From positions 1 to 40,930 of the forward strand of contig CALUFQ010000029.1 in the NCBI GenBank assembly GCA_944319925.1: a DNA stretch of 40,930 nucleotides. The letters are read 5' to 3'. The first letter of the stretch is position 1; the number at the start of each line of letters is the position of its first letter. Position numbers and translations under genes: made by a program. The notes below the pieces were generated by a model. That model did no database searches, had not been told where the DNA came from, and was given only the letters and a program-made list of their open reading frames with translations. The stretch comes from an uncultured Paraprevotella sp. (GTDB taxonomy: Bacteria > Bacteroidota > Bacteroidia > Bacteroidales > Bacteroidaceae). This document shows, piece by piece, positions 1-40,930 of this stretch.

Positions 1-265
1 TCCCGTGTCATTTTGCCGGCGGAATCCTCCGGCGGGCTTTCCCGCCGGTCGGGCTTCTGCGCCGGGAGTGTCCCGTGTCCCGTCAAAAGGGCAGGTTTGG
101 AGGGGATTCCGCGACATTCTGATTTCTGCATGGCGCGTGTGGCTGCGTTCTTTCCGCGCCGTCCCGGCCCGGCGGCCGGATACGCGAATCTCAGAAGCCG
201 AAAATGAGCAAATTGTCAACGCGCACCCGAAAGTTCATTCTGTCAATGGAAGGATGTGCGCAGGG
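1..265 (+). repeat. GC-rich interspersed repeat, copy 1 (truncated by window edge)
   Basis: This stretch is nearly identical, in inverted orientation, to 40155-40420; by eye there are scattered substitutions and one single-base indel. Similarity stops just after GTGCGCAGGG on both sides. It contains a compact GC hairpin, CCGGCGGG-CTTT-CCCGCCGG, at 29-48. Open frames cross it, but their translations are rich in Arg, Pro and Gly, lack a ribosome binding site and simply track the repeat, so I do not call a gene. The left end lies outside the window. Confidence 0.9.
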
Positions 266-374
266 AGATGCCTAACTAAGTTTCGTTTGTGCAATTCGCA
301 AACCATTTCTCCTTAACTATAAAAGATAATGCATCCCAAGGGAAACCTTTTTGTGGAAATTCAAAACAGCCTTT
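266..374. other. Intergenic, no gene seen
   Basis: This short AT-richer stretch separates the repeat from the end of the AlaX-like gene. A small hairpin (GTTTGTG at 285-291 with CGCAAAC at 297-303) is present, but there is no T-tract that would make it a convincing terminator for the minus-strand gene. Confidence 0.5.
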
Positions 375-851
375 TTACTCCCATGTAGTGCCCGCCAGCT
401 TGAACACGATGCGAAACTGCCCGTCCTTGTAACTCGTGCTGTTGATTTTGAACTCCCCTATCTGCGCCGTATGCTCCACATGCGCACCAATACATGCACA
501 CACATCATAATCCCCCACACGCACCAGGCGCAACATGTCCGCCGCCGCGTCGGGCAGTTTATCCAGCGGAACCCCAGCCGGCACATCCGCACGACGCACA
601 TATTCATATGTCACTGGCAAGTCGGCCGCAATGACCTCGTTCACCCTACGGGCAATCTCCGCGATTTGCGCTTCCGTGGGCGCAGAAAACAAATCATAAT
701 TGATTTTACTCTTTTTCCGCTCTATATGTGCGTTTTTTGAGCGTTCGCACCCGAACATCCGCACCATCGTTTGGTTCAAGATGTGCTCACAAGTGTGCAT
801 CGGAGGAAATTCCGCTTTATGATGCTCGTTCAAAACAAATTCCTTTTCCAT
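375..851 (-). CDS. AlaX-like alanyl-tRNA editing (SAD domain) hydrolase
   Basis: This 158-residue protein matches the free-standing second additional domain found in alanyl- and threonyl-tRNA synthetases. The zinc-site motifs are both visible: HxxxH at His19/His23 and CxxxH at Cys120/His124. Family knowledge indicates hydrolysis of mischarged aminoacyl-tRNA, classically Ser- or Gly-tRNA(Ala), in the cytoplasm. There is no synthetase catalytic core, so it would act in trans. It lies 44 bases downstream of serB on the same strand and probably shares its transcript, an apt pairing because serine is the amino acid mischarged by AlaRS. The specific amino acid removed cannot be read from sequence. 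Confidence 0.85.
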   Translation of the reverse strand: MEKEFVLNEHHKAEFPPMHTCEHILNQTMVRMFGCERSKNAHIERKKSKINYDLFSAPTEAQIAEIARRVNEVIAADLPVTYEYVRRADVPAGVPLDKLPDAAADMLRLVRVGDYDVCACIGAHVEHTAQIGEFKINSTSYKDGQFRIVFKLAGTTWE

Positions 852-895
852 CTATTTACCAGCAAATTTTAAGCCTTACCCCGCGTGAAATATCC

Positions 896-2128
896 TCATA
901 GCCTTCCCCTTTCTTCCAAGTAGGAATCCTTGAATCCAAGAAAATACAAAACGCCGTCAAGCCCTATCGTGTTGATAGACTGCTTGGCATTGGCCACCAC
1001 GCGCGGCTTGGCATGGAAGGCAATGCCCAATCCCGCCTCGGACAGCATCGGCAGGTCGTTCGCCCCGTCGCCCACGGCAATGGTCTGTGCCAAGTTCACG
1101 TGTTCCACTTGGGCTATCAGCTTCAGCAGTTCCGCCTTGCGTCGCCCGTCCACAATGTCACCCACGTAACGCCCCGTGAGCTTGCCATCCTCCACTTCCA
1201 ATTCATTGGCATACACATAATCGATGTCGTATTTGTTCTTAAGGTAATTGCCAAAATAGGTGAAGCCCCCCGAAAGGATGGCGATTTTGTAGCCATACTG
1301 TTTCAAGACAAACATCAAGCGGTCCACTCCCTCTGTGATAGGCAGGTGGTTGGCGATGTCCTCCATGACAGATACGTCCAGCCCCTTCAACAAGGCCACC
1401 CGTTCGGTGAAACTTTCCTTGAAGTCAATTTCCCCACGCATGGCCCGCTCCGTGATGGCTCTCACCTGCGCCCCCACGCCAGCCCTTTCGGCCAGTTCGT
1501 CGATGACCTCCGTTTCGATCAGCGTGGAATCCATATCAAAACAAATCAGACGGCGCATGCGGCGATACATGTTATCCTGCTGGAAAGAAAAGTCCATCGC
1601 AAGTTCACCCGACAATTTCAACAGTTCGGCCTGCATGGCCTCACGGTCGCGCGGAGTGCCGCGCACGGAAAACTCAATGCAGGCGCGTATGTTCTCCTTC
1701 TGTTCGTCAAGCGGGATGCGCCCCGTGAGCCGCTTGATGGCATCAATGTTCAACCCTTGTTCTGCAAGCACGGAAGCCACGGCCTCGATTTGCCGGGCGG
1801 AAAGTTTGCGGCCTAGCAAGGTCAGGATGTAGCGGTTCTTGCCCTGCAAATTCACCCAATCTTCATATTCCGAATTCTTCACCGGATAGAAACGGATGTT
1901 CACACCCAGTTCCGTGGCTTTGAACAACAAGTCCTTCATCACGTAACCGGCATTTTCCTCCGACACGCGGATGAGCAACCCCAGCGTCAGCGTGTTGTGG
2001 ATGTCGGCCTGTCCAATATCCAGCACCGTCACGTCGTAACGGGCCAACACGCCCATCACGGAAGCCGTCAATCCCGGGCGGTCCTCTCCCGTGATCCTTA
2101 TCAAAATCAATCCTGCGTTAGCATCCAT
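896..2128 (-). CDS. serB: Phosphoserine phosphatase with ACT domains
   Basis: SerB catalyses the last step of serine synthesis, O-phosphoserine to serine plus phosphate, in the cytoplasm. The 410-residue protein has two ACT-type regions (about residues 7-80 and 98-175) followed by a HAD phosphatase. The nucleophile motif DMDST places Asp198 and acid/base Asp200. The downstream motifs are LSGGF near 286 and GDGAND at 353-358. The double-ACT form is the usual long SerB of Bacteroidales. A good promoter lies directly upstream (2155-2185). The start at 2128 puts the ACT domain at the very N-terminus and fits the promoter position. Confidence 0.95.
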   Translation of the reverse strand: MDANAGLILIRITGEDRPGLTASVMGVLARYDVTVLDIGQADIHNTLTLGLLIRVSEENAGYVMKDLLFKATELGVNIRFYPVKNSEYEDWVNLQGKNRYILTLLGRKLSARQIEAVASVLAEQGLNIDAIKRLTGRIPLDEQKENIRACIEFSVRGTPRDREAMQAELLKLSGELAMDFSFQQDNMYRRMRRLICFDMDSTLIETEVIDELAERAGVGAQVRAITERAMRGEIDFKESFTERVALLKGLDVSVMEDIANHLPITEGVDRLMFVLKQYGYKIAILSGGFTYFGNYLKNKYDIDYVYANELEVEDGKLTGRYVGDIVDGRRKAELLKLIAQVEHVNLAQTIAVGDGANDLPMLSEAGLGIAFHAKPRVVANAKQSINTIGLDGVLYFLGFKDSYLEERGRL

Positions 2129-2154
2129 ATCCTGTTTGTCCTGTTAAATATCTG

Positions 2155-2185
2155 CAAAGCTACACAAAAACGGGAAAAGGCGCAA
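2155..2185 (-). promoter_or_regulatory. Bacteroidetes-type promoter of serB
   Basis: Read on the minus strand, TTG (2183-2185) is followed by a 20-base spacer and TAGCTTTG (2155-2162), an exact match to the Bacteroidetes TAnnTTTG -7 element. It sits 27 bases before the serB start. Confidence 0.75.
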
Positions 2186-2200
2186 CCATTCCCACTTGTT

Positions 2201-2851
2201 TCAACCTAATTTCCTGAAAGCATAAGTCAACACGAAATCCGACGTGGTCTCATAATGTATGGGGAACACCCCCGTTTTCCCATCCGACAAATGATAAGCC
2301 AAGCGAAAATCCCCCGCCGCCTCCGCATGTTCGCGAGAAGCCACGCATGCCAAACCGGAAACCGTCAGGTTCTGGCGAAAATCTATGCCCTCCTGGTCCA
2401 ATATCTTAAAAGCCGCTTCCTTGGCCGACCAATGCAACAAGATGTCATACACGCTTTCCGCATGCTCTTCCGGGCCTATCAGTCGGTCTTTCAACCGCAA
2501 GATGCGTTCTGAAAAAGCCTCGATGTCCACGCCGGTCTCATGGTCTTTCGAAAACAAGACCGAAGCATAGCCGGACGTGTGGGAAATGGAAAGCTGCAAA
2601 CTGCCATCGGCAAAATAAGGATGTCCAGTGGGAGTATAACAAATCTGTTTTTCTTCCCCCAACAACTGATAGACCAAAATGCGCACGGACACATATTCCA
2701 ACCTCCGGCGTTCGGCCATGAAACGGCGGTAGGCATGCGCACGATACACGTCCCCCCTGGGCAGCATGCCGCACAAGTCTTCGACCGTCTCGGTGATTCT
2801 CCAAATCCCCCCCCAGCCCTTATCGCCTTCTATTTTCCGGAAAAACGGCAT
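2201..2851 (-). CDS. 4'-phosphopantetheinyl transferase family protein
   Basis: This 216-residue protein has the Sfp/AcpS signature: GVDIE with Asp109 and Glu111 as Mg2+ ligands, then WSAKEAAFK with Lys144, Glu145 and Lys149, which bind coenzyme A and metal. An Sfp-like GHPYF...ISH segment precedes them. The family transfers the 4'-phosphopantetheine arm of CoA to a serine of carrier proteins. It starts 3 bases after the gldE stop, so translation is probably coupled, and this gldE-PPTase pairing is familiar in Bacteroidales. Whether it serves fatty-acid ACP or another carrier protein is not evident. Confidence 0.88.
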   Translation of the reverse strand: MPFFRKIEGDKGWGGIWRITETVEDLCGMLPRGDVYRAHAYRRFMAERRRLEYVSVRILVYQLLGEEKQICYTPTGHPYFADGSLQLSISHTSGYASVLFSKDHETGVDIEAFSERILRLKDRLIGPEEHAESVYDILLHWSAKEAAFKILDQEGIDFRQNLTVSGLACVASREHAEAAGDFRLAYHLSDGKTGVFPIHYETTSDFVLTYAFRKLG

Positions 2852-2854
2852 AGT

Positions 2855-4207
2855 TTACGAATCCTCCCCTTCACCGGCTGCCGACACGGGCATCACCCTC
2901 ACCTTGACTTTCAGAATCCGGCGGTCGTCCATCTCCAACACCTCGAACTCATAGTTCTTATAACGGAGTATTTCGTGAAGTTCCGGAAATTCCCCTTTGA
3001 TTTCCAGCAACAACCCGGCCAAAGTGTCGGCCTCTCCTTCCACTTCCTCGAAGACATCATCATCCGTCTGCATGATTTTGAAAAAGTCCGTCAGAAGCAC
3101 CTTTCCTTCAAAGACATACACATTCTCGCCAATCTTCACATACTGTGATTCCTCCTCGTCGTACTCGTCATTAATCTCGCCCACGATTTCCTCAATGATG
3201 TCTTCCATTGTCACGATGCCCGACGTGCCGCCGAACTCATCCACCACGATGGCGATATGCACTTTGTTCGTCTGGAAATCCCTCAACAAATCATCAATCA
3301 TCTTCGTTTCCGGCACGAAATAGGGCGGACGAATGAGGGACTGCCAGCGGAAGTTCGCCGGTTTGTTCAAATGTGGCAACAAATCCTTAATATATAATAT
3401 GCCCTTAATATTATCCCTTGAACCGGCATACACAGGAATGCGGGAATAATTGCTTTCCACGATGCAGCGGAGCACTTCGGGATAAGCCGTCTTCATGTCG
3501 AGGTCCACGATGTCCATCCGGGGTGTCATGATTTCCTTTGCCATCTCACCGCCAAACCGGATGATGCCTTCCAGCATGTTCTGCTCTTCCGCGATGTCTT
3601 TCTTGTCCGTCAGTTCCAACGCCTGTTCCAACTCGTCCACCGAAATGGCACGTTTTTCCGTGTGCACGACTTTCGTGGCCAAATGTTTGGAATGGACGAA
3701 CAATGAAGAAACCGGCCAAAACACTTTCTGCATCACCATCATTGGCGAAGCCATCATGCGGCACAATCCCAAAGGATGGCGGGCGGAACACACCTTCGGG
3801 ATGATTTCGCCGAACAGCAAAAGGACAAGCACGAGCACGACCGTCAACAAGAAAAGGAAGAATGCCTCTCCCCCGCCATGCGCCACCGTACGGGCGAAAA
3901 AGAAATTCAGCAACACGATGACGGCCACATTCATCAAATTGTTCGAAATCAATATCGTGGCCAGAAGACGTTCCGAATCTTCTTTCAAAGACACAATCTT
4001 GCTGTCTGAAACACGTTTGCTTTCTTCCATGGCACTCAAGTCTGTGGGCGAAAGCGAAAAGAAAGCATTTTCAGAAGCAGAAACCAAAGCCGAACACAGC
4101 AAAGACAAAAGCGCTAGCACCAAAGCCACGACAGCCGGCACGTCAGGCCGCACCCATACCAAATGATTGAAAAAATCTACAATAGATAAAAAAGAATCTG
4201 AATCCAA
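2855..4207 (-). CDS. gldE: GldE-type CNNM/CBS transmembrane protein
   Basis: This 450-residue inner-membrane protein has a DUF21/CNNM membrane region (about 22-190, several hydrophobic helices including an FGEIIPK segment), a pair of CBS domains (about 225-345, with the EFGGTSGIVTMEDIIEE segment) and a CorC/HlyC C-terminal domain (about 360-440). The family includes Mg2+/Co2+ efflux-type proteins. The Bacteroidetes version next to ssb and mutY is named GldE and was linked to gliding in Flavobacterium, but it is kept in non-gliding Bacteroidales where its role is unclear. It lies 22 bases downstream of ssb and is likely in the same operon. The name alone does not show that gliding or type IX secretion is present. 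Confidence 0.9.
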   Translation of the reverse strand: MDSDSFLSIVDFFNHLVWVRPDVPAVVALVLALLSLLCSALVSASENAFFSLSPTDLSAMEESKRVSDSKIVSLKEDSERLLATILISNNLMNVAVIVLLNFFFARTVAHGGGEAFFLFLLTVVLVLVLLLFGEIIPKVCSARHPLGLCRMMASPMMVMQKVFWPVSSLFVHSKHLATKVVHTEKRAISVDELEQALELTDKKDIAEEQNMLEGIIRFGGEMAKEIMTPRMDIVDLDMKTAYPEVLRCIVESNYSRIPVYAGSRDNIKGILYIKDLLPHLNKPANFRWQSLIRPPYFVPETKMIDDLLRDFQTNKVHIAIVVDEFGGTSGIVTMEDIIEEIVGEINDEYDEEESQYVKIGENVYVFEGKVLLTDFFKIMQTDDDVFEEVEGEADTLAGLLLEIKGEFPELHEILRYKNYEFEVLEMDDRRILKVKVRVMPVSAAGEGEDS

Positions 4208-4229
4208 AATTCAATGATTTAGTTAGACA

Positions 4230-4655
4230 TTAAAACGGCAAATCCTCTTTCCCGTTTGTGGTTTGTTTCGCGACACCCGGTGCGGGTTCCCCGCCTTGCG
4301 GCGATGCTTGGGCACTGTTGCGCGGAGAAGACAGCATCTCCATGTTGTCGGCAAAAATTTCCGTCACGTAACGCTTCACCCCGTTTTGGTCATCGTAAGA
4401 GCGCGAACGGATTTTCCCCTCTATGAAAAGCCTGTCCCCTTTGTGGACGTATTTCTCCGCTGTCTCGGCCAGACCGCGCCACAGGACAACATTATGCCAT
4501 TCCGTGCGCTCGGGCACTTCCGTGCCGTTCTGCAAGCGATACCCCCGTTCGCTCGTTGCCAACGGAAACGTGGCCACAGCCACTCCGTTGTCCAAATAGC
4601 GCACATCGGGGTCTCTTCCCACATTGCCTATCAACATTACCTTATTCAGCGACAT
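4230..4655 (-). CDS. ssb: Single-stranded DNA-binding protein
   Basis: The 141-residue protein has an OB-fold N-terminal region beginning MSLNKVMLIGNVGRDP, the classical SSB start, a disordered Gln/Pro/Gly-rich linker and an acidic-hydrophobic tip ending EDLPF. That tip is the docking peptide for replication and repair partners. It binds and protects single-stranded DNA during replication, recombination and repair. It sits directly downstream of mutY with its own strong promoter in between, so it can be expressed independently of the repair gene and probably drives gldE and the PPTase too. Confidence 0.96.
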   Translation of the reverse strand: MSLNKVMLIGNVGRDPDVRYLDNGVAVATFPLATSERGYRLQNGTEVPERTEWHNVVLWRGLAETAEKYVHKGDRLFIEGKIRSRSYDDQNGVKRYVTEIFADNMEMLSSPRNSAQASPQGGEPAPGVAKQTTNGKEDLPF

Positions 4656-4679
4656 AATAATCTTTCCCTATTTTGCCTC

Positions 4680-4710
4680 CAAAATTAATAAATAAAACAT
4701 ACGCCTCCAA
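4680..4710 (-). promoter_or_regulatory. Promoter of ssb-gldE-PPTase
   Basis: On the minus strand TTG (4708-4710), a 20-base spacer and TAATTTTG (4680-4687) match the TTG-N20-TAnnTTTG pattern exactly. It lies 24 bases before the ssb start, in the mutY-ssb gap. Confidence 0.75.
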
Positions 4711-4751
4711 GTTTCACGACATTTTTTTCATTCCTCCGCCTATTTTCCAAC

Positions 4752-5831
4752 CTATTTTCCTGGCAACAATCCCAATTTTTCAAACCACATTTCCACCAAA
4801 CGCGGCAAGGCATAATCCGACAGCTTGTCCGGTTTCAGCCAACAGGCATGCCGCCCCAACTCGTCGTCGGAAGGCTTTTCCGGCAAATCCAAACGGTAAA
4901 GGTCGGCCACCAACGTGCGATGGGTGAGCTGGTGGCGGGTCTCCCCGCACCACAAAGTCCTGACAGCCTTTTCCGCCAACACGAAATCGGGCACTATCCC
5001 GCGTACCAACAACTGGCCGGGGGCACACCTCTCGCTCGTTTCCACCAACATCGGCTCATACAATCCTTTCCAAATGTCATTCCCTTCACGACGGAACAAA
5101 GCTGTCTCGCCTCCCGCCTGTATATAAAAATAATGAAAATAACGGGTTGACACGCTCAACTTGCGGGACTTCACGGGAAAATCCGCAACCCGTCCTTGTG
5201 CATAAGCCATGCAGCTCCCGCCCAACGGGCACTCCCCGCAAGCCGGGTTCTTGGGCACACACAGCATCGCCCCGAAATCCATCACGGCTTGGTTGTAGTC
5301 CGCCCCCTCGCCTCCTTCTGGCAACAATTCCCGAGCCAACGCGGCGAAACACCTCTTCCCCTCGCCAGTGTCAATCGGAACCTCCACTCCGAAAACGCGG
5401 GACAAGACCCGATAAACATTGCCATCCACCACTGCATGCGGCAAGCCGTATGCAAACGAAGCGATGGCCGCCGCCGTGTAGTCTCCCACGCCTTTCAAAT
5501 TGCGAATGGCGGCATAGTCCGTTGGAAACCCTCCCGCCTCCACTATTTGGCGGGCCGCCCGGTGGAGATTCCTCGCACGGGAATAATAGCCCAACCCCTG
5601 CCAACACCTCAGCACTTCATCTTCAGAGGCGGAAGCCAGCACCCGGACATCCGGAAAACGTTCCATGAAGCGAAGAAAATAATCATAACCTTGGCTGACC
5701 CGGGTCTGCTGGAGGATAATCTCCGAAATCCAAATCTTATATGGGTCTTTCGTGTCACGCCAAGGCAAAGACCTGCGATTTTCTTGATACCACCCCAGCA
5801 ACTTACCCGCAAAACTGCAATCTTTCTCCAT
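4752..5831 (-). CDS. mutY: A/G-specific adenine DNA glycosylase
   Basis: MutY removes adenine mispaired with 8-oxoguanine, preventing G:C to T:A mutations. I start it at the ATG at 5831 (359 residues) rather than the upstream in-frame TTG at 5855. The TTG overlaps the predicted -7 box, and the ATG product aligns with the family start. The HhH-GPD domain shows SEIILQQTRV with catalytic Glu37, the LKGVGDYTA hairpin near 112, and VVDGNV with Asp136. The [4Fe-4S] cluster cysteines are Cys191, 198, 201 and 207 in the usual C-x6-C-x2-C-x5-C spacing. The C-terminal third is the NUDIX-like 8-oxoG recognition domain. Confidence 0.95.
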   Translation of the reverse strand: MEKDCSFAGKLLGWYQENRRSLPWRDTKDPYKIWISEIILQQTRVSQGYDYFLRFMERFPDVRVLASASEDEVLRCWQGLGYYSRARNLHRAARQIVEAGGFPTDYAAIRNLKGVGDYTAAAIASFAYGLPHAVVDGNVYRVLSRVFGVEVPIDTGEGKRCFAALARELLPEGGEGADYNQAVMDFGAMLCVPKNPACGECPLGGSCMAYAQGRVADFPVKSRKLSVSTRYFHYFYIQAGGETALFRREGNDIWKGLYEPMLVETSERCAPGQLLVRGIVPDFVLAEKAVRTLWCGETRHQLTHRTLVADLYRLDLPEKPSDDELGRHACWLKPDKLSDYALPRLVEMWFEKLGLLPGK

Positions 5832-5852
5832 ACGCAAACCTGATAAACGATG

Positions 5853-5943
5853 CAAAAATAACTGTTTTTAAGACGAAATAAGCAAAGAAACTAGTTTTTT
5901 TCCCAATATGCCTTCTTTCCTTGGCAAAAAAGCTATATATTTG
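5853..5943. promoter_or_regulatory. Divergent mutY / HU promoter region
   Basis: On the minus strand TATTTTTG (5853-5860) is a TAnnTTTG -7 box for mutY, with a possible TTG at 5883-5885 (22-base spacer). On the plus strand TATATTTG (5936-5943) is an exact -7 box for the HU gene, 53 bases before its ATG; its -33 element is weak. Confidence 0.6.
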
Positions 5944-5996
5944 CATTCCCAAAAATTAGGAATAGAGCAATTACGAACATTTATTTTTACAAAACA

Positions 5997-6275
5997 ATGA
6001 CAAAAGCACAGATTGTAAACGAGATTTCCAAAAAGACGGGCATCGACAAGGCCACTGCACTGACCGCCGTCGAAGCTTTCATGGAAGCCGTGAAAGAGTC
6101 TTTGATTGAAAAGGAGGAAAATGTATATCTACGTGGCTTTGGCAGCTTCATCTTGAAAAAGAGAGCAAAGAAAACAGCCCGGAATATTTCCAAAAACACC
6201 ACTATCATCATCGACGAACACAACATCCCGGCTTTCAAACCGGCCAAGGTATTTGTTGACGCTATCAAGAAATGA
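5997..6275 (+). CDS. HU/IHF family DNA-binding protein
   Basis: This 92-residue protein spans a full HU/IHF fold. The N-terminal helices begin MTKAQIVNEISKKTG, the GFGSF turn lies near residue 48, and the ARNISKN arm precedes the conserved FKPAK strand near residue 80. HU proteins bend and compact DNA as dimers. The arm carries RNISKN where RNP with its intercalating proline is usual. It is first in a likely HU, COX24-like, RNase G transcript. Two further HU-domain genes occur in the window (25667-25939 and 24134-25657), so this is one member of a paralogous set. Confidence 0.93.
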   Translation: MTKAQIVNEISKKTGIDKATALTAVEAFMEAVKESLIEKEENVYLRGFGSFILKKRAKKTARNISKNTTIIIDEHNIPAFKPAKVFVDAIKK

Positions 6276-6326
6276 ATCCCACAAAGGATTACAAACAGAA
6301 TTATTAACTCATAAAAACATTTGATT

Positions 6327-6416
6327 ATGCCAAGCGGAAAGAAGAAAAAAAGACACAAGATGGCTACACACAAACGTAAAAAAAGACTGAGAAAGAACAG
6401 ACATAAGAGCAAGTAG
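6327..6416 (+). CDS. 29-residue basic AURKAIP1/COX24-like small protein
   Basis: This tiny ORF encodes MPSGKKKKRHKMATHKRKKR and nine further residues, over half Lys or Arg. It matches the AURKAIP1/COX24-type peptides annotated throughout Bacteroidetes, related to mitochondrial ribosomal protein mS38, so a role bound to the 30S subunit is a reasonable inference. It sits 51 bases after the HU stop and 119 bases before RNase G, the arrangement I know from other Bacteroidales. It is easily missed because of its size. The extreme basic composition and fixed context make it credible despite its length. Confidence 0.85.
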   Translation: MPSGKKKKRHKMATHKRKKRLRKNRHKSK

Positions 6417-6443
6417 CCAACGCTTGTCTGTGGGAAAGATAGG

Positions 6444-6488
6444 GAACAAACTTGCGAGGGCTTCTTATTGGCTCCCTCAAGTTTGTTC
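6444..6488 (+). promoter_or_regulatory. Long hairpin in the RNase G leader
   Basis: The 17-base arm 6444-6460 (GAACAAACTTGCGAGGG) pairs with 6474-6488 (CCCTCAAGTTTGTTC), leaving a two-base bulge and a 13-base loop. It is followed by only a weak T-rich stretch (TTTGTAT). It lies 48 bases before the rng ATG and could be a partial terminator, an attenuator or an RNase target. Confidence 0.65.
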
Positions 6489-6535
6489 TTTGTATAAATG
6501 AAAAGGCAATCAAGAATCTATATAGTAAAAAAGGA

Positions 6536-8113
6536 ATGACAAGCGAAGTTATAGTAGATGTTCAACCTAAAGAAATTTCCATCGCCCTGCTAGAAGACAA
6601 ACGATTGGTGGAATTTCAGAAAGAAGGCCGGTCGGCCTCTTTCGTGGTGGGCAACATATACCTGGCCAAGGTGAGGAAACTCATGCCGGGACTGAATGCT
6701 TGCTTTGTGAATGTAGGCTATGAACGCGATGCCTTCTTGCACTATCTTGATCTTGGCCAAAAATTCAACACTTACAACAAATATCTCAGGCAGGTAATTA
6801 GCGACAAGAAAAAACTCTACCCCATCTCGAAAGCCAGCATACAGCCGGACTTGGAAAAAGATGGGAGCGTACAGAACATCCTGCAACCGGGACAGGAAAT
6901 CTTGGTGCAAATCGTCAAGGAACCGATTTCCACCAAGGGGCCGCGACTCACGTGCGAATTGTCCTTCCCCGGACGATTCCTCGTGCTGATGCCATTCCAA
7001 GACAAGGTGTCCGTTTCCTCCAAAATCAAATCCGCCGAAGAACGGGCAAGGTTGAAACAACTCATCCAAAGCATCAAGCCCAAAAATTTCGGAGTCATCG
7101 TGAGGACTGTAGCCGAGGGGAAACGTGTGGCCGAACTGGACACAGAGCTGAAAGTGCTGCTCAAAAGATGCGAAGAAACCTTCACGAGGGCACAAAAAGC
7201 CACCAAACTTCCGGAACTGGCATACGAAGAAACCAGCCGCACGGTAGCCATGTTGAGAGACCTGTTCAATCCGTCGTATGAAAACATTTACATCAACGAT
7301 GCGGATATTTTCAACGAAGTGAAAAACTACGTGACCCTGATTGCTCCCGAAAGTGCGGGCATCGTGAAACAATACACCGGGAAGCTTCCCATCTTCGACA
7401 ACTTTGACGTCACCAAGCAAATCAAATCTTCGTTCGGCAAAACAGTGTCATACAAACATGGTGCTTATCTGATCATCGAGCACACGGAGGCACTCCACGT
7501 CGTGGACGTGAACAGCGGAAACCGCTCCAAATCCAAGGATGGTCAAGAAGCGAACGCATTGGACGTCAACCTTGGAGCGGCCGACGAATTGGCCCGCCAA
7601 TTGCGGTTGCGCGACATGGGAGGCATCATCGTCGTGGATTTCATTGACATGAACCTGGCGGAAGATCGCCAGAAACTGTACGAACGCATGTGCGAGAACA
7701 TGAAAAAAGACCGCGCCCGCCACAACATCCTGCCGCTAAGCAAATTCGGCCTGATGCAAATCACCAGGCAAAGGGTGCGCCCCGTGATGGATGTCATGGT
7801 GGACGAAGTCTGCCCCACCTGCTTTGGGAAGGGAACAATCAAGTCCAGTTTCCTCTTCACGGACGTTTTGGAAAGCAAAATCAGCACGATGTCCAACAAA
7901 CTAGGCATCAAGAACTTCACGCTGAACGTCCATCCTTACGTCGCAGCCTATATCAACCAAGGATTGGTGTCACTGAAAAGGAAATGGCAAATGAAATATG
8001 GGTTTGGCATCAAAGTCATACCCAGCCAAAAATTGGGTTTCCTGCAATATGAGTTCTATGACAAAAACGGCCAAGAAATAGACATGAAAGAAGAAATCGA
8101 AATCAAACACTAA
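6536..8113 (+). CDS. rng: Ribonuclease E/G family endoribonuclease
   Basis: This 525-residue protein has an RNase G-length catalytic core. It has an S1-type RNA-binding segment in the N-terminal 130 residues, the metal-binding aspartates in VDVNSGNR and VVDFIDM, and the CPTC zinc-link motif that holds catalytic dimers together. It cuts AU-rich single-stranded RNA with a preference for 5'-monophosphate ends, in mRNA decay and rRNA maturation. I chose the ATG at 6536 because AAAAAAGGA immediately precedes it and the product begins MTSEVIVDVQPKEIS as in Bacteroidales homologues; upstream in-frame codons overlap the leader hairpin. There is no long C-terminal degradosome scaffold. It is followed by a strong terminator. 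Confidence 0.95.
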   Translation: MTSEVIVDVQPKEISIALLEDKRLVEFQKEGRSASFVVGNIYLAKVRKLMPGLNACFVNVGYERDAFLHYLDLGQKFNTYNKYLRQVISDKKKLYPISKASIQPDLEKDGSVQNILQPGQEILVQIVKEPISTKGPRLTCELSFPGRFLVLMPFQDKVSVSSKIKSAEERARLKQLIQSIKPKNFGVIVRTVAEGKRVAELDTELKVLLKRCEETFTRAQKATKLPELAYEETSRTVAMLRDLFNPSYENIYINDADIFNEVKNYVTLIAPESAGIVKQYTGKLPIFDNFDVTKQIKSSFGKTVSYKHGAYLIIEHTEALHVVDVNSGNRSKSKDGQEANALDVNLGAADELARQLRLRDMGGIIVVDFIDMNLAEDRQKLYERMCENMKKDRARHNILPLSKFGLMQITRQRVRPVMDVMVDEVCPTCFGKGTIKSSFLFTDVLESKISTMSNKLGIKNFTLNVHPYVAAYINQGLVSLKRKWQMKYGFGIKVIPSQKLGFLQYEFYDKNGQEIDMKEEIEIKH

Positions 8114-8118
8114 AAAGA

Positions 8119-8170
8119 CGGAGGTTGCCAACACAGTCCAGCGAAGACGATGGCAACCTCCGACTTTTTT
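8119..8170 (+). terminator. Intrinsic terminator of rng
   Basis: The perfect 12-base stem CGGAGGTTGCCA (8119-8130) / TGGCAACCTCCG (8151-8162) is followed by a run of six T (8165-8170), starting 5 bases after the rng stop. Confidence 0.92.
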
Positions 8171-8520
8171 AAGATTACCTGCTTGGATTTACCAATGCAG
8201 GATTGAGGTTTCCCGGCTATTTTAACCCTGTATCTGCACAAGAACCACAAGCCGTTTTGTCACAGATTTCCTCGTTTTGCTTTCCATCGCAGCCCATTCC
8301 ACAAACAGGATTTCCCTTTTTCTGACCACAAAGTCACATTCTTCCGGGAACAACTGACAAAACGCCAGACTGCCAATGCACGAAAATCGCGTATTTCCAC
8401 CCAACCGTAATACCGGACGGAAATACGCGATTCTCATAAAGGTCATTACATCCAACATCGCAAGCATCCCAAAAAGGGCTAAAGATAAAAGTGCACAAAA
8501 CGCCCAAATGATGCCATCTT
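8171..8520. other. Gene-free stretch with one strong hairpin
   Basis: No credible gene is seen. Minus-strand frames here run antisense into the GH25 gene and have no ribosome binding site. The main structure is the 14-base perfect inverted repeat at 8385-8432. The sequence is not obviously related to the terminal repeats of the window. Confidence 0.5.
8385..8432. repeat. 14-bp perfect inverted repeat with 20-base loop
   Basis: AATCGCGTATTTCC (8385-8398) is the exact reverse complement of GGAAATACGCGATT (8419-8432). The loop is 20 bases. There is no T-tract on either side, so it is not a standard terminator. It lies about 140 bases upstream of the GH25 promoter. Confidence 0.85.
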
Positions 8521-8523
8521 TTT

Positions 8524-8555
8524 TTTGCAAATCCACCACAAAATATGTATTTTTG
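8524..8555 (+). promoter_or_regulatory. Promoter of the GH25 gene
   Basis: TTTG (8524-8527), a 20-base spacer and TATTTTTG (8548-8555) match the Bacteroidetes consensus. Transcription would begin about 8560-8565, which rules out an upstream in-frame start at 8525 and supports the ATG at 8579. Confidence 0.8.
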
Positions 8556-8578
8556 CAAATGCATCTACATTTATATCC

Positions 8579-9379
8579 ATGAGAAATTTCGCCTCGCTCC
8601 CCATCTTCATACTGTGCCTTTTGGTCGCAGCCCCGGTACAAGCCCGAAAAAAGAAAAACAAACACAAGCCTCCCGTGGTCCTGGCATTGGCAGAACCCGA
8701 CATGATGGCCGCACCAAGCCAACCTCACCCGCTTGTGGCACCTGTGGAGGAAGCCATGCGGCACCATCTCAGCAAAGACAACAGGTTCGGCATAGACGTG
8801 TCGCGCTATCAAGGGGAAATAGACTGGCAAACGGTAAAAACAGACGAAAACGTGAGTTACGTGTACTTGAAAGCCACGGAAGGCGCGTCGCTGGTCGATG
8901 TCACCTACCACTATAATCTGGAGGAAGCCAAAAAAGCCGGGTTGAAAGTCGGGTGTTACCATTTCTTCAGCCCGACAGTTGACCCCGAAACGCAATTCAA
9001 CAACTTCACGGAAGTGGTAAAGTTGGATGAACAGGACTTGATTCCCATCATCGACGTGGAAAACTGCGGACGGGGCAGTATCGACCGCTTCCGCAAGCGG
9101 CTCACGAAATTCCTCCACATGGTAGAAGAACACTACGGCATACGCCCCATCATCTACACCTCAAGCAACTTCTACAACAAATATCTGGCCGGAAGGTACA
9201 CGGACTACAAATACATGATAGCCCGCTACCACGAGGAAGAACCGGAACTGTCTGACGACATCAAGTTCGTCATGTGGCAGTTCACCGCCAACGGCCGCAT
9301 CGCGGGCATCCAAGGCCCGGTGGACCGCAGCCGCTTCATGGACGATTACCATTTGGGAGACATCCTCATCCGGCGTTGA
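8579..9379 (+). CDS. Secreted GH25 lysozyme-type muramidase
   Basis: This 266-residue protein starts with a signal peptide (MRNFASLPIFILCLLVAAPVQA), then a basic Lys/Arg patch and a GH25 domain from about residue 70. GH25 acidic motifs are visible: GIDVSRYQG near the domain start, YLKATEG, and the IPIIDVE strand that carries the catalytic Asp/Glu pair. GH25 enzymes cleave the beta-1,4 bond between MurNAc and GlcNAc in peptidoglycan. The N-terminus fits export to the periplasm, and there is no lipobox Cys. It is monocistronic with its own promoter and could act in cell-wall turnover or against competitors; the sequence does not decide which. Confidence 0.92.
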   Translation: MRNFASLPIFILCLLVAAPVQARKKKNKHKPPVVLALAEPDMMAAPSQPHPLVAPVEEAMRHHLSKDNRFGIDVSRYQGEIDWQTVKTDENVSYVYLKATEGASLVDVTYHYNLEEAKKAGLKVGCYHFFSPTVDPETQFNNFTEVVKLDEQDLIPIIDVENCGRGSIDRFRKRLTKFLHMVEEHYGIRPIIYTSSNFYNKYLAGRYTDYKYMIARYHEEEPELSDDIKFVMWQFTANGRIAGIQGPVDRSRFMDDYHLGDILIRR

Positions 9380-9737
9380 CCTCTTCCACTTCGGAACAAA
9401 ACAAAGGACAGGGCGAACGAATGTAGCCAGCGCATAGGAATTCTTTTTTCGGACAGGTCGTAACGACCCTTTTGTTTTCCTTTGGGAAGGCGAACATGGA
9501 ACGGTTTGCCTGCCGTTTCCGTCCACAAGCGATTGGCCTTAGGCGGATAAGTGATGGGAAGCAATGCATTTTGAGCGCAAACGAACATTCCTCAAAAAAC
9601 GTGTCATTTGCTGAATGTCCCCATTCATAGCCACTTTTCCCATTTATACAAGCGAACACGCCGCCCCATACCACTATAACAAGCAGTACAGAAACGGCGC
9701 ATTCAAGATTCATCCAGGTTACACTCATCCGGCAATG
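9380..9737. other. Intergenic stretch with REP-like element
   Basis: No gene is supported. A minus-strand frame of 120 residues (9366-9728) crosses the region with a hydrophobic start, but it has no visible ribosome binding site. It also shares its RKTKGSLRP segment with a frame through the repeat at 40771, so it appears to be repeat-derived. The REP-like palindrome described at 9455-9563 lies here. Confidence 0.5.
9455..9563 (+). repeat. REP-like palindromic element, copy 1
   Basis: A 28-base block (9455-9482) containing the palindrome GGTCGTAACGACC followed by CTTTTGTTTTCCTT is identical to 40771-40798. About 70-120 bases further on, both copies share AAGTGAyGGGAAGCA (9549-9563 and 40915-40929), while the sequence between has diverged. 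The two copies are in the same orientation. Confidence 0.85.
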
Positions 9738-12700
9738 TCAGCGCACATAGACCTTCTTCTTGTCCACAATATAAATTCCACCGGGAAGCCCTTCCAGGGC
9801 ACGTTCTCTCAGCATCCCTTTCCGCACCATCTGTCCGGCCAAGTTGTACACATCAGCCGTCCGGGCAGGCTGTACGGACGGAATTGCCGCAATGCCGTCG
9901 CCTTGCAACCATTCTTCCACCGACTCCACAAACCCGATGTACGTGAGGGTGCTGCTCCCCGTGGTGGAAGTCAGGCCGAAGCACGTTGTGCCGATGTCAG
10001 CCGGCCAACGGTCGCCCCGGCAGTTGGCGTCAAGTCCGGATTTCGTAATGTCCCAAGCGAACACGCTCTGTCCGTCCTTTCTCTTCTCCGCATAGTCCGG
10101 CTTGACCTGCGTCCCGTGGTTCTCGCCGTTCAGCCACCACAGATAGCTGGCTCCATCCTCGCGGCTCAGGTTCTCGCCCACAACCACCAGATACTTCCTC
10201 TGTCCGTCCACCGTATAACGGGCACGCTTGCAGTCGAGCTGCACACAGACGTTATTCAGGCCTGTTCCCGCGTTCACGGTAAGCGTATTGCCCGCCGTGT
10301 CATAACTGAACTTGTCCTGCGTCACGCGGGCCGGGTCGATGGCAATCCAGTCGGTCGCCACAAAACGGTAGTCGTCCGCACCATAACCGCTCAAAAGACG
10401 GAGATAATACAGCCCCGGCGCCATGGTTGTCTCTGATGCCTGCAGACGAAATACGATTTGTCCTTTCGGCGTACCGTCCTCATTCTTCATCATCTCTGCC
10501 GGAATGGGGTATTCCATGTCGAAAAGCCCCTGAGCGTTGGCTTTGCCTGTGGTTTCAGGTACGACTACATCAGTAAGTTTCACACCATCAATATAGATGG
10601 CGGACTTGCGGTTATGGTCAAACACATTGAAGCGGCATAAGATGGAGACGCTGTCCGTCTTTCCCGCATGGTTGAAGAGCGTGTATTGGATATACCCTCC
10701 GGCCTTCACATCACGGTACAACTCGTTTCCCGCGATTCCCGTGTTGGATGTTTCGGAATACTCCGCCTCGTGAGCCAATTCGCTCTGCGGCTCGCCCGTA
10801 CCGACAAAATCAATGGTACGGTTGTTCAGCACCATCTCCAGCGAATCGGCCAGCGCCATGTCGCTGTCCTTAAACTCATCTGCCGTCCGGTTGTACCAGT
10901 AACACTGGTAGCGCGCCTCATGAATCTGATAAAAAGGCATAAGACGGAGCTTGTCCCAGCCGTTCTTCACCCACTCGCTCTTCACGTCAATCTCAAACTG
11001 CAGCGGCTGCCCCGTCGGAGTGATACGTTCCAACACCTCTTCACGTGCGCCTATCAGCAACGGCGCAGAAGATAGGGATTTCGGCGTAGCCATTGAGGCC
11101 GGTGAATGCCCCCAGCGACTGCCGTCGGCAAACTGGTTGGGCAAATCCTCGTACTCCAGACTGCCTGCCCCCGCCTCTTCCATGCTTGAGGCTGTGGTCT
11201 GCGCCGCCAACAGAATCGGGCCATACTTAAAAGCAATATAATCCGGATAGTCGGGACATTCCTCATAACGAAGTTCCATCGGAATGCTGGCCTCCACCAC
11301 ATCGCCTTCTTTCCAGTCGCGTTCCACGAAAGCATACCCGGATTCACCGGTCGTCACATTGATGTCCGCCGCTTCCCCGTTCACCTTCACGGCATAACCG
11401 TCCGTAGTCCACCAAGGATGACGGACTGCCAAAGTGAACCGTCCTCCCTTGTTTATCGTGATTTTGGTGGACGACTGCTCCGGATAACTGTTCTCTTGTG
11501 TCACCTGGAATTTGTCCGATTCCAATTTGGACGGTGTAAACAGATTCACGTAAAGCGTGTCATTACTTTCCGAACGCGTGTAAATGAAATGGCCGTAACG
11601 GCTGTGGTTCTCCAATCCCGTCCCCACGCAACACCAAAGGCTCAAATTGACAGTGGAATAAATCCGGTAGCTTTGCGGACGTAACGAAGTGAAGTACACA
11701 AACCCGCCCGTATGGGGATTCTGCGAAGAGAGGATATGGTTGAACATAGTGGCCTCGTAGAAGTCCGCGTAACACGCGTCATGCGTCTCGTCGGACAAAG
11801 CCTCGGACAGCTTCTGCATGTTGTAGGAATTGCAGGTCTCAGGCCCTTCCAAGTTGTCAATATACTGGCTTCCTTGTGCCGAAGGAATGAAATGCTCGCT
11901 CACGCTGTCCCCCCCGATGCACACCGTGCGGTTGCCCGTCACGTCCTCCCAAAAGTTGTGCGCGGCGATGCGGTATCTCTCCTCCGCCTCCCCGCCGGAA
12001 CGCGCCTGCTCCTGCCAGATTCGCTCGAAGCCCATGAACTTGGGAACGGTGGAGTTGGCATGTTGCCCGTCGAGCAATGTCGTGTTCAGCGTCTGCATCC
12101 CGTCCAGCAGCCAAGTGTGGCAGTAACGCTTGGCAGCGTCCATGTACTTCTGTTCCCCGAAGATGTGGAAAGCGTCGGCCAGCAGTTCCACCATGCCGCC
12201 ATGCTCTACACCGAGGATGGACTGCAGCTGGCTGTCCGTCAGGTTGGAAATGATGCCCACGCTCCAGTCCGCCAGCTTGCGGTACATTTCCTTGGCCTCC
12301 TCATTGTCCGCGTACATCCATGCGTCCCGCAAGCCCGCGAGCATCTTATGGATATAATAGAACGGACACCAGCCTCCGTTCTGCGTGAACGGTGAGGTGT
12401 TGCCCCTGTAAAGCTCCCTCCACATCCCTTCAAGGGGTTCCGTTCCAACATACCCGTACATGCCCCCGGTGTCTCCGTCGAACACGTCCTGGCAGTCCTT
12501 CAGCACACCAAGCGTGTACTCCAACCATTCCTTCAAACGCGCCTTCATCCCCTCGTCCGAAGCCGCCGCGTAAGCAATCGCGAGAGAAGAAACGTAATGA
12601 GGCACCGTACTCTCATAATACCAGATGGAATACACCGGATGTTGATTCTTCCAACCATAATACTTGGACAAGGGGTCGTCATTCAGTCCCGATTGTACCA

Positions 12701-12917
12701 CCGCCGCCGTCAGAAGCCTGTCAACATCATACTCAAACAGGATGGAGTCGTTGAGTGTCATGGCCCTCAAGAAGGGGCTGTTGAGCAACCTCACCTCCTC
12801 CAAATCGAAATGCCCGGGATAAAGCTCGCTCTGTGCGGAAAGCGAGGCCGGAGATGCCATCAGGACGGACAACGCCGCAATCCCCTTCGCTACTGTTGAC
12901 TTTTTCATTTTTGTCAT
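9738..12917 (-). CDS. GH127-family (beta-L-arabinofuranosidase type) secreted glycosidase
   Basis: This 1059-residue protein has a signal peptide (about 1-28) and a GH127 barrel. By comparison with the characterised enzyme HypBA1 I see Glu341 (acid/base) in GGDSVSEHF, zinc ligands Glu360 and Cys362 in PETCNSYN, and the adjacent Cys429/Cys430 in LWCCVGTG, the first being the expected nucleophile. The family releases beta-L-arabinofuranose from arabinosylated glycans or glycoproteins. At over 1000 residues it is longer than a bare GH127. The extra C-terminal part holds beta-rich accessory regions and ends in a tail (VYNLAGQMVRKG ... GGIYIVDKKK) resembling a type A sorting domain. It is divergent from the damaged regulator at 13130. 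ATGs at 12917 and 12908 are both possible starts. Confidence 0.88.
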   Translation of the reverse strand: MTKMKKSTVAKGIAALSVLMASPASLSAQSELYPGHFDLEEVRLLNSPFLRAMTLNDSILFEYDVDRLLTAAVVQSGLNDDPLSKYYGWKNQHPVYSIWYYESTVPHYVSSLAIAYAAASDEGMKARLKEWLEYTLGVLKDCQDVFDGDTGGMYGYVGTEPLEGMWRELYRGNTSPFTQNGGWCPFYYIHKMLAGLRDAWMYADNEEAKEMYRKLADWSVGIISNLTDSQLQSILGVEHGGMVELLADAFHIFGEQKYMDAAKRYCHTWLLDGMQTLNTTLLDGQHANSTVPKFMGFERIWQEQARSGGEAEERYRIAAHNFWEDVTGNRTVCIGGDSVSEHFIPSAQGSQYIDNLEGPETCNSYNMQKLSEALSDETHDACYADFYEATMFNHILSSQNPHTGGFVYFTSLRPQSYRIYSTVNLSLWCCVGTGLENHSRYGHFIYTRSESNDTLYVNLFTPSKLESDKFQVTQENSYPEQSSTKITINKGGRFTLAVRHPWWTTDGYAVKVNGEAADINVTTGESGYAFVERDWKEGDVVEASIPMELRYEECPDYPDYIAFKYGPILLAAQTTASSMEEAGAGSLEYEDLPNQFADGSRWGHSPASMATPKSLSSAPLLIGAREEVLERITPTGQPLQFEIDVKSEWVKNGWDKLRLMPFYQIHEARYQCYWYNRTADEFKDSDMALADSLEMVLNNRTIDFVGTGEPQSELAHEAEYSETSNTGIAGNELYRDVKAGGYIQYTLFNHAGKTDSVSILCRFNVFDHNRKSAIYIDGVKLTDVVVPETTGKANAQGLFDMEYPIPAEMMKNEDGTPKGQIVFRLQASETTMAPGLYYLRLLSGYGADDYRFVATDWIAIDPARVTQDKFSYDTAGNTLTVNAGTGLNNVCVQLDCKRARYTVDGQRKYLVVVGENLSREDGASYLWWLNGENHGTQVKPDYAEKRKDGQSVFAWDITKSGLDANCRGDRWPADIGTTCFGLTSTTGSSTLTYIGFVESVEEWLQGDGIAAIPSVQPARTADVYNLAGQMVRKGMLRERALEGLPGGIYIVDKKKVYVR

Positions 12918-12944
12918 ATCTGCTCAGATTAAATGTTCACGCTC

Positions 12945-12952
12945 CAAAATTA
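12945..12952 (-). promoter_or_regulatory. -7 box for the GH127 gene
   Basis: TAATTTTG on the minus strand matches TAnnTTTG 27 bases before the 12917 start. No TTG is found at the usual 20-base spacing, as might be expected for an activator-dependent promoter. Confidence 0.55.
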
Positions 12953-13103
12953 GGACGGGAATCCAAAGGACGGGGAAGTAAAAGTAGGCAAATTCAGCGC
13001 ACCCGCGCCATTTGCGACAAAACTGCCCCGTTTTTGACGCAAAATCCCCCGAATCCGCCACGCTTTTGCCCAAACGGAAACATGAGAATACAAATATAAT
13101 CCG

Positions 13104-13111
13104 TAATTTTG
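13104..13111 (+). promoter_or_regulatory. -7 box for the propeller/AraC regulator
   Basis: TAATTTTG matches TAnnTTTG 18 bases before the ATG at 13130; a Shine-Dalgarno-like AAAGGA follows at 13115-13120. No clear -33 element is visible. Confidence 0.5.
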
Positions 13112-13129
13112 CAACAAAGGAAAAAACGC

Positions 13130-14915
13130 ATGAAACGCTGCCATCTCTTACTCCTCTTAGGATGCTGCCTGCACTTGTCGGCCACCGACTTCTCCGTCAC
13201 GAAGATTCCCGCATTGGAACAACTTCCGGTCAATGCCATACACCGCATCTTCCAGGACAGCGAAGGATATATGTGGTACGGTACGGTGAACGGCCTGTGC
13301 CGCGATGACGGCTACCGCGTCCGCACCTTCCGCTCCGACTTCCATACCCCAGGCCTCCTGCGGGACAACCTCATCGCCGGCATCACGGAAGACCAAAAGG
13401 AAAGAATATGGTTCACCACCAACAGCGGGGCCTATATCCTCGACAAGAAAGACTACCGCATCCGGAAGGAACATTATGGATTGGGACAGACTGCGGCCTG
13501 TTCCGCCACGATTTGAAAAAAGATGCCACAACACGCCTGAAAGGCATTGACGGGCATGTCTCGGGAATATGCAAAGGAACACGAAACACCATATACTGCT
13601 GCACAAAAGGAAGAGGCATATACGCCATCAACGGAAACGGCAATGCCAAACACTATGCCATGAGGCAGCCTTTCAGCTGCATCGCATACGCAGACAACGG
13701 GACATTATGGCTTGGAAGCGACGAGGGGGGGAACTTCTCTCCCTGTCCCCCCGAAACGGCCATATGCGGAATCACACCCGCAACTGCGACTTGGACGGAG
13801 ACATGGTGAACCGGGTGCTGGCAGACGAATACGGCCACATTTGGCTGAGCTGCAACAAAAAAATCATAGAATACGCCCCATCCCATCAGACCTACCATGA
13901 ATACCGCACGGCCGATGACGAGTCGAGCCTATGGCGCGTCATCCCCACCGCCGTGTGCCGCGGAAATGACGGAAGCCTGCTTTTCGGGGGTATCCCCGGC
14001 ATCTACAGGCTCAGACCGTCCAACAACCTGGACAAAGAAGCCATTCCGGAGCCCGCAAGAATCACGGACGTACTCATTGACGGAAAGTCTATCCTCTTCG
14101 ACTGCCACAAGCCCCTCACCCAACCTTTACGGATTTCCCATAATACCAAACAAATAACCATCTGCTTCTCATCACTTCACCACCGCATCGCCCGACAGAT
14201 CCGCTACGCCTACCGCCTGAAAGGTTTTGACGAAGAATGGCAGAAGACAAACGACGGCAATCCCCGCGCCATCTACCAGAATCTGCCCAAGGGGACATAT
14301 ACATTCGAAGTGAAAGCCACCGACGGGAACGGACGCTGGGGAGAATCCGCCACTGCCCTGTGCATTGAACGGACACCCGCATGGTACGAGACTTGGTGGG
14401 CATACATCCTTTACATCCTGCTCTTATGCGCCCTGACCCTCGTAATCGTAAGATACTGCCTGCGGCGCGCCCAAAAGCGCAATGACAGATTGTGGGCGGA
14501 GGCAAAAGAACTTCTGAACATGCGCGACTATCTCACCGACAAACTCGACGGACAGTGCGAGGAGGCAGAAAACCTGAACAAAATCTTTGTGGAACGCGCA
14601 CGACAAATCGTAGAACATCATTTGGCTGATCCGGACATGGGCGTGGAACGACTGGCAAGTGGAATGAACATGTCACGTTCCACATTTACCCGTAAAATCA
14701 AATCCATCACCGGGAAAACGCCCTCGGAATTCATCCGCCAAATCAAGATGGCCTACGCCCGGAAGATGGTTCTCACCCAAGACCGAAGCATCAGCGAGAT
14801 TGCGACCGCCTTGGGATTCTCCGACCGAAAACATTTCACCTCAAACTTTAAGGAAGAATTCGGCATGCCGCCGACCGCATACCAAAAAACACACAAAGAA
14901 GAGGAAGCTAACTGA
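13130..14915 (+). pseudogene. Frame-disrupted propeller / Y_Y_Y / AraC membrane regulator
   Basis: Three consecutive frames together encode one hybrid-sensor-like regulator. Frame A (13130 to about 13468) carries a signal peptide and the first propeller blades (GYMWYGTVNGL, RIWFTTNSGAY). Frame B (about 13470-13735) continues with EGTLWIGTDCGLF and GTLWLGSDEGG. Frame C (about 13735-14915) carries LLSLSPRNG, further blades, a Y_Y_Y domain, a transmembrane helix (WAYILYILLLCALTLVIV) and a C-terminal AraC HTH. The A/B junction lacks about 20 residues of blade, which looks like a small deletion. The B/C junction falls in a G7 run at about 13734-13741 that is one G short of the open frame. Kinase and receiver domains are absent and the propeller is short. 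It probably once sensed a glycan for the divergent GH127 gene. Confidence 0.85.
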
Positions 14916-15612
14916 ATGAGACCGCCACAGCGCGTATGGCCAACACGACGTAGGTCAGGTAAAGCACGGCCTGGAACACATCCAGGTCGGCCACGGCATA
15001 GCCGCTGGACGTATATTGCGTGGAAACCATCCGCCTTCCCTCGGGCATCATCTTTCGATGCAAATAGGCATACAGCCCATAGCACAAAGCCCCCGATACC
15101 AATCCCCACAACGTGCCGAAGAAGATGTCGCCAGGATAGTGCACACCCAAATAAATGCGGGAATAGGAACACAACGAGGCCCACAGCACCAGCGAGAAAG
15201 TCATCCAACGGTTGCGCAAGAGCAAGGACAGGAACATGCACACCCCGAACGTGTTGGCCGCATGGCTGGAGATGAAGCCGTAACGGCCTCCCCGGTAGCC
15301 ATCCACCACATCAACCAAATACATAAGCAGCGGATCCTGCGTGGGTCGGAAACGGGCGAAATAGGGTTTACAGAAGGAAGAAGAGAATTGGTCGGCAACG
15401 ACTATGGTCAACGCAAAGAACAGGATGACCAACCCTGCCTCGCGCATGGTGTTGTTCTTGACAACCAGATAAAGCAGCACTACCCCCACCGGAAGCCACG
15501 CCACCGTACTGGTGATGCCTTCCATCAAGTTGTCCCAAAACAAAGAATCACTCCCATTGAGCCGCAGCAAGAGTTGCTGGTCAAACGCAATCCAATCTTC
15601 CAAACCCATCAT
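14908..15612 (-). CDS. PAP2-family membrane phosphatase
   Basis: This 234-residue protein has several membrane helices and the three PAP2 motifs: KPYFARFRP, SSHAANTF (Ser-Ser-His in place of Pro-Ser-Gly-His) and SRIYLGVHYPGD with catalytic His. The family dephosphorylates lipid phosphates such as undecaprenyl diphosphate, phosphatidic acid or lipid A phosphates at the membrane. It follows batE by one base and is the last gene of the bat operon here. Its stop overlaps the end of the convergent AraC gene by 8 bases. Substrate cannot be assigned from sequence. Confidence 0.88.
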   Translation of the reverse strand: MMGLEDWIAFDQQLLLRLNGSDSLFWDNLMEGITSTVAWLPVGVVLLYLVVKNNTMREAGLVILFFALTIVVADQFSSSFCKPYFARFRPTQDPLLMYLVDVVDGYRGGRYGFISSHAANTFGVCMFLSLLLRNRWMTFSLVLWASLCSYSRIYLGVHYPGDIFFGTLWGLVSGALCYGLYAYLHRKMMPEGRRMVSTQYTSSGYAVADLDVFQAVLYLTYVVLAIRAVAVSFS

Positions 15613-15613
15613 C

Positions 15614-16369
15614 TCAGATTACCTCCATCGCTTTCGCCGGCATCCAACCGATTTTGCCGTCTGCCAAACGTATTTCTTTCCATCCTTTCATCGAATTGTC
15701 TATAATTTCCACCCGTGTGCCTTCATGAAGCACGAAAAGGTCGGTGCCCGACTCGTCGGGTGTGCTCTTCACCACCACGGAGGAATCCATGACCACGGCA
15801 CCCGACCTTTCGTTCAAGTCCCGGTGCTGCATCCATGCAAACACATTGGCCAACACCACAACAAGCAACATCACGACAGCCCCGAAAAATCCGGTCTTTT
15901 TCAATGACACCTTGCTGGAGAACAGATACAACAGCACCAATGCACACAACAGGACGAAAGCCACGATTCCAATGCGCGCCCATCCGTCCATGCCCGTCAA
16001 GTCCACCATGTTCCTGAACCACGTGACGAAAAACATCTCACTCTCGGGCGTAATCTTATCTATCGTTTTCGAACGGGCCAATTCCAGATTGAAACGGACA
16101 TCCGAACTGCCCGGTGCCAAAAGCAACGCCCGCTCATAGTTCAGGATAGCCGGAGCAATATGGTCTGTCTTGTAATAACAGTTGCCCAAATTGTAATACA
16201 CTTCCGCGCTCTCGCCTTTCTCCAACAAGGCGGAATAACCGGATATGGCCTCGTCATACCGGCCGGCGGCATATGCGCTGTCGGCATCGGCCTTGGTTTG
16301 CGCCTGCACGGGCAACATCCCTGCCGCAGCCAGTATTATCATCAAGAAGAATTTCCAAAATCCCTTCAT
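15614..16369 (-). CDS. batE: BatE-like TPR / SH3 protein
   Basis: This 251-residue protein has a signal peptide, TPR-type repeats (about 25-100, including YYNLGNCYYK), two transmembrane helices (about 133-150 and 160-178) and a C-terminal bacterial SH3-like domain. This matches BatE of the Bacteroides aerotolerance operon. Family knowledge links the operon to oxygen or stress tolerance in B. fragilis, and to a periplasmic Bat complex in Leptospira. The SH3 domain may contact peptidoglycan or a partner protein. Gaps of 5 and 1 bases to batD and the PAP2 gene indicate a single transcript. Confidence 0.85.
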   Translation of the reverse strand: MKGFWKFFLMIILAAAGMLPVQAQTKADADSAYAAGRYDEAISGYSALLEKGESAEVYYNLGNCYYKTDHIAPAILNYERALLLAPGSSDVRFNLELARSKTIDKITPESEMFFVTWFRNMVDLTGMDGWARIGIVAFVLLCALVLLYLFSSKVSLKKTGFFGAVVMLLVVVLANVFAWMQHRDLNERSGAVVMDSSVVVKSTPDESGTDLFVLHEGTRVEIIDNSMKGWKEIRLADGKIGWMPAKAMEVI

Positions 16370-16374
16370 GCCTT

Positions 16375-18201
16375 CTAACGTTTAATTGAATTTTCCATTT
16401 TGTTGATTACGTCCGTGGCCGCTGTATAAATCTTGTCCATGGCCTGCGCCGGGTCACCGGGCGCATAACGTGCGAACTCGCATTCGTTCATCGTGTCCAC
16501 CAACGCCTTCACCACCTCTTCACCGGCTCCTTTGGCCAAAAGTTTCTCGCGGATGTTGTCCTTGTTCAGTTCGGCCACGGCGATGTCCAGCTTGTCACCG
16601 GCATATCCCCATAAAGCCTTCAACACCTCATCGTAGAAATCCCCGGGACGGTTGGCATTCAGAAGCGCGGCGGCCTGTTTCAGACGTTTGGAGGCCATCT
16701 TGTTGGCCTTCTTATTGCGCATCTTGGCCACGTTGGCACTCTCCAACGCTTTCTTGCGGAACACCACGGCCAACCCCAGACAAAGCAGGAAGGGAATGAC
16801 ATAGCCCCACACGTAACCGGCCGTGCCAAAGAAAGCCTCACCCTTAGGACGCAAGGGCACATCGCCCAAATGAATGTAGCGGATGTCGGAAGCCAACAAT
16901 TCCACGTCCTCCTTGTTCGTGTAGTTCACACTCTGCCCTCCGGTATTCTTCCCTTTGGCCACTTCCACGTCAAAGCTCTCCGTGCGGACAGTCTTATAAG
17001 CTTTCTCACCCGTGTCGAAATAACAGAACTCCACTGCAGGCACCGTATATTTCCCCGCGTGGCGCGGCACTGCCAGATAGTCGAACACCTTGTTCCCGGA
17101 CACGCCGTTGCGCCCCACCTTGGTCTTGTCGGTGATTTTGGCATCATAGGTTTCAAAGTCTTTCGGGAACTTCACCACGGGTGCCTTCATCAGTTTCATG
17201 TTCCCGTTGCCGGACACCGTGACACGCAGCGTCAACGCGTCGTTGGCCTTGATGTCTTTCGGAGTCAGCGAGGCACTGACATTGAAACTGCCCACCGCAC
17301 CCGAATAATTGGCCGGTTTCGGAGTAGGCAGCGGTTCAACCTGCAACGTGAGCGACGGTGCCACGATGGTCTTGCGAACCTCCACCATCGTACTCCCGCC
17401 GTTGAAGAAAGCATCTATCGGGTCGATATTCCTGTTTTGCTGAATCACGATGCCCTCGAACTTAATGGAAGGTATGGTCAGTTTTCCGCTCCGCTGCGGG
17501 AACAAGACGTATTGCCGCCACACGACCGTGCCATAATTGCGGCCGTTGTGCCGCTCCATCTTCAAGCTCTTCTGCTGCGGAAGCTCAATCTCCTGCACAT
17601 GGAAGCCGTCCAAGTCCGGCATGCCTCCGGCCAACTGCGAAAGGTTGACCAAAGAATATACCTTATAGGTAAGCACCACAGCTTCCTGTTCATAAATCTG
17701 TTTCTTGTCGGCCGTGACCGTAATGAACAAGTCTTTTCCTGTGATTTTCGTGCCGGCGTCCTGCATTTGCATCCGACCTCCTTGGGTGCCGCCGCGTCCG
17801 CCTTGGCCGCTTCCGCCACCACTTCCAGGCAAGACTTTTATCTGTAACGTGTTAGAACGGTATTGTTTCCCCTCCACAGTGGCTGTGACTGAAGGAATCG
17901 TGTAGTCACCCGCCTTCAATGCGCTCAATATATAGGTATAAGTGATTGAACTGCTTTGCGTGGTGCGCCCGTTAATCATCTGAAAACTAGACTGGGAAGA
18001 ACGGCTAGGTCCCATGTCAATGCTGAACCCCTTCAACTCGGGCAATCGGAAGTTGCTCACGTCTTGGGAGTTTATCGTGAAACTCAGGCGGAACTGCTCA
18101 CCCTCTTCCACGACATCCGGTGCCGACGCCTTGATTTGTATGGCCGCCCGGGCACACACCCCCAACCAACATAACCAAAATATCAATACGTATCTCTTCA
18201 T
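16375..18201 (-). CDS. batD: BatD oxygen-tolerance protein
   Basis: This 608-residue protein has a signal peptide, several beta-sandwich repeats typical of BatD (VVEEGEQFRLSFTIN at the start), a Gly/Gln-rich linker around residues 126-150 and one transmembrane helix about residues 465-485 (YVIPFLLCLGLAVVF). A cytoplasmic helical C-terminus follows. It is expected to span the inner membrane with most of its mass in the periplasm. BatD is conserved with BatA, B, C and E and its molecular activity is unknown. Confidence 0.9.
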   Translation of the reverse strand: MKRYVLIFWLCWLGVCARAAIQIKASAPDVVEEGEQFRLSFTINSQDVSNFRLPELKGFSIDMGPSRSSQSSFQMINGRTTQSSSITYTYILSALKAGDYTIPSVTATVEGKQYRSNTLQIKVLPGSGGGSGQGGRGGTQGGRMQMQDAGTKITGKDLFITVTADKKQIYEQEAVVLTYKVYSLVNLSQLAGGMPDLDGFHVQEIELPQQKSLKMERHNGRNYGTVVWRQYVLFPQRSGKLTIPSIKFEGIVIQQNRNIDPIDAFFNGGSTMVEVRKTIVAPSLTLQVEPLPTPKPANYSGAVGSFNVSASLTPKDIKANDALTLRVTVSGNGNMKLMKAPVVKFPKDFETYDAKITDKTKVGRNGVSGNKVFDYLAVPRHAGKYTVPAVEFCYFDTGEKAYKTVRTESFDVEVAKGKNTGGQSVNYTNKEDVELLASDIRYIHLGDVPLRPKGEAFFGTAGYVWGYVIPFLLCLGLAVVFRKKALESANVAKMRNKKANKMASKRLKQAAALLNANRPGDFYDEVLKALWGYAGDKLDIAVAELNKDNIREKLLAKGAGEEVVKALVDTMNECEFARYAPGDPAQAMDKIYTAATDVINKMENSIKR

Positions 18202-18230
18202 AATCCTCTGCTATGTTTTTTACCACCTCT

Positions 18231-18965
18231 TTACCATTGTTTCTCCAGCCTTCTGCGCTGCGGCCGTTCCGCCGCTTTCTTGATGCGCTCCTGCGTCTGC
18301 TTCTCTTCCTGCATGGCTGCGTTCAGGAGCTGCTCGGCCGTTTCCTTTGACATATTGTCCTGATTCTGCTGTTGTGGCTGCTGTTGCTCGTCTTTCTTGT
18401 CCTTATCCTGGTCCTGCTCTTTTTTCTGTTGCTTGTTATCTTGTTTCTGGTCTTGGCCGTCCTTGTCCTGCTGGTCTTTTTCCTGCTGCTGGTCTTGTTG
18501 CGGATTGTTCTTCAGCTGATGCTGGCACAGCACCAAGTTGTAACGGCTCTCATTGTCCGCCGGATTCCTCCGCAGCGCATTCTTGTAGCACTCTATCGCA
18601 GGGCCGAACTGCTTTTGGCTCTGCAAAATCACACCCATGTTATGGTATATTGAGGCCAATCGTCCCTTGTTGGTTTCCACCTTGACCGCATCCTCGTATG
18701 CCTGCATGGCTTCCTTGGGCTTTTGCTGCCTCAAGAGGGCGTTGCCCAAGTTGAAATAAGCTTGCGGCATCCGCCCGTCGGCCTCTATCGCTTTCCGGTA
18801 ATCCACTTCGGCTTCGGTGTACATGCTGTCACGATACAGGCGGTTTCCGCTCCTCAGGTAATCGCGCCCCGCCTTTTCTTGCGCGAACGAAGAAACAGCC
18901 ACCACACAAAGGCAGAAGGCAATGCCCCACTTCCACACCAAACGAAACATATTCCTATTCCTCAT
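18231..18965 (-). CDS. batC: BatC TPR protein with Gln/Lys/Asp-rich tail
   Basis: This 244-residue protein has a signal peptide (ending SSFAQ), three to four TPR units (about 35-155, with YFNLGNALLRQ and IYHNMGVILQSQ) and a highly charged low-complexity segment of Gln, Lys and Asp (about 155-205), then a short helical tail. TPR units suggest protein-protein assembly in the Bat complex. Its ATG overlaps the batB stop by 4 bases, implying translational coupling. The low-complexity tract is encoded by repetitive codons and could vary in length between strains. Confidence 0.88.
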   Translation of the reverse strand: MRNRNMFRLVWKWGIAFCLCVVAVSSFAQEKAGRDYLRSGNRLYRDSMYTEAEVDYRKAIEADGRMPQAYFNLGNALLRQQKPKEAMQAYEDAVKVETNKGRLASIYHNMGVILQSQKQFGPAIECYKNALRRNPADNESRYNLVLCQHQLKNNPQQDQQQEKDQQDKDGQDQKQDNKQQKKEQDQDKDKKDEQQQPQQQNQDNMSKETAEQLLNAAMQEEKQTQERIKKAAERPQRRRLEKQW

Positions 18966-19993
18966 TTCCGAAACAATTTTATTCCCTTGAACAATGGATT
19001 CTTCCGCTCAATCATGCACACTTCAAGTATCAGGAAGAACAAGGCGAGCAAAGCCACGGCCTGGAACTGCTCGTCGTACTCAGAAAACACCTTGCTTTCC
19101 ATCTCCGTCTTGCCCAACTTGTCCACATATCCCGACAACTGCTCCTGTGCGGAGGAACTGTTGTCCACATAAATGTATGCACCTTGCCCCGCCGCAGCAA
19201 TGTCGCGGCACATCTGTTCGTTCAGCTTGGACACCACCACGTTCCCGCTGTTGTCCACAATGTATTGCGAGCCACCGCCCGGCATGGGAATCGGCGCACC
19301 CTGCGGAGAACCGATGCCGAGCACATACACTTTGATTCCTTTTTCCGCAGCCGCCTTGGCCATTTCCATGGCACCGCCTTCGTTGTCCTCACCGTCCGTA
19401 ATGACAAAAATGGCCTTGCTCGCCTGCTGGTTGGGCGTGAAACTTTTCATCGCCAGGTCTATGGCCTGCTTGATGTCCGTGCCTTGGGTGGAAATCATCT
19501 CTGGGGAAATCGTCTCCAAAAACATCTTGGCCGACACGTAGTCGCTCGTAATGGGCAACTGCGTGTAAGCCTCCCCGGCATACACAATCAAACCGATTTT
19601 ATCGTCTGTCATCTTGTCCACGATGCTGCTCACCAGCATCTTGGCTTTCTCCAAACGGTTGGGAGTCACGTCCTCGGCCAACATGGAATTGGAAATGTCC
19701 ATTGCAATGATAGCTTCGATTCCCTGCCGCTTGCGCGTCTCTTCTTTCGTGCCGAACTGCGGGCGGGCCAACGCAAAAACCAGCATGGCAAAAGCAAAAA
19801 GCATCAGCCACGTCTTCACCTCCCGGCGCACCGCCGACACATCGGGCATCAACTCTTTCAACAGGCCGGCATCCCCGTAACGGGCCAGCCTCCGCTTACG
19901 ATAATAATTCGTGGCATAGTGCAGCCCTGCCAGCAGCGGAACAAGCAGAAGCAAATACAAATATAATGGTTCTTCAAAACGGAACATAGGCAA
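18962..19993 (-). CDS. batB: BatB von Willebrand factor A membrane protein
   Basis: This 343-residue protein has two N-terminal transmembrane helices (about 10-27 and 60-78), a VWA domain with the MIDAS metal site (DISNSM near residue 97) and a C-terminal helix (VALLALFFLILEV). VWA domains bind protein ligands through a divalent metal. Together with BatA and the MoxR ATPase it resembles MoxR/VWA chaperone-like modules. It lies 6 bases after batA. BatA and BatB are clearly paralogous (shared SMLAED and IGLxxxAGEAxTQ segments). Confidence 0.92.
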   Translation of the reverse strand: MPMFRFEEPLYLYLLLLVPLLAGLHYATNYYRKRRLARYGDAGLLKELMPDVSAVRREVKTWLMLFAFAMLVFALARPQFGTKEETRKRQGIEAIIAMDISNSMLAEDVTPNRLEKAKMLVSSIVDKMTDDKIGLIVYAGEAYTQLPITSDYVSAKMFLETISPEMISTQGTDIKQAIDLAMKSFTPNQQASKAIFVITDGEDNEGGAMEMAKAAAEKGIKVYVLGIGSPQGAPIPMPGGGSQYIVDNSGNVVVSKLNEQMCRDIAAAGQGAYIYVDNSSSAQEQLSGYVDKLGKTEMESKVFSEYDEQFQAVALLALFFLILEVCMIERKNPLFKGIKLFRK

Positions 19994-19999
19994 AACTGA

Positions 20000-21001
20000 T
20001 TATGGGATTCTCTTCAATATCGTCATGCGCAACAGCATCTCCAACAGCAAGCTTACGACCGCAATCCACGCAAACAAGGCGTATGCCTCGTAACGCTTGC
20101 TATATTGCTTGACATTCAATTTCGTTTTCTCCAATTTGTCTATATCCTTATAGACCTCCTCCAACTTCTTATTATCTGTGGCACGGTAAAACTCCCCGTC
20201 GGTCTTCCCGGCGATGGCGGCCAACGTCTTGGTGTCGATTTCCACAGGAACGTTCAAATACTGCACCCCGCCGGCCACGGGCATCGGATAAGGGGCCAAC
20301 CCGTTGGTGCCCACACCAATCGTATAAACCCTCACGCCGAAACTTTTGGCAATCTCGGCTGCCATCATGGGCGAAATGTCGCCGGCATTGTTCGTCCCGT
20401 CCGTCAACAGGATGACCACCTTGCTCTTGGCCTTGCTATCCTTCAGGCGCGACACGGCATTGGCAATACCCATGCCCACAGCCGTGCCGTCTTCTATCAT
20501 GCCCGTTTGCGCCATATCCGTCTGCAGGCCATGGAAAAGGTTCAGCAACACGGCATGGTCTGTCGTCATCGGGCACTGCGTGAAAGCCTCACCCGCAAAG
20601 ATGGTCAGGCCGATATTGTCGTTCGGGCGGCCGGCTATAAATTCCGAAGCCACCTGCTTGGCGGCCTCCAGACGGTTCGGTTTCAAGTCCTCGGCCAACA
20701 TGCTGGTGGACACATCGACAGCCAGCATGATGTCAATGCCCTCCACTTGTGTGTCCTTCCAGCTGTTGCTCGTCTGCGGCCGGGCCAATACCACGACTAT
20801 CATGACAAACGTGACCAGACGCAAGATGAACGGCGCATGAATCAAATGATTCTTGTAACTCTTAGGCGCATAGCGGTAGGCCGTCGTGTCAGGCACCTGC
20901 AAGGTAGGCTCCTTCCGTTTGTTCTTGAGCACATACCATAATATATAAGGTATAAGCAAGAACAGCAAAAAGAAATATTCTATATTCGCAAACGTCATCA
21001 T
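20000..21001 (-). CDS. batA: BatA von Willebrand factor A membrane protein
   Basis: This 333-residue paralogue of BatB has an N-terminal membrane anchor, a second helix near residue 60, the MIDAS motif DVSTSM (near residue 97) and a C-terminal transmembrane helix (YALFAWIAVVSLLLEML). It is expected to pair with BatB in the inner membrane with the VWA domain free to bind partners. It starts 9 bases after the preceding operon gene. Confidence 0.92.
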   Translation of the reverse strand: MMTFANIEYFFLLFLLIPYILWYVLKNKRKEPTLQVPDTTAYRYAPKSYKNHLIHAPFILRLVTFVMIVVVLARPQTSNSWKDTQVEGIDIMLAVDVSTSMLAEDLKPNRLEAAKQVASEFIAGRPNDNIGLTIFAGEAFTQCPMTTDHAVLLNLFHGLQTDMAQTGMIEDGTAVGMGIANAVSRLKDSKAKSKVVILLTDGTNNAGDISPMMAAEIAKSFGVRVYTIGVGTNGLAPYPMPVAGGVQYLNVPVEIDTKTLAAIAGKTDGEFYRATDNKKLEEVYKDIDKLEKTKLNVKQYSKRYEAYALFAWIAVVSLLLEMLLRMTILKRIP

Positions 21002-21010
21002 TCTCTGTAT

Positions 21011-22114
21011 TTATGCAATTAACTCGAAGATCATCCAACAAAGCCACACCAACAAAGCCACACCGGCCAACGTAGCCCCTGCCAAACCAACCCGCATGCC
21101 CAACAACGTGCGGCGGCTGCGCTTCTGCTCCACCACAACCTCGTCTGGCACGGCCTGCACCTTGGGGTCGGCCTCCACCTTGGTTTGGTTGATAAACTCT
21201 ATCGCATTCACCAAGTTCGCGTCATTCTCATTAATCAGGGTGCTGTACTTGGCAAACTTCACTAAGTCGGCCGTCTGGAACAACGAGCGCAACTCATCGA
21301 GGCTCTCCGTATTCTCCGTCAACAGATGGTCTATGATTTCGGCAGAAGTCATTTCCATGGCGTTGAATCCATAACGCTTCTCAATGTAAGTACGCAAAAT
21401 GGACGTCAGGCGCGTATAATACTCTTTCGAGTCTTCCTTCGCCCACGCCTTCTCCGCTTTCATCTGGTCGATTTCCTGCATGGCCTTGGTGTGAGGCAAA
21501 ACTTTTGGCGCGAGCTTGATAATCTTAATAATAGGCTTGTTGTCGCGATAACGGACATAAAAATAAGCCAGCAGAAGCGTCCACAAAAGCAAGACCACCG
21601 ACAACCAAAATATCGGCGACCAATCCGCCCAGGAGAACGGCACTTTCATGATTTCCTTCGGCCCATAGAACTGGTCGGTATGCACCGTGTCAACGGGAAT
21701 GGACAATACGCGGAGAGCCAAATTCTTCGATTGGTATTCTTTTCCATCCACTTTCACCACGAAAGGTGGAAGATAGTAGAGGGCAGAATCAAACGACGTC
21801 ACGTTGTAACGCTGAGAGACCAACACCCTCGCATTCTCATTCAAATGCTGCGTGTCGGCCTTGGCCACATCCACAATCTCCACTCCCGGCGTGAGCATGT
21901 CGCCCGCCTTGAATTGCGGAAGCACCAATTTGGACTTGGCATCCGCGCTCACTTCCAATGTGATATGGGTCTGTTCCCCCACAAAAAGCTCAAGGGAATC
22001 TATCCTTGCATCCACGGTGACCTGCGCCTGCCCGCCGCCACAGGCAAATCCTATCATCGCCCATAACGCCGCCACGCGGCACAACCACCCGTATTTACGA
22101 TTATTACTCATCAT
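21011..22114 (-). CDS. Bat-operon conserved membrane protein, function unknown
   Basis: This 367-residue protein has a signal peptide (about 1-30), a BatD-like beta domain (VDARIDSLELFVGEQTHITL), a transmembrane helix (about 168-187), a cytoplasmic helical region with basic patches and a second helix at the C-terminus (AGATLAGVALLVWLCW). In Bacteroidales bat operons this position, between the DUF58 gene and batA, is regularly occupied by such a protein. I assign no activity. Gaps of 3 bases upstream and 9 downstream place it firmly in the operon. Confidence 0.75.
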   Translation of the reverse strand: MMSNNRKYGWLCRVAALWAMIGFACGGGQAQVTVDARIDSLELFVGEQTHITLEVSADAKSKLVLPQFKAGDMLTPGVEIVDVAKADTQHLNENARVLVSQRYNVTSFDSALYYLPPFVVKVDGKEYQSKNLALRVLSIPVDTVHTDQFYGPKEIMKVPFSWADWSPIFWLSVVLLLWTLLLAYFYVRYRDNKPIIKIIKLAPKVLPHTKAMQEIDQMKAEKAWAKEDSKEYYTRLTSILRTYIEKRYGFNAMEMTSAEIIDHLLTENTESLDELRSLFQTADLVKFAKYSTLINENDANLVNAIEFINQTKVEADPKVQAVPDEVVVEQKRSRRTLLGMRVGLAGATLAGVALLVWLCWMIFELIA

Positions 22115-22117
22115 TGC

Positions 22118-22987
22118 TTAACTTCGTTTGGCAAACAAGGTCTTCAGCGAAGACACGTAATCCTGGTCTGTGCGGATTGAAACCGAATCGACATTGCTCT
22201 TGGCAAAGACATCCTGCAACACACTTTGCCTGTTCCGCCACCACTCACGATGCGCCTGGCGCACCTTGCGGCTCGAAGTGTCAATATACTGCTCGTGCCC
22301 GGTCTCCGCGTCGTGTACCTTCATCAGCCCCACGTCCGGCAATTCGGCCATACGGCGGTCAAACACCTGAATCGCCACCACGTCGTGCTTCTGGTTGGCC
22401 ACAGTCAATGCCGTCTGGTAATCTTTCCGGTCGATAAAGTCGCTCATGAGGAAAGCCGTGCAACGCCGTTTGATGGCCTGCGTCAAATATTCCACCGCCT
22501 GCCCCACATCTGTCAACCGGCTTTGAGGCTTGAAATCCAATAGTTCACGGATGATGCGGAGAATGTGCTTCCGCCCTTTCTTGGGCGGAATGAACTCCTC
22601 AATCCTGTCTGAAAAGAAGATGACACCGATTTTATCATTGTTTTGGATGGCCGAAAAAGCCAATGTCGCCGCGATTTCCGTCACCATATCCCGTTTGGTT
22701 TGGGAAACTGTGCCGAAATTCAGACTGCCAGACACGTCAATCAGCAACATGACAGTCAGTTCCCTCTCCTCTTCGAACACCTTCACGAAAGGACGGTTGA
22801 AACGGGCCGTCACGTTCCAGTCTATATCCCGGATATCATCGCCATACTGATACTCGCGCACTTCGGAAAAGGCCATACCTCTCCCTTTGAACGCCGAATG
22901 GTATTCTCCGGCAAAGATATTGTTGGACAGCCCCCTCGTCTTGATCTCGATTTGGCGGACCCGCTTCAAAATCTCACTCGTATCCAT
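22118..22987 (-). CDS. DUF58 domain protein of the moxR-bat operon
   Basis: This 289-residue cytoplasmic protein has the DUF58 signature with GDDIRDIDWNVTAR near residue 50, followed by a VWA-like fold with LIDVSGSL around residue 85 and later IGVIFFSDRIEEF. DUF58 proteins are almost always encoded next to a MoxR AAA+ ATPase and are thought to be its partner or substrate adaptor. It lies 15 bases after moxR. Confidence 0.9.
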   Translation of the reverse strand: MDTSEILKRVRQIEIKTRGLSNNIFAGEYHSAFKGRGMAFSEVREYQYGDDIRDIDWNVTARFNRPFVKVFEEERELTVMLLIDVSGSLNFGTVSQTKRDMVTEIAATLAFSAIQNNDKIGVIFFSDRIEEFIPPKKGRKHILRIIRELLDFKPQSRLTDVGQAVEYLTQAIKRRCTAFLMSDFIDRKDYQTALTVANQKHDVVAIQVFDRRMAELPDVGLMKVHDAETGHEQYIDTSSRKVRQAHREWWRNRQSVLQDVFAKSNVDSVSIRTDQDYVSSLKTLFAKRS

Positions 22988-23002
22988 ACCGGCACCACGC
23001 CA

Positions 23003-23998
23003 TTAAGGCACTTCCACCTTGTTCAAAATCTGACTGATGATTTCCTCGCTCGTGACGTTGTTGGCTTCAGCCTCGTATGACAATCCGATGCGGTGTCTGA
23101 GCACGTCGTGCGCCACGGCGCGCACATCCTCCGGAATCACATAGCCACGGCGTTTGATGAAAGCATACGCCCGGGCTGCCAACGCCAAATTGATGGAAGC
23201 GCGCGGCGAACCACCGAATTCAATGTAATTCTTCAAATCCTTCAACCCGTATTGGTCCGGGAAACGGGTCGCAAACACGATGTCGGCAATGTATTGCTCA
23301 ATTTTTTCGTCCAAATAAACTTCGCGCACCACGTTTCTTGCGGCCAAAATCTCATTGGTTCCCATAATAGGCCGCACCGTCGTCTTTTCGCCCGTAATCT
23401 GCTGGCGGATGATTTTCTTCTCCTCTTCCAGTTTCGGATAATCAATGATGACTTTCAGCATGAAGCGGTCAACCTGCGCTTCCGGCAACGGATAGGTTCC
23501 TTCCTGCTCGATTGGGTTCTGCGTGGCTAACACAAGGAAAGGTTCGGGCAACTTATAAGTTTCCTTACCAATGGTCACCTGCCGTTCCTGCATCGCTTCA
23601 AGCAAAGCACTCTGTACCTTGGCCGGGGCGCGGTTGATTTCATCCGCAAGGACGAAATTGGCAAAAATAGGGCCGCGCTGGGCAACGAAAGTCTCGTCCT
23701 TCTGGCTATACATCATCGTGCCTATCACATCGGCGGGCAACAAGTCCGGCGTGAACTGCACCCGGCTGAACTGGCCGTCAATCAAAGAGGCCAGCGTTTT
23801 GATGGCCAAGGTCTTTGCCAACCCCGGCACACCTTCCAGCAACACGTGCCCGTCGCTCAACAAACCTATCAAAAGAGACTCCACCAAATGCTTCTGCCCC
23901 ACGATTACCTGGTTCATTCCAGTCACCAAATTCGTCACAAAAGCACTCTGCTTTTCGATTCGCTCGTTCAACTCGCGAATATCTATCGCTTCAGCCAT
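23003..23998 (-). CDS. MoxR-family AAA+ ATPase
   Basis: This 331-residue ATPase has Walker A GVPGLAKT at 56-63, Walker B with LADEINRAP and the sensor region ATQNPIEQEGTYPLPEAQ-DRF typical of MoxR. Family members act as chaperone-like ATPases that mature VWA-containing proteins. The first gene of a nine-gene operon (moxR, DUF58, unknown, batA, batB, batC, batD, batE, PAP2), it has a clear promoter upstream. Confidence 0.94.
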   Translation of the reverse strand: MAEAIDIRELNERIEKQSAFVTNLVTGMNQVIVGQKHLVESLLIGLLSDGHVLLEGVPGLAKTLAIKTLASLIDGQFSRVQFTPDLLPADVIGTMMYSQKDETFVAQRGPIFANFVLADEINRAPAKVQSALLEAMQERQVTIGKETYKLPEPFLVLATQNPIEQEGTYPLPEAQVDRFMLKVIIDYPKLEEEKKIIRQQITGEKTTVRPIMGTNEILAARNVVREVYLDEKIEQYIADIVFATRFPDQYGLKDLKNYIEFGGSPRASINLALAARAYAFIKRRGYVIPEDVRAVAHDVLRHRIGLSYEAEANNVTSEEIISQILNKVEVP

Positions 23999-24044
23999 AT
24001 CTGTTTTATTTGTTTATGAATTTATACTCTGCTTTTTCGGAAGC

Positions 24045-24075
24045 CAAAATTAAGCTTTTTGACACGCACAGCCAA
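24045..24075 (-). promoter_or_regulatory. Promoter of the moxR-bat operon
   Basis: On the minus strand TTG (24073-24075), a 20-base spacer and TAATTTTG (24045-24052) match the consensus pattern. It lies 46 bases before the moxR start. Confidence 0.72.
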
Positions 24076-24090
24076 CATTATACCTATTAA

Positions 24091-24126
24091 AAAAAGTTTC
24101 TCAAACAGCTATTTAAGAAACTTTTT
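24091..24126 (-). terminator. Likely terminator downstream of the HU-LysM gene
   Basis: AAAAAGTTTCT (24091-24101) pairs with AGAAACTTTTT (24116-24126). On the minus strand the stem is followed by several T. It starts 8 bases beyond the HU-LysM stop and just precedes the moxR promoter. The stem is AT-rich, hence moderate confidence. Confidence 0.6.
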
Positions 24127-24133
24127 ACGGCAG

Positions 24134-25657
24134 TTAACGGCGTTTTAATTCCAATTTGGGCATTTTCAGCACCATGCCTTCCGGCACGACATCCGGATTG
24201 GCTATTTGATTATACGTCACAATATACACTGTGAAATTTTTAGAACCATAATAGCGCAATGCCAGCCCGCGCAACGTCTCGCCACGGCGCAGGCGATATT
24301 CTTCTTGCGTACCCACAATTTCGTATGCACCATTCTTGACTTGCGGATAAACGTCTTCTTTCTTGGGCGGGGCAGCCTTCACGGCTGGACGCGACACCTC
24401 CTCATTGGGTGGCAAACTGTCACGCACGGCGTTGTGAATCGTGTCGGGTTTCCCCTTTTGCAGTGAATCCGCGACAGCCTCTCCGCTCGCGTCCGCGCCA
24501 ACTCTCTCCGGCTTTGCCGGCACTGTTTTCTCCGGCACTCTTTTCACTTCCGCTTTGGCCAACAAATGATGATAACCCACATAATAACTGAGTCCCATCA
24601 ATGCCGCCACAAACAACACAAGGAAAAACATCATCCACGGGGTCAGATAAATCCGTTTGCGCCCGTCGTTCGGCAACATTTGGACAATATGCTGGTTATT
24701 CACGGTCTGGTGCTCCACTTTCTGCACCTCAATCTGTTGCTTTTCCACATGCACATCGCGGACTTCCGCCTGTGACAAGCCTCCATTCCCGCTTTCATCC
24801 TCTTTTGAACACGGGACAGACCCGGAAACTCCGCCCGCAGCTTGCTCCGCCCCGTCTGCGGCTTCCTCCACGTCTTTCGTTTTTTCCCCCGGCATGTCCT
24901 CCCCTTCTTCCGCCGGCTGTTCCATCTGCGTCGGTTCCGCAACAGCCTCTTCCGGCTTCACGACAGGTGCTTCCGCCGTTTCTTCCGGTTCCTGCTCCAT
25001 TTCCCCGGCAACCAGGCCGAGCGTATCCGACCCGTCTCCTGTCCCGTCCACCTCTTCTTGGACATTGTCCGGCACGTCATCCTGCACGTCCTGTGTCTCC
25101 TCACCATCTATTCTCGGGTCATCCCCTTCTTCTATCGAAGCCGACTCGATTGGCACTTCGTCCACCGCCCCTTCCGGAAGGAATGCGATGTCATCCTCTT
25201 CTTTCACGCCACTTGGCGCGACCGTTTCCGTTTCACCCCCTTCGACAAGAATCTGGCCGGTTTCGTTTTCCGGAGCTTCTTCCTCCGTCCAATCCGGCAT
25301 ATCCATCCGCTCCATGTCCTCCAACTTCGTGCTTTCATACAAGACTACTGTCTCGAATTGGGCAAAAGGCTTGTTGACCGCATCCCGCAACACGGGGTCC
25401 GGCGTAAAATTAACCTTCGTATATTCCTTGATCGTGATTCGTTCCCCGGTGTTCACGTCCACGCTCTCCCGGCTGTCCACCGTCACCAGCTTGAATGTCC
25501 CCAGTCCTCGGACTTTTACCATTTTTTCTGTCTGAAGGAATTCACCAATCACGTCAAAAGCCGCCCGCAAGAAGACCTCCGCATCCTTCTTCGGGATGTC
25601 CCTTCTCCGCGCGATTCCGTCCGCCAAATCCTGCAATAAGACTTTTTTATCCATCAC
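24134..25657 (-). CDS. Membrane-spanning HU-domain / LysM fusion protein
   Basis: This 507-residue protein combines an N-terminal HU/IHF domain (about 1-95, with VKVRGLGTFKL and VNFTPDPVLRDAVN), a long acidic linker (about 110-300, dominated by Glu and Asp), one transmembrane helix (about 338-361, preceded by DGRKR) and a C-terminal LysM domain (about 450-500, GETLRGLALRYYG ... NPDVVPEGMVLKMP). The positive-inside rule puts the HU domain in the cytoplasm and LysM in the periplasm, so it could bridge DNA and peptidoglycan. That topology is my inference; DNA and glycan binding have not been shown here. Related proteins occur across Bacteroidales. It is downstream of rimO and a stand-alone HU gene. 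Confidence 0.85.
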   Translation of the reverse strand: MMDKKVLLQDLADGIARRRDIPKKDAEVFLRAAFDVIGEFLQTEKMVKVRGLGTFKLVTVDSRESVDVNTGERITIKEYTKVNFTPDPVLRDAVNKPFAQFETVVLYESTKLEDMERMDMPDWTEEEAPENETGQILVEGGETETVAPSGVKEEDDIAFLPEGAVDEVPIESASIEEGDDPRIDGEETQDVQDDVPDNVQEEVDGTGDGSDTLGLVAGEMEQEPEETAEAPVVKPEEAVAEPTQMEQPAEEGEDMPGEKTKDVEEAADGAEQAAGGVSGSVPCSKEDESGNGGLSQAEVRDVHVEKQQIEVQKVEHQTVNNQHIVQMLPNDGRKRIYLTPWMMFFLVLFVAALMGLSYYVGYHHLLAKAEVKRVPEKTVPAKPERVGADASGEAVADSLQKGKPDTIHNAVRDSLPPNEEVSRPAVKAAPPKKEDVYPQVKNGAYEIVGTQEEYRLRRGETLRGLALRYYGSKNFTVYIVTYNQIANPDVVPEGMVLKMPKLELKRR

Positions 25658-25666
25658 CCATCCATG

Positions 25667-25939
25667 TTATTGCATTTTCTCCTTAAAAGAAGCCGTGGGT
25701 TTAAAACCGATAATCAGTTTCGGGGGTACCAACATTCGTTGTTGGGTTGCCGGGTTCACCACCACGCGCTCCTGTTTTTTCTTCACCTCGAACGAACCGA
25801 AATTTTGCACGGACACGATGTTCTCGTCTTCCAATTGCGCCGTCATCTCCGCCACCAACGCACTGATTAACGACGAAGTGTCTTTCATCGTATAGCCCAT
25901 GCGCCTCGAAAGTTCTGCTACAAATTCCCTATTATTCAT
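25667..25939 (-). CDS. HU/IHF family DNA-binding protein
   Basis: This 90-residue HU-type protein has VSVQNFGSFEVKKK and the C-terminal GFKPTASFKEKM segment. I start it at the ATG at 25939 instead of the in-frame ATG at 25951, because AGGAAAACC immediately upstream gives a ribosome binding site. Its start overlaps the end of rimO by 8 bases. It lacks the usual basic arm end (VVNPATQQRM instead of RNPxTG-rich), so DNA specificity may differ. It is followed 9 bases later by the HU-LysM gene, suggesting that the two HU domains may be co-produced, perhaps as partners. Confidence 0.87.
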   Translation of the reverse strand: MNNREFVAELSRRMGYTMKDTSSLISALVAEMTAQLEDENIVSVQNFGSFEVKKKQERVVVNPATQQRMLVPPKLIIGFKPTASFKEKMQ

Positions 25940-27251
25940 GGTTTTCCTCATTGTTTACCCGGACTGCATAAAGATCAAAATCGTCTGTGTCCGTCACTTT
26001 AACCCGATAAAAATTCCCAATCTCCAAATTCCCGTCGGATACAGGCACCAGCACCTCTGGGTCCACTTCGGGAGAATCAAACTCCGTCCGACCCACATAA
26101 TAATCCCCCTCTATCCGATCTATGATGACCTTGAATGTCTGACCGACTTTCCGCGCCGTCAATTCAGCCGAAATTTTTTGTTGCAAGGCCATCAGTTTGT
26201 CCAGCCTGGCCTGCTTGGTCTCTGCGGGAATCTCATCCTTGTAGTGCTCCGCCGAATAAGTCCCTTCTTCCTCCGAATAGGCAAACGCGCCCATACGGTC
26301 GAACTTCGCCTCGCGGACAAAATCAAGCAACTCCGCAAAATCCGCCTCCGTTTCTCCCGGATGCCCCACCATCAACGTTGTGCGCAAATGGATTCCCGGC
26401 ACCTCTTTGCGGAAACGTGCCAGCAATTCGTAAGTCTGCCGTTTGTCCACGTGGCGGTGCATCATTTGCAGCATACGGTCGCTGATGTGCTGCAAGGCTA
26501 TGTCCATGTATTTGCACACATTCGCCCGTTCCCGCATCACGCGGAACAAGTCTTCCGGGAAATTGGCAGGATACGCGTAATGCAAGCGAATCCATTCCAC
26601 GCCCGGCACATCGGATATCCGCTCCACCAATTCCGGCAACATTTGTTTGTGGTACAAGTCCTGGCCGTAGTAAGTCAGTTCCTGGGCAATGACTTGAAAT
26701 TCCTTCACGCCACGCGCCACCAGCATCCTCACTTCCTCCACGATTTCCTCCATCGGGCGGGAAACATGGTGACCCGTGATAATCGGTATCGCACAATAGG
26801 AACAATGGCGGTCGCACCCTTCCGAAATCTTCAAATACGCATAATGCGGGGGAGTCGTCAGCTTGCGCTCCAAAGCCAACTCCGGATGATAGACTTTCCC
26901 CAGGTCGGCCAACAGCCCGTCCCAATCAAATTTCCCGTAAAATTTGTCCACTTGGGGAATCTCCTCCCCCAGCTCTTTCAAATAACGTTCCGAAAGACAT
27001 CCCATGACATAGAGTTTCTTGAGCCGGCCTTCTTCCTTGGCTTGGCAAAACTCCAGAATCATATTGACGCTTTCTTCCTTGGCATCGCCGATAAAGCCAC
27101 AAGTATTAATCACGGCTATCTCCCCTTCGGGTTCTTCGGCATCATGCGTCACCTTGTATCCATTGGCCTCCAATTGCCTCATCAGCCTTTCCGAATCCAC
27201 TAGGTTCTTGGAACAGCCCAACGTGATGACATCAATCGTATTCTTCTGCAA
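25932..27251 (-). CDS. rimO: Ribosomal protein S12 methylthiotransferase
   Basis: RimO is a radical-SAM enzyme that adds a methylthio group to the conserved aspartate of ribosomal protein S12. The 439-residue protein has the N-terminal [4Fe-4S] cysteines Cys13, Cys51 and Cys85, the radical-SAM triad Cys146, Cys150 and Cys153 (CDRHCSYC), and a C-terminal TRAM domain (about 375-435). The ITLGCSKNLVDSE start is characteristic of RimO rather than MiaB. It is 26 bases downstream of ftsY. Confidence 0.95.
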   Translation of the reverse strand: MQKNTIDVITLGCSKNLVDSERLMRQLEANGYKVTHDAEEPEGEIAVINTCGFIGDAKEESVNMILEFCQAKEEGRLKKLYVMGCLSERYLKELGEEIPQVDKFYGKFDWDGLLADLGKVYHPELALERKLTTPPHYAYLKISEGCDRHCSYCAIPIITGHHVSRPMEEIVEEVRMLVARGVKEFQVIAQELTYYGQDLYHKQMLPELVERISDVPGVEWIRLHYAYPANFPEDLFRVMRERANVCKYMDIALQHISDRMLQMMHRHVDKRQTYELLARFRKEVPGIHLRTTLMVGHPGETEADFAELLDFVREAKFDRMGAFAYSEEEGTYSAEHYKDEIPAETKQARLDKLMALQQKISAELTARKVGQTFKVIIDRIEGDYYVGRTEFDSPEVDPEVLVPVSDGNLEIGNFYRVKVTDTDDFDLYAVRVNNEENHE

Positions 27252-27277
27252 AACGAAATTCCTGCTAAAAATGAAAC

Positions 27278-28240
27278 CTATTGCTTATTATCTCCAAAAA
27301 GCGAATCCACAAAGGCCTTACGGTTGAACGGCTGCAAGTCTTCCATCCCTTCGCCCAGGCCGATGTAGCGCACCGGTATCCTGAATTGGGCGGAAATACC
27401 GATTACCACACCGCCTTTGGCCGTGCCGTCGAGTTTCGTAATCGCCATGCTGGTCACATCCGTGGCCAGCGTGAACTGCTTGGCCTGTTCGTAGGCATTC
27501 TGCCCCGTACTGCCGTCGAGCACCAGCATCACGTCGTGCGGAGCATCCGGCACCACCTTCTGCATCACCCGTTTAATTTTGGACAATTCGTCCATCAGTC
27601 CTTTCTTGTTATGCAGCCGTCCGGCGGTGTCTATCAGCACCACGTCCGCGTCATTCGCCACGGCCGAGCTCAACGTGTCGAATGCCACCGAAGCCGGGTC
27701 GCTCCCCATCTGTTGTTTCACGATGGGCACTCCCACACGTCCGGCCCATATTTCCAATTGTTCCACGGCTGCCGCGCGAAACGTGTCCGCAGCACCAAGA
27801 TAAACTTTCTTCCCTGCCTTTTTGTATTGGTAGGCCAGTTTCCCGATGGTAGTGGTCTTACCCACGCCGTTCACGCCGACCACCATAACCACGTATGGCT
27901 TTTTCCCTTGCGGAATGTCGAAACCTTCCGTGTCACCCGTGTTGTTTTCCGTGAGCAACGATGCGATTTCATCCCGCAGGATACCGTTCAGTTCCGTCGT
28001 GGTCACATATTTGTCGCGCGCCACGCGCTTTTCAATCCTATTGATGATGTCCAGCGTCGTATCCACACCGACATCCGAAGTGACCAACACTTCCTCCAAG
28101 CTATCCAGGACCTCATCATCCACTTTCGATTTTCCGGCCACGGCGCGTGTCAGCTTCCCGAAAAAACTTTCTTTTGTCTTTTCCAGCCCCTTGTCCAGCG
28201 TTTCTTTCTTTTCTTTCGAGAAAAAGCTAAAAAATCCCAT
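27278..28240 (-). CDS. ftsY: Signal recognition particle receptor FtsY
   Basis: FtsY docks ribosome-SRP complexes at the inner membrane for co-translational targeting. The 320-residue protein is the short form: a brief N-terminal charged stretch with no long acidic A domain, an NG domain with P-loop GVNGVGKTTTIGKLA (about 121-135), DTFRAAAVEQL and DTAGR motifs, and TKLDGTAKGG near the C-terminus. It has a -7 box (28270-28277) of its own after the terminator of the rpmB operon, and leads ftsY-rimO-HU-HU/LysM. Confidence 0.96.
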   Translation of the reverse strand: MGFFSFFSKEKKETLDKGLEKTKESFFGKLTRAVAGKSKVDDEVLDSLEEVLVTSDVGVDTTLDIINRIEKRVARDKYVTTTELNGILRDEIASLLTENNTGDTEGFDIPQGKKPYVVMVVGVNGVGKTTTIGKLAYQYKKAGKKVYLGAADTFRAAAVEQLEIWAGRVGVPIVKQQMGSDPASVAFDTLSSAVANDADVVLIDTAGRLHNKKGLMDELSKIKRVMQKVVPDAPHDVMLVLDGSTGQNAYEQAKQFTLATDVTSMAITKLDGTAKGGVVIGISAQFRIPVRYIGLGEGMEDLQPFNRKAFVDSLFGDNKQ

Positions 28241-28269
28241 ACGTTCCTATTTAATGTGCTTCATTGACA

Positions 28270-28277
28270 CAAAGATA
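28270..28277 (-). promoter_or_regulatory. -7 box for ftsY
   Basis: TATCTTTG on the minus strand matches TAnnTTTG, 29 bases before the ftsY start. No good TTG is found at the usual spacing. Confidence 0.5.
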
Positions 28278-28311
28278 GCACAAGTTTTTTAATATTCGGG
28301 CATTACCTTAC

Positions 28312-28343
28312 AAAAAATCCCTTCCACGCTTTCTGTGGAAGGG
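28312..28343 (-). terminator. Terminator of the rpmB-rpmG-DUF4295 operon
   Basis: On the minus strand a perfect 9-base stem (CCCTTCCAC, 28335-28343, with GTGGAAGGG, 28319-28327) with a 7-base loop is followed by ATTTTTTG. It lies 29 bases beyond the DUF4295 stop. Confidence 0.92.
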
Positions 28344-28372
28344 ACTATTTTCTATTTTCCTTCGTTTTCCAA

Positions 28373-28531
28373 TCAATTTTTGAAGAAGTCTTTTACGGCT
28401 TCGTTCGGCACCATCTGCTCGTCGAAAACGTAAGCACCCGTCTTGGGGCTCTTCACCATCTTGATTACTTTCGTATAGGAGCGACCGTCAGTCTTGCCCG
28501 TCTGCAAGGTCGCCACGGTTTTCTTTGCCAT
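28373..28531 (-). CDS. DUF4295 small basic protein
   Basis: This 52-residue protein (MAKKTVATLQTGKTDGRSYT at the start, ending KDFFKN) matches DUF4295, a small basic family that in Bacteroidetes always follows rpmG and is presumed to be ribosome-associated. It follows rpmG by 12 bases and precedes the operon terminator. A role with the 50S subunit is inferred from its neighbours only. Confidence 0.9.
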   Translation of the reverse strand: MAKKTVATLQTGKTDGRSYTKVIKMVKSPKTGAYVFDEQMVPNEAVKDFFKN

Positions 28532-28543
28532 AGTATATCCTAA

Positions 28544-28732
28544 TTATTTTATTTCTTTGTGAATCGTCATTCTCCGCAGGATGGGATTGTATTTTTTCAA
28601 TTCCATTCTTTCCGGAGTGTTCTTCCTGTTCTTCGTCGTGATATAACGAGACGTGCCGGGAAGACCGCTTTCTTTCATCTCGGTGCATTCCAAAATCACC
28701 TGCACCCTGTTGCCTTTAGCCTTCTTTGCCAT
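28544..28732 (-). CDS. rpmG: 50S ribosomal protein L33
   Basis: This 62-residue basic protein has the L33 pattern: [39 protein letters not shown] and [13 protein letters not shown]. The zinc-binding cysteines of the C+ form are not present as two CxxC pairs, so it is a zinc-independent type. It lies 23 bases downstream of rpmB. Confidence 0.96.
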
Positions 28733-28755
28733 AAGTCTGAATCCTCCTTTTTCTT

Positions 28756-29016
28756 TTAGGCAATAACCTTAATGCTTTTCCAATCACAATACCCCTTGGC
28801 TACCGCGTTGTTCAACGCAGCGTCAAGCCCCACCTTGTTGATGTAACGAAGACCGGCAGCCGTAATCTTCAGGCTAATCCAGCAATCCTGCTCCACATAA
28901 TAGAACTTCTTCGTAAACAAGTTGATATCAAAACGTCTCTTCGTCCGACGCTTAGAATGGGACACATTGTTACCCACAGCGGGCCTTTTCCCCGTAATTT
29001 GACAAATTCTCGACAT
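28756..29016 (-). CDS. rpmB: 50S ribosomal protein L28
   Basis: This 86-residue protein starts [20 protein letters not shown], the L28 signature, and continues with [14 protein letters not shown]. It is the first gene of a compact ribosomal operon with rpmG and the DUF4295 gene, with a strong promoter and a terminator at the ends. Confidence 0.97.
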
Positions 29017-29067
29017 TTCTACCTTCCTTTTTGTTTCTACTTCTATTAACTTCCTTCAAACAGAGTG

Positions 29068-29098
29068 CAAAATTACTACTTAAAAAACAAACATCCAA
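29068..29098 (-). promoter_or_regulatory. Promoter of the rpmB operon
   Basis: On the minus strand TTG (29096-29098), a 20-base spacer and TAATTTTG (29068-29075) match the consensus exactly, 51 bases before the rpmB start. The sequence ends 20 bases short of the upstream cinA-type gene. Confidence 0.8.
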
Positions 29099-29117
29099 GT
29101 ATTTCAACGAAAAAAAA

Positions 29118-29624
29118 TCACTCTTCCTCGGCAGGATGACGCTTTTTCAGCAAGTCGAGCAAGAGCTGCAAGGCCACCAGGGTAGCCTTTGCCAAGTTCA
29201 TGTCACGCCCGTCATCGCCTTCCAATTTTTCTACCACGACCTCGTCCTTGTCGCCCACGGCAATCCAGATTGTTCCCACAGGAGCTTCGCTTCCACCGCC
29301 TGGGCCTGCATAGCCCGTAATGGCTATGGCATAGGTGGTTTCCATGGCCTTCAATGCCCCGTCGAACATGGCACGCACCACTTCTTCGCTCACCGGGCCT
29401 TTTTCGGCCAACATCTCTTCCGGCACGCCCAAGAAACGGGTCTTTATCTCATTCGTATAACAAACAATGCCCCCCTTGAAATAAGTGGAACTTCCGGGCA
29501 CACTCGTGATGGCTGCCGAAATCTGCCCCGAGGTGCAGCTTTCCGCCGTACATACCGTCTCTCCAGCTCTCCACAACAACGGGCTGATCTCACGGCTTAT
29601 GATTTTAGCTTCTACGTTCATCAT
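29118..29624 (-). CDS. CinA C-terminal domain nicotinamide-nucleotide amidase
   Basis: This 168-residue protein is the stand-alone C-terminal domain of CinA (PncC type), with TAESCTSGQISAAITSVPGSS and GPGGGSEAPVGTIWIA motifs. Known members deamidate nicotinamide mononucleotide to nicotinate mononucleotide in NAD salvage. No N-terminal CinA/MoaB-like domain is present. It is 9 bases downstream of tsaD in a map-tsaD-cinA unit. No clear terminator is seen after it. Confidence 0.9.
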   Translation of the reverse strand: MMNVEAKIISREISPLLWRAGETVCTAESCTSGQISAAITSVPGSSTYFKGGIVCYTNEIKTRFLGVPEEMLAEKGPVSEEVVRAMFDGALKAMETTYAIAITGYAGPGGGSEAPVGTIWIAVGDKDEVVVEKLEGDDGRDMNLAKATLVALQLLLDLLKKRHPAEEE

Positions 29625-29633
29625 ATCTCTATG

Positions 29634-30662
29634 TCATTTTAATGTTACTCTCGAATAAGCAGGCAGGTCTATCGCACAAAAATCGCGATCCTGGAACTTG
29701 AAATATCCCGTAATGGCAATCATCGCGGCATTGTCCGTCGTGTAGCTGAATTTGGGGATGAAGATTTTCCAGCCGTACTTTTCCGCATGCTCGCGAAAGG
29801 CGTTGCGCAGCCCGTTGTTGGCCGACACGCCGCCCGCCACGGCCACCTCCCTGATGCCGGTGTCCTTGGCGGCCTGCCGCAGTTTTTTCATCAGGATGTC
29901 CACGATGGTGTGTTCCAACGAGGCCGCCAAATCCTCCTTATGGTGTTCGATGAAGTCCGGATCTTCTTTCAGCCAATCGCGCAAGGAGTATAGGAACGAT
30001 GTCTTCAGCCCGCTAAAGCTGTAGTCATAGCCGTCAATGTGCGGCTTGGCAAAAGTATAAGCCAACGGATTCCCTTGGCGCGCCAACTTGTCGATAATCG
30101 GACCGCCAGGATACCCCAACCCCATCACTTTCGAGCATTTGTCTATCGCCTCGCCTGCCGCGTCGTCGATAGTCTGCCCCAGCACTTCCATGTCGTTGTA
30201 GGCGTTCACCTTGATGATTTGCGAGTTTCCGCCGCTCACCAGCAGGCACAGGAACGGGAAGTCCGGCTGGTCACGGTCGTCCTCGTGCTCCTTGATGAAA
30301 TGCGCCAGCACGTGCCCTTGCAGGTGGTTGACCTCAATCATGGGAATTCCCAAGCCACGGGCAAACCCCTTGGCGAAAGAAACGCCGACGAGCAACGAGC
30401 CCATCAACCCCGGGCCGCGCGTGAAAGCCACAGCCGAGAGTTCTTCCTTCGACACTCCCGCCCGCTTCAATGCTTGGTCCACCACCGGCACCACGTTCTG
30501 TTGATGGGCGCGCGAGGCCAATTCGGGCACCACACCGCCGTATGCCTCATGCACGGCCTGGCTGGCCGTGACGTTGCTCAGCAAAATGCCATTGCGAATG
30601 ACCGCCGCAGACGTGTCGTCACAACTCGACTCTATACCTAATATAATTATGTCTTTCTCCAT
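29634..30662 (-). CDS. tsaD: tRNA N6-threonylcarbamoyladenosine synthase subunit TsaD
   Basis: TsaD transfers threonylcarbamoyl to adenosine 37 of tRNAs that read ANN codons, as part of the TsaB-TsaD-TsaE complex. The 342-residue protein has the ASKHA fold with GIESSCDDTSAAV at the N-terminus, metal ligands His113 and His117 (VNHLQGH) and the C-terminal GGVSANNGLR and TDNAAMIA segments. It starts 3 bases after map. Confidence 0.96.
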   Translation of the reverse strand: MEKDIIILGIESSCDDTSAAVIRNGILLSNVTASQAVHEAYGGVVPELASRAHQQNVVPVVDQALKRAGVSKEELSAVAFTRGPGLMGSLLVGVSFAKGFARGLGIPMIEVNHLQGHVLAHFIKEHEDDRDQPDFPFLCLLVSGGNSQIIKVNAYNDMEVLGQTIDDAAGEAIDKCSKVMGLGYPGGPIIDKLARQGNPLAYTFAKPHIDGYDYSFSGLKTSFLYSLRDWLKEDPDFIEHHKEDLAASLEHTIVDILMKKLRQAAKDTGIREVAVAGGVSANNGLRNAFREHAEKYGWKIFIPKFSYTTDNAAMIAITGYFKFQDRDFCAIDLPAYSRVTLK

Positions 30663-30665
30663 CGC

Positions 30666-31526
30666 TCAATAAGTTAATATCTCCAGCCCGTGTTCGGTCA
30701 TCACGAAAGTGTGTTCCCACTGTGCGCTCGGCAGCTCGTCTTCCGTCACCACCGTCCATCCGTCTTCTTCGTCCACGAACACGCGCCAGTCGCCCATGTT
30801 CACCATGGGTTCTATCGTGAACACCATGCCGGGCACCAGCAACATGCCCGTGCCCTTGCGCCCGAAGTGCTCCACTTCGGGGTCTTCGTGAAACTCCAAC
30901 CCCACGCCGTGACCGCACAAGTCGCGCACAATGCTGAACCCGTTCTTCTTGGCATGCTTCTCGATGGCATTGCCTATGTCGCCCACGAAGCCGAAAGGCC
31001 GCGCCGCCTCCATGCCGATTTCAAGGCATTCCTTGGCCACGTCCACCAGCTTCTGTTTCTCCGGCGTGGTCTGCCCGATGACGAACATGCGCGACGCATC
31101 GCTGTAATAACCGTCCAAGATAGTCGAAACGTCCACGTTGATGATGTCGCCTTCCTCCAGCACCTCAAACTCGTTCGGAATACCGTGACACACCACCTCG
31201 TTCACTGAAGTACACACGCTCTTCGGGAATCCCTCGTAATTCAACGGAGCCGGGATAGCCCCGTGAGACACGGTATAATCATACACCAGCTTGTCTATTT
31301 CTTCCGTGGTCATCCCTGCATGGATTTCCTGCGCCACGAGGTCGAGCACCCCGGTGTTCACCACGCCGCTCCGGCGGATGCCTTCTATCTGTTCGGGTGT
31401 CTTGATTAGTTTCCGCGAAGGCACCAGGCAGCCCCGGTTCTGAAACGACAGGATTTTCTTGTCCAATTCCGTCATTTCCTCCCCTTTAGGCACGAACCAA
31501 TTCCTTCTTACTCGTTTTTTGAACAT
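30666..31526 (-). CDS. map: Type I methionine aminopeptidase
   Basis: Map removes the initiator methionine from nascent proteins. The 286-residue enzyme shows all five metal ligands: Asp132, Asp143, His206, Glu239 and Glu271. The catalytic domain starts around residue 42 (KTPEQIEGIRRSG), so there is an N-terminal extension of about 40 residues as is common in Bacteroidetes. I keep the ATG at 31526, which lies 21 bases after a TAnnTTTG-like box, although an internal Met at residue 18 could also serve. Confidence 0.94.
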   Translation of the reverse strand: MFKKRVRRNWFVPKGEEMTELDKKILSFQNRGCLVPSRKLIKTPEQIEGIRRSGVVNTGVLDLVAQEIHAGMTTEEIDKLVYDYTVSHGAIPAPLNYEGFPKSVCTSVNEVVCHGIPNEFEVLEEGDIINVDVSTILDGYYSDASRMFVIGQTTPEKQKLVDVAKECLEIGMEAARPFGFVGDIGNAIEKHAKKNGFSIVRDLCGHGVGLEFHEDPEVEHFGRKGTGMLLVPGMVFTIEPMVNMGDWRVFVDEEDGWTVVTEDELPSAQWEHTFVMTEHGLEILTY

Positions 31527-31547
31527 CTACGTATTCTTTTTATCATG

Positions 31548-31555
31548 CAAAAGTA
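31548..31555 (-). promoter_or_regulatory. -7 box for map-tsaD-cinA
   Basis: TACTTTTG on the minus strand fits TAnnTTTG, 21 bases before the map ATG. The nearest TTG upstream (31580-31582) gives a 24-base spacer, longer than elsewhere in the window. Confidence 0.5.
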
Positions 31556-31678
31556 CGATAAAAAAATTATTTTGCGGCGCAAACCGGAAGCAAATCTTTC
31601 GTTTTGACATTTGTTTATCTTCAACTGGAATTAGGGACTTACCCCGTTAGCTAATACTCATGCCGAGCATACCGTAAA

Positions 31679-31724
31679 TCCGCCGTTCCGTGTTTGTCTC
31701 CATGGGCAAATCCGGAACGGCGGA
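31679..31724. repeat. 12-bp perfect hairpin in the GH88-map gap
   Basis: TCCGCCGTTCCG (31679-31690) pairs perfectly with CGGAACGGCGGA (31713-31724), and the 22-base loop can form a further short TTTG/CAAA stem. It lies 54 bases beyond the GH88 stop. On the minus strand only TTTA follows, so it may be a terminator with a poor U-tract. Confidence 0.75.
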
Positions 31725-31777
31725 CACTGTCTTTTCAAATTAATCTTTTCGGGCGACTGCCGCGAAAAGGAACGTTG

Positions 31778-33028
31778 TTACCCGTTCCCCAGCACCGGAC
31801 ACCCTTGCTGCAACCGCCTCAGGCGGAGCAAAGCCTCGTAATAATAATAGTCGGCATAGACGATGGATGCGTCAATCTCGCTGCCCGCCGGATGATGGCC
31901 CGTGCTGTGCAGGAGAAACGACACGCAACGGTCGCCACTCTGGTAACTTTTCCCCAAGGAGGCCAGCATCTGTTCTGCTGCCTCACGATATTGCGTACCC
32001 TTCTCCGGCGAAACGTAGCCGGAAAGTTCCAACAGGGCGGAAGCCACCACGCAAGCCGCCGAAGCGTCCTTGGGCGCGGAGGGCGACGGGTCGTCGAAAT
32101 CCCACAGGGGCACCCAGTCGTCCGAACGCTCGGGAAGGCGTTTCAAATAGATGTCTGTCACCTTCTGCGCGAAAGCGAGGAAACGGGGGTCGCGTGTCTC
32201 ACGATAGACCATCGTATAACCGTAAATCGCCCACGACTGGCCGCGCGCCCACATTGAGCGGTCGGAATAGCCCTGATGGGTCACACCCTTGATGAAACCG
32301 CCCGTAATCGTGTCATATACCGCCACGTGGTAACACGAACCGTCTTCACGGAAATGGTGCTCCATTGTGGTCTCGGCATGGCGCACGGCAATGTCATACA
32401 AATCCTGGCTTCCGCCGTTGCGCGATGCCCAAAAAAGCATCTCCAGGTTCATCATGTTGTCCATGATGGTGTTGTGCGGCCAACCTTGCTTCTCCACCTC
32501 GCGCGGCCAACTCAGGATGGTGCCCACACGGGGATTGAAGAGCCGTGCCAATTGCCCCGCCGTGCCCACGATAATGTCGCGATAGGCAGCCGACGGGTCT
32601 ATGCGCATACCGTTGCCGAAGCTGCAATAAACCAGGAAGCCCAAATCGTGGTCATAAGGGTCACGGTCGGCCAAGTAACCAAGCGAAGCCGTGTAGTTAC
32701 GCGCCTGACGACCGACGTAAGCCTCCCCGCTGTACTCATAATCATACCACAAGATGCCCGGCCAAAAACCGCCGCACCACTCTTCGGGCGTGGCCGGACG
32801 GCAATTCCACTCCGTACGACCCTGCTGCAAATCTTCGGCAAGGATGTTGCGCGGCATTTGCGTATAGTCCCAGCCGCCGTTCTCCTTAAGCCCGTCCAGC
32901 GCACGCGCCACCTGGCGGTGGCAGTAGGCCAAATCCCTTTCCACGTCCACGCGCTGCGCCTGTCCCGCCACGGGACAAACCAACACGGCGCACAACAAGC
33001 CCCACAAACCGCTTCTAATCTTCTTCAT
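31778..33028 (-). CDS. GH88 unsaturated glucuronyl/galacturonyl hydrolase
   Basis: This 416-residue protein has a signal peptide (about 1-25) and the GH88 alpha/alpha barrel. Conserved features include WCGGFWPGILWYDYEYS, HDLGF with Asp128 and IMDNMMNLE with Asp190, corresponding to the two catalytic-site aspartates of characterised enzymes, then GQSWAIYGYTM. Such enzymes hydrate the unsaturated uronic acid that polysaccharide lyases leave at chain ends of pectin, alginate-like or glycosaminoglycan oligomers. No lyase is present in this window. It is 27 bases downstream of the MFS gene in the same operon. Confidence 0.9.
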   Translation of the reverse strand: MKKIRSGLWGLLCAVLVCPVAGQAQRVDVERDLAYCHRQVARALDGLKENGGWDYTQMPRNILAEDLQQGRTEWNCRPATPEEWCGGFWPGILWYDYEYSGEAYVGRQARNYTASLGYLADRDPYDHDLGFLVYCSFGNGMRIDPSAAYRDIIVGTAGQLARLFNPRVGTILSWPREVEKQGWPHNTIMDNMMNLEMLFWASRNGGSQDLYDIAVRHAETTMEHHFREDGSCYHVAVYDTITGGFIKGVTHQGYSDRSMWARGQSWAIYGYTMVYRETRDPRFLAFAQKVTDIYLKRLPERSDDWVPLWDFDDPSPSAPKDASAACVVASALLELSGYVSPEKGTQYREAAEQMLASLGKSYQSGDRCVSFLLHSTGHHPAGSEIDASIVYADYYYYEALLRLRRLQQGCPVLGNG

Positions 33029-33055
33029 GCCTTTTCTTGTTTCAAAAAATATGAA

Positions 33056-34222
33056 TCAACGTGCGGTTTTCACCCCAAACGCACAGAACGTCAGGTAAAA
33101 CGCGCAAATCAACAACACACAAACCCCGGCCGTGATGCCCGCCGCGTCAGTGGCCGCACCAATCAACGGTGTCACTGCCCCGCCACCGGCCACCGCCGTA
33201 ATCATCAACCCGGAAATCAGGTTGGCCTTCTCCGGCAAATGCTGCACGGCCATGGAATAGATGATGGCGAAAATACAAGAGCAGAAGAAACCGATGCCTC
33301 CCACGCACACCAGGTCCACCGTGGCATTCTCATAGAAAGCCAGCACGAGCACGGCGACAATCGCCAACAGGATATTGATGCGGTAATACTTCATCTCGGA
33401 CATTTTCGTCATGATGAACACACCCAGGAACGCGCCCACCGTGCGACAGATGAAATACACCTGCGGGGCAATGCCGGCCTGTTCCGTATCCCACCCGAAA
33501 CGCAGTATCATGACCTTTGAACTGATGAAATTGGTGGCCACGTCAATACCCACCACGAAAAAGATGCCGAAAAAGAGCAACAGGATGGTGCGGTCGGACA
33601 ACAGTCCCAACACCTTGCCCACCGTCACGCCAGTGTCTTCCTTCTTTTCATGGGGTATGGGGGTAAAGTAAAGCCACAAGGCCGATACCAGCGTGATGGC
33701 ACCCAGTACGGGAAAAGCCAAATACCAATTGTCCTTGTCGCCGCCACCCAGCACGTCCACGGCAAAAAGCATGATGAACGGGCCGCAGAAAGAAGACACG
33801 GCCTTCACCACCTGGCCCGCCGTCAGGCTGCTGGTGAGCAGTTTCTGGTCGGTCACCACATTGTTCAGCAACGGATTGAGCGACACTTGCAGAATGGCAT
33901 TTCCAATACCTAGCAAGGCGTAGCCGACAAGGCAAGCCCAAGGTGTCTGCAACAAAGGAATGGCCATGCCTACCAACGTGACAACCATGCTGAGCATGAC
34001 CGTGTTTTTCCGTCCCCAGCTGTTCATCTTGATGCCCACGGGGATGCTGAAGAACAAAAACCAGATAAATACCATCGAAGGCACGAAACCCGCCATCGTG
34101 TGGCTCCAGCCAAACGCTTCGCGCGCATAATCGGAAGAGATGCCCACGATGTCGCAAAAGCCCATCACGAAAAACCCGAACAAGACTGGCAGGATGGCCC
34201 ACACAGAAGTTTGTTTTTTCAT
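33056..34222 (-). CDS. MFS sugar transporter (FucP/FHS type)
   Basis: This 388-residue inner-membrane protein has about twelve hydrophobic helices and an FHS-like layout: an FGFFVMGFCDIVG first helix, SIPVGIKMNSWGRK between helices 2 and 3, GIGNAILQVSLNPLL, and a C-terminal VQHLPEKANLISGLMITAVAGGG segment. FHS carriers are proton symporters for monosaccharides such as fucose or glucose. Between GH43 and GH88 it likely imports a released sugar, perhaps L-arabinose or a uronic acid; the substrate is not readable. Confidence 0.88.
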   Translation of the reverse strand: MKKQTSVWAILPVLFGFFVMGFCDIVGISSDYAREAFGWSHTMAGFVPSMVFIWFLFFSIPVGIKMNSWGRKNTVMLSMVVTLVGMAIPLLQTPWACLVGYALLGIGNAILQVSLNPLLNNVVTDQKLLTSSLTAGQVVKAVSSFCGPFIMLFAVDVLGGGDKDNWYLAFPVLGAITLVSALWLYFTPIPHEKKEDTGVTVGKVLGLLSDRTILLLFFGIFFVVGIDVATNFISSKVMILRFGWDTEQAGIAPQVYFICRTVGAFLGVFIMTKMSEMKYYRINILLAIVAVLVLAFYENATVDLVCVGGIGFFCSCIFAIIYSMAVQHLPEKANLISGLMITAVAGGGAVTPLIGAATDAAGITAGVCVLLICAFYLTFCAFGVKTAR

Positions 34223-34266
34223 ATACGTCTTTTTTTATCCATTAATAAATACTTTTCCACATTCAC

Positions 34267-35955
34267 TCATGGTGTCACACGAAACCAATCCACGTCCATC
34301 CAGCCACGGTTGACCGCAGGCTCGGCATGTGGTTCCACACACACGAAACCCACCTTCGCGCCAATCCACTTGCCTTGCCGCGCCTGGAAAGGCTCACCGC
34401 AGGCCGTGAACTTCTCCCCGTCGAGACTATAGGCGAAACGGCACTTTCCGCCCGCCTCCACCAGCACCCTGAGATAAATCTCACGACTCACCGTAGGCGA
34501 ATAGATGATGGTCTGCCGGGCGGAAGGGGTAAAACTCGACAACTCGCGCACGGTCTCCTTGCCGCCTTGCTCCGCGTCCTGGCAAGTGCGCTGGCAGAGC
34601 AAGAATTTGTCTCCTTCGCGCCGCACGGTCAAGGCCGAGTAGTCCCACCCCATCACAATCAATCCACCTTCCTGCCCGTCCTCCTTGCTCACCATGGTCA
34701 CCTTCGTCGTGGCCGTGAAAGCCTCGGCCGGGAACTTCTGGAGCAACAAGTTGGAAGCCTCCCAAAGGTTCACATATTTTTTCGACACAGGCCAGGAATA
34801 AAGCCGCATATAGCCATATGGAGTGGTAAAGCCGTACAAATCATGATAATTGGAATGCCATTCCCATTGCAACCCCAAATCCACCGTGTTGAACTCGTCG
34901 CTTTCCGCCGGATTGACGATTTTGGAAAAAGGCACGGAAGGCTTTCGCCAGGTAAGCACGGGATTGCCGCAACCGTCGCCGTCCTTGTCCTCGCCAATGA
35001 CCGGCCATCCGTCCACCCACTTCATCGGTTCGAGCCATACCACGCGGCCATAGCATCCCTTGTCCTGGAAGTGCATGAACCAATCTTCGCCGGATGCTGT
35101 CCGCACCCAGCCGCCCTGGTGGGGGCCGTTCACCGGCGTGTCGCCCTGCTCCAGCACACGCCGGGCCTCATAGGGGCCATACACGTTCTTGCTGCGGGCC
35201 GCCATCTGCCACCCCATCTCCACACCTCCTGCGGGGAACATCAAATAATAATATCCGTCTCTTTTATAAAACTTCGGGCCTTCAGCCGTGTGGTTCACGT
35301 CATCGTTCCCGTCATACACTATCCGCGCCGGACCGATAACTTTCGTGCCTTCGGCATTCATCTCCGCCACACAAATCACGGAATTGACCTGCGCCCGGCT
35401 GGCCGCCCAAGCAAACGCCAAGTAACAACGCCCGTCCTCGTCCCACAAAGGGCAAGGGTCAATGATGCCCTTGGCTGGCTTGACCAATACCGGCTCCGAC
35501 CATTTTCCGCGCGGGTCGGATGCCTTGACCATATACACGCCGAAATCAGGATCGCCCCAATAAATGTAGAACTCTCCGTTGTGGTAACGGATACTGGGCG
35601 CCCACACGCCCTTGCCATGCCGTGCCACGTCGTAAAACTGCCCGGGCACCACGCGTTGCAAGGCATAGTTCACGATTTCCCAGTTCACCAAGTCCGTGGA
35701 ATGCAGGATGGGCAAGCCGGGCGCACAGGCAAAGCTGGATGCTGTCATGTAGAAGTCGTTCCCCACCGCACAAATGTCCGGGTCGGAATAATCCGCATGA
35801 ATCACAGGATTCTTATATGTGCCGTCACCCAAATCGGGAGACCATACCTTAGACACATAGGCCTGCTCTTGCGCTTCGGCACAAGGCACAATGCACAAAG
35901 TACAGCCCAACAGCCAAAAGGCACCCCTACTAATCGAAAAACTCATTCTCTTCAT
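34267..35955 (-). CDS. GH43 glycosidase with C-terminal beta-sandwich domain
   Basis: This 562-residue protein has a signal peptide (about 1-28), a five-bladed GH43 propeller and a C-terminal concanavalin-like domain (about 350-562, SDEFNTVDLGLQWEWHSNY onwards). The catalytic triad is visible: Asp58 in YSDPD as the base, Asp166 in IIDPCPLW as the pKa modulator, and Glu225 in HTAEGPKF as the acid. The family includes alpha-L-arabinofuranosidases and beta-xylosidases, and the two-domain layout is common in the beta-xylosidase group. It probably leads the GH43, MFS, GH88 transcript, with 44- and 27-base gaps and a GTATGCATAC-like palindrome upstream. Confidence 0.92.
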   Translation of the reverse strand: MKRMSFSISRGAFWLLGCTLCIVPCAEAQEQAYVSKVWSPDLGDGTYKNPVIHADYSDPDICAVGNDFYMTASSFACAPGLPILHSTDLVNWEIVNYALQRVVPGQFYDVARHGKGVWAPSIRYHNGEFYIYWGDPDFGVYMVKASDPRGKWSEPVLVKPAKGIIDPCPLWDEDGRCYLAFAWAASRAQVNSVICVAEMNAEGTKVIGPARIVYDGNDDVNHTAEGPKFYKRDGYYYLMFPAGGVEMGWQMAARSKNVYGPYEARRVLEQGDTPVNGPHQGGWVRTASGEDWFMHFQDKGCYGRVVWLEPMKWVDGWPVIGEDKDGDGCGNPVLTWRKPSVPFSKIVNPAESDEFNTVDLGLQWEWHSNYHDLYGFTTPYGYMRLYSWPVSKKYVNLWEASNLLLQKFPAEAFTATTKVTMVSKEDGQEGGLIVMGWDYSALTVRREGDKFLLCQRTCQDAEQGGKETVRELSSFTPSARQTIIYSPTVSREIYLRVLVEAGGKCRFAYSLDGEKFTACGEPFQARQGKWIGAKVGFVCVEPHAEPAVNRGWMDVDWFRVTP

Positions 35956-35969
35956 AAATTCTCTGTTGC

Positions 35970-35981
35970 AGTATGCATACT
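35970..35981. promoter_or_regulatory. 12-bp palindrome upstream of GH43
   Basis: AGTATGCATACT is a perfect palindrome 15 bases before the GH43 start, within a very AT-rich stretch. No TAnnTTTG box is visible nearby, so this may be an operator or part of a non-standard promoter. Confidence 0.45.
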
Positions 35982-36036
35982 ATAATATACTTTATTTATA
36001 TATACGAACGAACGCGCCCTTTCCCTTGTTTAAGAA

Positions 36037-36077
36037 ATAAAAAAAACCTTGCAAAAAGCTAACGCCCTTTGCAAGGT
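36037..36077 (-). terminator. Terminator of the BACON-lipoprotein/GH51 transcript
   Basis: ACCTTGCAAA (36046-36055) pairs perfectly with TTTGCAAGGT (36068-36077). On the minus strand the stem is followed by a run of eight T (36039-36046 read in complement). It lies 28 bases beyond the GH51 stop. Confidence 0.9.
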
Positions 36078-36104
36078 CATACAAATCTGCGAAACCGAAC
36101 TCCG

Positions 36105-38705
36105 CTAAATCTCAATCAGGCTGAAAGAATAAGCCGGAAGCTCATATTCGAAATCAGGCTTCACCTTGATGGTGCTCTCCTTCGGACGGGCATTACGGTC
36201 GTCCCAATTGCCGGTCAGCACCTGCAGGCGGGCATCCACTTCCCCGCCCTCGCCGAAACGGTCTTTCAAGCTCGTCATGTCCAGCTTGCCTTTCACGGGA
36301 TGGTTCAGCAAGTTGACCAACTTGATATACACTTTCCCCGTCTTGGAGTCGCACACCGTGCTGGCCGCCAAACGCTCGCGCACCCCTTTCCGGCGTTCAT
36401 TCACCGCGAGTTGGGTTTCGATGTATTCGTCACCGGAACTGTTGCCGCAAAGTTTCTGCACGTAGTAACCCACAGTAGGCTTCACCTCCTTGTTATTGAA
36501 ATAAATCATGTCCGGATTCCACTGCGTGTGTCCTTCCTTGGCCAAGAGCGGCGCGTATGAACACATTTCCACAATATCGCCGTTGCGCTCCATGCCACAA
36601 ATGTGCATCGCTTCACAAAGGGCTGTCTCGATATCGTTTGGACGACCGGGTGCATGGGCGGCATATTCGCCGAGATAAACCTTGGAGCCGTTGCGGTCGT
36701 ACTGGTCATAGTAATCCTGGTGGTAAATGAACCAGCCGGGAGTCTGGTAATAATGCTCGTCAATCATGTCTATGTCGTGGTCTTTGGCCAACCGCCATCC
36801 GGCTTCGTAGTCGCTACCTTCCGACCATGGTCCCGAAGTCCCACAAACCATGATGTCGGGATACTTTTCTTTCACGGCCTTAATGATCATCAAGTAACGT
36901 TCCTCAAAGGTTTTGGAAATCAAATCCTCATTGCCGATGCCGATATATTTCAGGTTGAAGGGTGCGGGATGCCCCTGTTCCGCGCGCAGCTTGCCCCACT
37001 TCGTAGTCTTGGCATCGCCGTTTGCCCATTCTATCAGGTCGAGCACGTCCTGCACGTAAGCCGGCATCTCGTCCATCGGTATGCCGCCTTGCTGCCCGTG
37101 TCCCCCGTCGCTGGAATTTTGGCAACTTACGCCAGCCGCCAACACCGGAAGGGGCTCGCATCCCAAATCCTCGCACAACTGGAAGTACTCATAATAGCCC
37201 AAACCTTTGGTCTGATGGTATCCCCAAATGTTGCGTTGCGGTTTGCGGGCTTCGAGCGGGCCGATGGTCTCTTTCCAATTGTACATGTTGTGCAACCCGT
37301 CGCCATGCGCCGCGCAACCCCCCGGGAAACGCATGAACTTGGGCTTCATGTCGGCCAACGCCTGTGCCAGGTCGGCGCGCATGCCGTTCTTACGTCCCTT
37401 GAACGTGTTCTGCGGGAAAAGCGAGATCATGTCCATGGCCACTACGCCTGCACCTTGCGGTTCCACTTTAATGGATGCATGGTCGGCATCGGAATTGGCT
37501 TTCAACACAGTAGCCACCTTTTTCCAATCGGCCTTTGGGGCTTTCACCGTAGCCTCCGCCACGACTTTCCCGTCCTCCACAAGGCTCACCTTGATTTTTC
37601 CACCTTTGCCCTCCAGCTGCTTGGAAAACATGGAGAAGTCGTATTTCTCCCCTTTGCGAAGCACGATGCCGTCAAAACCTCCGTTCGTCAACGCCACGTT
37701 GCCCGGCTGCTTCACGTCCAAAGCCGCATAATGGGGATTGTTCTCGTGGATGGGCGCATCCGTCCGCACTTCCCACGTGCCTCCATCGCCTTCCAATGTC
37801 CATGAAAAATCCGCTTTCCAAGCCTTGTTTCCGCCTTTCACGTCGGCCTGCGAATATTCGAAGTCTCGGTTTTGTACCAGCTCGGCATATAAGCCCCCAT
37901 CGGCTGAATAGTTGATGTCCTCGAAGAAGATGCCTATCAACTTGTCGCTGATTTTCTTTTTCTTGCCCGCGTCTATCTTGATTGTCGCCTCCAACGGTTT
38001 CAAGCCTTGGAAACGCGTTTCGTTGTCGCGCGCCAATTCGCCGTTGAGCGCACCCCAATATGCGGCATGCTCCACGGCCCATTCCATACGCTCCACCTGC
38101 GGATAGGCCACTTTCGTGACTTGTCCTGTCACCATCTGCCCGTCCACCATGGCCTGTTCCAAGGTCTGCACATAAGCGGAAGCGTCCACCTTGCGCGGCT
38201 TGCTGAAACGATAAAAATCCTTGGATTCCGTGGCATAGACATCGCCTTCCTTCGTCTTGAACACCACTTTATATGTGGCCGAGGCTGCGTCATAGGACAA
38301 CACGGGCGACAGGCAGCTGCCCACACCTTCCATATAAGGGTAATCCTGCGGCTGCCACGTAATCAGGTCTTTGCTGCCAGCCACGGCAAACTGGTTCACA
38401 TTGTCGTTCACCTGAAACACACAACGCCACGTGCCATCCGGCATGCGAAGAAGGCTGGGGTTGAACATTTTCTTTTGCGCCCCCCACGTGCCGAAATCGC
38501 TCTTCACGAAAGCATGTCCCGGCCCGATGCCTTTCCATGTGTTCTTGTCCGCGCTCCAAGCGAAATTCAGACCTCCACCCGGATGCACGTTGTAAGACAT
38601 CAGGTACACAGAATCGGGCACAGCCGCCGCTACCGGCGACACAGCCAGACAAGCGCCACCGCACATTGCCGCAAAGAGCATCTTGCTCATCAGATGTTTG
38701 TTCAT
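36105..38705 (-). CDS. GH51 alpha-L-arabinofuranosidase with N-terminal propeller domain
   Basis: This 866-residue protein has a signal peptide (about 1-28). Residues 35-165 resemble a partial GH43-like propeller (FNPSLLRMPDGTWRCVFQVN, WQPQDYPYM). A CBM-like beta-sandwich follows (about 240-430), then the GH51 barrel with acid/base Glu593 (GIGNEDL) and nucleophile Glu680 (YLGEYAAH), and a C-terminal beta-domain. GH51 removes alpha-L-arabinofuranose from arabinan, arabinogalactan or arabinoxylan. The N-terminal propeller lacks obvious GH43 catalytic residues and may bind or position substrate. It follows a BACON lipoprotein gene by 52 bases and ends in a strong terminator. Confidence 0.9.
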   Translation of the reverse strand: MNKHLMSKMLFAAMCGGACLAVSPVAAAVPDSVYLMSYNVHPGGGLNFAWSADKNTWKGIGPGHAFVKSDFGTWGAQKKMFNPSLLRMPDGTWRCVFQVNDNVNQFAVAGSKDLITWQPQDYPYMEGVGSCLSPVLSYDAASATYKVVFKTKEGDVYATESKDFYRFSKPRKVDASAYVQTLEQAMVDGQMVTGQVTKVAYPQVERMEWAVEHAAYWGALNGELARDNETRFQGLKPLEATIKIDAGKKKKISDKLIGIFFEDINYSADGGLYAELVQNRDFEYSQADVKGGNKAWKADFSWTLEGDGGTWEVRTDAPIHENNPHYAALDVKQPGNVALTNGGFDGIVLRKGEKYDFSMFSKQLEGKGGKIKVSLVEDGKVVAEATVKAPKADWKKVATVLKANSDADHASIKVEPQGAGVVAMDMISLFPQNTFKGRKNGMRADLAQALADMKPKFMRFPGGCAAHGDGLHNMYNWKETIGPLEARKPQRNIWGYHQTKGLGYYEYFQLCEDLGCEPLPVLAAGVSCQNSSDGGHGQQGGIPMDEMPAYVQDVLDLIEWANGDAKTTKWGKLRAEQGHPAPFNLKYIGIGNEDLISKTFEERYLMIIKAVKEKYPDIMVCGTSGPWSEGSDYEAGWRLAKDHDIDMIDEHYYQTPGWFIYHQDYYDQYDRNGSKVYLGEYAAHAPGRPNDIETALCEAMHICGMERNGDIVEMCSYAPLLAKEGHTQWNPDMIYFNNKEVKPTVGYYVQKLCGNSSGDEYIETQLAVNERRKGVRERLAASTVCDSKTGKVYIKLVNLLNHPVKGKLDMTSLKDRFGEGGEVDARLQVLTGNWDDRNARPKESTIKVKPDFEYELPAYSFSLIEI

Positions 38706-38757
38706 GTTAGATTATTATTAAAATTAGAGATAATGATTGTCCGTTCCATCCAGGCCT

Positions 38758-39435
38758 CTATTCCCCGGCCTTCTGCCCGAGCTGCCTTATCCGGATGTCT
38801 GACGACACACCGCGGCTCGTCAACCTGAGGACTGCCGTGCGCTCCGCTGTTGAAGTATTCGGCTCCAGCGTGTATGCAACCGTATGTTTTCCCGCCCGGC
38901 CGGACGTGGCTTCGCCCTCAGCAAAAGCTATCCACGCCGGTTTCTCGCCTTGGAAAGCCAAAGTCCAGTCATTGCTGTAAGTGGTGAACACCACGCTGTC
39001 GCGCACTTGCATCGCCGTATCCTGCAATTCAAAACGGTAGTCCCGGCGCACGGGATGGCTGATGTTCAAATAATGCAGTTGTGTGTAGCATGCCCCCAGC
39101 GATTTCCCGTCCGCATTGAAATAAATCACCGCCGACCTGAGCGTGTCAGTCTGGTTCGCATCCACAGTGATCATGATACGGTTCACCATATAATATCCAT
39201 CCGGCACCGTACCAGCCATGGAATCCGGGCTGATGCGCATCCAATCCGGCACTCCCGAAAGCGTCCAGTCATACGTCGTGGCAAACTTCAGCGTGTCCAC
39301 ACTCTCATCGGCATACAGCACCGACTCACCCACAGGATAGACAATTTGTGCAAATTCATAAGAATTGCCTTTGTTGTCACAAGCGGCAAACACCACCGCC
39401 GCACATACGATAGCACTCCAAATAAACTTCTTCAT
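38758..39435 (-). CDS. BACON-type surface lipoprotein
   Basis: This 225-residue protein has a lipoprotein signal ending VVFAACDN, with Cys19 as the predicted lipidated residue. It has two immunoglobulin-like repeats with the BACON-type pattern (WTLSGVPDWMRISPDS and WTLAFQGEKPAWIAFAEG). BACON domains are common in surface glycan-degradation proteins, where they act as spacers or bind mucin-like or glycan ligands. It precedes GH51, so it may help present the enzyme or bind the substrate. Its own ligand is unknown. Confidence 0.85.
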   Translation of the reverse strand: MKKFIWSAIVCAAVVFAACDNKGNSYEFAQIVYPVGESVLYADESVDTLKFATTYDWTLSGVPDWMRISPDSMAGTVPDGYYMVNRIMITVDANQTDTLRSAVIYFNADGKSLGACYTQLHYLNISHPVRRDYRFELQDTAMQVRDSVVFTTYSNDWTLAFQGEKPAWIAFAEGEATSGRAGKHTVAYTLEPNTSTAERTAVLRLTSRGVSSDIRIRQLGQKAGE

Positions 39436-39460
39436 GAACTTATTTCAATTAAATCGCAAG

Positions 39461-39508
39461 CAAAGATACCCAAATAATTGAAAGAATCCCCATTAATCCG
39501 TATATTTG
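39461..39508. promoter_or_regulatory. Divergent promoters of the lipoprotein/GH51 and winged-helix genes
   Basis: On the plus strand TTG (39478-39480), a 20-base spacer and TATATTTG (39501-39508) match the consensus. The TATATTTG ends 4 bases before the ATG at 39513. On the minus strand TATCTTTG (39461-39468) is a -7 box 25 bases before the lipoprotein start. The two boxes overlap the same short region. Confidence 0.7.
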
Positions 39509-39512
39509 CAAC

Positions 39513-39857
39513 ATGGGAAACCCTTTTTATAACGATATTTATGAAATATTGCAGGCGCAAGGCTGCAAAGGGCTTCCCGTGAACATCATCGCCAAGCACG
39601 TATATAACCGCCATGCCGGATTGTTCTCCCCTGAATTTTCCTACGAACGGATTTACCAAAACATACGCTTCTTCCTGTGGGCGCAAGCCGGGAAAGCCTC
39701 ATCTCCCTTCATGCCCGGAGCCCACCGCGGATGGTATGCCCTGAAGCCGACTTCCACCCAGCAGTTGCACATCGACTTCAAGAAAGAAGAAACACCTACC
39801 ATCGAAGCTACAACAAACAAAGAGGAACAGCCCGCAGACCATCCCTCCCTATTTTGA
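39513..39857 (+). CDS. Small putative winged-helix protein
   Basis: This 114-residue protein has a helix-rich N-terminal 75 residues (YNDIYEILQAQGCKGLPVN, IYQNIRFFLWA and RGWYALK) whose pattern resembles the HARE-HTH or wHTH class, followed by a Glu/Thr/Lys-rich tail ending HPSLF. Similar short proteins exist in other Bacteroidales but I cannot name a function. The tail's final residues loosely resemble the beta-clamp binding motif QL(S/D)LF. The gene has a consensus promoter that ends almost at the start codon, so the mRNA may be leaderless. It is a lone gene, divergent from the lipoprotein gene. Confidence 0.65.
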   Translation: MGNPFYNDIYEILQAQGCKGLPVNIIAKHVYNRHAGLFSPEFSYERIYQNIRFFLWAQAGKASSPFMPGAHRGWYALKPTSTQQLHIDFKKEETPTIEATTNKEEQPADHPSLF

Positions 39858-40154
39858 GGAACCGTTTTTGAATAATTCCGCAAACACCTCAAATCCGCAG
39901 TAATGACAATGCCCCCTACAAGGGGACATTATCGCACAGTTTTTAAACTTGGGGATTCCCCGCCGCGTGGGATTTGTAGCCCCATGCAATTGAGTATCAG
40001 TATTTTCAATCTGAGAAAATATACTGCTTGATTGCATTAACCTGGGCTTCACGCATCTAAGCCCTTGCGGGTCCCAAGGATTCGGAAATCCGCACCCCAA
40101 TTGCGCCGTATTCGGAAATCCGTCACAGCAAAAGAAGCAAAAAGCAGCTAAGAA
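39858..40154. other. Non-coding stretch with hairpins and a short direct repeat
   Basis: No gene is seen. Structures include AATGCCCCC-TACAA-GGGGACATT (39908-39930), which nearly closes, an imperfect inverted repeat at about 39986-40036 (arms GCAATTGAG...CAGTAT and ATACTG...GATTGC), and a 13-base direct repeat at 40080-40122. The stretch separates the putative winged-helix gene from the terminal repeat. Confidence 0.5.
40080..40122 (+). repeat. Two 13-base direct repeats, 30-base period
   Basis: ATTCGGAAATCCG occurs at 40080-40092 and 40110-40122. Each copy is itself partly palindromic (CGGA/TCCG). Confidence 0.8.
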
Positions 40155-40420
40155 CCCTGCGCACATCCTTCCATTGACAGAATAACACTTTCGGGTACGC
40201 GTTGACAATTTGCTCATTTTCACCTTCTGAGATTCGCGTATTCGGCCGCTGGGCCGGGACGGCGCGGAAAGAACGCAGCCACACGCGCCTTGCGGGAATC
40301 AAAATGTCGCGGAATCCCCTCCAAACCTGTCCTTTTGACGGGACACGGGACACTCCCGGCGCGGAAGTCCGGCTGGCGGGAAAGCCCGCCGGAGGATTCC
40401 GCCGACAAAATGATACGGGA
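40155..40420 (-). repeat. GC-rich interspersed repeat, copy 2 (inverted relative to copy 1)
   Basis: This is the inverted near-identical copy of 1-265; the matching stretch begins after CCCTGCGCAC and continues to ATGATACGGGA. The palindromic hairpin GGCGGG-AAAG-CCCGCC is retained with one changed pair. The element continues to higher coordinates, where its mate lies outside the window. The minus-strand frame of 250 residues through 40123-40875 is a by-product of the repeat. Confidence 0.9.
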
Positions 40421-40770
40421 AACGTGTCCGGGCAAAAGTTCCAACGGGAAAGAAAAACGCCCCCGAGGCCGCCGCGAAAAAGTTTCTGTACCGGGATTTT
40501 TCCGTCCGAGCCCCGAAATAAAAATTCCGAGCCCCGAAAAAAGAATTCCGGGGCTTGGAATTTCGCGTTCCGGCCCCGAAATTTCTCGCCGGACTGCTCC
40601 AAAAAGTGAATGACTTTGACAAAAACTTGCACAGAACCCCCGTTTTGTGCAAAAAAATCGCGCAAAAATCCGCTATTTGGGCCGGATTGCGCAAAGGTCG
40701 CGTCACGAAAATCAGCAAAAACGGAACAATTCGTCTGTTTTCGCAGGCATTTCATGACATTCTGATTTTG
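40421..40770. other. Gene-free region with repeated CCGAGCCCCGAAA motif
   Basis: No credible gene. The motif TCCGAGCCCCGAAA occurs at about 40505 and 40527 with a variant at about 40567 (TCCGGCCCCGAAA) and one inverted variant (TTCCGGGGCTTGG) between. It may be the rest of the interspersed element of which 40155-40420 is the end. Confidence 0.5.
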
Positions 40771-40929
40771 AGGTCGTAACGACCCTTTTGTTTTCCTTGC
40801 GGCGGCCATAATGGCCGTTTTGTTTCCCTTGCGGAATGACACGTGGGTGGCCCCCCCTCCGGCTCTTCGAGCCACCTCCCCTGCAAGGCGGAGGAGTTTT
40901 TTCTCCGCACGGGCAAGTGACGGGAAGCA
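40771..40929 (+). repeat. REP-like element, copy 2, with two tandem palindromes
   Basis: GGTCGTAACGACC (40772-40784) is followed by CTTTTGTTTTCCTTGCGG, and 31 bases later GGCCATAATGGCC (40803-40815) is followed by GTTTTGTTTCCCTTGCGG. Both palindromes have a central A and the form GGYCRT-A-AYGRCC. The first 28 bases match 9455-9482 exactly. Further hairpins occur at 40861-40873 (GGCTC/GAGCC) and 40891-40907 (GGAG/CTCC). The copy may continue beyond the window end. Confidence 0.85.
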
Positions 40930-40930
40930 G

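What the first reader, a model, noticed from the sequence alone, without database searches (positions are those of the whole stretch)
24134..25657. HU domain on a membrane-spanning LysM protein: possible chromosome-to-wall tether
One protein has an HU-type DNA-binding domain, a long acidic linker, one transmembrane helix and a LysM domain. Positive residues before the helix put HU inside and LysM outside. If both ends bind, the protein would connect the nucleoid with peptidoglycan. Its neighbours are a second HU gene, rimO and ftsY. The domain order is seen in the sequence; the tether is inference.
Basis: partly seen in the sequence, partly recalled or inferred. Interest (0 to 1): 0.75.

Follow-up and report, generated by a model that had tools for sequence, protein, structure and literature searches.

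The report
Membrane-anchored HU pair with wall-binding domain
Gut Bacteroides-type bacteria and a distant group of relatives keep a gene pair that appears to make a DNA-packaging protein dimer with one half anchored through the cell membrane to a domain of the kind that grips the cell wall, a possible but untested link between chromosome and wall.

Summary
The window (Paraprevotella-like) encodes, on the minus strand, an HU/IHF domain, an acidic unstructured linker, one transmembrane helix and a C-terminal LysM-like domain. The start is more likely ATG 25654 than GTG 25657. The architecture recurs across the order (strong HU-profile match in 45 of 295 genomes, 16 families) and in one family of another class of the phylum (40 genomes of a 392-genome sample).

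The main new finding is that the neighbouring small HU gene is part of it. It lies within 75 nt upstream in 160 of 162 non-redundant loci (one has it 315 nt upstream, one is cut off), also in the other class. In two lineages the two genes are fused. I read this as a membrane-anchored, IHF-like heterodimer.

The DNA-intercalating proline is kept by the small HU (158 of 159) but is V/I in the membrane subunit in the order (133 of 134); it is present in the other class (25 of 25). One family has degenerate arms in both halves, so DNA binding is not universal. HU inside and LysM outside is supported by charge bias. Tethering chromosome to wall remains inference. HubP/FimV and the HU-CCDC81–SPOR proteins, one of which is in this genome, are nearest in kind.

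The parts
24134..25657 (-). HU-acidic linker-TM-LysM protein (membrane HU subunit), 507 aa from GTG; likely start ATG at 25654 (506 aa)
25373..25633 (-). HU/IHF domain (PF00216), residues 9-95
25439..25471 (-). DNA-arm segment RESVDVNTGER (residues 63-73); V68 (25454-25456) stands where HU/IHF has the intercalating proline
   Evidence: alignments; counts; role of the proline recalled
25340..25375 (-). Conserved extension after the last HU helix, NKPFAQFETVVL (residues 95-106); kept also where the arm is lost
24668..25327 (-). Acidic, predicted disordered linker (about residues 111-330)
24557..24640 (-). Single transmembrane helix (residues 340-367 of the model), preceded by RKR
24158..24298 (-). 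LysM-like domain (residues 454-500), predicted periplasmic
25667..25951 (-). Small HU (IHF-like) gene, 94 aa as called; homologues begin at MNN, here 25939; likely dimer partner, keeps the NP arm tip
25932..27251 (-). rimO, conserved upstream neighbour within the family and further in the order
27278..28240 (-). ftsY, conserved upstream neighbour within the family and further in the order

Best explanation
The gene pair encodes a membrane-anchored, IHF-like HU heterodimer. The small soluble HU pairs with the HU domain of the membrane protein; the dimer sits in the cytoplasm at the end of a long acidic tether; one helix crosses the inner membrane; and a LysM-like domain in the periplasm holds peptidoglycan. 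DNA is bound mainly through the small subunit's proline-tipped arm, with weaker or altered help from the membrane subunit's arm, so that DNA is held close to the wall at sites chosen by the LysM domain. Shown by sequence: architecture, pairing of genes, gene fusions, arm asymmetry, charge bias at the membrane. Inferred: the heterodimer (my estimate about 0.75), peptidoglycan binding, DNA binding, and the bridge itself. The confidence given is for the whole chain.
For: Small HU within 75 nt upstream in 160 of 162 non-redundant loci with a strong membrane-HU match, within 30 nt in 153; the two others have it at 315 nt (L105) or are cut off just upstream (L150). It is there in 25 of 25 loci of f24, of another class, and in the one f24 locus read at length ftsY and rimO are not near. 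The two genes are fused into one ORF between rimO and moxR in G013, and directly after ftsY-rimO in 4 of 4 f135 genomes examined. The small HU keeps the arm proline in 158 of 159; the membrane subunit has V/I in 133 of 134 of the order and P in 25 of 25 of f24. K/R bias puts the N-terminus inside. AlphaFold HU and LysM blocks at pLDDT mostly 88-97. A read-through model of the pair (pLDDT 86, pTM 0.75) ranks single-chain IHF first and second in the PDB over 189 and 192 columns.
Against: HU domain of the membrane subunit is nearly neutral (median net charge -1 family, -3 order, 0 f24 over the matched stretch; +1 over the first 100 residues in the family); in f24 the small HU is neutral too (median 0). 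f135 fusions have short or altered arms in both halves, and G013's second HU half has no arm at all. LysM scores below Pfam's cut-off in this protein, and LysM structures matched include a potassium-binding protein. TM-score to single-chain IHF is only 0.58-0.59 with rmsd 5.7-7.1; the join is a modelling device, and any two HU domains might be modelled as a dimer. No experiment exists here.
Confidence: 0.48

Rival explanations
1. HubP/FimV-like landmark: the LysM end places the protein in the wall, and the HU heterodimer with its conserved extension is a docking head for other proteins (division, segregation or secretion factors), not a DNA clamp.
For: Same general plan as HubP/FimV: periplasmic LysM, one TM helix, long acidic cytosolic part (passages of PMC8789113; abstract start of PMC12918733 in a listing). 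The first residue of the extension N-x-P-F is kept in 158 of 158, and the extension is there in fusions that lost the arm; near-neutral HU.
Against: The small partner keeps the proline arm in 158 of 159 and f24 keeps both; the arm segment of the membrane subunit is itself conserved, with R62 at 0.99 and 1.00 in the two groups. No TPR/FimV domain found.
Confidence: 0.3
2. Membrane sequestration: the membrane subunit stores or titrates the small HU, and envelope state or proteolysis releases it to change nucleoid structure or transcription.
For: Fixed pairing of a soluble and an anchored HU; long unstructured linker.
Against: Fused versions cannot release the small HU without cutting. I saw no protease or regulator as a constant neighbour, but I looked only for the window's own neighbours and at one f24 locus.
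Confidence: 0.12
3. Chance fusion or mis-called ORF, of no functional meaning.
For: LysM is below Pfam's cut-off in this one protein.
Against: Strong matches in 16 families of the order and in a second class; single intact ORF in the window.
Confidence: 0.02

Closest known systems
HU/IHF heterodimer (IHF alpha/beta; single-chain IHF 2iie)
   Same: HU fold; two different subunits; the sequence profile's best PDB hit is single-chain IHF, and the read-through model ranks it first and second
   Different: One subunit is membrane-spanning with acidic linker and LysM; its arm proline is V/I in the order
HubP / FimV polar landmark proteins
   Same: Periplasmic LysM, one TM helix, long acidic cytosolic part; HubP is named as a polar element of chromosome partition in the abstract start of PMC9140986 (listing)
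   Different: Opposite order (LysM N-terminal there, recalled), cytosolic end is a TPR/FimV domain instead of HU
HU-CCDC81 (PF18174)-TM-SPOR proteins of Bacteroidota; recalled as described by Burroughs and others 2017, which I could not read
   Same: HU-class domain, hydrophobic segment (by eye), peptidoglycan-binding-type domain; one is encoded in this same genome (G000:C67)
   Different: Different HU clade, SPOR instead of LysM; no small HU found by profile in the stretches held around 5 such genes (L031, L227-L230); spread differs: PF18174 over its cut-off mainly in the window's class, in none of f24. Not fully clear-cut: 13 of 26 homologues match the related PF18175 weakly at E<=0.01
HU-HIG (PF18291)
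   Same: HU-like domain fused to other domains
   Different: Score 22.2 bits, below its cut-off 26.2; no wHTH, Ig or Gly-rich part found

Membership tests
HU/IHF superfamily (PF00216) | Profile match over curated cut-off | tested here: met
   63.3 bits against 22.4; 26 of 26 aligned homologues match at E<=0.01; fold match to HU/IHF chains
HU/IHF superfamily (PF00216) | Intercalating proline at the arm tip (role recalled; not every HU-type protein has it, also recalled) | tested here: not met
   V in this protein; V/I in 133 of 134 of the order; met in small HU 158 of 159 and in f24 25 of 25
IHF-like heterodimer | Two different HU subunits forming one dimer | tested here: inconclusive
   Gene pairing and gene fusions; model of the joined pair; no biochemical test possible
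LysM domain proteins (PF01476) | Profile match and LysM fold | tested here: inconclusive
   13.7 bits under cut-off 20.9 for this protein; 12 of 26 homologues match at E<=0.01; PDB LysM hits
LysM domain proteins (PF01476) | Binding to peptidoglycan | not testable with these tools
   Needs a sacculus pull-down
HU-CCDC81-TM-SPOR proteins | HU of CCDC81 type (PF18174) and a SPOR domain | tested here: not met
   No PF18174 or PF05036 hit at E<=1 in the protein; the genome's one PF18174 match is a different gene; weak PF18175 matches in 13 of 26 homologues
HubP/FimV | LysM outside, one TM, acidic cytosolic part | tested here: met
   by sequence and prediction; family description
HubP/FimV | C-terminal TPR/FimV domain, LysM at the N-terminal side | tested here: not met
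   No such Pfam hit; order reversed

The most novel reading that the evidence does not exclude
Bacteroidota carry a dedicated envelope-bound IHF: an HU heterodimer with one subunit threaded through the inner membrane into peptidoglycan, giving a direct nucleoid-to-wall linkage that does the work of a HubP-type landmark, beside a second HU-type tether (HU-CCDC81-SPOR) for the septum in the same cells.
Probability: 0.38. Interest if true: 0.82.

Novelty: new variant of a known kind. Interest (0 to 1): 0.64.

Why it matters
How the nucleoid is positioned relative to the envelope in Bacteroidota, which are major members of the human gut flora, is poorly known (recalled). A conserved pair present in Bacteroides, Prevotella, Phocaeicola and Parabacteroides, annotated only as 'HU family DNA-binding protein' in the two annotated records I saw, would make the question directly testable by gene deletion and microscopy. 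It would also be an HU protein working as a fixed anchor and not as a free packaging protein, and an independent counterpart of what HubP does in vibrios.

Tried and rejected
Chance fusion: rejected by conservation. HU on the periplasmic side: no support; charge bias is the other way in most, with 5 of 108, 2 of 19 and 1 of 25 reversed. A first, cruder flank count gave only 63 of 107 with the N side more positive; the tighter cut is the one I use, and both are told here. Membership in HU-CCDC81-SPOR and HU-HIG: tested, not met. Importance of ftsY/rimO linkage: discounted, because the pair lies elsewhere in the one f24 locus read at length. C-terminal (LysM) profile over the phylum: many hits are short LysM proteins of 80-180 residues without HU, so it was not used for counting. 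Literature: nine searches listed no paper that I recognised as treating this protein; the tenth and last was for HubP. I saw listings, and passages of three papers (PMC8789113, PMC13114119, PMC10434189); none of the passages was seen to concern this protein. Most subscription papers are not held, so absence from print is not claimed. VIA-align was unavailable. No coevolution test of the heterodimer was run: few pairs, and confounded by phylogeny.

Full report
WHAT IS THERE. The frame 24134-25657 (-) encodes 507 residues from GTG; homologues in the genus begin at the next codon, ATG 25654. Pfam gives an HU/IHF domain (PF00216, 63.3 bits, residues 9-95) and a LysM match below cut-off (13.7 bits against 20.9, residues 454-500). 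AlphaFold on an alignment of 26 sequences gives HU and LysM blocks mostly at 88-97, a helix at 340-367 and a linker with pLDDT mostly under 50 (mean of the whole model 63.7). By fold the HU part matches HU and IHF chains. A profile of the last 77 columns finds LysM structures in the PDB, best Ecp6, then the potassium-binding protein Kbp. The linker is 30% acidic and 4.6% basic over 218 residues.

WHERE IT IS. The genome is Paraprevotella-like: the best named hit is Paraprevotella clara, 51%. In the family 91 of 101 genomes match the protein. Of 80 named loci, 75 have HU and the LysM-like end in one ORF (the other 5 show the HU part only), all 80 have the small HU and rimO, 78 ftsY, and 51 moxR within the stretch held. 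Named carriers include Bacteroides, Prevotella, Phocaeicola and Paraprevotella. Two annotated records, Parabacteroides distasonis and Bacteroides finegoldii, show the same order and call both genes 'HU family DNA-binding protein'. With an HU-domain profile (27 rows) the order sample shows a clear gap in score: 45 of 295 genomes have a match of 76 bits or more, 44 of the 45 in a frame of over 300 residues and one in a frame of 156, while the next match is 61 bits in a frame of 97 (my count from its rows). The 45 fall in 16 families. In the phylum sample 45 of 392 genomes match at 65 bits or more: 4 of the own family, 1 other of the order, and 40 of one family, f24, in another class (my count). 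Of the 25 f24 loci taken up, 25 have HU and a TM segment in one ORF, 24 the LysM-like end by profile (L203 not), and 25 the small HU directly upstream.

THE SMALL HU BELONGS TO IT. Over all loci held with a strong membrane-HU match, duplicates removed, 160 of 162 have a small HU within 75 nt upstream on the same strand, 153 within 30 nt; L105 has it 315 nt upstream and L150 is cut off 39 bases upstream of the gene (one search had listed the 159 pairs then held). In the order the pair follows ftsY-rimO where I looked; in the one f24 locus read at length (L238, 12 kb) neither ftsY nor rimO was found, so the link between the two HU genes seems older than the rest of the neighbourhood. In G013 (own family) and in 4 of 4 f135 genomes examined there is no separate small HU: one ORF after rimO carries a small-HU-like part, a second, reduced HU part, a TM segment and the LysM-like end; in G013 and one f135 genome moxR follows. 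The f135 HU parts score low (small-HU profile 11-22 bits; Pfam finds the first in L152 only at E 0.0024 and none in L156), so there the reading rests on position and profile as much as on sequence. In G013 the second HU half lacks the arm entirely. Such fusions are what one expects of two chains that form one dimer.

THE ARMS. In the membrane subunit the residue that stands where HU and IHF have the intercalating proline is V or I in 133 of 134 sequences of the order (one E) and P in 25 of 25 of f24; the small HU has P in 158 of 159. The rest of the arm is conserved in the membrane subunit: R62 (numbered from ATG) 0.99 and 1.00, T69 0.95 and 1.00 in the two groups. The asymmetry points to one full arm and one altered arm per dimer in the order. 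Against DNA binding as a universal function: median net charge of the membrane HU is -1, -3 and 0 in family, order and f24 over the matched stretch, that of the small HU 4.5, 7 and 0 (a cut of the first 100 residues gave +1 for the membrane HU of the family), and f135 has no plain NP tip in either half in the four sequences printed. A short extension after the last helix, N-x-P-F, is kept better than the arm: its N in 158 of 158, and the extension is there in the arm-less fusions too. It may dock the partner or a third protein.

TOPOLOGY. Of 110 family proteins 107 show one hydrophobic segment, 2 none (both cut by a contig end) and 1 two. K+R close to the helix are more on the N side in 81, equal in 22 and fewer in 5 of 108 family proteins; 13, 4 and 2 of 19 in the order; 21, 3 and 1 of 25 in f24 (which left out 2 of 110 and 1 of 20). 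A first, looser count was less clear (63 of 107). Together with the lack of an N-terminal hydrophobic segment this puts HU in the cytoplasm and LysM in the periplasm.

MODEL OF THE PAIR. In the window the two genes are in one frame with one stop between them; 21 other loci of this kind were used. Reading that stop as glutamine, as a device, AlphaFold gave pLDDT 86 and pTM 0.75, and the two best PDB matches were the two single-chain IHF entries, over 189 and 192 columns with TM-scores of 0.58-0.59 and rmsd 7.1 and 5.7. This agrees with an IHF-like dimer but is weak evidence, since unrelated HU pairs might model alike and no control could be run.

COMPARISON. HubP has LysM in the periplasm, one helix, a large acidic cytosolic part and TPRs; its LysM domain is stated to be needed and enough for polar placement (passages of PMC8789113). 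The same plan is stated for HubP and FimV in the abstract start of PMC12918733, seen in a search listing. The protein here has the same layout with an HU head and reversed order. The second relative in kind is the HU-CCDC81-TM-SPOR protein, of which this genome has one (346 aa); no small HU was found by profile in the stretches held around five such genes. I recall that such proteins were described in 2017 with a proposed role in chromosome partition; the paper is not held. PF18174 is over its cut-off in 83 of 392 genomes of the phylum sample, mainly in the window's class and in none of f24, so the two systems are distinct and overlap in the order; against a sharp line, 13 of 26 homologues of the present protein match the related PF18175 weakly.

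VERDICT. The more exact description is a gene pair for a membrane-anchored HU heterodimer. I put the full DNA-to-wall bridge at about one half, a HubP-like docking role at about 0.3, and sequestration at about 0.1.

Noticed in passing
window 5997-6275 (+): A third HU gene, 92 aa, between a gene with HhH-GPD and NUDIX domains (MutY-like) and an RNase E/G gene; by eye its arm reads ARNISKNTT, also without the proline.
   Followed up: partly
L237 4276-5358 (G013, same family): Small HU and membrane HU fused in one ORF; the second HU half lacks its arm and, by eye, its first helix: a natural single-chain candidate for structure work.
   Followed up: yes
L233-L236 (f135, four genomes): Double-HU-TM-LysM fusions next to rimO with degenerate arms in the sequences printed; function may have left DNA.
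   Followed up: partly
G000:C67 (L031 637-1677, -): HU-CCDC81-SPOR protein in the same genome, next to a gene with an FHA-like look (the FHA remark is by eye).
   Followed up: partly
window about 24700-24760 (-): The segment before the TM helix (QQIEVQKVEHQTV..NQHIVQ) is conserved in the genus while the rest of the linker is not; possible docking motif.
   Followed up: no
window 16375-23998 (-): Bat aerotolerance-type cluster (moxR, DUF58, BatD-like; VWA by eye) directly downstream; moxR lies within the stretch held in 51 of 80 named loci.
   Followed up: no
window 31778-38705 and 9738-12917: Arabinan/arabinose-glycan degradation genes: GH43, arabinofuranosidase, GH88, GH127.
   Followed up: no
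NZ_OY725834.1 and NZ_OY725888.1: Two records filed as plasmids carry ftsY and rimO (the second also ribosomal protein genes) and look like pieces of chromosome.
   Followed up: no
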